Source: Chlorobiaceae bacterium (GTDB taxonomy: Bacteria > Bacteroidota > Ignavibacteria > Ignavibacteriales > Ignavibacteriaceae). Taken from it: a stretch of 64,000 nucleotides of DNA. A program made the position numbers and the translations under genes. This document shows positions 1-64,000 of this stretch, piece after piece (position 1 is the first letter of the stretch; every line of letters starts with the position of its first letter). A model generated the notes under the pieces. The model searched no databases. It had not been told where the DNA came from and was given only the letters and a program-made list of their open reading frames with translations. The DNA lies in the NCBI GenBank assembly GCA_013824085.1, contig PNNF01000007.1:1-64000 (forward strand). The letters run 5' to 3'.

Positions 1-426
1 CCTGTACTTTGATAGTTAAGAAAATCCTGCCCTGAAACGGAGAGTGTCTTAAAACTAAAAGTGGGGATTCTATATTGCTCGAATATAGAAGTTGATTGTG
101 AGAAAGTATTTTAAGAGAGAACAATTAAACAAATCCAAAGGACAGAGAACGAAGAAAATTTTCGCATAACAACTCCTGAATATGTTAATAATTATTTATT
201 GACAAGAAAATATATTAATGATCAAGTTTATATCAAAATTTTTGCCCAACTTTTTTCCTGCTTCTAAAGTCCTCTTTTCTTTAACGTGATTTGAATTAAA
301 ACCCATTCGTTACTAAGGATTTAAAACTCTTCCTCAAAATGATTTAGGAAACATCTGAACAACTATAAAAAAAATTAGAATTTTTATAAGCGACTGGTTA
401 AAAAAAAATTTAAGAGAAATTTTAAA
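1..426. other. AT-rich leader region without a gene
   Basis: No open frame with a plausible start and family motif is visible on either strand. The stretch is AT-rich and probably holds the promoter of the kinase that follows. A TTGACA-like hexamer near 198 has no convincing -10 partner, so no promoter is called. Confidence 0.5.
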
Positions 427-2001
427 ATGTATGTCAAAATATTTTTATATATTCTTATTTTAAGACAAGAATTTTATCAAATTGATACTGAGAGCATGAA
501 TTTTTTACAAAATATTCTACAAATTTTCTCATCAAAGTATAATGCTGAGTTAATAGTTATAGCTATAAACTCGTCATCATATTTAACAGTCTTCACTGAA
601 AAAGGAGAAACATTTGAAACTGATTTTGATCAAGGACAATTGCTTAATCTGATAAAGAATCACAACTCAAACGAAGCTACTCTGTTTGAGACATCCAAAA
701 AAAATTACAACTTAATTAAGTTTCCTGATTCACTTAGTTTACACGCATCATTCTTGCTTGTAGAAGAGATGAATGGTTTAACACTCGATCCTGTTGATTT
801 AAATTTGCTTTCAAATTTTGTAGCAAATTATTTATACAACGTTCACCAGCAACAAAAGTTTGAAGAAAAAATAAAAGTTATTTATGAAGCGAATGAAGAT
901 CTGATTTTTGAATTAGACTCAGAAGGAAAAATTATTAATATAAATATGACAGGTGCTCTGTTACTTGAATATATTCCACAAGAGTTGATAGGAGTTCATT
1001 TTTTAGATCTCATCTCAATTAGTGATAAATCATTGATTGCTAAATCGTTCCAAGATATTTTAAAATTTCCAAAAATAATTTCATTTGAAGCATCACTAAT
1101 TTCAAAGTATGGAAAAACTTTAAACTTTAAGATTAACGCAAAAGCATGTTTTGAACTTGGTTCGATTGATAGAGTGATTGGAGTTTGCAGAAATATTACA
1201 TCACGCAAAGGTTATCAAGACAAAGTTAAAGAGTTGAATAATAAATTGATTGAAGCGAATAGATTAATTTCGATTGAGCGCGAAAGAGCACGACAAAAAA
1301 TTTCTGTATTAGAAGAATTGAATCGCCTAAAAAATGATTTCGTCTCAAACATTTCTCACGAGTTGAGAACGCCGCTTGCATCTATAATTGGCTTCTCCGA
1401 AACAATTGATTCAGATTCTGCAATGCCGGATGAAATGAGAAAAGAATTTAATCAGATTATTTTAGACGAGGCGAAAAGACTTTCAAAAATTATAAACAAC
1501 CTTCTTGATATTTCTCGCATTGAAGGAGGAAAATTAGTTTTAAGTAAAACAGAATTTGATCTGGTTGAAGCATTAAATCCTATTATTAATTTTGCAGAAA
1601 AAAAAGCAAAAGAAAAAACAATTTCCTTCTCAAAAAATATTGACGAAAAAGAGATAAAAATTTTTGCTGACAAAGAAAGAATTGAACAACTATTTGAAAA
1701 TTTGATTTCAAACTCGTTTAAGTTTACCAACGGCGGTGGAAGAATTACTCTGATGGTTCAAAGCCAATATAAAGAAGTTGAAATAATTATTAGTGACACA
1801 GGAATTGGAATTCCGAAAAAAGATATTCCATTTATTTATCAAAAATTTTATAAAGTTAGTCGCGAGGGAGCAGATTATCCCGGCACAGGCTTGGGGCTAT
1901 CACTCGTTAAACAAATAATCGATCTGCACAAAGGGATGATTCTTATTCAGAGTGATGAGAATAAAGGAACAACATTTATCATTAAACTTCCAAGAAATTA
2001 A
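427..2001 (+). CDS. GAF/PAS sensor histidine kinase
   Basis: This is a cytoplasmic two-component sensor kinase of 524 residues. Residues of roughly 25-140 look like a degenerate GAF domain. A PAS domain follows at about 147-265. The HisKA dimerisation helix carries the phospho-acceptor His near residue 311 in the motif FVSNISHELRTPLASI, and the HATPase domain shows an N box (NLISNSFKFTN), a G1 box (DTGIGIP, near 457) and a G2 box (GTGLGLSL). No transmembrane segment is evident, so the signal is probably cytoplasmic. An in-frame ATG at 496 would drop 23 poorly conserved residues and is a reasonable alternative start. The stop codon is followed after one base by the sigma-54 activator, the likely cognate regulator, and the operon continues into STAS and PP2C genes. 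The ligand is unknown. Confidence 0.9.
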   Translation: MYVKIFLYILILRQEFYQIDTESMNFLQNILQIFSSKYNAELIVIAINSSSYLTVFTEKGETFETDFDQGQLLNLIKNHNSNEATLFETSKKNYNLIKFPDSLSLHASFLLVEEMNGLTLDPVDLNLLSNFVANYLYNVHQQQKFEEKIKVIYEANEDLIFELDSEGKIININMTGALLLEYIPQELIGVHFLDLISISDKSLIAKSFQDILKFPKIISFEASLISKYGKTLNFKINAKACFELGSIDRVIGVCRNITSRKGYQDKVKELNNKLIEANRLISIERERARQKISVLEELNRLKNDFVSNISHELRTPLASIIGFSETIDSDSAMPDEMRKEFNQIILDEAKRLSKIINNLLDISRIEGGKLVLSKTEFDLVEALNPIINFAEKKAKEKTISFSKNIDEKEIKIFADKERIEQLFENLISNSFKFTNGGGRITLMVQSQYKEVEIIISDTGIGIPKKDIPFIYQKFYKVSREGADYPGTGLGLSLVKQIIDLHKGMILIQSDENKGTTFIIKLPRN

Positions 2002-2002
2002 T

Positions 2003-3394
2003 ATGGACAACAAATTAGTTTTTATCGTTGACGATGAACCAGCAATTTCTAAACTCCTGAACTATTGGATAAAAGATAAGTGGAATTATCGTACCGAACT
2101 TTTCACCGATGCTGAATCGATGCTTGACGCATTACACAAAAAGCCAGACATAATTATGCTCGACATTATGCTGCCCGGAATGGATGGACTTGAATCTTTA
2201 AATATCATTAAACGGAGCGATCCTGATCTGCCTGTAATAATGCTTTCAGCACAAGGAAGGATAGAGATAGCTTTGGAAGCTTTAAGAATGGGAGCTTACG
2301 ATTATTTCCCAAAACCAATCGATATTCAAAAATTAGAACCTACGATAAAAAATGCGATTAAAAATTTTGATCTTATACGTGAACTTCAAAACTTAAAAGA
2401 AAATGTTAAGCGCGAATTTAAGTTTGAAAATATCATCTCTTCTGATGGCAAAATGCAAGACGTTTTCAAATATGTTACAAAAGTTTTGGATAATGATATC
2501 ACCGTTATTATCTATGGTGAAAGCGGTACTGGAAAGGAATTAATTTCAAGAGCAATTCATTACAACGGAATAAGAAAAGATAAACCATTCGTTGTTGTTA
2601 ATTGTGCCTCAATACCAAGAGAGCTTTTAGAGAGTGAATTGTTCGGACATGAAAAAGGTTCATTCACTGGTGCGTATCAACGTAAACTTGGGAAATTTGA
2701 AATCGCTCATCAAGGCACAATATTTCTCGATGAAGTTGGCGAGCTTGAAATGACACTCCAGGCAAAGCTGCTTCGTGTTATTCAAGAAAAAACATTTGAA
2801 CGAGTTGGTGGAACAGAGGAAATAAAATCTGACGTAAGAATAATTTCTGCAACTAACCGAGACTTAAAAAAAGCAGTTGAAGCAAAATTATTTCGTGAAG
2901 ATCTTTTTTATCGATTAAATTCTTTCCCAATTATTATTCCGCCAATTAGACAAAGACGCGGCGATATATTAATTCTTGCAGACCATTTTTTATCTCTCTT
3001 CAAACAGAAGATGAATAAAAATATAAAAGGATTTTCTAAGCCCGCATTAAAATTAATTTATAATTATGATTGGCCCGGTAACGTAAGAGAAATTGAAAAT
3101 ACAATTGAACGATGTGTCATTATGGCTGAAAGTGATTATATTAACATAGAAGATTTTCCAGCACATTTAAAAATAGAAAGTGAGAATCGGAAAATTGATT
3201 TTAGTGATGGACTATTTCCAGAAGATGCGATAATTCCTTTTGAAAAAATTAAAGAAGAAGCAATTAAACACTCATTGCATGTAACGAAAGGAAACATAAT
3301 GGAAGCTGCGCACAAGCTTGGGCTTGGTAGAGCAACTATCTATCGCTTAATGGAAAAATATAAAATTAATAGTAAAGATTTTGAAAATAATTGA
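2003..3394 (+). CDS. NtrC-family sigma-54-dependent response regulator
   Basis: This is an enhancer-binding activator of 463 residues. The receiver domain has its phospho-acceptor Asp at residue 54 (MLDIMLPG). The AAA+ domain has Walker A GESGTGKE at 172-179 and the sigma-54 contact loop GSFTGA at 219-224, a one-residue variant of canonical GAFTGA. A Fis-type helix-turn-helix lies at the C-terminus (AAHKLGLGRATIYRLM). The start at 2003 lies one base after the kinase stop codon and begins the receiver fold properly. An in-frame ATG upstream at 1952 would overlap the kinase and only add non-homologous residues. By family it drives open-complex formation at sigma-54 promoters; no target promoter could be identified in the window. 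It is probably phosphorylated by the adjacent kinase. Confidence 0.93.
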   Translation: MDNKLVFIVDDEPAISKLLNYWIKDKWNYRTELFTDAESMLDALHKKPDIIMLDIMLPGMDGLESLNIIKRSDPDLPVIMLSAQGRIEIALEALRMGAYDYFPKPIDIQKLEPTIKNAIKNFDLIRELQNLKENVKREFKFENIISSDGKMQDVFKYVTKVLDNDITVIIYGESGTGKELISRAIHYNGIRKDKPFVVVNCASIPRELLESELFGHEKGSFTGAYQRKLGKFEIAHQGTIFLDEVGELEMTLQAKLLRVIQEKTFERVGGTEEIKSDVRIISATNRDLKKAVEAKLFREDLFYRLNSFPIIIPPIRQRRGDILILADHFLSLFKQKMNKNIKGFSKPALKLIYNYDWPGNVREIENTIERCVIMAESDYINIEDFPAHLKIESENRKIDFSDGLFPEDAIIPFEKIKEEAIKHSLHVTKGNIMEAAHKLGLGRATIYRLMEKYKINSKDFENN

Positions 3395-3415
3395 TTTTAA
3401 TATTTAGGAAGCAAA

Positions 3416-3757
3416 ATGGATTTCATTAGAGAAAATTTTGAGGGAGTTATCGTGGAGGTTGTAAACCTTCCCAGAGCAACATTAAGAGAAGCAGAAGAAT
3501 TTAAAAAAATTCTTAACGAAGATATTGAGAATGGCGCACGCAAAATTATTGTTGATTTAACCGACTGCGAATTTATTGATTCAACATTCCTTGGCGCACT
3601 TGTAGTATCTCTAAAAAAAGTTACTGCACTTGGTGGCGATCTTAAATTAGTTGGATTTCAACCTTCAGTTCACTCAATGTTTGAGCTTACAAGAATGTAT
3701 CGTGTCTTCGAAGCATTCCCGAATAAATATGAAGCTATCGAGAGTTTTAAGAATTAA
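3416..3757 (+). CDS. STAS-domain anti-sigma factor antagonist
   Basis: A 113-residue single STAS domain of the SpoIIAA/RsbV type. The conserved phosphorylatable serine is at residue 56 in the context CEFIDSTFLGAL, so the protein can act as a phospho-switch: kinase-phosphorylated is inactive, and PP2C-dephosphorylated binds an anti-sigma factor or another partner. It lies 21 bases after the sigma-54 activator and 9 bases before a receiver-PP2C gene, which is the expected phosphatase. No RsbW-type kinase is encoded in this operon; the only one in the window is at 46755. Confidence 0.9.
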   Translation: MDFIRENFEGVIVEVVNLPRATLREAEEFKKILNEDIENGARKIIVDLTDCEFIDSTFLGALVVSLKKVTALGGDLKLVGFQPSVHSMFELTRMYRVFEAFPNKYEAIESFKN

Positions 3758-3766
3758 GTTCTCTAA

Positions 3767-5338
3767 ATGGCAGCCGAAGAAAAAAAAAATATTTTAGTTA
3801 TTGATGATGACATTACAATCAGAAAGCTGATTGGTTTTAATCTTAAGCGAAAAGATTACAATGTTTTTGAAGCTCAAGATTCAGTTGAGGGAATGAACTA
3901 TCTTGAAAGTGAAAAAATTGATCTCGTACTTTGTGATGTTTCAATGGATGGTGTTGATGGTTATACTTTTTGTCAAGAGGTTAGAAAAAATGAAAAGTAT
4001 AGAGTCCTTCCTTTTATTTTTGTAACAGGAAAAAGTAGTTTTGAAGATAAAGAAAAAGCCCTCGATGTTGGCGGCGATGATATAATAACAAAACCATTCG
4101 ATGTGCAAGAGTTGTTAATCAAAGTACAATCGCTAATCAAACGCGCAGATATTTACAAAATATACGGAGCAAAAAAAAGTTTTGAACGAGCAATCACTAC
4201 AGAAGAGTCCTCATTAATTTTACTCGTCGATGACGACCTTTCCCTCTCCAAACTTTTTGAATATAATTTAAAGAAATCTGGTTTCTCCTGCATTATCGCT
4301 AACAACGTGAAAGATGGTTTCAAATTAGCGAAAGAAAAACAACCAGACATTATCATTTCAGACATAATGATGCCTGATGTTGATGGCTATGAATTTCGTA
4401 GAATGTTATTGAACGATGATGACCTTAAAGCAATTCCTTTTATCTTCTTAACATCTAAAGGTGGCGAGGAAGATATTCTCGAAGGTTATGATCTTGAAAT
4501 TGCCGACTATGTAATTAAAACAGCAGGACCAAGAGTAGTAGTTGCAAAAGTTTCTGCAATTGCTAAAAGTCTGGGAAAAGCTCGACAAAAAGTTGTATCA
4601 GAATTTCACAAAGCTGCTGACTCGCTTAGAGTAAAAGTTGTTCCCGATAATTTCCCGACGTTCAGCGGATTTGAAATTAAGCATTGGCATCAACCGTTTC
4701 AAGGAATTCCGGGCGGAGATTTTATCGACTATTTTAATTTAGACGAAAATACTTTCGCTGTTGTGCTTGGTGATGTGATGGGGAAAAAATGGGGAGCTTG
4801 GTATTTTGCTATTGCTTATGCGGGTTATGTCAGAAGCTCAATCAGAGGAGCTTTGCAAAGTTCTTCGAATATCTATTCCTCAAATGAAATTTTAAAAAGC
4901 GTGAACACTTCGATTTATCAAGATGCAAAAATTTCAGAAGTATTTGCGACACTCTCGATAGTTCTGATAAACAAATTAACAAATGAAATTGATTATTCAG
5001 GCGCAGGTGATCTTCCCGTTATCTATAAAAATCATCAGACAGGCGAAACTAAATTAATTATGTCTAAAGGGATGTTGCTTGGCTTTGCTGCTGATGGAAA
5101 TTTTGAAAGTAGTATCATCAAGTTAAATAAAGGCGATTCCGTTTTTCTAATAACTGATGGAATAATTGATTCGAGAAATACCGAAGGAGTCTCATTAGGT
5201 ACAGAAGCAATTGCGCAAATCATTTCCGAAATTCCAAAAGACGCAGATATTTTGGATCATCTGAAAAAATATATGGAAAATTTTACTGGAAACAAATACG
5301 ACGATGACGTGAGTGTGATTGCCATTAAGTTAAATTAA
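3767..5338 (+). CDS. Double receiver-domain SpoIIE-type PP2C phosphatase
   Basis: A 523-residue response regulator with enzymatic output. Two receiver domains stand in tandem, with phospho-acceptor Asp residues near 57 (LCDVSMDG) and 199 (ISDIMMPDVDG). A linker rich in Lys/Arg is followed by a PPM/SpoIIE serine phosphatase domain from about residue 300. Its metal-binding motifs are GGDFID near 316 and GDVMGKKWG, with the C-terminal DDDVSVIAIK. The family dephosphorylates STAS-domain antagonists, so the STAS gene just upstream is the natural substrate. The arrangement links a two-component kinase to a partner-switch module. The second receiver has an atypical KTAGP loop where KPF is usual, so it may serve as a dimerisation or pseudo-receiver element. 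Confidence 0.9.
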   Translation: MAAEEKKNILVIDDDITIRKLIGFNLKRKDYNVFEAQDSVEGMNYLESEKIDLVLCDVSMDGVDGYTFCQEVRKNEKYRVLPFIFVTGKSSFEDKEKALDVGGDDIITKPFDVQELLIKVQSLIKRADIYKIYGAKKSFERAITTEESSLILLVDDDLSLSKLFEYNLKKSGFSCIIANNVKDGFKLAKEKQPDIIISDIMMPDVDGYEFRRMLLNDDDLKAIPFIFLTSKGGEEDILEGYDLEIADYVIKTAGPRVVVAKVSAIAKSLGKARQKVVSEFHKAADSLRVKVVPDNFPTFSGFEIKHWHQPFQGIPGGDFIDYFNLDENTFAVVLGDVMGKKWGAWYFAIAYAGYVRSSIRGALQSSSNIYSSNEILKSVNTSIYQDAKISEVFATLSIVLINKLTNEIDYSGAGDLPVIYKNHQTGETKLIMSKGMLLGFAADGNFESSIIKLNKGDSVFLITDGIIDSRNTEGVSLGTEAIAQIISEIPKDADILDHLKKYMENFTGNKYDDDVSVIAIKLN

Positions 5339-5450
5339 TTTAAAGTTGACATTAGTATAATTCTTTCCCAGATTCCGTCCAAGATTTTTTCTACCTTCTA
5401 ATAGAGTCCAATAAAGCTAAATTTTGTACAATAACTTATAGGTTAGTCGA

Positions 5451-5729
5451 ATGAGTAAAAATTATTCGATGCAAAATGAGGCGAACGATACCAAGATTAA
5501 TTACGCTCTTAAATTATTTGAGTCCTACTTAATGCAACCTTCAGTTCAAGGTGTAAAAGGTTTTTTAATTTTTCTTGCGATTGTCTTGATAATAAAAAAA
5601 ATTATCTTTTTCATCTACACTGAGGATAAGCTCGTGATGCAAGTTGAAGATCTTTATTTGTCATCTATAGGTTTTTGCATGACGTTTGTAATTAAGTTTT
5701 TAGAAAATTTTAGTAATAGGAAAAAGTGA
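5451..5729 (+). CDS. Small membrane protein of unknown function
   Basis: A 92-residue protein with no recognised family. The first 40 residues are polar. A hydrophobic stretch (about 43-62, FLIFLAIVLIIKKIIFFI) looks like a membrane helix, and a second, weaker one (SIGFCMTFVIKF) lies near the end. It is 112 bases downstream of the PP2C gene on the same strand and may be a separate unit. The coding call rests on length, the hydrophobic pattern and lack of overlap only. Confidence 0.5.
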   Translation: MSKNYSMQNEANDTKINYALKLFESYLMQPSVQGVKGFLIFLAIVLIIKKIIFFIYTEDKLVMQVEDLYLSSIGFCMTFVIKFLENFSNRKK

Positions 5730-5841
5730 TTCTATTGGAATTCTAAAAATTTCAGAACTCAAATTTATGTTAAGGTATTGCGATTTTTTTTTGAGCGACA
5801 ATATTCAGCGTTAGAGAAGTTTACAAAATTTTTGCATTAGA

Positions 5842-5875
5842 AATAATGGCTGCCCGTCCTAAGGCAGCCATTATT
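5842..5875. terminator. Perfect 13-bp hairpin, bidirectional terminator
   Basis: Arms 5842-5854 and 5863-5875 are perfectly complementary around an 8-base loop, with GGCTGCC/GGCAGCC cores and AT-rich outer ends. It sits between the convergent 5451 and 5896 genes, 20 bases past the stop of the latter, so it can end transcription from both sides. Confidence 0.75.
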
Positions 5876-5895
5876 ATTTATAGAAGAGATGAAAG

Positions 5896-7005
5896 TTATT
5901 GATACCTTATTCCAATGAATTCTGCTTTCCCGTCAGCGGTTGTAGTTTTAACTGTTATTACAACCGTGTGTACTCCAGTAGGATTAGAAGTTACAAATTC
6001 AATTAGATAACTATTTACCAATGCACCTGTAACAGGTAGAGTTGTTAAATCAAGTCCAACTGCAGTGGCAGGAATAAATTTCGTTGTTCCGCCTGTACCT
6101 TTTGACAAATCCCAAGGTCGCTCATTTTGAAGTGCTACCCATGTTCTGGTTGTATCTGAACTATAAACAGTGTGGATAGTTCCTTTAGCAACAGACCACT
6201 TTGAAAGGAAGTCTTGCGTTGCCCAAAAAGAATTTCCACCTGGCTGAGTAGGCTCATCAGTGAAAATAACATAAACTCTGTTTGCACCTGATCTCCAAGT
6301 GAAAAGAGAATCAGCGAACTTAATTCCTATGATGCTATTTTCGTCTCCTTGTGATTGATTCCCAAAAAGATTAGCTGCAGATTGCAACTGAGCTGAATCC
6401 GAACCTGAAAAACCAACAGTTCTTTCTAGCCCAGTTCTTCTGTTAAGATAACCAGATAGAGTTGTTGCATCTGTAAAATTTCTTGCACCATAAACTTTAG
6501 AATCGGAATTGTAACCATGTCCAACCACACTTACCCTCACGTCAAGTCCGCTTGCTTGTAGGAAGCTTGAAAAAGCGATAATTTTTCTTGCAACGCTATC
6601 AGCTTCTTCACCCATACTGCCCGAGTTATCGACTACGAAACAAATATCTGCCCTCAATGTTGTTCCGCCTCCGCTTACTTTTGTAACTTTGATTCCCTGT
6701 AAAATTCCATCTTCTGTCACGAATGTATTTTGGTTCGCGACAAAATTAATTGCTTGGTTAGTTACAGGATCAATAATTCCAAGTAAGTTAATTTGAATTC
6801 TGTTTTCGTTCCCCGTTACTTTGGTAAACTGCGCTGATGGAATGACATTATTTATGACTGGGGTTGGTGCTGTTCCACCAGGATCTGTAGGGATGTCAGT
6901 ATTGCCAGATGGTGGATCAATTGTATCGTCCTCTTCAGTTATGCACCCATTTAGAGTGAAAAAGGAGAGAAGTAAAAGAAGTATTGCGATCTGTTTTTTG
7001 GTCAT
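5896..7005 (-). CDS. von Willebrand factor A domain lipoprotein
   Basis: A 369-residue secreted protein. The N-terminus is a lipoprotein signal peptide with the lipobox LNGC (Cys21), followed by an acidic and Pro/Gly-rich tether to about residue 50. A VWA domain begins near residue 118 with the metal-ion-dependent adhesion site DNSGS at 126-130 and later VYVIFTDEPT. The C-terminal segment (VHTVVITVKTTTADGKAEFIGIRY) resembles a small beta domain. The start has a GGAG Shine-Dalgarno. It is a single-gene unit and probably sits in a membrane leaflet and binds a protein or metal ligand. The specific role is unknown. Confidence 0.82.
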   Translation of the reverse strand: MTKKQIAILLLLLSFFTLNGCITEEDDTIDPPSGNTDIPTDPGGTAPTPVINNVIPSAQFTKVTGNENRIQINLLGIIDPVTNQAINFVANQNTFVTEDGILQGIKVTKVSGGGTTLRADICFVVDNSGSMGEEADSVARKIIAFSSFLQASGLDVRVSVVGHGYNSDSKVYGARNFTDATTLSGYLNRRTGLERTVGFSGSDSAQLQSAANLFGNQSQGDENSIIGIKFADSLFTWRSGANRVYVIFTDEPTQPGGNSFWATQDFLSKWSVAKGTIHTVYSSDTTRTWVALQNERPWDLSKGTGGTTKFIPATAVGLDLTTLPVTGALVNSYLIEFVTSNPTGVHTVVITVKTTTADGKAEFIGIRYQ

Positions 7006-7122
7006 ATTTTCTCCATAGAACTTATTGTTAAAAACTGTGTCACAAAGTTTGTCAGGGAGAAAGTAACTTTCAATAACTCAATTACGTCATTTTTAAATTT
7101 TGTGATAAATAACAAATCATCC

Positions 7123-8598
7123 TTAATATTCAAAAATATGTGCTTTATATCCTCCGAGTTCAATGAACAGACCAATGTGGTGGACTTCTTCTACTGAACG
7201 AGTATATATTTTATTGTTCAGTAAATCTTTCAACTGAAATACATCTTCATAGCCATTTAAGTCAAGTTTAATGCGTCCTTGCGAAGTTTTATCGGAATAA
7301 TTTATCAATACTAATCGATTCTCATTTTTATAATTCCATTTCCAAGCAAAGATGTTTTCGTTATTTATATTTCCTTCCCAAGCTTGTTGCATATAAAGTA
7401 TTTCCCATTCTCCATAATTGAAAACATCATGATTGGTAACACTAAAAAGATTTTTATAAAACTTAACTACACGTGGGTTAGCCAACTCTTTCGGCTCTCT
7501 TCCCAGCTGAATAGGAAGCTTTATTTTTTTTCCTTCAAATTGTCCATCAAAGTATAACTTCATTCCTTGCACTGTAGAGATAATAATAGCAGCGGCAAAT
7601 GATTTCTCAAAACCAAATTTTGTAATTGCTCTATCTTCATCATGATTTTCAAGAAATCGGACTGACCTTTCTTGGTATTCTTTAGTTGCTCTCAAATGCT
7701 CCATGATGCTGTAGTTTGGGGCATTCTCTAATCTGTCAAGTAATCGTTTATCATAAGTAAAATCAAATCCACAATTCTGTAATTGCCATTCTAAATCCCA
7801 ATAAGCTTCCGCAATAAAAATAAAATTTTTGTTTTTTTTCTTTACTGTTTCAATTGCTTCGTTCCAAAACTCTACAGACAAATTAGCTGCAATGTTGTTT
7901 TCAATAGTACCGCGCCAAGTATTTTTAAGTACGTTATTCATCACGAGCATAGCCATATCACAACGGACGCCATCACAGATCGCAGCAATCTTTAATAAAT
8001 TTTCGATCATAAATTTTCTTGTCTCTTCATTAAAATAATTTAACTGAACAGTGTCTGTCCAAGCAGGAAAAAATGGATCGCGACCGTGAGCGAAAAATTT
8101 ATTTTCATGATACTCAGATTGAAAAAATGTGTGTTGATCTTGGATGTGATGTTCAGAATTAGTTTGCAAAAATAACTCAGGTTTATTTTTTAGAATTTCT
8201 GAATCAACACTAAAATGATTTGGAATAAAATCGAGTATTAATTTTAATTCAATACTTTTCAGAAAAGCAGTAAAATGTTTCAACTCATCAACATTGCAAA
8301 TTGATTTATTGAGTTCATAGTTATTGATTGAGTAGGGCGAACCGATTATATCTTCTTTAGTCCAGTCCTTTAGAGCACGACTGTAGCTATTGACAAGCCC
8401 TTCTTCAAAGCAACACTTTTCTATCACTGAATCACAAGTCTCCCAAATGCCCATTAGCCAAATGTACTGAATTCCTTTTTCTGCAATATTTTCCCAATAT
8501 GAATTTGGAATGTCTTTAAGAGTTGCTTTGCGATCTTTCGTAGAGTATCTCGTTAAGAGTAGGCGAATATTTATCTCTAATATTTTTGGATGTAGCAT
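7123..8598 (-). CDS. GH13 alpha-amylase family glycoside hydrolase
   Basis: A 491-residue (beta/alpha)8 glycosidase without a signal peptide, so cytoplasmic. The GH13 conserved regions are visible: region I DFIPNH (123-128), region II DGVRCDMA with catalytic nucleophile Asp214, region III FIAEAYW with acid/base Glu264, and region IV ENHDEDR with Asp320. A short C-terminal beta-sandwich follows. All three catalytic residues are present, so it should act on alpha-glucans or related alpha-glucosides, hydrolysing or transferring; the subfamily cannot be told by eye. It starts 3 bases after the stop of the glucose-6-phosphate isomerase gene, suggesting coupled glucan and glucose-phosphate metabolism. 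Confidence 0.87.
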   Translation of the reverse strand: MLHPKILEINIRLLLTRYSTKDRKATLKDIPNSYWENIAEKGIQYIWLMGIWETCDSVIEKCCFEEGLVNSYSRALKDWTKEDIIGSPYSINNYELNKSICNVDELKHFTAFLKSIELKLILDFIPNHFSVDSEILKNKPELFLQTNSEHHIQDQHTFFQSEYHENKFFAHGRDPFFPAWTDTVQLNYFNEETRKFMIENLLKIAAICDGVRCDMAMLVMNNVLKNTWRGTIENNIAANLSVEFWNEAIETVKKKNKNFIFIAEAYWDLEWQLQNCGFDFTYDKRLLDRLENAPNYSIMEHLRATKEYQERSVRFLENHDEDRAITKFGFEKSFAAAIIISTVQGMKLYFDGQFEGKKIKLPIQLGREPKELANPRVVKFYKNLFSVTNHDVFNYGEWEILYMQQAWEGNINNENIFAWKWNYKNENRLVLINYSDKTSQGRIKLDLNGYEDVFQLKDLLNNKIYTRSVEEVHHIGLFIELGGYKAHIFEY

Positions 8599-8601
8599 AT
8601 A

Positions 8602-10260
8602 TTAATTAAATAATTTATTGATAGAACTAATTAAATCTTTCTTGATCTTTACTCTGATAACTTTTCTGTTCCGATCTTTCAGTGCTGAATAATCCCCGTT
8701 TGCTTGTGCAGAAATCAAGAGACCAAAACTATAACCTTGCTCAGGCACATCAATATCCAAATCAATCTCCTCAATTATTTGTATGAAGTAGCCAGTGTTC
8801 ATGCCGCCTTTGTGGAGCTGTCCTGTTGAGTGTAAATAGCGGGGACCAAAACCGAGAGTAGTTGCAATCAGATATTTTTTCTGTATTGATTCACGAAATT
8901 TGTTTAACACTTCTTGAATCTTTTTATCATATTCTGTAAATGCTAATATCGACAAATAATCTCCTGCTTTCACATCGCCAAAAAATTGTTCCCAGACTTC
9001 ATTTAACTTCATAATCGGAAAATCTGAATAAATATTTACATTCTCTGTTTCAATTGCTGGAGTGAATTGTGGAAGCGAACCGGATTTTTTATAATCGTTG
9101 AGAGCTTTTGTTGCATAAGATTTTGCTAATTGCACATCAGGTTGATCAAATGGATTAATCTTTGAAACTATAGCAGCCACAGCGGTTGCAAACTCCCATC
9201 GATAAAATTCTTTTGCAATGTCGTACAAATCATTTAGCTCAATAATAATGTTAGGAATTTCAGCTTCTTTTAATTCCTCAAAAATTTTACTATATGTGTT
9301 GTCGGATTTCAATTTTAAGTAAACAAAAATTCTATCAGTGCCATAAAATTCTTTTCCAATAAATTTTTCATCAACTACTGGTAAAATTCCTTTTCCTTCT
9401 TTGCCACTACTTTCAGCAATTAACTGTTCCACCCATGCAGGGAAAGAGGAAATTTGAGGAGATGCAAAAAAAGTTAATTTGTTTCTTCCGATTTTTTCAT
9501 ATTCACCTAATATAGCTCCTAACAAAAATCCAGAATTTGCGAAGAGATTTTTTTCTTCACAATTTTTTTCTATCTGTTCTGCTCTTGAAAGAAATTTTTT
9601 CACATCAATTCCAATCAATGCTGCGGGAACCATACCGAAATACGTAAATGCCGAGTATCTTCCACCAACTTCGGAAGGTGTAGTAAATATTTTTACGAAT
9701 TTATTTTCGAGTGCAATTTTTTCAAGAGAAGAATTTTTATCAGTAATCGCAATAAAATTTTCGCCGGGATTATTTTTTGTTTTTTTCAAGTGATTGTAAA
9801 ATGTAAGATAGAATGAATTAGTTTCTACCGTTCCACCCGATTTGCTTGATACGACGAACAATGTTTTTTGCAGATCATAATTTTCCAAAAAATGTTTAAT
9901 TATTTTTGGGTGAGTGCTATCAAGAATTTCAAGAGTTGGAAAACCTTCCCTTGAGCCAAAAGTTTTGTAAAATACTTCAGGCGCTAAACTGCTTCCACCC
10001 ATTCCGAGTACAAGCACTTTTTTAAATTTATTTTTAATTTCATCAACAAAAATTTCTAACTCTAAAATACTAGTTTTCATTTGTGTTGGTAAGTCAAGCC
10101 AACCAAGTCTATCTGCAAGTTCGTTATGTTCTTCAGAATTATCTTTCCATACGAACGGATCCTTATTCCATAGCCGTTCGGAGACATTTTCAATTTCCCA
10201 AATTTTTAATACTTCTTCAACTCGCTCTTGCATAATTTGATTACTGTGATTTACAATCAT
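8602..10260 (-). CDS. pgi: Glucose-6-phosphate isomerase
   Basis: A 552-residue sugar isomerase interconverting glucose 6-phosphate and fructose 6-phosphate in the cytoplasm. Motifs seen are GMGGSSLAPEVF (sugar-phosphate-binding SIS fold), SSKSGGTVET (phosphate-binding loop), VGGRYSAFTYFG, and the C-terminal STGQLHKGGMNTG. The sequence resembles the isomerase half of bifunctional transaldolase/isomerases of bacteria, but no transaldolase domain is fused here. A strong GAGGAG ribosome site precedes the ATG. It leads a two-gene operon with the GH13 gene. Confidence 0.9.
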   Translation of the reverse strand: MIVNHSNQIMQERVEEVLKIWEIENVSERLWNKDPFVWKDNSEEHNELADRLGWLDLPTQMKTSILELEIFVDEIKNKFKKVLVLGMGGSSLAPEVFYKTFGSREGFPTLEILDSTHPKIIKHFLENYDLQKTLFVVSSKSGGTVETNSFYLTFYNHLKKTKNNPGENFIAITDKNSSLEKIALENKFVKIFTTPSEVGGRYSAFTYFGMVPAALIGIDVKKFLSRAEQIEKNCEEKNLFANSGFLLGAILGEYEKIGRNKLTFFASPQISSFPAWVEQLIAESSGKEGKGILPVVDEKFIGKEFYGTDRIFVYLKLKSDNTYSKIFEELKEAEIPNIIIELNDLYDIAKEFYRWEFATAVAAIVSKINPFDQPDVQLAKSYATKALNDYKKSGSLPQFTPAIETENVNIYSDFPIMKLNEVWEQFFGDVKAGDYLSILAFTEYDKKIQEVLNKFRESIQKKYLIATTLGFGPRYLHSTGQLHKGGMNTGYFIQIIEEIDLDIDVPEQGYSFGLLISAQANGDYSALKDRNRKVIRVKIKKDLISSINKLFN

Positions 10261-10373
10261 ATACTCCTCATAATAAATATTTTAATTAACTGATTTAACT
10301 TAGCTAAAAATAATTTTTTATCCTTTTGACTTATCGCATATATTTGTTAAAAATAAAAATGGAACTTAGTCGA

Positions 10374-10838
10374 ATGAAAATAGCAACACTTTGTTACGTA
10401 AAAGATAAAAAAAATAAAAAGACATTAATGATTCACAGAGTGAAAAAAAATAATGACTTTCACGAAGGGAAGTGGAATGGATTAGGCGGAAAGTTTGAAA
10501 TTGGTGAGTCGCCGGAAGAGTGTGTTATCAGAGAAGTGAAAGAAGAGTCAGGATTAGTAATAACAACTCCAAAGATGAAGGGCTTCATCACATTTCCAAA
10601 TTTTGATGGTACGAATGATTGGCATGTTTTTTTGTTCATCGCAGAAAATTTCACAAACGAATTAATCGATTCAAGCGAAGGAAACTTAAAGTGGATAGAC
10701 GACGGCGAGTTGTTGAATCTAAATCTTTGGGATGGCGATAAAATATTTTTGAATTGGATGGAGCAGGAAAAATTTTTCAGTGCTAAATTTAATTATCTTG
10801 ATGGCAAACTCATTGATTATATCGTCAATTTTTATTGA
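10374..10838 (+). CDS. Nudix hydrolase (MutT-like)
   Basis: A Nudix-family pyrophosphohydrolase of about 154 residues. The complete Nudix box is present (GGKFEIGESPEECVIREVKE then ESG), giving all catalytic glutamates. The length and the early N-terminal strand IATLCYV match 8-oxo-dGTP diphosphatase-type enzymes, but the substrate is not certain. The start is ambiguous: ATG at 10374 matches the fold best, ATG at 10359 adds five residues, and a TTG at 10326 is less likely. It is a single gene between the divergent pgi and the subtilase gene. Confidence 0.85.
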   Translation: MKIATLCYVKDKKNKKTLMIHRVKKNNDFHEGKWNGLGGKFEIGESPEECVIREVKEESGLVITTPKMKGFITFPNFDGTNDWHVFLFIAENFTNELIDSSEGNLKWIDDGELLNLNLWDGDKIFLNWMEQEKFFSAKFNYLDGKLIDYIVNFY

Positions 10839-10895
10839 TAAATTTATTTCTTAATTTCAACAATTATTTACTAAACAATTTAAAGGTTCTTTGAG

Positions 10896-13760
10896 ATGAA
10901 AAAACTATTGTTACTTTTTTTTTCATTTTTTTTAGTTTCTGCTTATCCACAATATTTATCGCAACGAGTTATTGAGACTGATAATGTGAAATATTTATCG
11001 AACACTTTGATTATCAAATTGAAAAATCAAACAGTTCAAACTAAAGGGATGACGAATTCAATTCAATTAATTCAAGCTCAATTAAGCCAATATAATATTT
11101 CAGAAGTAAAACAACTTTTTCCTGCGTTAGAAAATAAACAATACGCGAATGAATTAATTAGATACATTGAAATAAAATATGAAAGCACAATCGATCCACT
11201 TGAACTTGCTTCCAAAATAAAAAAAATGTCCGACATCGAATGGGCAGAACCACGATTTGTTTATGATTTAGCATACACTCCAAACGATCCTTCATTCAGT
11301 CAACAAGCATACTTAAATAGAATTAAAGCTCCTGAAGCTTGGGACGTAACGCGAGGCGATACTACAATTGCAGTTGCTATTATTGATACTGGTGTTGATT
11401 GGGATCATCCAGATTTGGCTGCGAACATCTGGATAAATCGTTTTGAAATTCCAAATAATAATATTGATGACGATAACAATGGTTTCATTGATGACATACG
11501 TGGCTGGGATTTCGGTGGCTTGACTGGAACAGCCGACAATAATCCAATGGAAGATCGACCAGATCATGGAACGCACGTAGCAGGGCTTTCATCAGCAGTT
11601 ACTGACAATGGAGTTGGTGTTGCAAGCATTGGGTTCAGAACAAAAATAATGGCAGTGAAAACTTCTCAAGACAACTTTAGAAATAATCTTGGTCAAGCTT
11701 TGATTGCTTTTGGTTTTGATGGAATAGTTTATGCGGCACAAAATAGAGCAAAGGTCATCAACTGTAGTTGGGGCGGTTCGGGTTATTCTCTTTATGCTCA
11801 AGATGTAATTAATTTTGCAACTCGATTAGGTGCACTTGTTGTCTGTGCTGCAGGGAATAACAATTCTCAAGAAATATTTTATCCATCAGGATACAATAAT
11901 GTTTTGGCTGTTGGTTCAACAACAGTATCAGATGTGAAATCAAGCTTCTCAAATTTTGGAACTTACATCGATGTTATGTCACCAGGCAGCGACATTTATA
12001 ACACATGGCAAAATAATACTTATGCTACATTGAGTGGAACTTCGATGTCTTCTCCAATAGCTGCGGGACTTGCTGCTCTTGTTTTTGCAAGATTTCCAAA
12101 CTTAACTCCTGTTCAAGTAAAGGAAAGAATACGAGTTACATCAGATGATATTTATTCTCTCAACTCTGGAACATTCGCGGGCTTGCTCGGCAAAGGCAGA
12201 ATCAATGCACAGCGAGCAGTTACTGAAACTAATCTTATTTCTGCACGAATAACTGAAACAATTTTTAGTGATGTAGGAACGGGAGATGGTGATGGAATTT
12301 TTGAACCCAATGAATTAATCAACGTTGGAATTAGAGTTACAAGTATTCTCGGACCAACAACAAATTTATCTCTCACATTACAAAGCAGAACAACATCTGC
12401 GACAGTTGTAAATGGCACGTACTCACCTGGATTAATTGCAATTAATGATACAGCAAATAATTTTACGAATCGATTTACATTTAGAATTTCTGCAACAGTT
12501 GCACAAAATGCAGATTTAAGATTTCAAATTATTTTTGCTGATGGCTCTTATTCAGATTTTCAATGGATAAACACAGTTGGCAATCCATCATTTGCAACTC
12601 AATCAGGAAACAACGTAGCTCTAACCATTACGAGTAAAGGAACTTTGGGATTTAATAATTATCCAACAAACAATCAAGGAATTGGATTTAAATATAGAGA
12701 AGGATTAAATAATTTATTTGAAGGTGCATTGATGATTGCTACATCAAACACTCGTGTTAGCGATAATGCGAGGAATGCAACAGGAACCGCACAGAACGCT
12801 GATTTTTCAACGGTACTACCATTTCTATTAAGAATTCCCGGAACAGTTTCTGATGTTCAAGGGTCAACTATTTTTACAGATGCAAGTGCGACAAATCCAA
12901 TTAGAGTAAATGTAAGATTAAACTCATATAGTTTTACAACTGCGGCGCATCAAAATTTTATCATACTGCAATTCAATATTAAAAACAATAATGCAACTGC
13001 AATCTCAAATTTATTTGCGGGACTATTTTTTGATTGGGACATGATTGATGGCAGCGGTGCGAATGATATTGCGTCTTGGGACTCAATAGGAAATTTTGGT
13101 TTTGTAGATCATCTCGGGGCTTCACCAACGCATTTTGTTGGTGCTGCTCTGCTTAGTTCAACTAATTATGGATTTTTCGCGATTGATAATGATCAAGCTG
13201 TGAGCGGAAATCCGTGGGGTATTTATGATGGATTTTCTGATAATGAAAAATGGCTTTCTCTATCAAGCGGAATTGGAAGAAAAAATGCGGGACCTGGTGA
13301 TGTTGGATTTACAGTGTCGGGAGGAAGTTTTAATATAGCAGCAAACGATTCGATTAATGTTGCATTTGCAATTCTTGCCGCCGATAATTTAAATGAACTT
13401 AGAACTTCAGTTGCTAATGCCAGAGCAAGGTATAACACATTGACTGATATAAATGATAATAATATTTTGTTGCCAAAGGAATTTTTTCTTTCACAAAATT
13501 ATCCTAATCCATTTAATCCAACTACAAAAATTAGTTTTCAGTTGCCAGTCACAAGTCACGTATCACTAAAAATTTATGATATACTTGGGAATGAAGTTGC
13601 AAACTTAGTTAATGAAGAGAAAAAATCTGGAATTTATGAATTAGATTTTGATGCAAGAAATTTGACAAGCGGAATTTATTTTTACAGAATCACTGCTCGC
13701 TCATCTGATGATGGAGAAACAAATTTTACTCAAACTAATAAAATGATTTTGCTAAGATAA
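10896..13760 (+). CDS. Secreted subtilisin-like protease with T9SS sorting domain
   Basis: A 954-residue S8 peptidase. An N-terminal signal peptide (MKKLLLLFFSFFLVSAYPQ) is followed by an inhibitor-like prodomain (about 30-125) and the catalytic domain. The catalytic triad is Asp164 (AIIDTGVDWDHPDL), His224 (DHGTHVAG) and Ser383 (SGTSMSSPIAAG), with oxyanion Asn321 (AAGN). A long beta-rich region follows. The C-terminus has FFLSQNYPNPFNPTTKISF and a beta domain ending in TNKMILLR, the type A sorting signal for T9SS export and surface attachment. An AAAGG ribosome site precedes the start. It probably degrades extracellular protein. A terminator follows. Confidence 0.93.
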   Translation: MKKLLLLFFSFFLVSAYPQYLSQRVIETDNVKYLSNTLIIKLKNQTVQTKGMTNSIQLIQAQLSQYNISEVKQLFPALENKQYANELIRYIEIKYESTIDPLELASKIKKMSDIEWAEPRFVYDLAYTPNDPSFSQQAYLNRIKAPEAWDVTRGDTTIAVAIIDTGVDWDHPDLAANIWINRFEIPNNNIDDDNNGFIDDIRGWDFGGLTGTADNNPMEDRPDHGTHVAGLSSAVTDNGVGVASIGFRTKIMAVKTSQDNFRNNLGQALIAFGFDGIVYAAQNRAKVINCSWGGSGYSLYAQDVINFATRLGALVVCAAGNNNSQEIFYPSGYNNVLAVGSTTVSDVKSSFSNFGTYIDVMSPGSDIYNTWQNNTYATLSGTSMSSPIAAGLAALVFARFPNLTPVQVKERIRVTSDDIYSLNSGTFAGLLGKGRINAQRAVTETNLISARITETIFSDVGTGDGDGIFEPNELINVGIRVTSILGPTTNLSLTLQSRTTSATVVNGTYSPGLIAINDTANNFTNRFTFRISATVAQNADLRFQIIFADGSYSDFQWINTVGNPSFATQSGNNVALTITSKGTLGFNNYPTNNQGIGFKYREGLNNLFEGALMIATSNTRVSDNARNATGTAQNADFSTVLPFLLRIPGTVSDVQGSTIFTDASATNPIRVNVRLNSYSFTTAAHQNFIILQFNIKNNNATAISNLFAGLFFDWDMIDGSGANDIASWDSIGNFGFVDHLGASPTHFVGAALLSSTNYGFFAIDNDQAVSGNPWGIYDGFSDNEKWLSLSSGIGRKNAGPGDVGFTVSGGSFNIAANDSINVAFAILAADNLNELRTSVANARARYNTLTDINDNNILLPKEFFLSQNYPNPFNPTTKISFQLPVTSHVSLKIYDILGNEVANLVNEEKKSGIYELDFDARNLTSGIYFYRITARSSDDGETNFTQTNKMILLR

Positions 13761-13773
13761 TTGTTTATTACTG

Positions 13774-13807
13774 CCCCGAAAGTAATGCTAATTGCTTTCG
13801 GGGTTTT
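13774..13807 (+). terminator. Rho-independent terminator of the subtilase gene
   Basis: Arms CCCCGAAAG (13774-13782) and CTTTCGGGG (13795-13803) pair perfectly around a 12-base loop, followed by TTTT. It begins 13 bases after the protease stop codon. Confidence 0.85.
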
Positions 13808-13954
13808 AATTAGCGATTGAAATTTTCCCACCGACAAGACGTTACATTAATTAAATTATTTTTTTCATTGAACCAGAAGACCATCTAAAAATCCAAATCC
13901 GTTTGTAAATAATAATTTTGTTGATGCTCGCTGTGTCAAAAAATATTATTAAGT

Positions 13955-13975
13955 TTCTTATACACTTTATAAGAA
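13955..13975. promoter_or_regulatory. Inverted repeat just upstream of the propeller kinase gene
   Basis: TTCTTATA (13955-13962) and TATAAGAA (13968-13975) form a perfect 8-bp inverted repeat with a 5-base spacer. It ends 10 bases before the TTG start at 13986. It could be an operator for a dimeric regulator or an mRNA hairpin affecting translation; AT-only arms make chance possible. Confidence 0.35.
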
Positions 13976-13985
13976 TTTATTTTTT

Positions 13986-16900
13986 TTGAAAAAAATCCTA
14001 AATATATTTTTTCTCAGTTTAACAACTTTTATCTTCTGTGCATCAGCAATTAACCCGCAAAACAATTCTTCAAAAAATTATTCCAATGAAAAAGAGGACA
14101 CTTGGCAACTTGTTAATGCTCCAATAAAGTCATCATTAAAAAATATTATTATGAACGAAAAAGGGGAAGGAATAATTCTCTCTCAGTATTTGATCACTAA
14201 CAAAACTAAAAACTGGGAAACCAAAAAATCTAATTTATTAGTCGATAATATTTATCACATCTCTTTTCTAAACCATAACAATTATTTTGTAGTAAAAGAA
14301 TTGTTTTCAAGCGAGAGTGAACTTTACCATGTGAAAAATGGTAATTGGAAATTGAAGTACCATCCATTTGCTAACCAAATCGATGCTATTCATGCGATTA
14401 GTGAAAATCTTATTTGGATTGCTGGTTTTTCTGAAGTGGCACTATTAAAGGGCGATAGTTGGGAACGCATTAAATTACCTACGCCGATTTTTTCGGCAAA
14501 AAAAATTTTTGGTAATAAAAAAAAACAAATGTGGCTATTAACTAATTCGGGAGTGCTTTATTTTTATGATGGCATAAATTGGAAACAACACTTAACAAAA
14601 CAAAAAATTATTGATGTACATTTTAAGGATGTAAACGATGTTTATGCATTATCAAAAAATTCTATTTATCGAATTGAAAATCTAAAAGAAAAAGTTTTAC
14701 TCACTAATGAAATCTTATCGAACGTAAAAGGCATTTTTTCCGTATCAGAAAATGATATTAAACTAATTGGAAACAATGGACTATTGCTGAGTTATAAAAA
14801 TAAAAGCTTAAACAAAATTTTGCTTCCGACTAATGAGGATTTGAATGCGATTTATCTAAATGATGGGCTTGGATATATCGTTGGTGAGAATGGAACAATA
14901 CTAACAAATAAGAAGAATAGATATTCTAAGGAACCTTCAAATCGATTTGGTTTTAATGAAAAAAAAATCGATTTACTTGCAAGAGAATCAAATGATGAAT
15001 ATGGAGTCGCGATAAATGATTTTAATGGAGATGGATTGAATGATATTTATGTAGTAAGAATATTTGAACCAAATCGCTTTTACATAAACAATTCTTCATT
15101 CGATTTGATCAAAAAAAAAACAGAAGTCAACTTCATTGAAGATGCATTAGAGAGAAATGTCTCTGGGTCATCCAATTTATATAAAGATGATATTAACAAA
15201 CAACTTGAGCTTGGCGTTGGAAGTGGTGATATAGACAATGACAATGATCAAGATTTATATATCTGTGCACTTAACGGAACAAATAATCTCTATCTAAATA
15301 ATGGCTTCGGATATTTTAGAAATGTATCCAATCAATCTAACCGTGCTACTGATAGTATTGAGCGAACAAATTCATCCGTCTTTGCAGATGTCGATAACGA
15401 CGGCGACTTGGATCTTTTTGTCGCCAATGAATTCAGCACCAACAGATTATTCTTAAACAATGGCGCAGGCTTTTTTAATGACGTTACTAAAGAAGCTGGA
15501 CTAAGCACTAATTTCGGTGGAATGTGCGCCGCATTTGGTGATATTGATGGTGATGGCGATCAAGATTTATTCGTTAGTAATTGGTACTCCGGAAATTTTC
15601 TTTTTCGAAATGAGTCAACAAAAGAAGAAGTTAAATTTGTCGATATTTCTGAAATTGCAAATGTAAAAGGAAAAGAATTTGCAAAGAGTAATGGAGTTGT
15701 TTTCGGGGACTATGATAACGATGGAGATCTCGATATTTTTGTCGCTAATAGAAAAACTTCTAATCGTTTATACAACAATAATGGGAATGGAATTTTCTCC
15801 GATGTCACTAAAGAGACTATTGGACTTGATTCGCTGCAAAGTTACGGAGTAAGTTTTGCAGATTTTAATCTCGATGGTTACATCGATTTATTTGTTGCGA
15901 ATGTAGGTGCTAACAAACTTTACAAAAATGATAAAGGAGAAAGATTCATTGATATTAGCAATGAAGTTGGGATAGGAAGAATTGGCTACTTTACAGGCAC
16001 AGCAATCGGTGATATTGACAATGATGGTGATATTGATCTCTATGTAGCTTGTTATATAAATAATAATTCGCTTCTTTTTATAAACAACACTGAGGCAAAA
16101 TCATTCATAAAAATTAAAGTAAAAGGGACAATCTCAAATCGTGATGCAGTTGGAGCAAAAATATTTTTATATGAACATGGCCATTTGGGTGAAAAAAAAT
16201 ATTTGGCGGGTTTCAGAGAAATTCAATCAGGACAAGGTTACGCGTCGCATAATTCGTATGAAGCAATTTTTGGTGTAGATGAGAAAAAAAAATATGATGC
16301 GCTTATTGTTTTTCCAGCAAGTGGTATCAAAAAAGAAACAAATAATTTAACATCAGGAAAAACCTATTTAATTGAAGAAGAAGTTGGGAATGAAAGAGCA
16401 AAAACTCTTTATTCTAAATGGGTTTTAAGTACAATAAATAATTTTGAGAATCAAACCAAAGGAATGATTATTCTCTTCCTTATTGGGCTTCTAATACTTT
16501 CATCATTAATTGGAGTGAAGCGTTATCGTTGGAATAAAAAACTAATCCTAACAATCTTTTTCTTACTGCTAATTTTTTATAGCAGTTATATCTTTTTTAC
16601 TTTCGAATTGGATTGGCGGTCAACCCTAAGCTTGTTGATTGTAATTATTGTTTCTGTAATAATCATTCATCTTCTCTTTGAAATAAAAACTGCAATGAAA
16701 TTATCACAAATAGAAAAACAGAACACTCGTGACGCAATTGCACGCGACTTGCATGACGATCTTGCTTCATCTTTAAGCAGTGGGGTTATCTATGCTGAGT
16801 TTCTTAAACGTAACAAATCGCATTGGGGTGAGGAAGAAAAATATTTACTCCAAAGAATTAATAAAGTTTTGTTGGAAGCTTCAGAGGCGGTTACGGAAAT

Positions 16901-17363
16901 TGTATGGGCAGTTTCACCTTCTCACGACAAGCTAGAAGATTTAATAGTTCGATTAAGAACACTCGTAATCGAAAATTGTAAAACGAGTAAAATCCAATAC
17001 AAGATTGATAATCAAATCGCTGATCGTAATTTGATAATTAGCAATGAGATTAGAAAAAATTATTATTTAATCATAAAAGAATGTCTTGCAAATTCGATAA
17101 AACATTCAAACGCCTCTTTAATAAAGCTTACATTTGAATTATTATACAATCAACTTATAATTACTTTTGAGGACAATGGAGATGGCTTCACATATCTAAC
17201 AAACGCTGACGGAACAATCATTGTAAAAAAAATTAACAATGACTTGCGCGGAAATGGATTGAAAAATATTCATAAACGTGCAAATATTATTGGAGCAAAA
17301 ATAGAGATTGAATCTGAATTGGGAATCGGAACTAAAATTATCATTTCAAAAAAAATAACTTAA
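13986..17363 (+). CDS. VCBS/ASPIC-propeller sensor fused to NarX/LytS-type histidine kinase
   Basis: A 1125-residue fusion of an extracytoplasmic beta-propeller with a histidine kinase. The TTG start is accepted because it begins a clear signal peptide (MKKILNIFFLSLTTFIFC) and no ATG precedes it. Residues of about 40-310 carry propeller-like blades. Residues of about 330-690 hold repeated FG-GAP/VCBS calcium-type motifs (DIDNDGDQDLF-like, DVDNDGDLDLFVANE). An ASPIC/UnbV-like domain follows near 706-795. Three hydrophobic helices lie near 827-846, 853-873 and 880-900. The cytoplasmic HisKA_3 domain has its phospho-acceptor His at 923 (IARDLHDDLASSLSS), and the HATPase has RGNGLKNIHKRA. The LuxR-type regulator follows 59 bases downstream and is probably its partner. 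The ligand is unknown; a cell-surface polysaccharide or protein is plausible. Confidence 0.88.
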   Translation: MKKILNIFFLSLTTFIFCASAINPQNNSSKNYSNEKEDTWQLVNAPIKSSLKNIIMNEKGEGIILSQYLITNKTKNWETKKSNLLVDNIYHISFLNHNNYFVVKELFSSESELYHVKNGNWKLKYHPFANQIDAIHAISENLIWIAGFSEVALLKGDSWERIKLPTPIFSAKKIFGNKKKQMWLLTNSGVLYFYDGINWKQHLTKQKIIDVHFKDVNDVYALSKNSIYRIENLKEKVLLTNEILSNVKGIFSVSENDIKLIGNNGLLLSYKNKSLNKILLPTNEDLNAIYLNDGLGYIVGENGTILTNKKNRYSKEPSNRFGFNEKKIDLLARESNDEYGVAINDFNGDGLNDIYVVRIFEPNRFYINNSSFDLIKKKTEVNFIEDALERNVSGSSNLYKDDINKQLELGVGSGDIDNDNDQDLYICALNGTNNLYLNNGFGYFRNVSNQSNRATDSIERTNSSVFADVDNDGDLDLFVANEFSTNRLFLNNGAGFFNDVTKEAGLSTNFGGMCAAFGDIDGDGDQDLFVSNWYSGNFLFRNESTKEEVKFVDISEIANVKGKEFAKSNGVVFGDYDNDGDLDIFVANRKTSNRLYNNNGNGIFSDVTKETIGLDSLQSYGVSFADFNLDGYIDLFVANVGANKLYKNDKGERFIDISNEVGIGRIGYFTGTAIGDIDNDGDIDLYVACYINNNSLLFINNTEAKSFIKIKVKGTISNRDAVGAKIFLYEHGHLGEKKYLAGFREIQSGQGYASHNSYEAIFGVDEKKKYDALIVFPASGIKKETNNLTSGKTYLIEEEVGNERAKTLYSKWVLSTINNFENQTKGMIILFLIGLLILSSLIGVKRYRWNKKLILTIFFLLLIFYSSYIFFTFELDWRSTLSLLIVIIVSVIIIHLLFEIKTAMKLSQIEKQNTRDAIARDLHDDLASSLSSGVIYAEFLKRNKSHWGEEEKYLLQRINKVLLEASEAVTEIVWAVSPSHDKLEDLIVRLRTLVIENCKTSKIQYKIDNQIADRNLIISNEIRKNYYLIIKECLANSIKHSNASLIKLTFELLYNQLIITFEDNGDGFTYLTNADGTIIVKKINNDLRGNGLKNIHKRANIIGAKIEIESELGIGTKIIISKKIT

Positions 17364-17422
17364 TTAGGTCATTGATTTAATAAATTTTTTAATCAATTTT
17401 AAGTAAGCAAACTAGTGATAAA

Positions 17423-18055
17423 ATGAAAATAGAAGTAGCAATAATTGAAGACCATAAATTTTTTAGAGAGAGTGTAGCACAATTACTCAACTCTACTGAA
17501 GAATTTCAAACCGTTGGCACATTCGGTTCTGTAGAAGAAGCACTTAGTAAATTAGAATCTGTTCAAGTTATTTTATTAGATATAAATTTACCAGGACTTT
17601 CAGGAATCGAAGGTATTCCATTTCTCAAAAAAAATTTCCCTGAATGTTTGATTATTATGTTAACTGTTTATGATGATAGTAAAAATATTTTTGACGCAAT
17701 CTTAAATGGTGCAGATGGATATATTCTAAAGAGGACTCAACCTATTCGTTTACTCCAATCAATTATGGATGCAGTTGATGGTGGTTGTCCAATGACACCG
17801 ATCATAGCTAAAGAAGCACTAAATCTTTTTAAAAATTATGTTCCACGCAAAAGTGAAAATATTGAAAACCTTTCGAATCGTGAATTAGAAGTATTGAAAA
17901 TGTTGGTAGATGGTTTAAGCAATGATGAAATTGCCGAAAAATTATTTCTTAGTATTCAAACTGTAAGAAATCATATCAGACACATCTATTACAAACTGCA
18001 TGTACATTCAAAATCACAAGCAGTCGTCAAAGCATTAAAAAAGGGAATAGTTTAA
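17423..18055 (+). CDS. NarL/LuxR-family response regulator
   Basis: A 210-residue transcriptional regulator. The receiver domain has the phospho-acceptor in the strand ILLDINLPGLSG near residue 53 and the conserved Lys in GYILKRTQP. A LuxR helix-turn-helix spans about 146-208 (LSNRELEVLKMLVDGLSNDEIAEKL read in two parts). It follows the propeller kinase gene in the same orientation. HisKA_3 kinases characteristically pair with NarL-type regulators, so the pairing is strong by family. Confidence 0.93.
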   Translation: MKIEVAIIEDHKFFRESVAQLLNSTEEFQTVGTFGSVEEALSKLESVQVILLDINLPGLSGIEGIPFLKKNFPECLIIMLTVYDDSKNIFDAILNGADGYILKRTQPIRLLQSIMDAVDGGCPMTPIIAKEALNLFKNYVPRKSENIENLSNRELEVLKMLVDGLSNDEIAEKLFLSIQTVRNHIRHIYYKLHVHSKSQAVVKALKKGIV

Positions 18056-18130
18056 TTGTAGTTTTCTTTTTTTCTTCTTCGCACTAACTTTGCTCTACAA
18101 TTTTTTTTAATTCTAATTTTGGGATAATAA

Positions 18131-18610
18131 ATGATAAAGTTATTATTTGTCTGTATGGGAAATATTTGTCGCTCTCCTTCGGCTGAAGCAATTATGAAAA
18201 AAATTGTGAGTGAAAATAATTTAGATGATAAAATATTTTGTGACTCTGCAGGCACGCTTGGTTATCACGCAGGCGATCAGCCCGACAGCAGAATGATTGC
18301 ACACGCAAAAAAACGAAATGTGTTTCTAAATCACGCAGCAAGAAAAATTACAAATGAGGACTTGATTGAATTTGATCACATTCTTGTTATGGATGACGAT
18401 AATTTTTCTAATGTAATGTTACTAAATGGAACTGAATCTGATAAATCAAAAATTAAGAAGCTAGCTGATTATTGTGTAAAATTAGATGAAGATGAAGTTC
18501 CCGATCCTTACTATGGCGGGGCAGAAGGATTTGAAAAAGTTTTAGATATTCTTGAAGATGCTTGTTCGGGTTTGCTCGAAGATTTAAAAATAAAACACAA
18601 CCTAAAATGA
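18131..18610 (+). CDS. Low-molecular-weight protein-tyrosine phosphatase family protein
   Basis: A 159-residue cysteine phosphatase. The P-loop CX5R is at Cys8-Arg14 (FVCMGNICRSPSAEA), and the general-acid Asp lies in EVPDPYYGG near residue 123. Its stop codon overlaps the start of the ketosamine kinase gene (ATGA), so the two are translationally coupled. In bacteria and in the human enzyme, members of this family can remove phosphate from ribulosamine 5-phosphates, the form that a partner kinase then rephosphorylates at position 3. Deglycation is therefore a likely role here rather than tyrosine signalling. The substrate is inferred. Confidence 0.88.
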   Translation: MIKLLFVCMGNICRSPSAEAIMKKIVSENNLDDKIFCDSAGTLGYHAGDQPDSRMIAHAKKRNVFLNHAARKITNEDLIEFDHILVMDDDNFSNVMLLNGTESDKSKIKKLADYCVKLDEDEVPDPYYGGAEGFEKVLDILEDACSGLLEDLKIKHNLK

Positions 18611-19461
18611 CTCCGCAACACAAAACAAAAATAGAAATTTTACTTTGCACAAAAATAAAAACGATTCATCCCGTTGGCGGCGGATGTATTGCGAATGCCT
18701 GCCAAGTATTAACTGAAAAAGAAGAAAAATTTTTTTATAAATCTTATTCAAATAATGAAATTCTAAAATGTGAAATTAATGGCTTGAATGAACTTCATCT
18801 CGCTAAAAATATTAAGATTCCAAAAGTTATTATTGCAGAGGATGATTTTGCATTGATGGAATTTATTGATCAATCAAACAGAGATAAAAATTTTTTTGAA
18901 ACATTTGGAAGAAGTTTTGCACAGCTTCATAAATATTGCTCAGATAATTTCGGTTTTTATGAAAACAATTTTATTGGTGCTAATCGCCAAGTAAATCAAC
19001 CTATAAGTAACAATTGGACAGAATTTTATTTTCAAAACAGATTATTGTATCAATTTAAGTTAGCCGAAAAAAATGGTTATGTTGATAATAATTTCAGAGA
19101 TTTATTTTATCGACTTGAAAATAGAATCGATTCCATTTTAACAGGTTGCGAAAATATTCCTTCATTGCTACACGGTGATCTTTGGAGCGGAAATTATTTG
19201 TGCGATGAAGATGGAGCAGCTTGTTTAATCGATCCCGCAGTCTATTATGGAAATCGTGAAGCTGACTTAGCAATGACAAAATTGTTCGGTGGATTTGATA
19301 CTTCTTTTTATTCGGCTTATAACGAAGAATATAAATTGCCCAATGATTGGAAATATCGTGAGAATATTTTTATACTTTATCACGTAATGAATCATCTTAA
19401 TCTTTTTGGAACATCTTATTATTCGCAAACAATTTCAATCATTAAAAATTATGTAAAATAA
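18607..19461 (+). CDS. Fructosamine/ketosamine-3-kinase family protein
   Basis: A 284-residue kinase of the aminoglycoside phosphotransferase fold. The catalytic loop HGDLWSGNY and the metal-binding segment CLIDPAVYYGNREADLAM are diagnostic of the fructosamine-3-kinase family. Phosphorylating glycated lysines at C3 makes the adduct spontaneously fall off. The ATG at 18607 overlaps the phosphatase stop by four bases, which fixes the start; an upstream in-frame ATG at 18562 would overlap 48 bases. The phosphatase-kinase pair looks like a protein-repair operon. The exact ketosamine (fructosamine, ribulosamine or erythrulosamine) is not known. Confidence 0.87.
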   Translation: MTPQHKTKIEILLCTKIKTIHPVGGGCIANACQVLTEKEEKFFYKSYSNNEILKCEINGLNELHLAKNIKIPKVIIAEDDFALMEFIDQSNRDKNFFETFGRSFAQLHKYCSDNFGFYENNFIGANRQVNQPISNNWTEFYFQNRLLYQFKLAEKNGYVDNNFRDLFYRLENRIDSILTGCENIPSLLHGDLWSGNYLCDEDGAACLIDPAVYYGNREADLAMTKLFGGFDTSFYSAYNEEYKLPNDWKYRENIFILYHVMNHLNLFGTSYYSQTISIIKNYVK

Positions 19462-19519
19462 TTTTCCAATTGGAATTGAATTATTTATTTAAATTTATTT
19501 TCAAATTATCGAGAGTTTA

Positions 19520-19867
19520 ATGAAAGTATTATCTGTAATTCACATGCTCTATGTTCAAGATATGAAAAGAGCAATTAATTTTTATGTCAACGCTTTAGGA
19601 TTCACTTGCGAAGAAGAATCCGAATTTTGGTCTTCCTTAGTTTCTGAAAATGGAAAAATTGGTTTGACTTCTTACGGAGAGTATAACGAGTTTAAGTTGA
19701 CTAATCTTATTATTGAAGTGGATGACTATGATGAGGCATTAAAGCGAATAAAAGAGTTTGGAGGAATTATTTCTGAAGAACATCAACCTTATGAAGGAGC
19801 TCCAATTCATAACGCAGAAATAATTGATACTGAAAATAATGGGATTGTGATTTCAAAAAAATTATAA
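19520..19867 (+). CDS. Glyoxalase/bleomycin-resistance (VOC) family protein
   Basis: A 115-residue VOC-fold protein consisting of two beta-alpha-beta-beta-beta modules (LYVQDMKRAINFYVNALGF, then LIIEVDDYDEALKRI). The family includes metal-dependent lyases, dioxygenases and drug-binding proteins. A His early in the chain (SVIHMLYV) and Glu residues could bind metal, but the ligand set is not clear. It lies 58 bases downstream of the ketosamine kinase in the same direction. A carbonyl-damage connection is tempting but unproven. Confidence 0.78.
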   Translation: MKVLSVIHMLYVQDMKRAINFYVNALGFTCEEESEFWSSLVSENGKIGLTSYGEYNEFKLTNLIIEVDDYDEALKRIKEFGGIISEEHQPYEGAPIHNAEIIDTENNGIVISKKL

Positions 19868-19870
19868 GAA

Positions 19871-19905
19871 AAAAGATTGCACTTGTTTTCTGAGTGCAAT
19901 CTTTT
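19871..19905. terminator. Bidirectional terminator between convergent genes
   Basis: Perfect 13-bp arms AAAAGATTGCACT (19871-19883) and AGTGCAATCTTTT (19893-19905) with a 9-base loop. The A/T-rich ends give a U-tract in both directions. It lies between the VOC gene and the oligopeptidase gene, whose stop codons it separates. Confidence 0.85.
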
Positions 19906-19914
19906 AAAATAAAT

Positions 19915-22038
19915 TTAATTAATTTTTCCCAACAACTTCAACATAAAGCTATAGACAAGAGCTGTCTCTTTAAATGCTCTAAATCTTCCTGAAACACCGC
20001 TGTGACCCGCATCCATACTGGTCTTGAACAGAAGGAGATTGTCATCAGTTTTCTTTTCTCTAAGTTTTGCTACCCATTTTGCTGGCTCCCAATATTGCAC
20101 TTGAGAATCATGCAGTCCTGTTAAGACGAGTAAGTTTGGATAATTTTTCGCTTCAATATTATCATACGGAGAATAGGAGAGCATATAATCAAAATAAATT
20201 TTGTCGTTTGGATTTCCCCATTCATCATATTCGGCTGTCGTTAAAGGGATTGATTCATCAAGCATTGTAGTAACAACATCAACGAATGGAACTTGTGCAA
20301 TTGCTCCTTTAAATAAATCGGGACGCATATTAATAACAGCTCCAATTAGCAAGCCACCCGCACTGCCACCTTGAATAAATAATTTTTCTGAGGTCGTAAA
20401 TTTTTCTTGAATTAAATATTCTGCACTTGAGATAAAATCTGTGAATGTATTTTTCTTCTTCAATAATTTTCCATCTTCATACCAATCTCTTCCCATCTCT
20501 TCGCCGCCGCGAATATGTGCAACTGCATAAACAAATCCTCTATCGAGTAAACTCAATAATGCAGAATTAAATCCAGCATTCATGCTTATTCCATACGATC
20601 CATAACCATAAAGCAACAATGGATTGTTACCATTTTTATTTAATCCTTTTCTATAAACAAGCGAAATTGGGATTAATGTATTGTCACTAGCTTTTGCATA
20701 CAATCGTTCAGTATCATAATTGTTCGAATTAAAATCTCCAAGAACAACTTGTTGCTTTAACAAAGTTTTTGTTCTTGTAGTCATGTCATAATCAAATGTT
20801 GAAGTAGGAGTTTTCAGTGAAGTAAACCCGAAACGAAGTAATGATGTGTTAAATTCTGGATTTACAGAAATAAATGAATAGTAAGTTGGTTCACCAAACT
20901 CAAGATAGTGTTCATCATTCGTAGCCCAATTTATTATTCGCAATTGAGTTAATCCGTTTTCTCTTTCTTGAACAACTAAATAATTTTTAAATATTTCAAT
21001 ATCTTCCAAGAGGACATCTGATCTATGCGGAATTACTTCCTCCCAATTTTCTTTTGTAGTTTTATCAACAAAAGTTTTCATTAAGCGAAAATTTTTTGCG
21101 TCATAATTTGTAACGATGTAAAAATATTTTCCAAAGTGATCGACTCTATATTCCAAGTTTCTTTCGCGTGGCTGAACTATTTTAAATTCTTCATTGGGCG
21201 TGTTTGCATTTAGAAAACGATATTCATTTGACAAAGTAGAATTGGAAGCGATGATGAGATACTCTCGTGATTTAGTATTGTAAACGAAACAATTAAATGT
21301 TTCATCAGCTTCGTGATAGATTTCTAAATCATTCTTAAAATCTGAACCTAATTTATGTCTGAAGATTTTATAAGCTCTGAGTGTTTCATCTTTTGTTGTA
21401 TAGAAAATAGTCTTGTTATCATTAGCCCAAACCGCTGAGCCAGTTGTGTTCGGAATAGTTTGTTCAGATATTTTTCCGGTAGTTAAATCCTTAAAGTGAA
21501 TTGTAAAAATTCTTCGGCTTAAAGTGTCAACTCCGAAAGCAAGAATGTTGTTGTCGGGACTTACTTCTAATCCTGAAACGTTATAATATTTGTGTCCTTT
21601 CGCTAACTCATTTACATTAAGTAAAATTTCTTCTTCACTTTCAAGCGATTCTTTTTTTCTACAATGAATCGGATATTCTTCTCCTTCTTCAAAACGAGTG
21701 TAATACCAATAACCATTTTCTTTATACGGCACTGACTGATCAGTCTGCTTAATTCTTCCAACAATTTCTTTATATAATTTTTCCTGATACTGCTCAGTAT
21801 TTTTCATTGTAAGTTCTAAGAACTGATTTTCTGCGTTCAAGTAATCAATTACTTTGGGATTTTCTTTTTGATTCAACCAATAATAATTATCAATTCTTGT
21901 AATGCCATGATTTACAAGTTCTTTAGGAATTTTTTCAGCTCTTGGCGGCATAATTCTTTCTTGTTTTTCTTGTGAATAATTAATTGTATTAAAAACTATT
22001 GAGAGCAGGACTACTAAAAAAAATGTTCCTTGTTGCAT
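19915..22038 (-). CDS. Oligopeptidase B-like S9 peptidase, secreted
   Basis: A 707-residue prolyl oligopeptidase-family enzyme. A signal peptide (about 1-22) is followed by a beta-propeller domain to about residue 430 and an alpha/beta hydrolase domain. The catalytic triad is Ser559 (QGGSAGGLL), Asp644 (TGLHDSQV) and His679 (DAGHSG). The segment RGGEEMGRDWYEDGK is typical of oligopeptidase B, which cleaves short peptides after Lys/Arg. A GGAG ribosome site precedes the ATG. The signal peptide places it in the periplasm, where it may trim imported peptides released by proteases such as the 10896 subtilase. Confidence 0.9.
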   Translation of the reverse strand: MQQGTFFLVVLLSIVFNTINYSQEKQERIMPPRAEKIPKELVNHGITRIDNYYWLNQKENPKVIDYLNAENQFLELTMKNTEQYQEKLYKEIVGRIKQTDQSVPYKENGYWYYTRFEEGEEYPIHCRKKESLESEEEILLNVNELAKGHKYYNVSGLEVSPDNNILAFGVDTLSRRIFTIHFKDLTTGKISEQTIPNTTGSAVWANDNKTIFYTTKDETLRAYKIFRHKLGSDFKNDLEIYHEADETFNCFVYNTKSREYLIIASNSTLSNEYRFLNANTPNEEFKIVQPRERNLEYRVDHFGKYFYIVTNYDAKNFRLMKTFVDKTTKENWEEVIPHRSDVLLEDIEIFKNYLVVQERENGLTQLRIINWATNDEHYLEFGEPTYYSFISVNPEFNTSLLRFGFTSLKTPTSTFDYDMTTRTKTLLKQQVVLGDFNSNNYDTERLYAKASDNTLIPISLVYRKGLNKNGNNPLLLYGYGSYGISMNAGFNSALLSLLDRGFVYAVAHIRGGEEMGRDWYEDGKLLKKKNTFTDFISSAEYLIQEKFTTSEKLFIQGGSAGGLLIGAVINMRPDLFKGAIAQVPFVDVVTTMLDESIPLTTAEYDEWGNPNDKIYFDYMLSYSPYDNIEAKNYPNLLVLTGLHDSQVQYWEPAKWVAKLREKKTDDNLLLFKTSMDAGHSGVSGRFRAFKETALVYSFMLKLLGKIN

Positions 22039-22121
22039 TGAAGTTACTCCATTATAAAAATTAAATTTTATCTAAAATTTTCAAGATTCGATATTAACAA
22101 AAAATTCTTTTCTCATCAAAA

Positions 22122-23234
22122 TTATTTTAAGTGTTGCATTTTTTTTGTTAATGCTTTTCCATTCACTATTAATCTATAAAAATAAACACCGCTTGGTGAA
22201 TTTAGATTTGTAAATTCTGTTTCATAAATCCCGCTCAATTTTTCTTCATTCACAAGAGTTGAAATTTTATTCCCAAGAATATCATAAACATTTAGTGATA
22301 CGTAACTTGTGATTGGTATCTGGTAACTAATTTTTGTTGTTGAGTTAAAAGGATTAGGATAATTTTGAAAAAGGTGAAAATAATTTGGCTCTAAATCAGC
22401 ATCATTTATTTTAGTAATTATTGGAGAGCCCGCGTTCATCCAAGCCGTATAAATTAGTGCTGCAGTTGATTTAGACGCGTCATTAAATAATTTTGTAGTA
22501 AAATCTTTTGTTAAGTTCCAGAGCGTTTGATAATACAAACCACTACTCGTATTTCCTGCTGTTGTTCGAGCAGTAATATCAGCCCGCAATAAAGAATCGA
22601 CATAGCGAAAATTTTTGTAAATAAAATCAAAAACAAAATCGGAACGATTAGTAACAAAATTTACTGAATCAGTAGTGAAAGAAATTAGATGAGAAAATTG
22701 ATATATCATTTGCGTTTCATATCGTGAATGTATTCCATTTTGTCCTGTAAATTGTCCATCATAATTTCGTGCAAGGTGCAGTGGCATGTGTCCATCGCTA
22801 ACATAGTGACCCACGTCAGCGGCTGTTAACATTGCTTTCTGCCAATCTCTTCTTCTGAATTGATTTGTCAAAGAATCAACTGCTATCAGAATTGCCCAAG
22901 GCAAAATTCCTTGCTGAATCACAAATGCAGAGCCGTGTATTGCGACAAGCGAATCGTAATTTTGGTTTATTCGACCGGTTGAAACGAAAGAAGGGAAGTT
23001 ATCAATATTGATATAGTGCTTTGGTCCTTCGGTTGGATCAGTACTTCGTCTATTGTCAGCGTTGGATGCGTGACGTGAAAGTGAATCAGCCCAGAACAAA
23101 AAATGTTGCTGCATCTGATTCGGAAAAAATGAAACGGCTTTGTTGTTCATTATTCTGTGACCTGTTCCGCCCCAACCAAATAGTAACGGAGAAAAAAAGA
23201 GAAGAAAAAGAAAGAGCAATTTTTTATTTTTCAT
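22122..23234 (-). CDS. Zinc phospholipase C/S1-P1 nuclease-like protein with T9SS sorting domain
   Basis: A 370-residue secreted metal-dependent phosphodiesterase. Cleavage after Gly20 would leave Trp21 as the mature N-terminus (WGGTGH, His26), as in this superfamily where the terminal amine and Trp bind zinc. Further ligands fit the three-zinc site: His73, His143-Asp147-His153 (GHYVSDGHMPLH) and His169-Glu173 (HSRYE). The spacings of 4, 6 and 4 equal those of Bacillus phospholipase C. Glu at the last position favours phospholipase C over S1/P1 nuclease, which has Asp. The C-terminus (FQNYPNPFNSTTKISYQIP and after) is a T9SS sorting domain ending in Lys. It is probably surface-attached. Confidence 0.87.
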   Translation of the reverse strand: MKNKKLLFLFLLFFSPLLFGWGGTGHRIMNNKAVSFFPNQMQQHFLFWADSLSRHASNADNRRSTDPTEGPKHYINIDNFPSFVSTGRINQNYDSLVAIHGSAFVIQQGILPWAILIAVDSLTNQFRRRDWQKAMLTAADVGHYVSDGHMPLHLARNYDGQFTGQNGIHSRYETQMIYQFSHLISFTTDSVNFVTNRSDFVFDFIYKNFRYVDSLLRADITARTTAGNTSSGLYYQTLWNLTKDFTTKLFNDASKSTAALIYTAWMNAGSPIITKINDADLEPNYFHLFQNYPNPFNSTTKISYQIPITSYVSLNVYDILGNKISTLVNEEKLSGIYETEFTNLNSPSGVYFYRLIVNGKALTKKMQHLK

Positions 23235-23246
23235 TTTTTACTTTAA

Positions 23247-23843
23247 TCAATATTTTACTGAACAACCATAAGGCTTTGTAACTTTTGTTGTAATTACTTC
23301 TGAATTCATCAATGAGTTAAGAGCAGCTTTTACATAATTGCTTGCATCTTTTATATCTTCTTTATCTGTTGATGGCTTATCATCAATAGCGCCAGCGTAA
23401 ACAAGTTTTCCTTTTTTGTCGATTACAAACATGTGTGGAGTTGTTTTTGCACCATACATTTTTCCGACCTCACCAGTTTCGTCAATCAAATAGCCGTTGA
23501 CATCCACTTTATAATTCTTCAGTCGCTTGTTAATTTCCTTCGCGTCAAAATTTCCTTGCTTGCCTGGAGCCGATGAACAAATCAATAACCAAACTACACC
23601 TTTTCCTCGAAACTCGTTTTGCAAAGATTGCATATTTTCTGTTTCGTAATGTTTCTTTACAAATGGACAATCAAAGTTTATCCATTCCAATACTACATAT
23701 TTCCCTTTGTAATCTGCGAGCGAATGAGTTTTTCCATTTCTATCTTTCAGAGAAAATTCTGGAGCAGCTTTATCAATTTCTACATTTTGCGAATTGAGAT
23801 TAATTGAAAAAAGCACCATTAATAAAAAAAGAAGTTTGTTCAT
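23247..23843 (-). CDS. Secreted thioredoxin-like redoxin (AhpC/TSA family)
   Basis: A 198-residue thioredoxin-fold protein with a signal peptide (1-18). The N-terminal block APEFSLKDRNGKTHSLADYK is typical of redoxin/peroxiredoxin proteins. The active site is FDCPFVKKHY (Cys59), with a single Cys instead of CXXC; the other Cys residues (WLLICSS and PYGCSVKY) could resolve it. The start overlaps the previous gene's stop as ATGA, so it is co-translated with the DsbD-alpha-like protein. Role: probably periplasmic peroxide or thiol chemistry fed by that partner. Confidence 0.82.
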   Translation of the reverse strand: MNKLLFLLMVLFSINLNSQNVEIDKAAPEFSLKDRNGKTHSLADYKGKYVVLEWINFDCPFVKKHYETENMQSLQNEFRGKGVVWLLICSSAPGKQGNFDAKEINKRLKNYKVDVNGYLIDETGEVGKMYGAKTTPHMFVIDKKGKLVYAGAIDDKPSTDKEDIKDASNYVKAALNSLMNSEVITTKVTKPYGCSVKY

Positions 23844-24688
23844 TTTTTTTCCTCATAATTATTTAGTGAAACATTTATTCCAAGAGCTTTGGAATTTTTT
23901 GCAGTTATCCAACTAATATTACTAACAATAATTCCACGCACATCTTTTGGATTTTTAATTTTCATCTCATCAAGTTTTAAGATTAACCTATATCCGTTTT
24001 GAATTGATTCTATTGGCTGCTCATAAACATAATCAAAAATTCCATTTTCATAAGGATAGAATTTAATTTTTCTTTCTATAGCTGACTCAGATTCAGGAAC
24101 AAGAATTGTCAAAATCATTAATGAGTCTTTTCTCTCTGCAGAAAATATATAATCGTGAAATTCTACTGGAAGTTTTAAGAATGTTTCTTCAATCTCTTTT
24201 ACGATTACTGAATCATAAATTGAACCACTATCTGCTTTTAATTTTATACTTACTTCTTGAGAACCGGGAACGCATTCTTCTTTACAAGCCAACCAAGAAA
24301 CTTTTGCACTAATAAGATAATCACTTTGAGCTAATATTTTCGGCGTAGAAATTTTAACTAAAAGAATCTCTTCATTATCGTAGCCAAAGTTTACCATATC
24401 GTCGCCGAGATAAAATCTTTTTGGATAAGGCCAAAATATTTCGCTGGCGGAAAATCCTGAAGGCAAATTCCATTTTATTCTTGTAGCTAATCCTGCATCA
24501 CCCGGATTTTTCCAGTATGTATGCCACTCATCTAACATTTTTAATTTTATTCCAACATAAAATTCTTGAGCAGGCGCAATTGTATTTAGTTCAGAAATTA
24601 ATTTAACGCTTACTAAATCAAGGGATTTACTTTGTGAAAAAATTCCATTTGAAATTAATAGAAGTAGAAGAAGCAAATATTTTTTCAA
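23840..24688 (-). CDS. DsbD N-terminal (alpha)-domain-like secreted protein
   Basis: A 282-residue periplasmic protein. After a signal peptide (MKKYLLLLLLLISNGIFS) the segment WHTYWKNPGDAGLATRIKW and the Cys pair CKEECVPGSQEV match the immunoglobulin-like alpha domain of the thiol:disulfide interchange protein DsbD. There is no transmembrane beta domain or thioredoxin-like gamma domain, so it cannot import electrons by itself. The TTG start is chosen because it begins the signal peptide. The gene overlaps the redoxin gene, and the pair probably exchanges reducing equivalents. The membrane partner must lie elsewhere. Confidence 0.8.
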   Translation of the reverse strand: MKKYLLLLLLLISNGIFSQSKSLDLVSVKLISELNTIAPAQEFYVGIKLKMLDEWHTYWKNPGDAGLATRIKWNLPSGFSASEIFWPYPKRFYLGDDMVNFGYDNEEILLVKISTPKILAQSDYLISAKVSWLACKEECVPGSQEVSIKLKADSGSIYDSVIVKEIEETFLKLPVEFHDYIFSAERKDSLMILTILVPESESAIERKIKFYPYENGIFDYVYEQPIESIQNGYRLILKLDEMKIKNPKDVRGIIVSNISWITAKNSKALGINVSLNNYEEKK

Positions 24689-24818
24689 ATCAATTCGTCA
24701 GACATTTAATATTTTTATATTTTTTTTGATTTAGCTGCAAAACTTCTTTCAGATTTAATTACAAAATATTTTATTTTCAAAAAATAATTGAGTTCAATCA
24801 GACTCATATTTATCAGTA

Positions 24819-25988
24819 CTAAGATGAACGTAGCGCATCAACTATTTTTAATCGTGCTGCTCTAACGGAAGGTAAAAATCCTCCCAACAATCCCATGACA
24901 GTTGCAAAAATGAAAGATGAAATTATTATCTCTGGAGAAAGAGCAAACTTAAATTCAAGTTCAGAAAAAGAAGCAAAGTTTAAAGTTGAAATTGAAAAAA
25001 ACTGAAGAGATGATGCAAGCAATAATCCAATAACTGCACCAATGATAGAAATCAAAAGTGATTCAGATAAAAAAGTAACGAGAACACTAGTGCGTCTAAA
25101 ACCGAGTGCTCTTAATGTTCCGATTTCTACTGTCCTGTTTGCAACCGCTGCATACATTGTAATCATTGCTCCGATTGTTGCGCCAAGAGAAAAAATAATA
25201 GTAACAAAAATTCCAAGTATGCGAATAAATGTTGCCATCATTTCTGATTGCTCTTCAAAATGGAGTTTTTCAATTTTCACTTCGAGTTGCTGCAACCTTC
25301 TGTCAGTTAGAAATGTGCTTTTAAATTTTTCAAAATTTTCAGGATTATCAAGTTTAAGAGTTACGGCTGAAACTGTACTGCCACGATTAAATGTACTAAG
25401 CAATTGCAGGGCATCTCCCCAAATTTCAGATTCAAACCCGCTTCCACCCGCTTCAAATATGCCTACAACGGTCCACTCATCTCCTGCAAATCGAATTTCC
25501 TCTCCAATATCTGCTCCATCAAATCTTTCATGAATTGAGCGTCCTACAATTAATTCTTTCGAACCAAAATTAAACATTCTGCCATCTACAAGTTTTACAT
25601 TTGGACGCAGCTTCTTTACTTGATCAGAGACTCCTCTTGCAGTAATGTTGCTCATTCCCCCCGACTTCTTTGGCAAATTAATTACAACAACAGGTTCATT
25701 AGAAATTATTGGTTTGCCATCGGCAGTTTTTGCGATGTAGGGAAGCACGCTAATAATATTTTGTTGGTCACCAGTAACAACGCTTGAGATTTCATTTTGT
25801 GCTGCTTTACGAAGAACAATTACATTATCGTCTGCACCTGTTGAGATTAGAGTTTTTTGAATTCCGTAAGCCATCATCAACACTGCAGCAAATACAAATA
25901 CAACAAGAGCAATACCAACTACGGTAATTCCTGTTGTCAATTTTCTTTTCTTAAAATTTCTTAAACTATATTTAATCGGAATTTTCAT
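24819..25988 (-). CDS. ABC transporter permease (MacB/FtsX family), second copy
   Basis: A 389-residue permease with four predicted membrane helices. The first (about 17-39) is followed by a large periplasmic MacB-PCD-like domain (about 45-240). Three helices then lie near 260-290, 305-335 and 350-380. The GLLGGFLPSVRAARLKIVDALR end is typical of FtsX-fold permeases. It is the last gene of the exporter operon, 48 bases past the other permease. With the ATPase and adaptor it would form a mechanotransmission efflux pump. Substrate unknown. Confidence 0.87.
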   Translation of the reverse strand: MKIPIKYSLRNFKKRKLTTGITVVGIALVVFVFAAVLMMAYGIQKTLISTGADDNVIVLRKAAQNEISSVVTGDQQNIISVLPYIAKTADGKPIISNEPVVVINLPKKSGGMSNITARGVSDQVKKLRPNVKLVDGRMFNFGSKELIVGRSIHERFDGADIGEEIRFAGDEWTVVGIFEAGGSGFESEIWGDALQLLSTFNRGSTVSAVTLKLDNPENFEKFKSTFLTDRRLQQLEVKIEKLHFEEQSEMMATFIRILGIFVTIIFSLGATIGAMITMYAAVANRTVEIGTLRALGFRRTSVLVTFLSESLLISIIGAVIGLLLASSLQFFSISTLNFASFSELEFKFALSPEIIISSFIFATVMGLLGGFLPSVRAARLKIVDALRSS

Positions 25989-26036
25989 TTACTTTACCTT
26001 TCAAACTTTTATTTGTTCATTATTCATCAGAAATAA

Positions 26037-27197
26037 TTATCCGACGAATCTAAAACCATCAACAATTTTTGTTTTAAGTGCTCTTTGAATTGGGAATATT
26101 GATGCAATCAGTCCTATCATCATTGCTGCGCTTACAGCAAGAACTATAGTAATTGATTCAACATGAAAAACGGGAAAAAATCCTTTCGGAATAACTTGCC
26201 CAATTCCTTCTATCAATGGATAAATAAAAAATAATCCTATAGCCGAACCAATTGCAGAAATTAAAAGCGATTCACCGAGAATTAACCCAACGATATGTTT
26301 TGCTGAAAATCCAAGCGTCTTCAGAACCGCATATTCTCTCGTTCTTTCTCGCGCTGCCATTATCATAGTGTTTCCAAGCACGAGCATAATTATCCCAATG
26401 ATGACGAACGAAATTAAATTCATCGCATCAATTATGGCGCTTGTTGATGAAAGAAAACCTTGTGCAAAAGCTCTTTCAGTTTCAGTTTTTGTTTCAGCTC
26501 TTGAATTGAGAAAGAGAGCGTCAATTTGCGTTGAGATTTCTGCAGCCTGATTTGGGTCATTTATTTTTACAATGTACCATCCAACATCGTTTGCACGCTC
26601 AGGCCACTCTTGCTGCATCCGCTCATTGACATAATCCCAACGAAATGCCATCATTGTTCCATCAGTAGCTTTGTCGCGCGGTTGATAAATTCCTCGAACT
26701 GTAAAATTCCAAGTGCCGGGATAAATATCACCTTCAAGTGTCATCACATCGCCGATACTTAAATTATATGTCTTCGCGAGATCAGCCCCAATAATTGTAG
26801 CTGTTCTTTCATTCTTAAAATTTTCTAATTCTTCTTTTGTTAAAAGAAATTCGGGATAGACGCTAAAAAAAGTTTCGTGGTCAACTGCCATTCGAGTAAA
26901 AAATTGATTTTTATCAATATATACTCCCTGAAACCAAGTTGAGAAAGTAACCTGTTCAATACCGGCAACAGATGCAATTTTTTCTTTATATGTTACTGGT
27001 AATGGAAAAATAAAAGAGACTGCTTGTCGAGTTATTAATCTATTTGCTGCCGATGCATCTACACCGACGTGCCAAGCCGTTACTACAGTTCTCAATATTC
27101 CAAACGCTATAACTGCAATTGCAATTCCGAGTATCGTCAAAGTAGTGCGAAGTTTATGTCGCAGAGTATTTTTAAAAATTAATTTTAATATTTTCAT
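26037..27197 (-). CDS. ABC transporter permease (MacB/FtsX family), first copy
   Basis: A 386-residue permease, homologous in architecture to the 24819 gene: first helix near 15-35, periplasmic core domain to about 240, and three C-terminal helices. The cytoplasmic segment TREYAVLKTLGFSAKHIVGLIL is a family signature. A GGAG ribosome site lies before the ATG. Two different permeases in one operon suggest a heterodimer rather than the MacB homodimer. It starts 8 bases past the ATPase stop. Confidence 0.88.
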   Translation of the reverse strand: MKILKLIFKNTLRHKLRTTLTILGIAIAVIAFGILRTVVTAWHVGVDASAANRLITRQAVSFIFPLPVTYKEKIASVAGIEQVTFSTWFQGVYIDKNQFFTRMAVDHETFFSVYPEFLLTKEELENFKNERTATIIGADLAKTYNLSIGDVMTLEGDIYPGTWNFTVRGIYQPRDKATDGTMMAFRWDYVNERMQQEWPERANDVGWYIVKINDPNQAAEISTQIDALFLNSRAETKTETERAFAQGFLSSTSAIIDAMNLISFVIIGIIMLVLGNTMIMAARERTREYAVLKTLGFSAKHIVGLILGESLLISAIGSAIGLFFIYPLIEGIGQVIPKGFFPVFHVESITIVLAVSAAMMIGLIASIFPIQRALKTKIVDGFRFVG

Positions 27198-27205
27198 ATT
27201 TTCTC

Positions 27206-27877
27206 CTAGACTAAATCTCCTTTGTCGAGATGTCGTTTAACGCTTGCTTTGGCTGCTGAAGCTGGATCGTGCGTAACCATTACAATTGTTTTCTTAAATT
27301 CTTTATTTAATCGATCAAGAAGAGTAAGAACTTCGTTAGCGGAATTTTTATCAAGATCTCCAGTTGGTTCATCAGCAACTAAAATTGTTGGATCAGTAAC
27401 AATTGCTCTTGCTATTGCTACTCTTTGCTCTTGTCCGCCTGAAAGTTGTTTCGGATAATGATACATTCTATCAGTTAAACCAACCACAGATAAAACTAAT
27501 TCTACTCTCTTTTTTCTTTCAGCTTTGCTTAGATTCGTAAGTAACAATGGAAGTTCTACATTCTCAAATGCAGTAAGCACAGGAATCAAATTGTAGAATT
27601 GGAAAATAAATCCAACATTATTTGACCGCCATTTTGCAAGTGCAGATTCATTTAGTTTGGCAATATCTGTTCCAGCAACTGTTAACTTTCCACTACTCGG
27701 TTTATCAATACCCGCAATTAAATTTAGGAGAGTTGTTTTTCCTGAGCCAGAGGGACCCATCAATGCAAGAAATTCTCCTTCTTCAATTTCGAGGGATAAA
27801 TTATTAAGAACCGGAATTTCAAAACTATCTCTCTGATAAGATTTTGATAAATTCTGAATTGAAATTATCGATGCCAT
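27206..27877 (-). CDS. ABC transporter ATPase (LolD/MacB-type)
   Basis: A 223-residue nucleotide-binding subunit. Walker A GPSGSGKTTL, Q-loop FQFYNLIPVL, signature LSGGQEQRVAIARA (a one-residue Q variant of the usual LSGGQQQRVA) and Walker B LVADEPTGDLD are all present, with the switch His in VTHDP. The ATG at 27877 is chosen because GGAG lies just upstream; an in-frame TTG at 27892 is an alternative. It lies between the adaptor and the permease genes and powers the exporter at the cytoplasmic face. Confidence 0.93.
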   Translation of the reverse strand: MASIISIQNLSKSYQRDSFEIPVLNNLSLEIEEGEFLALMGPSGSGKTTLLNLIAGIDKPSSGKLTVAGTDIAKLNESALAKWRSNNVGFIFQFYNLIPVLTAFENVELPLLLTNLSKAERKKRVELVLSVVGLTDRMYHYPKQLSGGQEQRVAIARAIVTDPTILVADEPTGDLDKNSANEVLTLLDRLNKEFKKTIVMVTHDPASAAKASVKRHLDKGDLV

Positions 27878-27938
27878 TTTTTCTCCAATCAAATATTTAA
27901 ACGATCTCTTTATTTTTTAGTTTAATTTTTAAAACGAA

Positions 27939-29120
27939 TTATTCTTTAATACTAACTTTGTCCCCATCCTTCAAGGTTTGAGGAGCATTATCTACAACTT
28001 TGGTTCCATCATCAACACCCGAAATAATTTCGGTATAATCTCCGCTTACTCTTCCAATAGTAATTTCAACTCTCTTCACTTTGTCATTGATAATAGTGAA
28101 CAAAAATGAATTATTGTTTTGATTAAATACTGCTGAAGTTGGAACAACGAGCATCGGCTTTTCATTCAACTTTGATTCATCTATTGCTTCGCCAAGGAAA
28201 GCAACTTTTGCACTCATCTCGGGAAGAACTTTGCTATCGTAATTTTTAAATCCAATTTTTACCATCACGGTAGCTTTTGCGCGATCTGCTGTTGGAACAA
28301 TTTTATCAACATAGCCCGGATATCTAACTTGTGGAAATGCATCGAGTCTAATTTCGCAGTCTTGTCCAACTTTAATTCTTTGAATGTTCGATTCACTTAC
28401 ATCAACTTCAACTTGAAGCGAAGTCATATCAGCCATTGTTACCACAGCTCCGCGTGCAGAGACGCTTGCAGCTAATGGAGCAACTATTTCTCCCACATCG
28501 GCATTTTTTGTAAGCACAGTTCCATCAAATGGTGCACGAATTAAAGTATTCTCAAGAGCAACTTCGGCTGATGTGACTTGAGCTTTAGCAACACCGATTC
28601 CAGCTAGCACTCTCAAATAATTTGCTTCAGCTATTTCAAGGCTTTGTTTTGTTGTTGCACCAGCTTTAAATAATGCTTGCTCGCGCTTAAAATTATTTTC
28701 TGCTACATTCAAATCTGCTTCAGCAAATTTTAAGTTTGCGTTTGCTTGTGCAAGTAAAGCTTTAATATCACTATCTTCTAAGCGAGCAATTATCTGATTC
28801 GCCTTTACTGCTTCACCTTCAACCACGCCAAGAAAAACTAAGCGTCCCGTTCCTTTGGATGCTACAGCAGCTTTTCTTTGAGCCACTACATAACCACTTG
28901 CATTCAATAACGCGGTAACTTGCGAAGGTGAAACCAATGTTACTGTTACTTGCGATACTTCTTGTGTTGAAGTAAAAAATTTTGGTATTAAGAAATAGAA
29001 TCCAATTAGCAAAACCACTACGGTAACTAAATAGATAATTGTTTTTTTAGTATTTCCTGAATTTGAATTTTCTTTTCTGTCAATCTTCAGAGATGATAAA
29101 TCAATATTTTTTGCTTCCAT
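27939..29120 (-). CDS. Periplasmic adaptor subunit (HlyD/MacA family)
   Basis: A 393-residue membrane fusion protein. A short cytoplasmic segment and one N-terminal transmembrane helix (about 27-46) anchor it. A biotinyl-lipoyl-like strand (GTGRLVFLGVVEGEAVKANQ in the family position) and a helical hairpin (LAQANANLKFAEADLNVAEN) follow, then beta-barrel and membrane-proximal domains with NADVGEIVAP. It is the first gene of the tripartite ABC exporter operon (adaptor, ATPase, two permeases). No outer-membrane TolC-like gene follows. Confidence 0.88.
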   Translation of the reverse strand: MEAKNIDLSSLKIDRKENSNSGNTKKTIIYLVTVVVLLIGFYFLIPKFFTSTQEVSQVTVTLVSPSQVTALLNASGYVVAQRKAAVASKGTGRLVFLGVVEGEAVKANQIIARLEDSDIKALLAQANANLKFAEADLNVAENNFKREQALFKAGATTKQSLEIAEANYLRVLAGIGVAKAQVTSAEVALENTLIRAPFDGTVLTKNADVGEIVAPLAASVSARGAVVTMADMTSLQVEVDVSESNIQRIKVGQDCEIRLDAFPQVRYPGYVDKIVPTADRAKATVMVKIGFKNYDSKVLPEMSAKVAFLGEAIDESKLNEKPMLVVPTSAVFNQNNNSFLFTIINDKVKRVEITIGRVSGDYTEIISGVDDGTKVVDNAPQTLKDGDKVSIKE

Positions 29121-29451
29121 TTTTTTCCGATTAATATTATTTCAATTCAAAATTAACAATAGTTTTTTTACGATAGTATTAATTTTTTCAGTTTTTAGGT
29201 GAACCAATATATTTTTTAGGTTGAGCGGTTAATAACAATGATAATTTATTGCTTGCAAAACAATTTTATTATTGAACTGGTTATAAAAATTTCACAATAA
29301 GAAATTGATATTTTTCACTTCTCACCAAACATGGGGAATAAAAATAAAGTTGCTTTCAGAATAAATTATTTTGATAAAACAAAATTAGAGAAATAAATGA
29401 ATAATAATTTGAGAAAAATAATTCTATAAGAAGTTGATTTTTATGTCACCT
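29121..29451. other. AT-rich intergenic region
   Basis: No gene is visible in this spacer between the exporter operon and the terminator of the outer-membrane protein gene. It should contain the promoter of the exporter operon on the minus strand. Confidence 0.45.
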
Positions 29452-29487
29452 AAAAAAACTGAGGCGGCTTAATAAAAAACCGCCTCA
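29452..29487 (-). terminator. Rho-independent terminator of the 29498 gene
   Basis: Arms TGAGGCGG (29460-29467) and CCGCCTCA (29480-29487) pair around a 12-base loop. On the minus strand a run of seven T follows (29452-29458). It lies 11 bases past the stop codon. Confidence 0.88.
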
Positions 29488-29497
29488 ATAAAAATGA

Positions 29498-30559
29498 CTA
29501 AAAAATAATTCCTACTCCAGCACTTAGGGTATTAAATTTGGCAAGATTATAATCAACATTCAAGCTCAAAAAGGCAAGCTTAAATGAAGCACCTACAGTT
29601 ATTTTTGTTGTGTTCTCTCCTTCTAACTCAAAAGCAATTGGAACTTTTGTACCTGGCACAGGCACATCAACAAAATAATCATAATTAACTTTTATCGTTG
29701 AACTCTCAAACGAAAAACCAGCGTATGGTGTAACATTCAGCATTCCGGGGCCAAATGTTTTACTTGCAAAGAGTCCGAATGTAGTTGCAGATGTACTAAA
29801 AATTTCGCCAACTTCCATATTCTGAGTAAAGTAACCAAAAGTAATCTCAACTGGTAAGGGTATAGGAAGCCATATTCCGGGATTATGCTGAACACCAAAA
29901 CCAAAATATTTTAAATCACCCAATTCTTCATCAATTTCTATATTCGGTAAATATCTAAAAGAGACTGAAGTTCCATAAACAGTTCCCAAGGAAAGTTGCG
30001 GTGCTGCCAAAGGCAACATTGATAAGTCTTCTAAAAATCCTTGAACAGGCAAACTAACTTTGTTTGGATTAATTGTATAAGTTTGTCCTCCAACAGTTAT
30101 GCTTGTTCCAGTAAAATTTAATCTGACAGAATCAGTCTTGCTTCCAACAATTGTGGGTCCACCAATACCAACATTAAAAGTTCTTTTTACCAAACTATCA
30201 ATCAACGCTGTTCGAACAGCAGCAGGGAAATTTGGGTTTGTTCTGTCCACAAGTTGACCGCTTTGTTGCCTATTAAATTGAAATGAGCCACTTGAAGAAA
30301 AAGATTTGTTTCCATCTCCGAACAAAGTTCCCATAGCAACTACACCAAATTCAATATCTATTCCAAAAATTTTAGCTTTTGGTGGACGATGAACCCAACC
30401 GCTATTTAAGTTAGCTCCAAAGCCTGAAATTATTGGTGAAACGTAAGCACTTGCCGCATCCTGCGATAGTTTACCGAGTGTTTCTTGTAAATCTTGAGCA
30501 TAGGATTTGTTAAAGAAGACAATTAATAGAACCAAAAATGACTTGAAAAAAAATTTCAT
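29498..30559 (-). CDS. Outer-membrane beta-barrel-like protein
   Basis: A 353-residue secreted protein. A signal peptide (MKFFFKSFLVLLIVFFNKSYA) is followed by alternating hydrophobic/polar strands and many aromatic girdle residues, and the chain ends in FNTLSAGVGIIF, a typical barrel C-terminus with terminal Phe. The first half (about 30-60, SGFGANLNSGWVHRPPKAK) resembles DUF6588-like proteins, but I am not sure. The ATG at 30559 has a strong AAGGAG five bases upstream; a GTG two codons earlier is less likely. It is monocistronic with its own terminator. Function unknown; not proven to be a porin. Confidence 0.72.
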   Translation of the reverse strand: MKFFFKSFLVLLIVFFNKSYAQDLQETLGKLSQDAASAYVSPIISGFGANLNSGWVHRPPKAKIFGIDIEFGVVAMGTLFGDGNKSFSSSGSFQFNRQQSGQLVDRTNPNFPAAVRTALIDSLVKRTFNVGIGGPTIVGSKTDSVRLNFTGTSITVGGQTYTINPNKVSLPVQGFLEDLSMLPLAAPQLSLGTVYGTSVSFRYLPNIEIDEELGDLKYFGFGVQHNPGIWLPIPLPVEITFGYFTQNMEVGEIFSTSATTFGLFASKTFGPGMLNVTPYAGFSFESSTIKVNYDYFVDVPVPGTKVPIAFELEGENTTKITVGASFKLAFLSLNVDYNLAKFNTLSAGVGIIF

Positions 30560-31053
30560 AAGCACTCCTTCAGTTACATTTAGTTTATATAATTTATACT
30601 ATCAGCACAACTTAAAATGAGAGCAAATGTGTATAAATAAGCTTTCTATTAATTACTATAAAATTAATAGAAAATCATTTCATCAATAATAAATAAATTT
30701 AACCTAATGTTCAATCTATCTTAAAATATTTTTTGCCCTCGTTATTAAACATAATAAAAATTTCAATACAATGTATATATTTTTTTTTATAATTTGCTTC
30801 CCAAGCAACATCAAGAATCAACAAAATAAAAAAAATTGAACTTTAATAAATAATTTTTAGCAACCTCTCATTTGAGAATGATATAAAGCAGTATGGAATT
30901 CTAGGACTAAAAAAAATGCTTAGAAGTACTTTCTAAAATTAGATAATATTTTTTTCAATAATTAATTTCATTAAAACTTAAATAAAATTGTTAAAATGAG
31001 AATGGAATTAAATTTTTTTTCATTCATCATGTCGCTAAACATGGGAAATTTAT
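30560..31053. other. Long AT-rich divergent intergenic region
   Basis: This holds no convincing gene. It separates the divergent outer-membrane protein and flavoprotein genes and must carry both promoters. Poly-A/T runs near 30780 are prominent. No motif is strong enough to call. Confidence 0.45.
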
Positions 31054-32019
31054 ATGCTTGATATTCTAATAATTGGTGCGGGTCCAGCGGGAATTAGTCT
31101 CGCAGTCGAAGCGTGTCATTCACAAATCGATTCATCAAAAATTTTACTCTTAGAAAAAATGGATGAACATTCCTTCTCAATAAAAAAATATTATCCTGAA
31201 TCAAAACTTGTTACAGCCAATTACAAAGGCTTTGAATCGAGATGCACGGGAGTAATGTGCATTCCCGATTTGACAAAGAAAGAAACTATAACTTATCTCG
31301 ATAAAGCAATAATTGAAAATAATTTGAAAGTAAATTATTCAGAGTCAGTTTGGAAAATTTTTATTGAAGAAGACAAAACATTTACAATCTCAACAGAGAA
31401 GAATGAGTATAAATCAAAAGTTATCGCAATAGCAATTGGAATTCTCGGCAAACCAAACAAACCCGAATATAAAATTCCACATTCACTTAAGGATAGAGCA
31501 TTGTTCGATGTAACAACTGTGGAAATAAAAAATGCAAAAGTGCTTGTCGTTGGCGGTGGAGATTCTGCATCAGAATATTGCCAGTATCTTGTGCAAGAAG
31601 GGAATGATGTTTCGCTGAGTTACAGAAAAAATGAATTTCTCCGAATGAATTATATCAACAAGGAAAGTTTGTTTGGATTAGTTGAACAGAAAAAAGTTAA
31701 ACTATTTTTAGAATCAGATATCTCTACACTCAATGAAATAGATAAAAAACCAAAAGTAATATTTAGAGATGAAAAATTTCCTGCTGAAGAATTTGATTAC
31801 ATCGTCTATGCACTTGGTGGAACAACACCAACAAATTTTATGAAAATGATTGGCATTGAGTTTAACGGAGAAGATCCCGTCCTTAAAAATAATTATGAGA
31901 CTTCAATTCCCGGTCTTTTTTTAGTTGGCGACTTAACAGTAGGCACTAAAGGGGGCTCAATAATTTGGGCGTTCAACTCGGCACAAAAAGCGATGGAAAA
32001 AATCATTACAATAATTTGA
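31054..32019 (+). CDS. NAD(P)/FAD-dependent disulfide-reductase-like flavoprotein
   Basis: A 321-residue flavoprotein of the thioredoxin reductase fold. The FAD-binding motif GAGPAG is at 8-13 and the NAD(P)H motif GGGDSASEY at 167-175. A C-terminal FAD motif FLVGDLTVGTKGG follows. It lacks the CXXC of thioredoxin reductases in the NADPH domain. Instead two Cys sit four residues apart in the FAD domain (Cys64 and Cys69, SRCTGVMCIPD). The overall shape recalls the YpdA-type bacillithiol disulfide reductases, but the Cys found in the GGGPCG motif of YpdA is Ala here. Bacillithiol synthase is encoded in the same window, so a related role is attractive but unproven. Confidence 0.78.
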   Translation: MLDILIIGAGPAGISLAVEACHSQIDSSKILLLEKMDEHSFSIKKYYPESKLVTANYKGFESRCTGVMCIPDLTKKETITYLDKAIIENNLKVNYSESVWKIFIEEDKTFTISTEKNEYKSKVIAIAIGILGKPNKPEYKIPHSLKDRALFDVTTVEIKNAKVLVVGGGDSASEYCQYLVQEGNDVSLSYRKNEFLRMNYINKESLFGLVEQKKVKLFLESDISTLNEIDKKPKVIFRDEKFPAEEFDYIVYALGGTTPTNFMKMIGIEFNGEDPVLKNNYETSIPGLFLVGDLTVGTKGGSIIWAFNSAQKAMEKIITII

Positions 32020-32376
32020 GCGATTGAAGATTGATGATTTTAGGATTGATGATTGACACAAGTTAAATTTGTTTGTGAAGTCTCGTACTATGGGTTTGAT
32101 TAAGGGAAAAAATAAAAGCAAAAAAACTTTTTGATGAAGTAAACTTATTGCTAAACATTCTTGTTATAAAAATTATGAAAAATGTAAAACGTTTAGATGA
32201 TAAGAAAAATTTGTGGAATTAATTTTTCACTTTTGAAGAGCTAATTTAGAAATTTATTGTATTTCGAAAAATATTTAAGTCATCATATCGGTGCATAATT
32301 AAAATACAACATATTGCCGATAAGCAGAAGTCTAACTAACTTTCGATACTGAAAAAAAAATATTAGGGAACAAATT
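32020..32376. other. Intergenic spacer with repeat debris
   Basis: No gene is seen between the flavoprotein and CrtI-like genes. The 5' part (32022-32060) contains a low-complexity GATTGATGATT element, and the rest is AT-rich and should contain the operon promoter. Confidence 0.5.
32037..32055. repeat. Inverted copy of the intergenic repeat, left flank
   Basis: The 19-mer attttaggattgatgattg is an exact reverse complement of 35743-35761. The two copies flank the three-gene operon from 32377 to 35540 in inverted orientation. The match stops at both ends after exactly 19 bases. Confidence 0.7.
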
Positions 32377-33906
32377 GTGGTAACATCAAATAATAACGAT
32401 TCTACAGTAGATAGAAACAAAAGAATAATTATCGTAGGCGCAGGCCCGGGTGGCCTTGCTGCAGCTATGCTTCTAGCCTCAAAAGGGTACTCTGTTGATT
32501 TGTTCGAAAAAGAAAAACAAATTGGTGGCCGAAATTCATTTTTTAAATTAGGCGAGTATATCTTCGATATTGGTCCGACATTTTTAATGATGAAAGATGT
32601 GCTTGAAAAAATTTTTATTAAAAGTAATAAAAAACTTGAAGACTTTGTCGAAGTAACAAAATTAGATCCGATGTACCGTCTAAAATTTGCAGATGGAAGA
32701 GAACTTTATCCATCACCCGATAAAGAAAAGATGAAACTAACAATGGAAAATTTTTCCAAAGGAAGTTTTGAGGGCTACTTAAAATATCTCGACAAGGAGA
32801 AAAAAAAATATGATAAACTTATTCCTTGCTTGTCGATTCCTTATGGTAAAGTAAGTCATTTTTTCTCTAAGCAACTAATTACCGCAATACCATACCTTGA
32901 TGCGCATACAAGTTTACACGGCGTTCTCTCAAGATATTTTGATGACCCGGATGTAAGAATTGCATTTACTTTTCAAGCAAAGTATATTGGAATGTCTCCC
33001 TGGACTGCACCAGGCACATTCAGTATAATTTCGTACATAGAACATGGCGGAGGAATTTTTCATGTTAAAGGTGGCTTAAACAAACTTGCATTTGGAATGG
33101 CTGAAGCGTTCAAGCAATTGGGGGGAAGAATTCACTTAAATTCATCAGTAAAAAAAATACTCGTTGAAAATGAAACTGCAACAGGTGTTGAATTAGAAAA
33201 TGGTAAAATCCAAAAAGCCGATTACGTAATTATAAATGCTGATTTCGCTAACGCCATGACTAAACACGTTGATTCTTTAAATAGAAAAAAATGGACTGAT
33301 GAGAATCTCGCTTCAAAAGATTATTCTTGCTCAACTTTTATGATTTATCTCGGCGTTAAAAAAGAGTTTAAAGATATTGCCCACCATACTATACTTTTTG
33401 CAAAAGATTACAAACAGAATGTCGATGAGATTACTAAAGATATGCGAATATCTGATGACATTTCTATCTATGTTCAAAATGCATCCGTGACTGACAAAAC
33501 GTTAGCACCCGAAGGAAAAAGTACAATTTACGTTCTCGTTCCTGTACCAAACAATAAGAGCAAAATTGATTGGGATAAGGAGAAGCAAAGTTTTAGGGAC
33601 AAGATCATATCAACACTCGAAACAAGAGGTGGTTACTCGGGGCTAAGCGAAAATATCGAAGTTGAAAAAATCGTTACGCCAAAGGACTGGCAAGAGCGAC
33701 ACTCAGTTTATTTAGGGGCTACATTTAACCTTGCACACAATGTTGGGCAAATGCTCTATTTTAGACCACACAATGAGTTCGAGGAATTTAAGAATTGTTA
33801 TCTTGTCGGTGGCGGTACCCATCCAGGTAGTGGCTTACCAACAATTTACGAATCTGGTCGAATTTCTGCAGAGTTAATTATGAAAAGAGACGGAATAGAA
33901 GTTTGA
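32377..33906 (+). CDS. Phytoene desaturase/CrtI-like FAD-dependent oxidoreductase
   Basis: A 509-residue carotenoid-type dehydrogenase. The N-terminal dinucleotide site IIIVGAGPGGLAAAMLLAS and the CrtI C-terminal signature VGGGTHPGSGLPTIYESG are clear. In between are the substrate-binding domain elements typical of phytoene desaturases. The GTG start at 32377 follows an AGGGA ribosome site. It is the first gene of a three-gene operon whose other members are a DUF2141 protein and an ABC1 kinase, overlapping the next gene by a single base (TGATG). No crtB, crtE or crtY is near, so the substrate may be a carotenoid, a squalene-like lipid or another polyene. Confidence 0.87.
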   Translation: MVTSNNNDSTVDRNKRIIIVGAGPGGLAAAMLLASKGYSVDLFEKEKQIGGRNSFFKLGEYIFDIGPTFLMMKDVLEKIFIKSNKKLEDFVEVTKLDPMYRLKFADGRELYPSPDKEKMKLTMENFSKGSFEGYLKYLDKEKKKYDKLIPCLSIPYGKVSHFFSKQLITAIPYLDAHTSLHGVLSRYFDDPDVRIAFTFQAKYIGMSPWTAPGTFSIISYIEHGGGIFHVKGGLNKLAFGMAEAFKQLGGRIHLNSSVKKILVENETATGVELENGKIQKADYVIINADFANAMTKHVDSLNRKKWTDENLASKDYSCSTFMIYLGVKKEFKDIAHHTILFAKDYKQNVDEITKDMRISDDISIYVQNASVTDKTLAPEGKSTIYVLVPVPNNKSKIDWDKEKQSFRDKIISTLETRGGYSGLSENIEVEKIVTPKDWQERHSVYLGATFNLAHNVGQMLYFRPHNEFEEFKNCYLVGGGTHPGSGLPTIYESGRISAELIMKRDGIEV

Positions 33907-34343
33907 TGATAAAAACATTTATCATTGTCTTATTTTTTTCGTTTCTAACTTCTCAAGATATATTTGCAAATGATAGTGTTGTTGTTAGCATAACTGTTAT
34001 CGGATTTAAGAATAATGAAGGAGTTTGCAGACTTCTTTTGTACGACAATAAAAAAGGGTTTCCTGAATCACAAAAAGATGCCCAACTTATGCGAAGCGAA
34101 AAGATTCGAGGTGGAAAAGCAGTTTTTGCATTTAAGATTAAATCCGGAGACTACGCAATAGCTATTCTACACGATGAAAACGCAAATGGAAAATTAGACA
34201 AAACATGGTTTGGAAGACCTACCGAAGGCTTTGGTACTTCCAACAACCCCAAAGTGGGGTTTTCACCACCAAAATTTGAGGAGTCACTCATATCCATTGA
34301 CAATATCAAGAACGAAATTACAATCAATCTCTTCTATTTTTAA
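33906..34343 (+). CDS. Secreted DUF2141-family protein
   Basis: A 145-residue protein with a signal peptide (MIKTFIIVLFFSFLTSQDIFA) and a beta-sandwich-like body. The pattern GDYAIAILHDENANGKLDKTWFGRPTEG is characteristic of DUF2141, a family commonly found beside carotenoid or lipid genes in Bacteroidota. The ATG overlaps the CrtI stop (TGATG), which sets the start in preference to the TTG one codon earlier. It has no assigned biochemical function. The genomic linkage suggests a role in handling lipophilic products in the periplasm. Confidence 0.8.
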   Translation: MIKTFIIVLFFSFLTSQDIFANDSVVVSITVIGFKNNEGVCRLLLYDNKKGFPESQKDAQLMRSEKIRGGKAVFAFKIKSGDYAIAILHDENANGKLDKTWFGRPTEGFGTSNNPKVGFSPPKFEESLISIDNIKNEITINLFYF

Positions 34344-34352
34344 GGAATTTTT

Positions 34353-35540
34353 ATGAATATAGTATCTTTTCTAAAATTGATCCAAATGATTTATGGAAAG
34401 AAAAAACCTGAAGCAGCCAAAATCCAACAGATGGGTCTGCTTGCTGTTAAAATCGGACAGGTACATGCACTGCGAATAGATTTTTTAACTGAAGAAACTT
34501 GCATTGAGTTATCCAAACTTTATCGAACAAATATTCCAATAAAAACAGAACAAGTTCTAAAAAATATTGATAAAACAAAATTTTCTTGGATTGACGATAA
34601 ACCCCTCGCAAGCGCATCAGTCGGACAAGTTTATAAAGCAAAATTAGTTTCTGGTGAAGATGTAGTGATAAAAGTGATCAAATCAGATTTTAAGAAAATG
34701 TTCGAAAAAGATGTTGCTTCGGTAAAGAGTTTATTTAAGTTCGTAATTTTCTTTTATCCAAAACTAGCCAGAGTTTTTGATCCAATAGGAATTCTTGAAC
34801 ATATTGAAGATTATACATTGAGGGAGCTAAATCTTCTGAACGAAATCGAAGGACACGAAGTTCTCAGGAAAATCTATGATAAAAATAAAGAGATTTACGA
34901 TCTTTCTTCTCTTAAATTTCCCAAAATCTACAGAGAACTCTCATCAGAAAATATAATGGTTTCAGAATACATCCCGGGTAAAACGTTCGATGAGATTTTA
35001 GACAAAGAGATGAGCTACTCAGAACTATTGTTACTCTTTAAAATTCACGGATTTTTCATGTTCAACATCGGAACATTCCACGGCGATATTCATCCAGGCA
35101 ATATGATGCTAAATGGAAAAAAAATATATTTTATAGATACTGGAGCAATCGGACACGTAAGTAAGCGATTGAGTTCAGGACTTCTAAATTTCTTTGAAGC
35201 CCTTTCAGTCTATGATTATGACCTTTGTGCTCAGCGATTGAATGAAATGGCAGAGACAGGAATCTCTGGGAAAAAATTTGAAAATTTCAAAGTGAAGTTC
35301 AAAATTCTTTACTCCGATTTTAAAGGAAAAAGTGTAAAAGAAGTTTCCTTAACGAAAAAAATGATGGAGACAATTAAGCTCGGAGTTAATTCCGGAATGG
35401 CATTTGAAAAAGGGATGTTTTCTATAATCAAAAGTCTTATGTTCCTTGATGGAATGGTTCTAAGATGCAATCCTAATGCAGTGCTTTTAGAAGATATGCG
35501 ACAATTTTTGGATGAATTTAAAAAAATTAGTGTTACCTAA
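34353..35540 (+). CDS. ABC1/UbiB-family atypical kinase
   Basis: A 395-residue protein kinase-like protein. The family-specific KxGQ motif is at 33-36 (AVKIGQVHALR), an alanine-rich loop ASASVGQVYKAK at 87-97, the lysine in VVIKVIK (Lys107), the catalytic loop HGDIHPGN at 243-250 (Asp245) and the metal motif DTG at 262-264. Members support ubiquinone or other isoprenoid-lipid biosynthesis by an ATPase mechanism rather than protein phosphorylation. No C-terminal membrane helix is obvious. It ends the CrtI-like operon, suggesting work on isoprenoid lipid extraction or delivery. Confidence 0.86.
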   Translation: MNIVSFLKLIQMIYGKKKPEAAKIQQMGLLAVKIGQVHALRIDFLTEETCIELSKLYRTNIPIKTEQVLKNIDKTKFSWIDDKPLASASVGQVYKAKLVSGEDVVIKVIKSDFKKMFEKDVASVKSLFKFVIFFYPKLARVFDPIGILEHIEDYTLRELNLLNEIEGHEVLRKIYDKNKEIYDLSSLKFPKIYRELSSENIMVSEYIPGKTFDEILDKEMSYSELLLLFKIHGFFMFNIGTFHGDIHPGNMMLNGKKIYFIDTGAIGHVSKRLSSGLLNFFEALSVYDYDLCAQRLNEMAETGISGKKFENFKVKFKILYSDFKGKSVKEVSLTKKMMETIKLGVNSGMAFEKGMFSIIKSLMFLDGMVLRCNPNAVLLEDMRQFLDEFKKISVT

Positions 35541-35635
35541 TCTGTAGTTTTATTTTTTTGAATTATTATTTCTCGAGGAAAAAATCAGCTCCGAATTTTT
35601 TCGGTGTAAAATTTTTAAATTGAAATATTTCTATT

Positions 35636-35755
35636 CAATCATCAATTCTTCAATCATCAATTCTTCAATTCTTCAATCATCAATTCTTCAATTCTTCAAT
35701 CATCAATTCTTCAATTCTACAATCATCAATTCTTCAATTCTACAATCATCAATCC
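35636..35755. repeat. 23-nt tandem repeat array
   Basis: Four full tandem copies of a 23-nt unit (caatcatcaattcttcaat plus TCTT/TCTA) occupy 35651-35742, with partial units at 35636-35650 and 35743-35755. The last two full copies differ in their final base. It sits between the end of the ABC1 kinase and the tRNA-Thr terminator. Confidence 0.85.
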
Positions 35756-35761
35756 TAAAAT
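35743..35761. repeat. Inverted copy of the 19-nt element, right flank
   Basis: Exact reverse complement of 32037-32055. It overlaps the last partial unit of the tandem array. Confidence 0.7.
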
Positions 35762-35785
35762 TCTTAATCACAAATTGTTTAAAAC

Positions 35786-35817
35786 AAAAAATCCCGATCT
35801 GTAAATCGGGATTTTTT
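35786..35817 (-). terminator. Terminator of tRNA-Thr
   Basis: Arms AAAAAATCCCGAT (35786-35798) and ATCGGGATTTTTT (35805-35817) pair perfectly around a 6-base loop. On the minus strand it begins 3 bases past the tRNA 3' end and its T-run supports termination. Confidence 0.85.
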
Positions 35818-35820
35818 TTG

Positions 35821-35893
35821 AGCTGGCGGAGGGATTTGAACCCCCGACCTGCTGATTACAAATCAGCTGCTCTACCAGCTGAGCTACGCCAGC
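35821..35893 (-). tRNA. tRNA-Thr(UGU)
   Basis: A complete 73-nt cloverleaf on the minus strand. The acceptor stem GCTGGCG pairs with CGCCAGC, the D arm contains GCTCAGCTGGTAGAGC, the anticodon stem-loop CTGATTTGTAATCAG gives anticodon TGT, and the T arm is GGGGGTTCAAATCCC. The discriminator base is T and CCA is not encoded. It has its own terminator and no integrase lies nearby. Confidence 0.97.
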
Positions 35894-35972
35894 ACTAAAA
35901 ATATGAATATCAAATTTAACAAGAGTGGCTTTTTATTCCAAATTATTTTTTTCTATAATTGAAATATTTAGC

Positions 35973-37292
35973 TTATTCTATTTCCCTCTCTTTAATCTCA
36001 ATCTCATCACTCGTCAATTTGAATTGAACCATTTTTTGTTTTATTTTTTTTATTAACTCAAATTTTAATCCATTGAACGAAAAAGATTCGCCGACACTCA
36101 GAATTTTTCCTGAGCTATAAGAGATAAAACCTGCGACAGTATTGTAATCATCCGACTCTGGGAGTTCAAACAAAAATATCTCATTAAAATCATTGATTGG
36201 AATTGCGCCAAGTATTATATATGAACCATCTGGCATCTTAGAAAAATCAACTCCAAGCCCTTCATCACTCGATTTAATTTCTCCAACTATTTCGCTTAAA
36301 ATATCTTCCAAAGTAATAACACCTTCAGTTCCTCCATACTCATCTGTAACGATTGTAATTCTTTCGCCTCGCTTTTGCATCTCTTTTAAGACACCAGAGA
36401 TTGGTTTTGTTTCGGGTATAAAATATGCAGGACGAATTAAATTTTTTATCAGAACAGATTTTTTTTCAGCATACATTCTTAGCAAATCTTTTATATGAAT
36501 AATCCCAATAATGTTATCCAACGAATCGATATAAACGGGAACAAGCGTGTGACCGGTTTTTAAGATCTCGTCAAACATTTTTTCATTGTCTTCTGTCAAT
36601 TCAACTGCAACCATGTCAGTGCGTGGAATCATAATTTCGTCGGCAGTAATGTCATCAAACTCAAAAATATTTTTTATAATTTCATGCTCGGTCTTATCGA
36701 TTGCACCAGATTTAACGCCCTCTGAAATCATTACTTTAATTTCATCTTCAGTTATGTTGGGATTTAAAAATCCTGTAGTTGTCTTGAATGGAATTAAAAT
36801 AAAATTAGCCAAGCCAACAATAATTTTCGTAAGCCCAATGTTTATTTTGATAAGAACAAAAATTGTTGATACGATTTTGGGAGTAATTTTTTGTGTATAT
36901 TTTATTCCAAGCGCCTTTGGTACGAGTACACTAAAAATCCAATAAAAAATTGAAATGACGAATGCTTCAGCTATATAGATTGGTATTTGAGAAATGTGCT
37001 TAAAATTTTCGTATTGGTCAGACAAATATTGATTAAGCACAATTGCCGTAAGAAATGACGCTGTAACAAGTGATACCGTTCTACCAATTTGAAGTAGTGA
37101 ATATAAATATTCGAGTTTCTTGTGAATGGTCTCAAACTTGAGGAGAAATTTTTTATCTTTTTCAGATAGATGTTCTTCCTCATCGTTCTCTTTGAATTCT
37201 TCCTTATCGAACGTTAAGATTGCTGCTTGTGCTGCAGTCAAAAAGCCAGCGAAAACAATTAATAAAAAAATTACTAAAATCAGTTCAAACAT
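35973..37292 (-). CDS. CNNM/HlyC-CorC family membrane protein with CBS domains
   Basis: A 439-residue transporter-like protein. The N-terminal DUF21/CNNM domain has four hydrophobic helices (about 1-20, 65-85, 100-120, 145-170). Two CBS domains follow (about 205-325), recognised by DEIMIPRTDMVAVE and GGTEGVITLEDILSEIVGE. A CorC/HlyC C-terminal domain (about 345-430) ends the chain. Members are linked to magnesium and cobalt efflux and nucleotide sensing. Transcribed convergently to the ABC1 kinase and divergently to the DUF971 gene. Confidence 0.9.
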   Translation of the reverse strand: MFELILVIFLLIVFAGFLTAAQAAILTFDKEEFKENDEEEHLSEKDKKFLLKFETIHKKLEYLYSLLQIGRTVSLVTASFLTAIVLNQYLSDQYENFKHISQIPIYIAEAFVISIFYWIFSVLVPKALGIKYTQKITPKIVSTIFVLIKINIGLTKIIVGLANFILIPFKTTTGFLNPNITEDEIKVMISEGVKSGAIDKTEHEIIKNIFEFDDITADEIMIPRTDMVAVELTEDNEKMFDEILKTGHTLVPVYIDSLDNIIGIIHIKDLLRMYAEKKSVLIKNLIRPAYFIPETKPISGVLKEMQKRGERITIVTDEYGGTEGVITLEDILSEIVGEIKSSDEGLGVDFSKMPDGSYIILGAIPINDFNEIFLFELPESDDYNTVAGFISYSSGKILSVGESFSFNGLKFELIKKIKQKMVQFKLTSDEIEIKEREIE

Positions 37293-37390
37293 ATTTGATA
37301 ATAAATTAAGATAATCACAAATATAATAACTATTTTTATCAACTAAGTTGAAAGAAAATTTATAGTTTAGAGAATTGAATAATAATTTTT

Positions 37391-37729
37391 ATGATTCCTA
37401 TTAAAATAAAAGTAGAAAAAGAAAATCTATTCATCGTTTGGAATGATGAACTAGCTTCAACTATTAAATTAACTTACTTGCGAGATGAGTGTCCTTGTGC
37501 AGGTTGTAAAGGCGAAACAATTTTATTTAGAAATTATCGTCCTCCAAAATTAACTATGGCTCATCCCGAAATGTATAAAATAAAAGCTATTGAGATGGTT
37601 GGAGAATATGCAATAAAGATAAGTTGGAAAGATGAACACACTACTGGAATCTATACTTGGGACTACTTAAAGCAACTTGAGAAAGATCAAGAAACAAATA
37701 ACAGACAAAATTACAAACCATTATTATAA
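37391..37729 (+). CDS. DUF971-domain protein
   Basis: A 112-residue small protein matching DUF971 (the N-terminal domain of gamma-butyrobetaine hydroxylase-like proteins). The CPCAGC motif (RDECPCAGCKGE) contains three Cys capable of binding metal or a Fe-S cluster. The family is often tied to Fe-S or Mrp-type maturation, but no partner lies adjacent. The next gene starts only four bases downstream, so the two are probably co-transcribed. Confidence 0.8.
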   Translation: MIPIKIKVEKENLFIVWNDELASTIKLTYLRDECPCAGCKGETILFRNYRPPKLTMAHPEMYKIKAIEMVGEYAIKISWKDEHTTGIYTWDYLKQLEKDQETNNRQNYKPLL

Positions 37730-37733
37730 GTCT

Positions 37734-38492
37734 ATGACAAACAATCAATTAAAATATTACTCGTCACTGTTACAAAAAAAAATCAGAAAAACTGAGAAAA
37801 AATTTATTGTTGAAGGAAGCACATTAATTGACGACGCAATTGATAGCGGTTTCAAGTGTGAAATTATAGCTTCAACTCCACTTTATCAAGAGAACAATCC
37901 TTTGATAATCGATAAATATATCATCAATAGATTTCGCACAGAAATTATTTCGAATAAAGATTTTGAAAAACTCTCTGATGTTGAATCTCCGCAAGGAGTA
38001 GTTGGAGTATTTCATGAAAAAAATATTAACACTCAATTAACTAATGAAAAAATAATTTGTCTTGAAAGTATTTCTGATCCCGGTAACCTTGGAACAATAT
38101 TAAGAACGTGCGATTGGTTTGGATTTAATCAAATTTTACTGAGCAAAGATTGTGCAGAAATTTTTAGTCCAAAAGTTATTCGGGCTTCGGCTGGTTCGGT
38201 GTTTCATCTTGAATTCAAAATTGACGAAAACATTATTAAAACATTGAGCTATCTCAAAGGAAAAAATTATTCCGTAGTTACTGCAGATATTAAAGGCAAA
38301 AATATTTATAGCCACGAATTTGGAAATAATGTTTTGATTGTTTTCTCCAATGAAGCTAAGGGTCCAAGTGAGGAATTGCTTTCTGTAACAGATGATAGAG
38401 TTATGATTCCAAAATTTGGGAAAGCTGAATCACTTAATGTTTCGAGTGCTGCTGCAGTATTTTTATCACAGTTGAAAAGTAAGATTGGATAA
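37734..38492 (+). CDS. TrmH/SpoU-family RNA 2'-O-methyltransferase
   Basis: A 252-residue SPOUT enzyme using S-adenosylmethionine. The N-terminal substrate-binding domain is about 1-95. The SPOUT motifs are SISDPGNLGTILRTCDWFGF (motif 1), IVFSNEAKGPSEELL (motif 2, trefoil knot) and IPKFGKAESLNVSSAAAVFL (motif 3). The start ATG at 37734 is chosen since upstream in-frame codons overlap DUF971. The target (rRNA or tRNA) is not determinable by eye; it resembles the RlmB/TsnR-like group. Confidence 0.86.
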   Translation: MTNNQLKYYSSLLQKKIRKTEKKFIVEGSTLIDDAIDSGFKCEIIASTPLYQENNPLIIDKYIINRFRTEIISNKDFEKLSDVESPQGVVGVFHEKNINTQLTNEKIICLESISDPGNLGTILRTCDWFGFNQILLSKDCAEIFSPKVIRASAGSVFHLEFKIDENIIKTLSYLKGKNYSVVTADIKGKNIYSHEFGNNVLIVFSNEAKGPSEELLSVTDDRVMIPKFGKAESLNVSSAAAVFLSQLKSKIG

Positions 38493-38507
38493 TATTTTTT
38501 TCAAAGG

Positions 38508-38555
38508 TCTGATGCTTTCGGCATGATAAAAATCTAAAATCTAAAATCGTTAATC
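38508..38555. repeat. Degenerate inverted copy of the palindromic repeat unit
   Basis: The segment gatgctttcggcatgat followed by AATCTAAAATC and CGTTAATC is a decayed reverse-complement version of the ATGCC-GAA-GGCAT hairpin and its neighbour in the 52.98-53.72 kb array. It lies 16 bases past the TrmH-type stop codon. Further low-complexity (GTAATTC repeats) occurs to 38760. Confidence 0.55.
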
Positions 38556-38761
38556 CTTGTTCTAAGATCAAATTAAATCCGCAATTTTTGTTTTGTTCTT
38601 CTGGGACTTTTGGGACAAGTAGGACAATTGAATTGGATGGATTGAGAATTTTGCAATTTGATTTTCACTTAACACATTTTGTTGACCGAGCATATTGAAG
38701 CCAACGGTGGCATCATAAGAAAATCATAAATTGGTAATTCGTAATTCGTAATTCTTCAATC

Positions 38762-40099
38762 CTACAAAATCACTTTTTGCTTTCGGCTGAAAAACATTTC
38801 ATAAATAAATAAAATTCCTACGGGCAGATATTGAATCAATAAAAAGATGTTTGGTAAGTGCCACTCGCCAAAAGTTTTGGAATTAAAGATTGCATAAAAT
38901 GCTAAACTAACTGAAGCTGTCCAGACAACTCCACTCCAACGAAAATGAAAAGGTAATAGAATTGCAAACCACCCGAGATACCAAGGATGTACAGTTGGTG
39001 CTAAAATAAAAAATGAAAAAAAGATTAAATAAGTTTTTTCGATGAAACTTTTCTTACTAAAAAATATCAAAGTATAAATTCCAACGAATAAAATCAAACA
39101 TATAATTCGTGCGGTTTGATTATTTATAGTAAGCTCATAAAAAATTGTAAAGACTACACCATTGAAATACCAATGCTCAGCGAATTTTGTTAATGCCTCA
39201 AAAGGAAAAACTGAAGGGCTGATAAATGGTATATAAGTTAGTGCGAAAGTAAAAATCGGAATTATTACAAGCCAATAATATCTAAATTTAAAAAAGTTTT
39301 TTAGCAGCAATGGAACAAGAATTACAGATACAATTTTTATACTTATAGAAATTCCCAGAACAATTCCAGACAGAGCTTCTTTTTGCTTTAGATAAAAATA
39401 AACAAACAACAAAATTAATGGGAAGCCAAGCGCATCAAGGTGAGCATCAATCATAAATTGAGATAACGCCAACGGTGACAGCGCATAGACAAGAATATAT
39501 TTGATCTCAATTTTAAGTTCACGCAAAATAAGAAAGAGCAGAAACAACGTCGCTATCTCAAAGAAGAACAAGACTATCTTAAAGCCGATATAAGACTCAC
39601 CACCAATTAAGTATCCTAACAAAAACATGAGCTGCGAGACAGGCGGATAAATTGTTTTCATATTTTGAAAGTTTACCATCTTCGGAAGTAAATCAGAATG
39701 AAGAGAAACTAATGCGGAATCGCTGGGCGTGTATTGATATGGATTGATTCCGTGAGCAATCTGCTTACCGTCCCAAATGTAACGAAACACATCATCAGAG
39801 CCCGCGGGGAAAATCGGAATTAAAATTATTCGCATCAACACTGCCAATGCAAGCAATTTGAATACAAACGAATTTTCTATTTTTTCATTTCTTAAAATTG
39901 CTACTATTCCTAAAAATAAAATTGAACTAATAGTTAAGACAATTAAATAATGTAAATAGGGATTCTCAAAAATTTGTAATGACGTTGACTTTGCGAAATA
40001 ATGATAGTGATTTTTGTTGAGATAGAGCGACGAGAGCAATAAGAGAATTATTCCAGCCAGTATTGATAATAATATTTTGTAGCGTGTAATTTGTTTCAT
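38762..40099 (-). CDS. Membrane glycosyltransferase (GT87/DUF2029-like)
   Basis: A 445-residue polytopic protein with about ten hydrophobic segments. The loop SDDVFRYIWDGKQIAHGINP after the second or third helix is characteristic of polyprenol-phosphate-sugar-dependent glycosyltransferases (GT-C fold), with Asp-Asp as the likely catalytic pair. The ATG at 40099 is preferred; a TTG at 40123 would add eight residues. Probably transfers mannose or another sugar to a cell-surface glycan or lipid on the periplasmic side. It is monocistronic. Confidence 0.78.
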   Translation of the reverse strand: MKQITRYKILLSILAGIILLLLSSLYLNKNHYHYFAKSTSLQIFENPYLHYLIVLTISSILFLGIVAILRNEKIENSFVFKLLALAVLMRIILIPIFPAGSDDVFRYIWDGKQIAHGINPYQYTPSDSALVSLHSDLLPKMVNFQNMKTIYPPVSQLMFLLGYLIGGESYIGFKIVLFFFEIATLFLLFLILRELKIEIKYILVYALSPLALSQFMIDAHLDALGFPLILLFVYFYLKQKEALSGIVLGISISIKIVSVILVPLLLKNFFKFRYYWLVIIPIFTFALTYIPFISPSVFPFEALTKFAEHWYFNGVVFTIFYELTINNQTARIICLILFVGIYTLIFFSKKSFIEKTYLIFFSFFILAPTVHPWYLGWFAILLPFHFRWSGVVWTASVSLAFYAIFNSKTFGEWHLPNIFLLIQYLPVGILFIYEMFFSRKQKVIL

Positions 40100-40123
40100 T
40101 TGTTGCAGCGATATTGTATTCAA

Positions 40124-40371
40124 AAATTCCTGTGACTAAGATAAAACTTTAAAAAAATATTTCCCCAAATGATTTCGTAATAAAAGAAAATATTCGGGTT
40201 TGTTTAGGACAAATTTTTGAAATAATTTTAATCTTGAATTAGCATAATAGTTCATTCTGTGATGATAAAATATTTCCGCTTAAAGAAGTTGTGGCAATGG
40301 AATATGTTTTTATCTCTTGAGGAAGTTAGCTAAATTCAAACAGAGAAAAGTTGAATCGGTAAAAAATGATA
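40124..40371. other. AT-rich divergent spacer
   Basis: No gene is visible between the glycosyltransferase and the Nfu gene beyond the promoter candidate listed separately. It must contain the minus-strand promoter of the glycosyltransferase. Confidence 0.45.
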
Positions 40372-40403
40372 TTTGCCAAATGAAAAAACTTAATATATTT
40401 TTG
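40372..40403 (+). promoter_or_regulatory. Candidate Bacteroidota-type promoter of the nfu gene
   Basis: TTTG at 40372-40375 and TATTTTTG (fits TAnnTTTG) at 40396-40403, 20 bases apart, match the known Bacteroidota -33/-7 elements. The predicted start leaves a short leader containing AGGAG before the ATG at 40427. In DNA this AT-rich such matches arise by chance. Confidence 0.35.
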
Positions 40404-40426
40404 AAGTCTATTATTTAGGAGATTTT

Positions 40427-40969
40427 ATGTTACAAGTTATAGATGTTGAATTAACACCTAATCCACATGCGCTAAAGTTTATTCTTAATGAAAAATTGTT
40501 GAAGCATGAGACAAGGCAATTTCATAATAAAGAGGCAGCAGCTTCGGATCCATTAGCAAAAATAATTTTTGATCTTCCCGGAGTTGTTACTGTTTTTTAT
40601 ATGGATAAGTTTATCACAATAGAAAAAACTAAAGAAACGCAATGGGGACAAATTCAAAGACCGTTACTTAATTTGTTAAAAGATTTTGATACCAATGTTA
40701 TTCCACCCGAAGTAGAGCCAAAAGGTGATGACGAAAATTCGAGTGAAATGTTAAAACAGATCAATGATATTTTAAATCAGAAAGTTAGACCAGCTTTAGC
40801 ATTCGATGGCGGTGGATTGGAAATTCTTGGCTTAGAAGGATATACATTAAAAGTTCGTTATCAAGGTGCATGCGGAAGTTGTCCAAGTGCAATTAGAGGA
40901 ACGTTGACATCTATAGAGAGTTTATTAAAGAGAGATGTGAATCAAGCGATTCAAGTTATTCCAGCTTAA
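40427..40969 (+). CDS. Nfu-type Fe-S scaffold/carrier protein
   Basis: A 180-residue Fe-S cluster assembly protein. Residues of about 1-85 are the Nfu N-terminal domain (TPNPHALKFIL). The NifU-like domain at about 108-178 has the cluster-binding CXXC at Cys149/Cys152 (GACGSCPSAIRG). It transfers 4Fe-4S clusters to apo-proteins. A good AGGAG ribosome site and a promoter-like element precede it. Monocistronic. Confidence 0.92.
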   Translation: MLQVIDVELTPNPHALKFILNEKLLKHETRQFHNKEAAASDPLAKIIFDLPGVVTVFYMDKFITIEKTKETQWGQIQRPLLNLLKDFDTNVIPPEVEPKGDDENSSEMLKQINDILNQKVRPALAFDGGGLEILGLEGYTLKVRYQGACGSCPSAIRGTLTSIESLLKRDVNQAIQVIPA

Positions 40970-41089
40970 GAATTGATTTTTTTTTCTAAACAATTTTTTT
41001 GAATTCTAAAATCAATTGATTGCTCAGCAGATTTGGGTCATTATTGTTCTTACTGTTTCGATTTATCTTAACCAAATATTTTCACGTAA

Positions 41090-41605
41090 ATGAAAAAAGA
41101 AGTTAGAAAAATATTTTATACGACGGTTACTATTGATCGAATCAAGTTTAATATTTATGCAACTTCTCGTGGAATAATTAAAATTGATTTGAACAGTCCC
41201 ATCGATAAAAACTTTCCCAATAAAACTAAAGTAAACCCAGACGATCCTTTATTATTCGGTGTAGTAAAACAACTAAAAGAATACTTCGCACGAGAAAGAA
41301 AAATATTTGACGTTCCTCTCGACATTTCGGGGACGAGTTTTCAGCTTTCTGTCTGGAATCAATTGATGAGCATTCCTTATGGAAATTTGTCAAGTTACAA
41401 AATGGTTGCTTACGAAATTGGTAATGCAAATGCAGCCCGTGCAGTTGGCAGAGCAAATGGTTCTAACAAGATTCCGATAATAATTCCTTGTCACAGAGTA
41501 ATTAACCATGACGGTCAGTTAGGTGGCTATGCTTGTGGTTCAGATATTAAGCAAAAGTTATTGGAGCTTGAGGGGCTTTTCACTCTTGAAATATTTGAAG
41601 ATTGA
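41090..41605 (+). CDS. ogt: Methylated-DNA--protein-cysteine methyltransferase
   Basis: A 171-residue suicide DNA repair protein that moves the methyl group from O6-methylguanine to its own Cys134 in the motif IIPCHRVI. The DNA-binding helix-turn-helix with the Arg finger NAARAVGRANG and the Tyr in IPYGNLSSYK are present. Length matches the Ogt/Ada C-terminal type without an AraC-like domain. Confidence 0.93.
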   Translation: MKKEVRKIFYTTVTIDRIKFNIYATSRGIIKIDLNSPIDKNFPNKTKVNPDDPLLFGVVKQLKEYFARERKIFDVPLDISGTSFQLSVWNQLMSIPYGNLSSYKMVAYEIGNANAARAVGRANGSNKIPIIIPCHRVINHDGQLGGYACGSDIKQKLLELEGLFTLEIFED

Positions 41606-41733
41606 AAAAAAATGATAGAGATAAGAAGATTGATTTTTAATTATTAATAAAATTTGATGAAACAAAATTTCAGTAGATAATTAAGATAAAATAATTTCTA
41701 AATAATTTTTTTATTTAACAATCTAAACCTCTA

Positions 41734-43338
41734 TTAACTAAACTCTAACCACAAAGCGAAAACAATCAGTACAAGTAAAACTGAAAAAATAATATTTGTT
41801 CTTTTCCAAATTGGATTACTCTCAGCCTCATCTCTTTCTGGATATGCAAATGTTATTCCTCTTAGTTTATCATAAGTCGGTGGAGCGGTTGCAAGACTTA
41901 CAGCAATCAAAACGGAAGAACAGATAGCGAACAAAATTATTGCAAAATGTAAAAAATTTATTTCGGCTATGTATTGTAATGGTGCAAAATGAAGATTGCC
42001 AGATTTGTTTAATATTTCTAAAACTAATCTACTCATCCCTAAGACAAATCCAGTTATGAGCGAAGCAAGCGCACCTTTTGCATTTACTCGCTGCCAAGTA
42101 ATTCCAAAAATAAATATCGCAGCAATTGGCGGACTGATATAAGCTTGCACACTTTGTAAATAAACAAACATCTGTCCACTTACATGTTTTATCAAAGGCA
42201 CCCACAACAATCCCAACACCACGAGCAACGCAGTTGAATATCTTCCAATGCGGACTAAAGTTTTTTCAGACGCATCAGGTCTTTTTCTTTTGTAAAGATC
42301 AACTGTTATTAATGTTGAGCAAGAATTAAAAACCGCGCTCAACGAGGACATCAACGCTGCAAGCAAACCAGCAATTACAATTCCTCTTAATCCTTCAGGT
42401 AGTAAATTAGTTAGAAGAATAGGATATGCATTGTCGCCTGTAACTTCAGTTGGATACAATGCTTTTGCAATCATTCCTGGAAGAACTAAAATAAAAAGTG
42501 GTAATATTTTTAAGTAGCCGGCAAGGATAGTTCCTCTTTGTGCGTGGTCAAGATTTTTAGCGCTAAGAACTCTCTGAACAATAAATTGATCTGTACACCA
42601 ATACCAAATTCCTAAAATTGGTGCGCCGAAAATTATTCCAGTCCAAGGAAAATCGGGATGAGAAGCTGCCTTAAACATATCGAAATAATCTGCAGGAAGC
42701 CTTTCAGATAAACCAGTGAACCAACCGACTTCATTCAATCCGAGCACTGTTAACAAGACTGCACCAAAAATCAGAACAAAAGTTTGAACTACTTCTGTAT
42801 AAATTACTGCTGCAAGTCCTCCTGCAATTGTATAAATTCCTGTTGCAATAACGAGCACAATTGCTGATGTATAAAAATCCCAACCAACTACTTCCCTCAA
42901 TAAAATAGCACCTGCAAATAATGAGATAGAAATTTTTGTTAAAATATATCCAACGATTGAAATCCAACTTAGATAAACACGAGTAGCGGGAGAATATCTT
43001 TTCTCGAGAAATTCGGGCATCGTAAAGACAGAAGAGCGAAGATAAAAAGGTGCGAAGACCCAGCCGAGTAACATCAAAATAAAACAAGCCAACAATTCGA
43101 ATTGACCAACAGCAAAGCCCGATGAAGCACCTGAGCCCGCCAGCCCAATGAAATGTTCACTCGAAATATTTGTTGCAAAGAGTGAAGCGCCAATTGCTAT
43201 CCAACCAACATTTCTTCCCGCAAGGAAATAATCTTTCGATGTTTTTTCTTTTCTTGCGAAGTAGTAACCAATCGAAAAAATTATTATGAAATAAATTATG
43301 ATTGTAATTAAATCAAATGTACCAAGATATCCAGTCAT
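41734..43338 (-). CDS. Sodium:solute symporter family protein
   Basis: A 534-residue polytopic SSS-family permease with roughly 13-14 hydrophobic helices. The N-terminal segment YFLAGRNVGWIAIGASLFAT and the later ATGIYTIAGGLAAVIYTEVV are characteristic of the sugar/inositol (SGLT-like) branch. Solute probably a sugar; exact one unknown. Monocistronic and convergent to ogt. Confidence 0.9.
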   Translation of the reverse strand: MTGYLGTFDLITIIIYFIIIFSIGYYFARKEKTSKDYFLAGRNVGWIAIGASLFATNISSEHFIGLAGSGASSGFAVGQFELLACFILMLLGWVFAPFYLRSSVFTMPEFLEKRYSPATRVYLSWISIVGYILTKISISLFAGAILLREVVGWDFYTSAIVLVIATGIYTIAGGLAAVIYTEVVQTFVLIFGAVLLTVLGLNEVGWFTGLSERLPADYFDMFKAASHPDFPWTGIIFGAPILGIWYWCTDQFIVQRVLSAKNLDHAQRGTILAGYLKILPLFILVLPGMIAKALYPTEVTGDNAYPILLTNLLPEGLRGIVIAGLLAALMSSLSAVFNSCSTLITVDLYKRKRPDASEKTLVRIGRYSTALLVVLGLLWVPLIKHVSGQMFVYLQSVQAYISPPIAAIFIFGITWQRVNAKGALASLITGFVLGMSRLVLEILNKSGNLHFAPLQYIAEINFLHFAIILFAICSSVLIAVSLATAPPTYDKLRGITFAYPERDEAESNPIWKRTNIIFSVLLVLIVFALWLEFS

Positions 43339-43373
43339 ACGTATATGTTATGATTGTGAGTAACAAGTTAATT

Positions 43374-44825
43374 TCAAAAATCTAATAGAATATTTTGTGT
43401 TCTTCTTGATCTCGGATAACGACTTTTTATTCCTTCTTCAGTAACAATAGCCGTACCCCAAAAATTATCTTTATACTTAACTACATATTGTCCGCGTTTA
43501 TACTTGTCGGTTCTTATTGTTGAGCCACTAATATATTTTTTTATCTGTTCAACTGAATCAAATTCGATTATACTTTTTTTAATTTCTTTCTGAAATATTT
43601 GCGCAGCGTTTGTATGAAAAATTAAATTTCCTCTCTTTTCGATCTGACCAAATTTAGTCCCGATTCGATGAAACAATTCTAAATGGTTCTCTTCCCAATC
43701 ATCATTCACAAAAAAAATGTCATACGATTTTTTTATATACTTAAATTTTTTCAATTCATCTTTTTCAATTCCGAACATTTCGTTTACTTGATTAAAATGA
43801 TTTTCCATCTCACGATGAGAAATATATTCAACTTTATTTTCAAATCGAAAATTAATTTTATTTTCAATTGGTGAATCTATCTCGCCCGTTTTTTTTAGTT
43901 TGATTATAAAAAATCCTTCTGAGTTTACTTCCCAAGGAATAATTCTTTTTCCTTTTTTTATTTGTTCATCAAGTTGAGTTTCACCAAATTTATCAAATGC
44001 ATTATGTGAAGGGATTGGAAGTGAAATATCTTGAACTTCAACAGGAAATTTTTTTAAGATTTTATCGATAATAAATTCGTTCTCTTCAAGAGTTAGCGTG
44101 CAAGTTGAATAAACAATTTTACCACCAACTTTTAACATTTTGAGTGCAGCAAGTAGCAGCCGATATTGAAGATCAGAGAGATTGTTTGCTTTCTCAATTG
44201 ACCACCAACGATTTATTTCCCCTTTCTTTTGGATTATTCCCAATCCACTACAAGGCACATCAACTAAAATTTTATCGAACCAATTATTAAAATATTTGCT
44301 GAGAATTTCTCCTTTAAAATTTAATACTCCGTGATTTGTAAAATTCATTCTATCCAAATTATAAGCAAGAATTTTTATTCGATCAACGGCGACTTCATTA
44401 GCTATCAATGTTCCTTTGTTATTCATCAACTCGCCCAGTTGCGTAGTTTTTGAACCGGGAGCCGCACAAATGTCTAATACTCGTTCGCCTGCTTTAGGTG
44501 CTAAAATTAAGGGTGGAATCATTGACGACAAACTTTGAAGATAATAATCTCCCAAAACATGCTCGGGATAAATTGAAGTCAAATTATTTTTATCTTCAAT
44601 CAAAAGAGTATTTGGAACCGTGTCGGAAATTATGGAGATGCAGTTGTAACGTTCCCGCAAAATTTGTTGAAGTTTTTCGGGAGTAGTTTTTAGGGAATTA
44701 ACTCTAAGATAACGTTGAGGCTCAAGCGAACAATAACCAGAATATTTTTCGGCGCCAATGTTTCCATAGAGTTTAGTGATGTAATCAAAAACTTTATTGC
44801 TAATGTCTAAACTATCTCTATTCAA
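43374..44825 (-). CDS. NOL1/NOP2/Sun-family rRNA (cytosine-C5) methyltransferase
   Basis: A 483-residue RsmB/RsmF-type enzyme. The SAM motif is DICAAPGSKTTQL at 118-130. The catalytic pair is Cys192 (VDVPCSGLG) and Cys242 (YSTCTLT). A C-terminal PUA-like region follows, as in RsmF. The start is TTG at 44825, which overlaps the preceding frameshifted gene's stop codon (TTGA). The N-terminal helical region needs this start since no upstream or early ATG exists. It methylates a cytosine of 16S rRNA, by family. Confidence 0.87.
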   Translation of the reverse strand: MNRDSLDISNKVFDYITKLYGNIGAEKYSGYCSLEPQRYLRVNSLKTTPEKLQQILRERYNCISIISDTVPNTLLIEDKNNLTSIYPEHVLGDYYLQSLSSMIPPLILAPKAGERVLDICAAPGSKTTQLGELMNNKGTLIANEVAVDRIKILAYNLDRMNFTNHGVLNFKGEILSKYFNNWFDKILVDVPCSGLGIIQKKGEINRWWSIEKANNLSDLQYRLLLAALKMLKVGGKIVYSTCTLTLEENEFIIDKILKKFPVEVQDISLPIPSHNAFDKFGETQLDEQIKKGKRIIPWEVNSEGFFIIKLKKTGEIDSPIENKINFRFENKVEYISHREMENHFNQVNEMFGIEKDELKKFKYIKKSYDIFFVNDDWEENHLELFHRIGTKFGQIEKRGNLIFHTNAAQIFQKEIKKSIIEFDSVEQIKKYISGSTIRTDKYKRGQYVVKYKDNFWGTAIVTEEGIKSRYPRSRRTQNILLDF

Positions 44826-45249
44826 AAGCGAACCAAGTTTAGGATTTTTAAAATGTCACTTGTTACTTGTTGCAAATTTTTACTTTCAGGAAATTTATTT
44901 TTAAAATCTAAAGAAATTTGTTTCGATGTAGAATCAATCTCTTTATCATATTCAGCAAGAATTTTTTTTAGTTCATTTCCAGAAACTGGAATTAAAATTT
45001 TATCAGTTTTATTTCTGCTTGCGTAAACAATATATTTTGCTTCTTCATAAGAGAGTGCAAGATGAACAACTTCTCCATCGACTGTAGTAATTTCATAGTT
45101 GCCAAAAAGGTGTTCCCCAACAAAAGAACTTTGGGAGGAACTGATAATTCTGTTGTTTGAGTTGTTCCCAAATAATCTTCAGGAAAAAATTTCTTTTTAT
45201 CAGCTCTAATTTTTTTTATCCAATGAGCAATAAATTCTTTTTCTGTCAT
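44822..45249 (-). pseudogene. Hypothetical gene broken by a -1 frameshift
   Basis: The first frame from ATG 45249 encodes MTEKEFIAHWIKKIRADKKK and continues to VPPKVLLLG, then runs into noise and stops at 44992. After the run of four C at 45115-45118 (GGGG on the coding strand), a second frame continues with EHLFGNYEITTVDGEVVHLA and goes to LNLVRF and a stop at 44822-44824. One extra G would restore a single frame of about 142 residues. Its stop overlaps the NOP2 start and its start is 3 bases after BshA stop, so it lies in the same operon. Sequencing error in a homopolymer is possible. The family is unknown. Confidence 0.75.
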
Positions 45250-45252
45250 CGA

Positions 45253-46377
45253 TTAAGTCTGCATAATTTTTTTATAAAACTCTTCGTAGTGAGGAACGAT
45301 AATAGAGTTATCAAATTTGTTTACAGAACGCGAGCGAGCATTAGCAGAAAAGAGTTGATATTTTTTTTCATTAGATAAAAGATCGATTGCATATTTAGCC
45401 ATTCGATTTACATCTCCAATCTCTGCAATAAATCCAGTTTCGTTGTGATAAACTAATTCAGGTAAACCACCAACGCTTGTTGCAATAACAGGCAATCCGC
45501 AGGACATAGCTTCAAGTGCTGCTAAACCGAAACTTTCTGATTGCGAAGGAATTAAAAACAGATCACAACTATTTAAGATATCTACAAGCGCTTCCTGTTT
45601 TCCAAGAAACAAAACTTTATCGTAAAGATTTAATTCACGCACCAGTCTTTCGCATTCTGAACGATCTGGTCCATCACCAACCAAAATTAATTTACTCTTA
45701 ATTTCTTTTTGTACTAAGTCAAAAACTTTAATCACGTCGCTCACTCGTTTTACTGCTCTAAAATTTGAAGTGTGAATTAAAAGTTTCTCATCATTGGGAG
45801 CGAGTCTTTTTCTTGTTGCACAATCTTTGTTTGGCTTAAATAATTGAGTGTCAACAAAGTTGGGAATAACTTCAATCTCTTTTGAGATATTATAATTTGT
45901 TAAAGTTTTTTCTTTTAAGTAACGCGAGACAGCAGTAACGCCATCGCTAAGTTCGATGCTAAATTTTACCAAGTGAATAAATGACGGCTCAAGTCCAACT
46001 AAGGTGATGTCAGTACCGTGTAAAGTTGTAATTATTTTTATATCTTTTTTAGACTTCAAAATTTGTTTGGCGAGATATGCACTTGTAGCATGAGGAATTG
46101 CGTAATGAACATGGAGAAGATCCAGATTTTCATAAGTTGCTACTTCCACCATTTTACTTGCAAGCGCTAAGCTATAAAGGGGAAATTCAAATAATGGATA
46201 ATTGCTCATCTCAACTTCATGATAATAAATATTTTCAACGAATTGATTAAGACGAAACGGAAGTGCATAACTTATAAAGTGTACTTCGTGTCCAATGAGT
46301 GCCAATTCTTTTCCTAATTCTGTGGCAATAACTCCACTGCCGCCATAAGTAGGATAACAAGTAATTCCGATTTTCAT
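45253..46377 (-). CDS. bshA: Bacillithiol biosynthesis glycosyltransferase BshA
   Basis: A 374-residue GT4-family enzyme that joins UDP-N-acetylglucosamine to L-malate in the first step of bacillithiol synthesis. Diagnostic motifs: MKIGITCYPTYGGSGVIATE at the N-terminus, HVHYAIPHATSAYLA, LHGTDITLVG, and the nucleotide-binding region LIPSQSESFGLAALEAM with GLPVIATSVGGLPE. bshB and bshC are not in this window. A frameshifted gene and NOP2 follow in the same direction. Confidence 0.92.
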   Translation of the reverse strand: MKIGITCYPTYGGSGVIATELGKELALIGHEVHFISYALPFRLNQFVENIYYHEVEMSNYPLFEFPLYSLALASKMVEVATYENLDLLHVHYAIPHATSAYLAKQILKSKKDIKIITTLHGTDITLVGLEPSFIHLVKFSIELSDGVTAVSRYLKEKTLTNYNISKEIEVIPNFVDTQLFKPNKDCATRKRLAPNDEKLLIHTSNFRAVKRVSDVIKVFDLVQKEIKSKLILVGDGPDRSECERLVRELNLYDKVLFLGKQEALVDILNSCDLFLIPSQSESFGLAALEAMSCGLPVIATSVGGLPELVYHNETGFIAEIGDVNRMAKYAIDLLSNEKKYQLFSANARSRSVNKFDNSIIVPHYEEFYKKIMQT

Positions 46378-46667
46378 TAATTGTCCATTTTATTTTACTC
46401 AAATTAGACAAGGGAACGAGAACGAGCAATTATAAATTTTATTTTTATTCGAATGCACAGATTTAAAACTGAAAAAAATTATTGGTTCAACATAAATTTT
46501 GTTTTTTTTTCTAAAAATTTTCTTTTATGTTAGTTCCTACTTAAAAAAATGAGAAATTTCTTTCTCAAAAAAAGTAAGTGTGCTAAACTATCAAAACCAT
46601 TCTCTAATAAATAAGAGCAAAGTCTGAAGTAGGATTCATCCAGCATTTTAAATAATGTTGAGCGATG
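46378..46667. other. Intergenic region upstream of the partner-switch cluster
   Basis: No gene is seen. Part of this AT-rich spacer forms a TGAGAAA-TTTC-TTTCTCA hairpin near 46550. It precedes the inverted repeat at 46668. Confidence 0.45.
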
Positions 46668-46688
46668 TTCATGATTTTATATCATGAA
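46668..46688. promoter_or_regulatory. Inverted repeat upstream of the RsbW-like gene
   Basis: TTCATGAT (46668-46675) and ATCATGAA (46681-46688) form a perfect 8-bp inverted repeat with a 5-base spacer, 66 bases before the ATG at 46755. Candidate operator for a dimeric regulator controlling the partner-switch operon. Confidence 0.4.
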
Positions 46689-46754
46689 GTCAGTAAATCA
46701 GAGCAGAAACTTTTATGTCAGTGTCAAATTAATTTCAATTATTTGTGAGAAAGT

Positions 46755-47171
46755 ATGAACAACAATATTAAGCTCGAGATAAAAATCCCAAAAGTACCGG
46801 ATATTGAGTTAGTCGCTCTTGAGGGATTGCAGCTAATGGGAGGTCATTTAGGTATTTCAGAGGACAAAATTGGGGAAGCAAAAATAATTGTTACTGAAGC
46901 AATTATCAACGGACTTGAACACTCCGGCGAAGAAAATCCTCACGTCAATGTCGAATTTACAATGACGAAAGAAAAGCTGGTAATTTTTGTTACTGATTTT
47001 GGAAAAGGGTTTGAACCTGAAAAAATTGAAGAACCAAATATCCAAGAAAAATTATCGAGCAAAAACAAACGGGGCTGGGGACTGAAGCTAATGAAATCAA
47101 TGTCAGACGATTTTATTATTGAGTCGGGAGCTACCGGCACAAAAATTACAATAATTAAAAATTTAGTTTAG
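46755..47171 (+). CDS. RsbW/SpoIIAB-like anti-sigma factor serine kinase
   Basis: A 138-residue GHKL-ATPase. The N box EAIINGLEH (48-56) and G1 box DFGKGF (81-86), with the G2-like KRGWGLKLM (about 103-111), define the RsbW family. These proteins bind a sigma factor or another partner and phosphorylate STAS antagonists on Ser. The STAS gene starts 10 bases downstream and a PP2C gene follows, a classical kinase, antagonist, phosphatase triad. It is the only RsbW-type kinase in this window. The bound client is unknown. Confidence 0.88.
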
Positions 47172-47181
47172 GAGCTGGAAA

Positions 47182-47526
47182 ATGTCATCCGAATTTAATT
47201 TAATAACTGAAACAAAAGATAATTGCGTTGTGGTCAATACTATTGGCTACATCAACAATATCGGTGGACAAAAAATTGTAGATGAGTTTTATAAGTTCTA
47301 TGGAAATGGAGTTAATAACGTAATCTTAGATCTTGCCCGATCAAACGTTGTTAATTCAATAGGCATTTCGTTCTTGATTGAGATTATAGAAAAATTAAAT
47401 CAGACCAACGGCAAACTGATATTTCTAAATCTTACGCCATCTATAGAAAAAACATTTACGATTATGGGTTTATTTCAATTTGCAAAAAAATCAGAAGATT
47501 TGGAAACAGCTTTGAAACTCCTGTAA
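47182..47526 (+). CDS. STAS-domain anti-sigma factor antagonist
   Basis: A 114-residue STAS protein. Ser59 (RSNVVNSIGISFL) is the likely site phosphorylated by the upstream RsbW-like kinase. It is the second member of the triad and precedes the GAF-PP2C gene by 46 bases. Similar in size to the 3416 and 63391 proteins but divergent in sequence. Confidence 0.9.
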   Translation: MSSEFNLITETKDNCVVVNTIGYINNIGGQKIVDEFYKFYGNGVNNVILDLARSNVVNSIGISFLIEIIEKLNQTNGKLIFLNLTPSIEKTFTIMGLFQFAKKSEDLETALKLL

Positions 47527-47572
47527 AAAAAATATAATAAATTTTTTCAAACAAAAGGTTTTAACCTTTTTT

Positions 47573-49180
47573 ATGCATCTTGTTGAATATAATAATTTAA
47601 TCGAGAGACTTTCTGTTCAAGTTAAGTCGTTTCAAGAGGGCTTCTCTATTCTTTCCCGAGTTAATACTCTGAAAGAGCTTGGCACAAATTTCTCTCATAT
47701 ATTACGCGGTAATTTTTTTATAAGTGATGTAAATATATTTTATAAAAACAATGAATCAACCGCTTGGGATAGCGTTGTCATCAATAATAAAAATTGCATT
47801 AATTGTATCGAGAAGTTAAAAACTTCAGCAGATGCAGAGATACAATATTTCAACGCAAAAGAATTTAGTATAATTGCAACTTTGCCACTTACTGATGGAG
47901 CATTTTGGGGGTTAATAATTGGAAACAAAATTGATAAATCTGAAATAACTGAACTTGATAAAATTACTTTTCAAATGTTTCTTCAGTTATTAGATAATGC
48001 TTACCAATCTTTTATTCATCAACAAAAAGAGAAGCAACTAAATTTTTCATTGAACAATCGAGTTGTGCAACTCAATAGTTTGATTGATACAGGAATTGAA
48101 ATTTCCAAACTTCGTCAGACTTCTTCATTGCTCGAACTTGCATTGGAAAGAGCCGCAGCGCTTGCAAATGCTGCTCGCGGTGCACTTCAAATGTTTTCTG
48201 ATGATACACTCATATCTGAAATTGGTTTTCCCGAACAGTCAGATATTAAGAAAGTTTTTGCATCAGAAAAAAAAATTGAGACTTACGTTGAATTCAAAAG
48301 TGTAAAATATCTTTTCACTCTTTCAGATAAAGAGAGTAGAAAAGGAATTGTTGATTTTGACCAAACCGACGAAGTGCTGCTTTCTGCTTTTGCACGACAA
48401 GTATTAGCTTCAATAGAAAATGAACATCTACACAAAGAAGCTCTTGATAATGAAAGAATGCACCAAGAAATTGAGATGGCAGCAACAATTCAAAGAAGAA
48501 TAATTCCACAAGAGCTTCCAAATATTGATGGATATGATCTTGCGGGGATTAATATTCCTTCGTTAGAAATTGGCGGCGACTATTATGACGTTACAAAATT
48601 AAAAGATGGAAGATACCTCATCATCATTGCTGATGTAGCGGGAAAAGGCTTTGCTTCTGGTCTATTAGTAAATACATTAAACGCCTCGCTCAATGCTTAC
48701 GTCGAAAAAGATTTCAAATTAACTGATATAGCAAGTAGATTAAATAAAATTATTTACAAAGCTTCTACTCCCGAAAAATATATTACCGGTTTTATTGCTA
48801 TTCTTGATCCAAATTCCGGAACAATTGAATACTTAAATGCAGGACACAATCCTATACTTTATTCCTCAAATGGAAATTTATCTAAACTCGATAAAGGCGG
48901 TTTAGCTTTTGGGATGTTCGATTTTGAACTTCCCTACCAAAGTGATTTTATACAAATAAAACCCGGCGAAAAAATCCTTTTCTATACCGATGGAATTACT
49001 GAAGCGATGGATGAGAATGATGTTGAATATTCTGATCAAAGACTTGAAAGTTTTTTTTTAGATAATGAAATCACAAAAGCAAAAACATTTATTTCAAGCC
49101 TGATCTCAGATGTGAAAAAACATACTGCGGATACTCTGCAGAGTGATGATATAACTGCTCTTTATTTAAGAAGAGAATAA
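47573..49180 (+). CDS. GAF-domain SpoIIE-type PP2C phosphatase
   Basis: A 535-residue soluble phosphatase. Two GAF-like sensor modules span about 20-150 and 165-285. A coiled linker (NERMHQEIEMAATIQRRIIP) leads to the PP2C domain from about 300, with the metal-binding Asp motif GGDYYD at 334-339 and the ADVAGKGFASGLL and YTDGITEAMDE segments. It should dephosphorylate the STAS antagonist encoded just upstream, closing the partner-switch cycle. The sensed signal is unknown. A likely terminal gene of this sub-operon. Confidence 0.9.
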   Translation: MHLVEYNNLIERLSVQVKSFQEGFSILSRVNTLKELGTNFSHILRGNFFISDVNIFYKNNESTAWDSVVINNKNCINCIEKLKTSADAEIQYFNAKEFSIIATLPLTDGAFWGLIIGNKIDKSEITELDKITFQMFLQLLDNAYQSFIHQQKEKQLNFSLNNRVVQLNSLIDTGIEISKLRQTSSLLELALERAAALANAARGALQMFSDDTLISEIGFPEQSDIKKVFASEKKIETYVEFKSVKYLFTLSDKESRKGIVDFDQTDEVLLSAFARQVLASIENEHLHKEALDNERMHQEIEMAATIQRRIIPQELPNIDGYDLAGINIPSLEIGGDYYDVTKLKDGRYLIIIADVAGKGFASGLLVNTLNASLNAYVEKDFKLTDIASRLNKIIYKASTPEKYITGFIAILDPNSGTIEYLNAGHNPILYSSNGNLSKLDKGGLAFGMFDFELPYQSDFIQIKPGEKILFYTDGITEAMDENDVEYSDQRLESFFLDNEITKAKTFISSLISDVKKHTADTLQSDDITALYLRRE

Positions 49181-49328
49181 AAAATAAATTGACGATGGCT
49201 TATGGTAATTCAATACTGACACAAAGTAGAAAATCTATAATCAATTGGAGTAAAACAGGAGAATGAAGATTATTTTATTACATCGAGAACCGCAGAGTTA
49301 TTTTTTATCTTTTTTTAGTGAGGGTTTT

Positions 49329-52300
49329 ATGACTTCGATACTTTTTAGATTTGCAACAATTATGTTTCTGTTTCTATTTTCTGTCTCGGCATTTCCTCAA
49401 CAAAAACAAAAGACCGAGGCTAACGCTGATTTAATTGAGTTTACAAATAAGGAAGGTTTGCCCTCTACTAACATTTCTCAAATTGTTCAAACTAATGATG
49501 GCTACATATGGATTTCCGGAATGGAGGGAACTTACAGATTTAACGGATATGAATTTGAAGAAGTTGGGAGAGAATTTGACCTACACAAAATGCAAAATAT
49601 CTATTACGACTCTGAAAAAAATATCCTCTACGCTGCCTCACCCAATAAATTCATAACCTTTAATGGAAAAACTTTTAATGTCTATTCTGAAAAAGAAGGT
49701 TATAGAATAAATGGTTTAGCGGGACAAGTAATTACTTTTATCCAAGCTGATAGCAAAGGAAGAATTTGGATTGGCTCTTCAACTCCTTTTGTCGATAAAA
49801 AATTTAACGGAGGATTAGTAAAATTTGAGAATGGTAAATTTATTGCTTACGATTCTACCAATTTCCCATTAGACAATGCGGACAATTTCATAGAAACTCC
49901 GTATGGTGACCTGATTTTTTCTTCAGTCGGGCGTAATACTCAAACCAACGAAGGTGCATACATTGCCCTATACAAAAACAACACGTTTAAGAAAATTGAC
50001 GAGTCAGTTGGAATTAAACTGCAAAACGCTCAAATATTTAGACAAAATTTTTCAAGCCCTATTGATAAGGACGGCAACACTTGGATAGCATTTTCAGGAA
50101 TATCATCATCGTTTGTAGCTAATCAAAATACTGCAGGTGTGTTAATGTATGACGGAACAAACTTTCAGCAATACACAGATTTTGGAAATAAGTTTAGCCC
50201 TCTTCAAGTTTTCTACAGCAAACAGAATAATAAAATACTCTTAACCACAGCTTTAAGTACTAGTACTGGCAACGAGATGCTAGAATTTAGAGATGAATCA
50301 ATCTTTGAATTTACAGAAGGGAAATGGAAACTTTCCAACATAATAACGAACATTAAAAATATAGTTGATCTAAAAACTGGAAAAATTATTAATGACTTTC
50401 GTTATGCCGGCTCACTATTCCAAAATAAAAATAAATATTTCCCCGAATTATTAATGTTTAGTACTCCAGCACAGTCACGAAGCTCAAAATATCCAAATCA
50501 ATTATTTACAAGAAAAAATAGTAAGTGGGAAAAGTTGGACGCTTTTACTTACTTTTATGCAAGAGAAACGGACGAAGGACAGCTCATAACCACACCAAAA
50601 GGTTTTGGATTCTATATCCCAAACAATTCAAAGATGCTGACCGAAAAGGATGGGATGCTAACATTAGTAAGTAATGGTCTAGGTGACGTCTATTCTGATA
50701 AGAACGGGATTGTCTGGATTTCTTATTCTAACACTCATATCCCAGCCTATGCTCAAACTGTAAGTATTGGAATCAATATTTGGAATGGAAAAAAATTAAG
50801 TTCATATACTGAAAAAGATGGGCTATTAAGCAACATAACTTTCGACTTTTTTCAAGATAGTAAAATGAGAGTCTGGATTCCCACTTCAAAAGGATTGACA
50901 GTAGCTCAAGAAATTTTGAATAGTGAAGGTGAACAAATCTTTAAGTTTAAGAATCTCAAATCAAATTCACGTGAATTTTATAATACATCAAATGTGATGG
51001 AAACTAAGCAAGGTGAAATTTATGCCTGGCAAAATTATGTAAGACCCGAATCTGAAGGATTGATTAAAGCCGATTTTTTCCTCGGAAAGTTTAACGGTGA
51101 AAAATTTATTGAAATAAAATCACCTTTTACCGCTGAGGAAAATAAGAAAAAATATCAATTGTTTAAGCTTATTGAAGATAACGAAGGAAGATTGTGGTTT
51201 ATGGGATTATTCTCAGATAACATTAAAGATATAACTTCGATAAATTCTAAGATAATGATTTATGATGGAAAATCTTGGAATCAACCACCTGAAAGTTGGA
51301 ACATACCCAGCGAGCAAATTCATTTCGTTGGTAAATTAAAAAAGGGAATGTACTTCTTGACTGTCGGTGGTTTTTATCAATTTAACGGAAACAAATTTAT
51401 AAACCTCATTGATAGTGTAAGCTCAACTGCTGACTTTCGAATATTAAAAGGTGCAAGTGTAGCTGGGACAATGACTGATATTCGGGCAAGTGAAAGACTT
51501 TACATTCGACTTCGAAATTTGGGGCTTGCAATTTTTGATGGAACTAATCTCAATTTCTACACAAAAAAAGATGGTCTCCCTTCAACTAATCTTTATAATC
51601 CAATAATCGATGCAAAAGAGAATTTGTATTTTCATTTTCCTTCGGGTGTATTGCGGATAAAAGGAGATAATTTCCAAACTTATTATGATGATGAGAATAT
51701 AATAACGGGTGGACCTGTCGCCTCTTCTTTGGATGTTGATGGAAATCTTGTTGCATTTTATAATGGAGGTGGTTTATACATCAGAAAAGTAGAAGAGCAG
51801 AGTTATCCTTTAAAAATTTCTTCTGTAATTGTAAATAAACAATATTACTATTATGATTATCCGAAAGAGTTTAAACACTTTGAAAATTCGTTCGTGTTTA
51901 ATTATACAGCATTAAATTATAAAGATCCGAAACAAACTAGTTATGAGCACTTCTTGGAAGGCGTCGATAAAGAATGGTCCCGCCCTTCAATTCTTCCTTT
52001 TGTTGAATATCAAAATCTTCCTCCTGGAAAATATACTTTTAGAGTAAGAGGAATAACTTCTAACGGAATGAAAACCAACGAAGAGAATTATTCGTTTACG
52101 GTACACTCGCCTTGGTGGCTTACTTGGTGGGCTTACGGAATTTATTTTATTGGCTTTGTTGGTTCACTCGGAATGCTTAGAAAATTTGAACTAACTAAAC
52201 GAAAGGAAAGAGAAGATAAAAGATTACTCGCTGCAGAAAATGCTCGTAAGTCAAAAGAATTAGACGATGCAAGACTACTTCAACACTCGATGTTGCCTAA

Positions 52301-52964
52301 AGAACTTCCACAATTGCCACATCTCGATATTGCAGTCTATATGAAAACAGCAACAGAAGTTGGCGGCGACTATTATGATTTTAACGTTCATATCGATGGA
52401 ACATTAACTGTAATTCTTGGAGATGCTACAGGACACGGAATGCAATCTGGGATGATGGTTTCTATAATGAAATCGCTTTTTATGTCTGACAGAACAAGTA
52501 TGGAAATAAAACCATTTTTTGAAAATACAAGTATGGCACTAAAAGATATGCAACTTGGAAGATTGATGATGGCGTTAACTTGTGTGCAGATAAAACCTGA
52601 TAGAATAATAACAACAAACGCAGGAATGCCACCTTTATTTATTTACAGAAACTATTCGCAAACGTTAGAGGAAGTGGTGATAAATAATATGCCACTCGGA
52701 GCAATGAAAGGAATAGTTTATGATGTGAAAGAAATAAAGATCGAAAAAGGCGATACAATATTGATGATGAGCGATGGATTTGCAGAACTAAAAAATGAAA
52801 ATGACGAATTGTATAGCTACAAGCGAGCCGGAAACAGTTTTGAAGAGTTTGCAAAAAAAGAACCAGAAGAGATAGTAAGATTATTGAGTGAAGAAGGAAA
52901 GCGTTGGTCAAATAATAGAGAACCTGAAGATGATATAACATTTGTAGTAATTAAAATAAAATAA
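49329..52964 (+). CDS. Propeller-Y_Y_Y transmembrane sensor with SpoIIE-type PP2C output
   Basis: A 1211-residue transmembrane sensor phosphatase. A signal peptide (MTSILFRFATIMFLFLFSVS) precedes a long propeller region (about 45-820) with two-component-propeller blades such as DGYIWISGMEGTYRF and KGRIWIGSST. A Y_Y_Y-like domain follows (about 830-925, ending LPPGKYTFRVRG), then a membrane helix near 930-955 (WWLTWWAYGIYFIGFVGSLG), a coiled linker and a PP2C domain with GGDYYDF at 1012-1018. The ATG at 49329 has GAGGG just upstream and is preferred to an ATG at 49263. Such propellers usually end in histidine kinases, so the phosphatase output is unusual. It likely passes an extracellular signal to STAS proteins. 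Confidence 0.88.
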   Translation: MTSILFRFATIMFLFLFSVSAFPQQKQKTEANADLIEFTNKEGLPSTNISQIVQTNDGYIWISGMEGTYRFNGYEFEEVGREFDLHKMQNIYYDSEKNILYAASPNKFITFNGKTFNVYSEKEGYRINGLAGQVITFIQADSKGRIWIGSSTPFVDKKFNGGLVKFENGKFIAYDSTNFPLDNADNFIETPYGDLIFSSVGRNTQTNEGAYIALYKNNTFKKIDESVGIKLQNAQIFRQNFSSPIDKDGNTWIAFSGISSSFVANQNTAGVLMYDGTNFQQYTDFGNKFSPLQVFYSKQNNKILLTTALSTSTGNEMLEFRDESIFEFTEGKWKLSNIITNIKNIVDLKTGKIINDFRYAGSLFQNKNKYFPELLMFSTPAQSRSSKYPNQLFTRKNSKWEKLDAFTYFYARETDEGQLITTPKGFGFYIPNNSKMLTEKDGMLTLVSNGLGDVYSDKNGIVWISYSNTHIPAYAQTVSIGINIWNGKKLSSYTEKDGLLSNITFDFFQDSKMRVWIPTSKGLTVAQEILNSEGEQIFKFKNLKSNSREFYNTSNVMETKQGEIYAWQNYVRPESEGLIKADFFLGKFNGEKFIEIKSPFTAEENKKKYQLFKLIEDNEGRLWFMGLFSDNIKDITSINSKIMIYDGKSWNQPPESWNIPSEQIHFVGKLKKGMYFLTVGGFYQFNGNKFINLIDSVSSTADFRILKGASVAGTMTDIRASERLYIRLRNLGLAIFDGTNLNFYTKKDGLPSTNLYNPIIDAKENLYFHFPSGVLRIKGDNFQTYYDDENIITGGPVASSLDVDGNLVAFYNGGGLYIRKVEEQSYPLKISSVIVNKQYYYYDYPKEFKHFENSFVFNYTALNYKDPKQTSYEHFLEGVDKEWSRPSILPFVEYQNLPPGKYTFRVRGITSNGMKTNEENYSFTVHSPWWLTWWAYGIYFIGFVGSLGMLRKFELTKRKEREDKRLLAAENARKSKELDDARLLQHSMLPKELPQLPHLDIAVYMKTATEVGGDYYDFNVHIDGTLTVILGDATGHGMQSGMMVSIMKSLFMSDRTSMEIKPFFENTSMALKDMQLGRLMMALTCVQIKPDRIITTNAGMPPLFIYRNYSQTLEEVVINNMPLGAMKGIVYDVKEIKIEKGDTILMMSDGFAELKNENDELYSYKRAGNSFEEFAKKEPEEIVRLLSEEGKRWSNNREPEDDITFVVIKIK

Positions 52965-52975
52965 AAAATATTTCA

Positions 52976-53720
52976 AAAAAAAAAATGTTTTGTTCATTAC
53001 TCCGTAGGAGTAAAATATTTGTAACTAAGTGATAACGATGAAATACTAACCCCTTTAGGGGTGACCTATTTGTAGCAATTTGTCGATAAAAATTTTTTGA
53101 TTTCAGATTAACGATTAACGAATGATGATTTTAGATTTTTTTTAAGATGCCTAAGGCATTGCACGTTTAAAAAAAATGTTTTGTTCATTACTCCGTAGGA
53201 GTAAAATATTTGTAGAAAAATGATAATGATAAAATAATAACCCCTTTAGGGGTGACCTATTTGTAGCTTGATATTTTTTGATTTCAGATTAGCGATTAAC
53301 GAATGATGATTTTAGATTTTTTTTAAGATGCCGAAGGCATTGCACGTTTACAAAAAAATGTTTTGTTCATTACTCCGTAGGAGTAAAATATTTGTAGAAA
53401 AATGATAATGATAAAATAACAACCCCTTTAGGGGTGACCTATTTGTAGCTAAATGATAACGATGAAATAATAACCCCTTTAGGGGTGACCTATTTGTAGC
53501 AATTTGTCGATAAAAATTTTTTGATTTCAGATTAACGAACAACGAATGATGATTTTAGATTTTTTTTAAGATGCCGAAGGCATTGAACGTTTAAAAAATA
53601 ATGTTTTGTTCATTACTCCGTAGGAGTAAAATATTTGTAGAAAAATGATAATGATGAAATAATAACCCCTTTAGGGGTGACCTATTTGTAGCAATTTGTC
53701 GATAAAAATTAAATAAAATA
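52976..53720. repeat. Array of palindromic repeat units (REP/MITE-like)
   Basis: Four units of about 180-240 bp each carry three short palindromes. A: ACTCCGTAGGAGT at 52998, 53190, 53372 and 53615. B: ACCCCTTTAGGGGT at 53049, 53240, 53422, 53473 and 53665 (a duplicated B in unit 3). C: ATGCC-TAA/GAA-GGCAT at 53147, 53328 and 53571. A and B are each followed by a TATTTGTAG-like tail, and C by TTGCACGTTTA or a variant. The array ends abruptly in unit 4 just before the 53749 gene's ribosome site. No transposase is nearby. It resembles mobile non-autonomous palindromic repeats. Confidence 0.85.
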
Positions 53721-53748
53721 AACAAAAAAATAATTGAAAGGTGTTTCT

Positions 53749-54114
53749 ATGAAAATTATGGTAGTTGATGATGAAAAGGATATAAAATTATTATTTGAAC
53801 AAAGATTTAAAAAGGAAATAAAATCAGGACAAGTTTCTTTTTTATTCGCTTTTTCGGGAGAGGAGGCGTGTGATTACATTAAATCTAATGGCGTAGTTGA
53901 TATAAAAAGAATTTTATCAGATATAAACATGCCAGGAATGAATGGTTTAGAATTGCTTAAATGGATTAAAGAAAATTATCCAGAACTAAAAGTTGCAATG
54001 ATTACTGCTTATGGTGACCAAAATAATTATAATCAAGCAATCGAATATGGCTGCGATGATTATATGACCAAGCCGATAGATTTTAATCAACTTAAGGGAA
54101 AAGTTTTACAATAA
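53749..54114 (+). CDS. Stand-alone CheY/Spo0F-like receiver protein
   Basis: A 121-residue single receiver domain. Conserved acidic pair (VVDDEK), phospho-acceptor Asp58 (LSDINMPGMNG), Thr in ITAYGD and Lys in MTKPIDF are present. The ATG at 53749 has AAAGGTG upstream; the in-frame TTG at 53734 lies in that site. Lacking an output domain, it may be a phosphorelay intermediate between the eight-GAF kinase (46 bases downstream) and the receiver-PP2C at 59237, with whose receiver it shares visible similarity. Confidence 0.87.
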   Translation: MKIMVVDDEKDIKLLFEQRFKKEIKSGQVSFLFAFSGEEACDYIKSNGVVDIKRILSDINMPGMNGLELLKWIKENYPELKVAMITAYGDQNNYNQAIEYGCDDYMTKPIDFNQLKGKVLQ

Positions 54115-54160
54115 TTATTCTTGAGGAATCAATCTATAAATTCAAAAAAATGAGTGAGCA

Positions 54161-57100
54161 ATGACAGCGATTAAATCTGAACGAGTTACTATCAAAAAAG
54201 AAAATGAAATTTTAAAAAAGCAGTTAGCGCAAAGAGAAGCCGAACTAGCGATAATAAACAGCGTTGGTGAAGCGATGTCTAAACAGCTAGACGTTAATAC
54301 TGTAACGAAAATTGTTGGAGATAAAGTTAGAGAAATATTTTTTGCTGAAGTTACTGAAATACTCCTGCTTGATCATGAAACCGAAATGATCCATTTGCCA
54401 TATTCCTATTCTAATGGATACCAGACTTATGAAGCTTTTAAGTTAGGCGAAGGTTTAACTTCTAAAGTTATTAATTCCAGAAAGCCGCTTCACCTTAATA
54501 CGCTTGAAGAGCAAACAAAGAGTGGGGGATTAATCCAATCAGACGAAGATAAAACGGAATCATATATCGGAGCCCCCATCATTTTCAATGATTTGGTGCT
54601 TGGTGTTGTAAGCGTTCAGAGCTATCAGAAAAATGTCTTTGATGAAAACAATGTAAAACTTCTTACAACTCTTTCTACAAGCATGGGAGTAGCATTACAG
54701 AATGCTAAGCTATTTGAAGAATCAAAAAGACTCCTTAAGATTACCGAACAACGCTCAGCCGAACTCTCGATAATAAACAGCGTTGGTGAAGCTATGTCTA
54801 AACAATTGGACGTTAATACAGTTACGAAAATTGTTGGTGATAAAGTTAGAGAAATATTTGCAGCCGAGGTTACTGAAATATTGTTATTGAACGAATTTAC
54901 TAATACGATAAATGTCCCTTATTCCTATTACAACAGCTATCAAACCGTTGAGCCTTTCGAATTGGGGGCTGGGCTAACTTCAAAAATTATTTACTCGCGT
55001 AAACCACTTATGCTATCATCGCAGATTGATCAAAATCAAGAAGGAGCAATTACTGATGTAAACGTAGGGGAAGCTGACTTAACCGAATCATATCTTGGTG
55101 TCCCGATTTTATTCAATGATAAAATCCTTGGTGTGGTTAGCATCCAGAGTTATCAAAAAAATGCATATAACGATATTGATATCCGTCTGCTTTCAACTCT
55201 CTCAACGAATATGGGAGTAACTTTACAAAATGCAAGACTGTTTGATGAAACCAATCGCTTACTGAAAGAAACAGAACGAAGAACTGCTGAACTTGCTGTA
55301 ATTAATAGTGTGCAAGAAGGATTAGCTAAGGAATTAGATATTCAAAGCATTTATGAATTAGTTGGAGAAAAAATTAGAGAAATTTTTAATGCACAGGTAA
55401 TTGATATTGTAACATATGATAAGACAACCAACTTAATTGAGGACCGGTATACTTTTGAAAAAGGTGACCGTGCCTTGTTGGCTCCCAGACCACTGAAAGG
55501 ATTTAGAAAACATGTAATTGAAACATTAAAACCTCTTGTCATTAATAAAGAAGTTGATAAACAGAGATCAAAATATGATCAAGCAGTAATTGTCGGCAAA
55601 GGTGCAAAATCTGTAGTGTTCGTCCCAATGATTGCAGGTGATGAAGTTACAGGAGTGATTAGTTTACAAAATCTTGACAAAGAAAATGCATTTAGCGATT
55701 CTGATGTAAGATTACTAACAACTCTCAGCAACAGTATGAGCGTTGCACTTGAGAATGCAAGACTGTTTGATGAAACCAATCGCTTACTGAAAGAAACAGA
55801 ACAAAGAACTGCTGAACTTGCTGTAATTAATAGTGTGCAAGAAGGTTTGGCGAAAGAACTAAATATGCTTGGAATTTATGAATTGGTTGGAGAAAAAATT
55901 CGTGAAATTTTTGATGTTCAAGTTATTGATATTGTTACTTACGACAGCAAAACAAATTTAATTGAAGATAGATATGCTTATGAAAAAGGAGATAGAACAT
56001 TACTTGGTCCGCGAGAACCAATTGGTTTCAGAAAAAAAGTTATTGAAACTAAAGAACCAATTTTTATAAATGAGAATATCGATATACATCCTCTCTCTAA
56101 TCCAGTCATAATAGGAGATCCCCCAAAATCTATTGTGTTTGTTCCGATGATATCCGGCGGTGAGTTGAAGGGTATAATAAGTTTACAAAATGTTGATAAA
56201 GAAAATGCGTTTAGTCTATCTGATGTAAAGTTACTTACAACTTTAAGTAACAGTATGAGCGTTGCACTTGAGAATGCAAGACTGTTCGATGAAACCAATC
56301 GCTTACTGAAAGAAACAGAACAACGAACCGCAGAACTTTCAGTAATTAATAGTGTGCAAGAAGGTTTGGCGAAAGAACTTGATTTTAGGGGTATTTATAA
56401 TCTCGTTGGTGATCGACTTTGTAGTCTATTCCCAGATTCACAAACATTAGTCATACGAACTTTTAATCTCGATAAAAGTCTTGAACAATTCCAATTCGCA
56501 ATAGAAAAGGGAATTCGTTTAGAGATAGAACCAAGACCATTAAATTGGGCTAACAGACAACTGTTAATATCAAAACAACCATTGCTAATTAATGAAAACT
56601 ATCTTCAAACTGCAATGAAATATGGCGGAACAGGAGTAACTAAAGGGCTTCCTCCCAAATCAGCAATATTCGTCCCAATGATAGTTGGTGAGATTGTAAA
56701 AGGTTCTATCAGTTTACAAAATGTTGATAGAGAAAATGCTTTCACAGAATCTGACGTTAGATTACTTACTACAGTTACCAATAGTATGAGTGTTGCTCTT
56801 GAAAATGCAAGACTGTTTGATGAAACCAATAAACTTTTAGACGAAACAAAACAACAAGCAATTGAGTTAAGTATTATTAACACTGTTGGTGATGGCTTAG
56901 CTAAACAATTGGACTTTCAATCGATAGTTGATCTTGTTGGAGAAAAAATTATTGAAATATTTAATGCTCACGCAGTAACAGTTTCTACATACAACTCTGT
57001 GGATGAATCAATTCACCATTTATACGCTGTAGAGAAAGGTGAAAGATTTTATTTTGATAAATCTCAGAGTATAGATTCAGATAGAAAAAAAATTATAGAA

Positions 57101-59236
57101 TCAAAAAGTCCATTAATTTTTGGTACAAGTCAAGAAATGATAGAACAGAGCGGGGAAGAAATTCTCGCAGGAAAGATGCCAGAATCATTTATGGGTGTGC
57201 CCATTATTCATAATCAAAAAGTTACCGGAGTAATTACCGTTCAAGACTTGGATAGACAGAATCTTTATCACGAAAAAGAAGTTCGGTTACTCTTGACACT
57301 TGCTTCAAACATGGGAGTTGCTTTAGAAAATGCAAGATTATTTGAAGAGACTAATAGATTATTGAATGAAACACAACAACGAAATGTTGAACTCTCCATC
57401 TTAAATACAATTCAAGAAGGATTAGTAATGGAGATGGATTTTGCAGCAATCATTAAGCTTGTTGGTGATAAATTTAGAGAAGCACTTGGTTTCCAAGATG
57501 TTGGAATAAGATTGTACGATAAAGAAAACGACATACTTCATTTCCCTTATGAGTATGAGCATGGCGAATTATTACATTTAGAATCGGGAAAACCTACTCC
57601 TTTTTCAAAATTAGTTTTAGAATCAAAAAAAATGGTTCTCGTTAAAAAAAATACTGAAGAAGAAGCAGCAAAATTTGGGATTAAAGGAGAAACTACAATT
57701 CCTGGTACCGACCGGAGCAAGTCATTCATCATGGTTCCAATTATTCTCGGCAATGAAGCTAAAGGGCTTATCTTAATAGAAAATTATGAGAGAGAAGATG
57801 CTTTTAGTGAGTCGGACATTAGGCTTTTAACTACTGTTGCTAATAGTATGAGTGTTGCTCTCGAGAATGCAAGATTGTTCAAGGAAACTTTAAGACTACT
57901 TGATGAAAGTAAAAAACGTACAGCAGAGTTAAGCACTGTCAACAGTATTAGTCAAGCTATTGCTGGTCATCTTGAAATTAATCAACTAATTAATCTTGTT
58001 GGCGAAAAAGTTCGTGAACTATTTGCAGCCAATCTTGTCTATGTAGCATTAGTTGATCAAGAAAAAGAAATGATTTATTTCCCTTATGGATATGGAGAAG
58101 ATTATCCACCACTAAAATTAGGCGAAGGACTAACATCGCGCGTAATACTTAATAAATCACCGCTACTGCTAAACAGTGAACTCGGAAGAAAAACTAAAGA
58201 GTTAGGAGTCAAGCGGATTGGAACTCCTTCATCTTCTTATCTTGGCGTACCGATACCAGTTGGTGAAGAGATTATTGGCGTGCTTAGTGTTCAGAGTACA
58301 GAGAAAGAAAATCAATTTAATGAAGATGATATGAGATTGCTCGGAACTATTGCCGCACACGTTGGCATTGCAATAAATAATGCAAATGCTTACGATGAAC
58401 TAAATAAGACTTTACAAAATTTGGAAGCAACTCAAGTGCAATTAATCGCTCAAGAAAAACTTGCTTCACTCGGACAGTTAACTGCTGGAATCGCACATGA
58501 AATAAAAAATCCTCTGAACTTCGTAAATAATTTTTCAGAATTATCAATTGGATTTGTAGATGAGTTAAGAGAAGAGTTCGATAAAATTAGTGACAAATTC
58601 GATAGCGAAGTCTTAAGAGACATGATTGAAATTTTGGATCTACTCAAAGAGAATGCAAAAAAAATTAATGAACATGGGAAAAGAGCTGATAGTATTGTGC
58701 ACAGTATGCTCCAACACTCACGTGGAAAAACTGGCGAAAAACAATTAACAGATATTAATTCATTACTCGACGAAGATATCAATCTTGTTTATCACGGAAT
58801 GCGTGCGCAGGATAACGCTTTTAATATTAAAATTGAAAGAGAATATGATAGCAGCATTAGTGAAATAAATGTAATTCCTCAAGATATAAGTAGAGTATTT
58901 TTGAACATCCTCTCAAACGGATGCTATGAAGCTCATCGAAAAAAAATGGAATTAAAAACAGATCTGCCCGCAACAATAAAAGTTAAAACTTTGGAGACTG
59001 ACAAACACATTGAAGTTCGAGTTAGAGATAACGGTCACGGAATACCAGAAAAAATTAGAGACGATCTCTTTACTCCTTTCTTTACAACCAAGCCCTCTGG
59101 TAAAGGCACAGGATTGGGATTATCTATCAGTTATGATATTGTTGTTAGTGAACATCAAGGCGAACTATTATTTGAAACAGTAGAAGGTGAGTTCACCGAA
59201 TTTATAATTAGAATCCCAAAAAATTTAAAAAACTAA
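54161..59236 (+). CDS. Cytoplasmic histidine kinase with eight tandem GAF domains
   Basis: A 1691-residue sensor kinase without membrane helices. Eight GAF domains begin near residues 30, 204, 379, 553, 727, 901, 1077 and 1255, each opened by a helix like INSVGEAMSKQLD or INSVQEGLAKELD and ended by a GVALENARLFDE-like helix. A coiled-coil linker leads to HisKA with His1446 (TAGIAHEIKNPLNFVNN) and a HATPase with RDNGHGIPEKI and GKGTGLGLS. Linkers between domains 3-5 are nearly identical at DNA level, showing recent duplication. Its stop is directly followed by the ATG of the receiver-PP2C, its probable partner. Ligands of the GAFs are unknown. Confidence 0.93.
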   Translation: MTAIKSERVTIKKENEILKKQLAQREAELAIINSVGEAMSKQLDVNTVTKIVGDKVREIFFAEVTEILLLDHETEMIHLPYSYSNGYQTYEAFKLGEGLTSKVINSRKPLHLNTLEEQTKSGGLIQSDEDKTESYIGAPIIFNDLVLGVVSVQSYQKNVFDENNVKLLTTLSTSMGVALQNAKLFEESKRLLKITEQRSAELSIINSVGEAMSKQLDVNTVTKIVGDKVREIFAAEVTEILLLNEFTNTINVPYSYYNSYQTVEPFELGAGLTSKIIYSRKPLMLSSQIDQNQEGAITDVNVGEADLTESYLGVPILFNDKILGVVSIQSYQKNAYNDIDIRLLSTLSTNMGVTLQNARLFDETNRLLKETERRTAELAVINSVQEGLAKELDIQSIYELVGEKIREIFNAQVIDIVTYDKTTNLIEDRYTFEKGDRALLAPRPLKGFRKHVIETLKPLVINKEVDKQRSKYDQAVIVGKGAKSVVFVPMIAGDEVTGVISLQNLDKENAFSDSDVRLLTTLSNSMSVALENARLFDETNRLLKETEQRTAELAVINSVQEGLAKELNMLGIYELVGEKIREIFDVQVIDIVTYDSKTNLIEDRYAYEKGDRTLLGPREPIGFRKKVIETKEPIFINENIDIHPLSNPVIIGDPPKSIVFVPMISGGELKGIISLQNVDKENAFSLSDVKLLTTLSNSMSVALENARLFDETNRLLKETEQRTAELSVINSVQEGLAKELDFRGIYNLVGDRLCSLFPDSQTLVIRTFNLDKSLEQFQFAIEKGIRLEIEPRPLNWANRQLLISKQPLLINENYLQTAMKYGGTGVTKGLPPKSAIFVPMIVGEIVKGSISLQNVDRENAFTESDVRLLTTVTNSMSVALENARLFDETNKLLDETKQQAIELSIINTVGDGLAKQLDFQSIVDLVGEKIIEIFNAHAVTVSTYNSVDESIHHLYAVEKGERFYFDKSQSIDSDRKKIIESKSPLIFGTSQEMIEQSGEEILAGKMPESFMGVPIIHNQKVTGVITVQDLDRQNLYHEKEVRLLLTLASNMGVALENARLFEETNRLLNETQQRNVELSILNTIQEGLVMEMDFAAIIKLVGDKFREALGFQDVGIRLYDKENDILHFPYEYEHGELLHLESGKPTPFSKLVLESKKMVLVKKNTEEEAAKFGIKGETTIPGTDRSKSFIMVPIILGNEAKGLILIENYEREDAFSESDIRLLTTVANSMSVALENARLFKETLRLLDESKKRTAELSTVNSISQAIAGHLEINQLINLVGEKVRELFAANLVYVALVDQEKEMIYFPYGYGEDYPPLKLGEGLTSRVILNKSPLLLNSELGRKTKELGVKRIGTPSSSYLGVPIPVGEEIIGVLSVQSTEKENQFNEDDMRLLGTIAAHVGIAINNANAYDELNKTLQNLEATQVQLIAQEKLASLGQLTAGIAHEIKNPLNFVNNFSELSIGFVDELREEFDKISDKFDSEVLRDMIEILDLLKENAKKINEHGKRADSIVHSMLQHSRGKTGEKQLTDINSLLDEDINLVYHGMRAQDNAFNIKIEREYDSSISEINVIPQDISRVFLNILSNGCYEAHRKKMELKTDLPATIKVKTLETDKHIEVRVRDNGHGIPEKIRDDLFTPFFTTKPSGKGTGLGLSISYDIVVSEHQGELLFETVEGEFTEFIIRIPKNLKN

Positions 59237-60394
59237 ATGAGTATCAACTTGATAATACCAAATATACTTATTGTTGATGACGAACCGAGTTTGGAATCGC
59301 TCATCAAACAAAAATTCAGAAAAGAAATTAAAGCGGGTGAATACAATTTCGCTTTTGCTGGAAACGGAATTGAGGCACTTAAAAAATTAGAAGAAGATAA
59401 AAATATCGGTTTGGTTTTAACTGATATAAATATGCCTGAAATGGATGGACTTACATTACTAACAAAAATAAAAGAATTAAAAAATCCACTTCTACATTCA
59501 GTTATAGTTTCTGCTTATGGCGATTTACAAAATATTCGGACAGCAATGAACAGAGGCGCTTTCGATTTTATAGTAAAGCCGATCGATTTTATTGATTTCG
59601 AAATTACAATTAAAAAAGCACTCGATAATCTGAACACCTTTAACAAAGCCTTAAAATCAAGAGATGAATTAATTCTTGTTCGTAAAGAACTTGAAGAAGC
59701 AAGAGCACTTCAACTTTCAATGCTGCCAAATACAATTCCTGTCTTAAGTAAAATTGATTTTGCTCTACATCTTAAAACTGCCAGCGAAGTTGGTGGCGAT
59801 TACTATGACTTTTCTATTAAGGATGACGGCTCATTGAATCTTGCTGTTGGTGATGCTACTGGACATGGAATGAGAGCTGGAATAATGGTAGCAATAATGA
59901 AAACTATTTTTGTCTCCGATTCATCTAAATTGGATTTGATAGATTTCTTTGATGTTGCCAACAAAACAATAAAAATATTAAATCTCGGCAGAGTAATGAT
60001 GGCATTTATGATGCTGAATATAAAGGATAATCGTCTCCAATTTATTAATGCGGGAATGCCTCCAATCTTTGTTTATAAAAATTCAAATAAAAATATTATT
60101 GAATATCAAAATCACAATATGCCGCTTGGAGCTATGCTCGATTCAAATTTTAGTTTAAAAGAATTGGAAGTTAATTCAGGCGATGTAATTTTAATTATCA
60201 GCGATGGATTACCGGAATTAATAAACTCACAGAAAGAATTTTTCGGTTACGAAAGAGTACAATCAGAATTTCTGAATGTAGTTGAAAAAACTCCCGAAGA
60301 AATAATTGAACATTTGAAAAAATCTGCATCCACTTGGGCAAACGGAAAAGAACCCGAAGACGATATAACATTTGTTGTGATAAAAATTAAATGA
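59237..60394 (+). CDS. Receiver-domain SpoIIE-type PP2C phosphatase
   Basis: A 385-residue response regulator with a phosphatase output. The receiver has Asp63 (LTDINMPEMDG), SAYGD and VKPIDF. The linker LEEARALQLSMLP is a short coiled helix and the PP2C domain has GGDYYDF at 186-192, GDATGHGMRAG, and the C-terminal EPEDDITFVVIK. It starts at the base after the kinase stop, so the pair is translationally linked. It resembles the 49329 and 60391 phosphatase domains closely, pointing to local duplication. The likely substrate is a STAS protein such as 63391. Confidence 0.92.
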   Translation: MSINLIIPNILIVDDEPSLESLIKQKFRKEIKAGEYNFAFAGNGIEALKKLEEDKNIGLVLTDINMPEMDGLTLLTKIKELKNPLLHSVIVSAYGDLQNIRTAMNRGAFDFIVKPIDFIDFEITIKKALDNLNTFNKALKSRDELILVRKELEEARALQLSMLPNTIPVLSKIDFALHLKTASEVGGDYYDFSIKDDGSLNLAVGDATGHGMRAGIMVAIMKTIFVSDSSKLDLIDFFDVANKTIKILNLGRVMMAFMMLNIKDNRLQFINAGMPPIFVYKNSNKNIIEYQNHNMPLGAMLDSNFSLKELEVNSGDVILIISDGLPELINSQKEFFGYERVQSEFLNVVEKTPEEIIEHLKKSASTWANGKEPEDDITFVVIKIK

Positions 60395-63303
60395 AACTTA
60401 CAAAAAAACTGGAAACAGAAATAAAGGTACTGATGGATGATTATTGGGATTCCTATTTTAAGGGAGACCTTAAGCATTGGGCAAAATACCTTTTAAACGA
60501 TTACCGGAATATTGGGGGTACCGAAGAAGAGATCTGGAACTCTAAAAAAGAGATTCTTGATTACACGAAGCGGATCATTGATCAAATAATAGGTCACGCA
60601 GAAATCAGGAATAAGAAAACAGAGATCATTACTTATGATCCTTATATCATGGCTCATGAGTTTATGGATTTGTTTATCAAGGTAGAAGGTGAATGGACTT
60701 TCTATGGTAAATTCAGATTGTCATCATTAATTCAAAAAATTTCCGGAGAATGGAAAGTCTTGCATCAGCACGGTTCTTATCCTGATTCTCACACTGAACA
60801 GGGAGAAGCTTTTGCCTTTGATAAGCTGAGGAAGGAAAACACCCAGCTCCGTGATGAAGTCAAACGCCGCACTATAGAATTAGAAAATCAAAACCGCGAA
60901 TTAGAAATTGAAACCGCACTTGAAAAAGTTCGTTCTTCTGCTTTAGCAATGAAACAACCTGCAGATATGTTGGATGTGTGCAGAATTATTTCTGATCAAC
61001 TACAATATCTTGGCGTAAATGAAATTCGGAATGTACAAACTGCAATTATCAATGATGAAAGAGGGACCTATCTCAATTATGAATATTTCACCCAGTACAA
61101 AACAACGAGCATTTTAGAAATTGAAACCAAACTTCATCCAAATGTAGAAGAATTTGCAAACGAAATAAAAAAATCAAGCGATGCATGTTTTACCAAAACT
61201 TTCGAGGGTGTAGCATTGAAAGATTGGCGTGAATACAGAAGAAAGACCAATCAAAATGCAGATCCGATATTAGATAAAGCAATTTCAGTGCACTATTATT
61301 TTTATTCCATTGGTCCCGGAGCTTTAGGGGTTTCCACTTATACTCCATTGAGCGAAGAAGATGCTGCTGTATTCAAACGCTTCCGAAATGTTTTTGATTT
61401 GGCTTATCGTAGATTTATGGATATTCAAAAAGCCGAAGCACAGGCAAGGGAAGCACAGATAGAATTGGGATTAGAAAGAGTAAGAGCAAGAGCGATGGCC
61501 ATGCAAAGATCGGAGGAGCTAAAAGAATTGATTGGAACTGTTTTTACCGAACTCACAAAGCTTGATCTGGCACTCACCCGCTGTCTCATCATGATCTATG
61601 ATACGAAAACAAAAGGATCAACCTGGTGGATGGCCAACTCCGAAGCTCCCGACGATCCGATAGGTTTGTTTGTACAAAATCATGAACATCCGCCTTACCT
61701 CGCTTATCTCAATGCATGGGAGGAAAAAAACTTAAGATGGCAATACATACTGGAGGGAGCAGTTAAAAAAGATTGGGATGATTTTTTGTTTGTGGAAACA
61801 GAGCTGTCACAGTTACCTGATTTTGTAATAACAGGTATGAAAGTTCCGGACAGGGTATATCTTTCAGCGTCCTTCAACAATTTCGGAAATCTGACATTAG
61901 CTACTCTTGAATCTTTATCGGAAGAACATTCTGATATTTTGCTCCGCTTTGCAAAAGTTTTTGATCTCACCTATACCCGTTTCAATGATTTGAAATTAGC
62001 CGAAGCACAAACAAGAGAAGCGCAGATAGAAACGGCATTGGAAAAAATCCGAAGCCGTACTTTAGCTATGCAAAAAAGTGATGAGCTTGCAGAAACTGCT
62101 TCAGAAGTTTTTAAGCAAATGATTGGATTGGGAGTTGAACCAAACCGTTTGTATATCGGAACTATTAAAGATGAAAGTGGCAATATTGAATTATGGGTAA
62201 CTAATGAAGATGGAAGTAAAGTCGATACACAGTTTACGGGCAATATAAAAAAATCAACTATCATCGCTAAGATGTATAACGGATGGAAAGAGAAAAAGAA
62301 ATCGTTAATCATTGATTTGCAAGGGAAAGAATTAACAGATTATTTCCATTATCTGCAAGAGCTGAATGTTCCTTTTAAGTTGGGACTACAACAAAAAAGA
62401 AGAGCACAAAACATTGCATATTTCTCTAAAGGTTTTATTGGTGTTGCTTCACCCGAACCACAACCAGAAGAAATAATGATGCTGTTGGAACGCTTCGCAG
62501 GTGTTTTTAATCTTACTTACACTCGTTTCTTTGATTTGAAAAATGCCGAAGAACAGAATAAAATAATTCAAGTCGAGAATGAACGAAAGTCAAAAGAACT
62601 TGAGGAGGCACGTCTATTACAGCTTGCAATGCTTCCTAAAGAACTCCCACAATTACCAAATATTGAAATTGCTGTTTACATGAAAACTGCTACTGAAATT
62701 GGCGGCGACTATTATGATTTTCATACTTCAAATGATGGAACACTTACAACTGTTGTAGGTGATGCAACAGGACACGGAATGAAAGCTGGAACGATGGTAA
62801 CAATCACCAAAAGTTTATTCAATAGTTTTGCATCAGATGAAAATATTTTAGATACATATTCGAAAATATCACACGTAATAAAAGAGATGAAATTTCGTCA
62901 ACTCTCAATGTGTCTCTTGATGCTGAAAATAAAAGGGAGAGAAGTAACTATTTCATCTGCGGCTATGCCACCGGTATTAATCTATCGAAAAAAAAATAAA
63001 TCGATAGAAGAAATATTTATAAATGGAATGCCACTTGGTTCAATGACTAACTTTCCATATTCAATTGAAAAAAGAGAATTAGAAAAAGGAGATACAATCT
63101 TATTATTTAGCGATGGGCTTCCCGAATTAAAAAATGAAGCAGAAGAAATGTATGGATATCAAAGAACAAGAAAAGAGTTTAAGTCAGTTGGTGAAGAAAC
63201 GCCCGAAGTAATAATTGAACATTTAAAAAAATCTGCATCAACTTGGGCAAATGGAAAAGAAGCCGATGATGATGTAACTTTTGTTGTGATAAAAATAAAA
63301 TAA
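60391..63303 (+). CDS. NTF2-like/multi-sensor protein with SpoIIE-type PP2C output
   Basis: A 970-residue soluble phosphatase. Residues of about 1-135 resemble a SnoaL/NTF2-like alpha+beta pocket (MDDYWDSYFKGDLKHWA). A coiled helix follows, then three repeats, each introduced by an ALEKVRSRALAMQKSEEL-like helix (about 168, 360 and 552) and each likely a GAF-like sensor. The PP2C domain has GGDYYDF at 771-777 and ends EADDDVTFVVIK. The ATG overlaps the previous stop (ATGA). The 5' part has higher GC than its surroundings, suggesting a mosaic origin. No membrane segment. Substrate probably a STAS protein. Confidence 0.87.
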   Translation: MKLTKKLETEIKVLMDDYWDSYFKGDLKHWAKYLLNDYRNIGGTEEEIWNSKKEILDYTKRIIDQIIGHAEIRNKKTEIITYDPYIMAHEFMDLFIKVEGEWTFYGKFRLSSLIQKISGEWKVLHQHGSYPDSHTEQGEAFAFDKLRKENTQLRDEVKRRTIELENQNRELEIETALEKVRSSALAMKQPADMLDVCRIISDQLQYLGVNEIRNVQTAIINDERGTYLNYEYFTQYKTTSILEIETKLHPNVEEFANEIKKSSDACFTKTFEGVALKDWREYRRKTNQNADPILDKAISVHYYFYSIGPGALGVSTYTPLSEEDAAVFKRFRNVFDLAYRRFMDIQKAEAQAREAQIELGLERVRARAMAMQRSEELKELIGTVFTELTKLDLALTRCLIMIYDTKTKGSTWWMANSEAPDDPIGLFVQNHEHPPYLAYLNAWEEKNLRWQYILEGAVKKDWDDFLFVETELSQLPDFVITGMKVPDRVYLSASFNNFGNLTLATLESLSEEHSDILLRFAKVFDLTYTRFNDLKLAEAQTREAQIETALEKIRSRTLAMQKSDELAETASEVFKQMIGLGVEPNRLYIGTIKDESGNIELWVTNEDGSKVDTQFTGNIKKSTIIAKMYNGWKEKKKSLIIDLQGKELTDYFHYLQELNVPFKLGLQQKRRAQNIAYFSKGFIGVASPEPQPEEIMMLLERFAGVFNLTYTRFFDLKNAEEQNKIIQVENERKSKELEEARLLQLAMLPKELPQLPNIEIAVYMKTATEIGGDYYDFHTSNDGTLTTVVGDATGHGMKAGTMVTITKSLFNSFASDENILDTYSKISHVIKEMKFRQLSMCLLMLKIKGREVTISSAAMPPVLIYRKKNKSIEEIFINGMPLGSMTNFPYSIEKRELEKGDTILLFSDGLPELKNEAEEMYGYQRTRKEFKSVGEETPEVIIEHLKKSASTWANGKEADDDVTFVVIKIK

Positions 63304-63390
63304 ATTTTTTCTGGTTTTATAATAAATTTCTTAATTAAATTAGTGAAATAAACTAACAACATATTATTAATAAATTTCTTTGGAGGACAA

Positions 63391-63729
63391 ATGAAAATCA
63401 ATTTAGTGGAAAAATACACAGCAGCTGTAATTGAGATTAAAGGGAATATTACTGCCGCAGTTACAGATCAAGACTTCAATAATACTCTTGTTAAGCTAAT
63501 TGCTGAAGGGAAGAAGAACATAATTATTGACTTAAAAGAGACTGGCTTTGTGAACAGTACAGGTTTAGGCATGTTGATTCGGGGCTACACTACTGTAAAA
63601 AATGGTGGTGGCGAACTTAAACTTGCAAACGCTACAGAAAAAATTGAAAACTTACTTGTCATAACAAAACTCACTTCAGTTTTTACAAATTATAAATCTG
63701 TTGATGAAGCAATAAAAAGTTTCGGATAA
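63391..63729 (+). CDS. STAS-domain anti-sigma factor antagonist
   Basis: A 112-residue STAS protein. Ser56 in KETGFVNSTGLGML is the expected phosphorylation site. It follows the multi-sensor phosphatase by 87 bases with a GGAGG ribosome site before the ATG. As the last gene seen of this signalling block it is the likely common substrate of the 59237 and 60391 phosphatases. The kinase that would phosphorylate it is not adjacent. Confidence 0.9.
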   Translation: MKINLVEKYTAAVIEIKGNITAAVTDQDFNNTLVKLIAEGKKNIIIDLKETGFVNSTGLGMLIRGYTTVKNGGGELKLANATEKIENLLVITKLTSVFTNYKSVDEAIKSFG

Positions 63730-64000
63730 AAAAACTTTAATAATGTTTTATTAATTGTAGTATAGAAAACTACGCGAACATTATTTTTCAGCTAAGGCAC
63801 AAAAATAGATGCCAGAAAAAATGAGTGGGATTAATGCAGCGAACTTGGTGTCTGAGTGGCAAAAAAATTCCTGCAACACAAAAGTCCCAAAGGCAATAGA
63901 GTTGAGATTTTTTTTCTATTCTAATTCACAAAAAACATTTTTTAAAAGTGATTAAGTTATCTGTCAAAGAAAAATTATATTTCGTTTAACTTAATTTATT
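63730..64000. other. AT-rich 3' region without a gene
   Basis: No gene is seen to the window end. A hairpin of TTAATAA (63737-63743) and TTATTAA (63748-63754) eight bases past the STAS stop may act as a weak terminator, but it has no GC core. Confidence 0.4.

Follow-up and report, generated by a model that had tools for sequence, protein, structure and literature searches.

A CRTAC-type FG-GAP/ASPIC module forms the sensor half of a NarX-type histidine kinase in Ignavibacteria

We describe a membrane histidine kinase in which a CRTAC-type propeller and an ASPIC domain make up the sensor half and the kinase core is of the NarX type (HisKA_3), all within one reading frame, and whose gene adjoins one for a LuxR-type response regulator. 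The FG-GAP/CRTAC-type fold is known from secreted proteins, e.g. CRTAC1, an animal cartilage protein, and integrin-like propellers; here it would serve as a signaling receptor with a readable output. We consider it likely that the pair constitutes a functional two-component system, an explanation that takes in a ligand-binding propeller face, an ASPIC spacer, phosphotransfer to the regulator and an origin by a swap of sensor modules. The window analyzed is a 64,000-nucleotide stretch of a Chlorobiaceae bacterium (contig PNNF01000007.1, positions 1 to 64,000).

Domain architecture of the kinase

The kinase gene (13986..17363, forward strand, as are all features of this locus given below) encodes 1125 aa in a single frame with neither stop nor shift. 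Its TTG start leads into a clean signal peptide (residues 1-21, 13986..14048) with the hydrophobic N-terminus MKKILNIFFLSLTTFIFCASA. This is followed by a Ycf48/BNR-like propeller (residues ~38-315, 14097..14930), a seven-bladed FG-GAP/VCBS propeller (residues ~332-707, 14979..16106), an ASPIC/UnbV beta domain (residues ~708-797, 16107..16376), three TM helices (residues 826-844, 853-871 and 880-898; 16461..16679), the HisKA_3 dimerisation/phosphoacceptor domain (16728..16922) and the HATPase_c catalytic domain (17064..17348). Pfam recovers FG-GAP_3 in 6 stretches (E 1.7e-50), with FG-GAP also matched, and HATPase_c at 1027-1121 (31.9 bits against a cut-off of 26.4), while UnbV_ASPIC at 721-794 (27.2 bits against 23.4) and HisKA_3 at 915-979 (25.9 bits against 24) lie barely over their cut-offs. 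The ASPIC domain is also seen in the structure model, as are the three hydrophobic helices between it and the kinase core, which a prior sequence-only reading had already proposed. That reading had likewise recognized the FG-GAP repeats and the ASPIC domain as the sensor half of the kinase; it overlooked the additional N-terminal propeller, with which the sensor is a double propeller.

The HisKA_3 domain with its phosphoacceptor H923 (in RDLHDDLAS), invariant in the 27-member family alignment, the HATPase_c domain over the Pfam cut-off and the paired REC-GerE regulator place the protein in the NarX-type HisKA_3 class. It is not a NarX or NarQ equivalog, reaching 42.5-45 bits against cut-offs of 553-578, and it falls far under every NCBIfam equivalog cut-off. 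With NarX/NarL, DesK and LiaS the pair shares the kinase core and the regulator type, whereas the sensor is unrelated. Profile searches of the host genome (2.65 Mb, 98% complete) return this kinase as the only HisKA_3 match and as the only ASPIC match; thus, the organism has no other system of this type.

An AlphaFold2 model computed from 27 sequences (pLDDT 82, pTM 0.69) replaced an earlier one from 5 sequences, which was set aside at pLDDT 57.5. The top solved Foldseek match of the model is CRTAC1 (9etn; E 2.8e-23, TMt 0.70), which is the best PDB match by both sequence profile and fold; after it come the Bacteroides sensors BT4663, BT4673 and BT3049, over ~870 columns, and PorZ. The first ~315 residues constitute the second propeller, as indicated by a profile match to Ycf48 chains and by the Foldseek comparison of this part of the model with Ycf48 5ojr (TMt ~0.7). 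Ycf48 is a photosystem II assembly factor; the N-terminal propeller has its fold in common and matches it weakly in sequence, with no photosystem link. The PSII_BNR profile scores below its cut-off on this propeller in the relatives of the kinase and above it in the class of Ser/Thr kinases with a comparable ectodomain, which is considered further below.

Comparison with known systems

The CRTAC1/ASPIC-UnbV proteins resemble the kinase described here in having a seven-bladed FG-GAP propeller with Ca2+ loops that is followed by ASPIC. Those examined lack a kinase and are apparently secreted, whereas the window protein continues into three TM helices and a kinase core; the kinase family further differs from them in the extra N-terminal propeller and in its own invariant blade-edge residues.

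A second parallel is offered by the hybrid-system sensors of Bacteroides. BT4663-type sensors consist of two seven-bladed propellers and, C-terminal to them, a beta domain. In BT4663 itself, disaccharides are bound at the entry faces of the propellers, and the Y_Y_Y domain serves as a spacer that takes part in dimerisation (PMC5121618). The modeled ectodomain, with two propellers and ASPIC, follows the same domain order as the periplasmic part of BT4663, BT4673 and BT3049, i.e. a double propeller and a beta domain ahead of the membrane. The model superimposes on BT4663 with an rmsd >20 A, and the likeness is therefore best read as one of fold and domain order and not of arrangement, as the orientation of domains in the model (pTM 0.69) is untrustworthy. 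The window kinase differs from the Bacteroides hybrid and Reg_prop sensors in using other propeller families and three TM helices; its regulator is encoded by a separate gene, whereas in the hybrid systems receiver and DNA-binding domain are part of the kinase polypeptide. Neither Reg_prop nor Y_Y_Y matches the window kinase at E 0.1 in Pfam, though both match control kinases. Bacterial integrin-type propellers were retrieved in an earlier study without a membrane segment, and a kinase is unmentioned there (PMC3192720). Our search of the open literature, with subscription papers and domain-architecture databases outside its scope, found no publication on an FG-GAP/ASPIC-HisKA_3 architecture.

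The cognate regulator and gene neighborhoods

The gene after the kinase (17423..18055) encodes a 210 aa response regulator with Response_reg and GerE domains in Pfam, i.e. of the LuxR/NarL type, as the sequence-only reading had held. All relatives for which flanking sequence is available have a regulator gene adjacent to that of the kinase, and the regulators are 44-67% identical. No other neighbor is conserved across all loci, and a promoter scan did no better than on shuffled sequences. Directly upstream of the kinase gene lies a subtilase gene (10896-13760) whose product bears a T9SS sorting tail; a strong terminator-like hairpin at its end (13773..13804; 14 pairs followed by a T-rich stretch) separates it from the kinase gene.

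Such neighborhoods invite a reading in which a surface protein or a client of type IX secretion is what the sensor monitors, with the regulator acting on the adjoining gene for a secreted protein, here the subtilase. A same-strand neighbor with a T9SS sorting tail is present at 7/12 Ignavibacterial loci under a strict script (9/12 by eye), though the proteins concerned are of differing kinds (subtilase, cytochrome, DUF7619, kelch, Ig). The association is, however, unspecific: among 40 control kinases of the same order, matched by their kinase half only, 13 have a T9SS-tailed neighbor as well (Fisher p 0.18). Moreover, the window subtilase is followed by the strong hairpin, and the Flavobacterial and Saprospiraceae members have different neighbors. 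We accordingly dropped the T9SS neighbor as a specific clue, treating it as a general feature of kinases of this class, and regard a secretion monitor as improbable, though it fares best among the alternatives to a two-component receptor for a ligand of the FG-GAP propeller. At three loci (L057:12958-21191, L053:13867-18315 and L032:4577-8413) the kinase-regulator pair adjoins a gene for a very long DUF7619 protein with a T9SS tail. The host genome encodes 61 T9SS sorting tails, as against a single HisKA_3 kinase and a single ASPIC domain.

Calcium loops and a candidate ligand face on the FG-GAP propeller

The FG-GAP propeller contains seven DxDxDG-type Ca2+ loops, starting at D345, D415, D468, D519, D575, D626 and D676, and hence seven blades. 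In each of the seven, the Asp residues at the first and ninth positions are invariant in 27/27 family members. The sequence-only reading had suggested that the protein senses a calcium state; the loading of the loops would itself be the signal, with the propeller folding or stiffening as periplasmic Ca2+ rises. The presence of seven complete or near-complete loops with such conservation would suit this idea, but the same Asp positions are nearly invariant in FG-GAP/ASPIC proteins that have no kinase, as would be expected of structural sites, and the residues peculiar to the kinase family appear to lie at the blade edge opposite the loops. Since the loops are kept about equally where there is no kinase, their pattern of conservation suggests that Ca2+ in the propeller is structural and not the signal; calcium sensing as the main mechanism was demoted on this ground and appears unlikely, more so than secretion monitoring.

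The kinase-specific residues point instead to a ligand of the propeller. The 27 sensors of the family were set against 59 proteins that do not belong to the kinase-linked set, and a position was defined as family-specific if at least 92% conserved within the family and shared by at most 25% of the proteins outside it. Twenty such positions were found between residues 337 and 711, of which 17 lie at offsets -8, -7, -6, +14 or +15, counted from the Asp that opens a Ca2+ loop, against an expectation of 1.9 (hypergeometric 4e-17; Fisher 1e-14 against other conserved positions, with sequence kinship ignored in both). These offsets were picked after inspection of the data, and the clustering stays far below chance even when the choice of 5 from ~50 offsets is amply allowed for. 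In the model the offsets fall where strand A begins and strand B ends, two places that, going by strand order, would lie on the same blade edge, opposite the Ca2+-bearing A-B loop.

The residues at +14/+15 are L429, E482, W533, R589, V640/G641 and Y690, and those at -8/-6 are R460, N462, K567, N569, Y668 and T670. Further family-invariant residues assigned to the candidate face are Y339, L409 and G511. The residues at these offsets vary from blade to blade and, thus, do not represent a repeat consensus. Sensors of the other kinase classes (GHKL, GAF-HisKA and Ser/Thr) have different residues at these places. We propose that the invariant edge residues form one exposed face that is a candidate binding site for a single ligand shared by the family. 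The earlier suggestion of sensing an extracellular polymer is weakened by this pattern: the sensor is probably periplasmic, and a face that does not vary within the family is more suggestive of a single constant ligand than of diverse polymers. As the candidate residues are few and can be named, the question of what the propeller binds is testable with purified domains.

Phyletic distribution and origin of the fusion

Full-length relatives are found in 16/164 genomes of the order and also on contigs from Flavobacteriaceae, Saprospiraceae and Chitinophagaceae; named relatives within the order belong to Ignavibacteriales and Melioribacteraceae. Among the nearest relatives, 4 genomes encode the protein in full (39-43% identity). 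When 396 genomes of the phylum were sampled, 5 had the protein, all within this order, indicating a patchy spread. As to the objection considered in the sequence-only reading, that the architecture might be a common one, it is recurrent but patchy. A scan of genome contigs with the single sequence found no relatives, and an alignment-based search recovered them. These relatives confirm that the fusion of propeller and kinase is real: that a frameshift or assembly join near 16400 merely linked a CRTAC-type gene to a kinase gene, as might be suspected because each half also occurs separately in other proteins, is ruled out for practical purposes by the unbroken frame and by relatives at 32-44% identity that align from end to end in many independent assemblies.

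For this genuine fusion, the phylogenetic position of its parts was examined separately. In the kinase tree, 21 family members and three Reg_prop/Y_Y_Y kinases (L137-L139) form one group (99/99), and the regulator tree recovers the identical 24 (99/88), with the family itself together at 81/83. Reg_prop-Y_Y_Y-HisKA_3 kinases of the same order are thus the phylogenetic neighbors of the window kinase and regulator, and all of the 9 control kinases (out of 40) that were scanned with Pfam show the Reg_prop-Y_Y_Y-HisKA_3-HATPase architecture. The sensor tree, a quick run with SH-aLRT values only and long branches, places the HisKA_3-linked sensors in one clade (99), which joins the sensors linked to GHKL, GAF-HisKA and Ser/Thr kinases (93), apart from 58 non-kinase FG-GAP/ASPIC proteins; this label rests on a Pfam scan of part of the 58, in which the members with long C-terminal tails carried no kinase. 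The T9SS protein L100 is an exception, placed with the kinase-linked sensors on a long branch. With the kinase and regulator grouping with Reg_prop systems and the sensor with other FG-GAP/ASPIC sensors, the simplest reading is a swap of sensors, presumably with a CRTAC-type module placed on a NarX-type kinase and its regulator.

Related FG-GAP/ASPIC sensor modules are linked to different output enzymes and regulators: GHKL kinases with NtrC-like regulators, GAF-HisKA kinases, and Hanks Ser/Thr kinases with a GAF-sigma54 activator. One sensor type has thus been joined to different kinase classes in neighboring lineages. Hanks Ser/Thr kinases with a like ectodomain occur in family f2 of the order (L044:5546-9088, L046:7258-10815, L047:7409-10999 and L049:6098-9517); in L044 the gene after the kinase encodes a GAF-sigma54 activator that has no receiver domain. 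Beyond Bacteroidota, on contigs labeled as Calditrichota and Actinomycetota, FG-GAP/ASPIC kinases have GHKL-type or GAF-HisKA outputs (L065:1-4024, L069:36-2930 and L085:8833-12093), and an NtrC-like regulator follows the kinase in L065. Tentatively, and with somewhat less than even confidence in the combined claim, we suggest that the CRTAC-type FG-GAP/ASPIC unit is a general exchangeable sensor module of bacteria, used on HisKA_3, GHKL with NtrC, GAF-HisKA and Hanks Ser/Thr kinases, and that its HisKA_3 branch recognizes one constant ligand throughout Bacteroidota via the ring of residues opposite the Ca2+ loops. If this is true, the CRTAC fold would have a role as a receptor in bacteria, and one open to testing.

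Mechanistic interpretation

In the proposed two-component system, the kinase would be anchored in the inner membrane with its sensor, i.e. the Ycf48-like propeller, the Ca2+-stabilized seven-bladed FG-GAP propeller and ASPIC, in the periplasm. The ligand is predicted to bind the face of the FG-GAP propeller that bears the D-A and B-C loops. ASPIC may act in the manner of the Y_Y_Y spacer of the Bacteroides hybrid systems, such that a change in the dimer would be relayed by the three TM helices to the HisKA_3 and HATPase domains. The adjacent LuxR-type regulator would then be phosphorylated by the kinase, which would change transcription. Such a system would have arisen by the joining of a CRTAC/FG-GAP sensor module to a kinase and regulator of NarX type, a pair that has Reg_prop/Y_Y_Y sensors elsewhere in the lineage.

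Another signaling cluster in the window

A second group of signaling genes is located at 47573-63303, where four SpoIIE-type phosphatase genes surround a gene for a 1691 aa GAF-repeat histidine kinase (54161-59236). The phosphatases have the architectures SpoIIE (47573-49180), Reg_prop-Y_Y_Y-SpoIIE (49263-52964), REC-SpoIIE (59237-60394) and SnoaL-SpoIIE (60391-63303). The cluster thus includes a propeller sensor placed on a phosphatase, and it is possibly a partner-switching hub.
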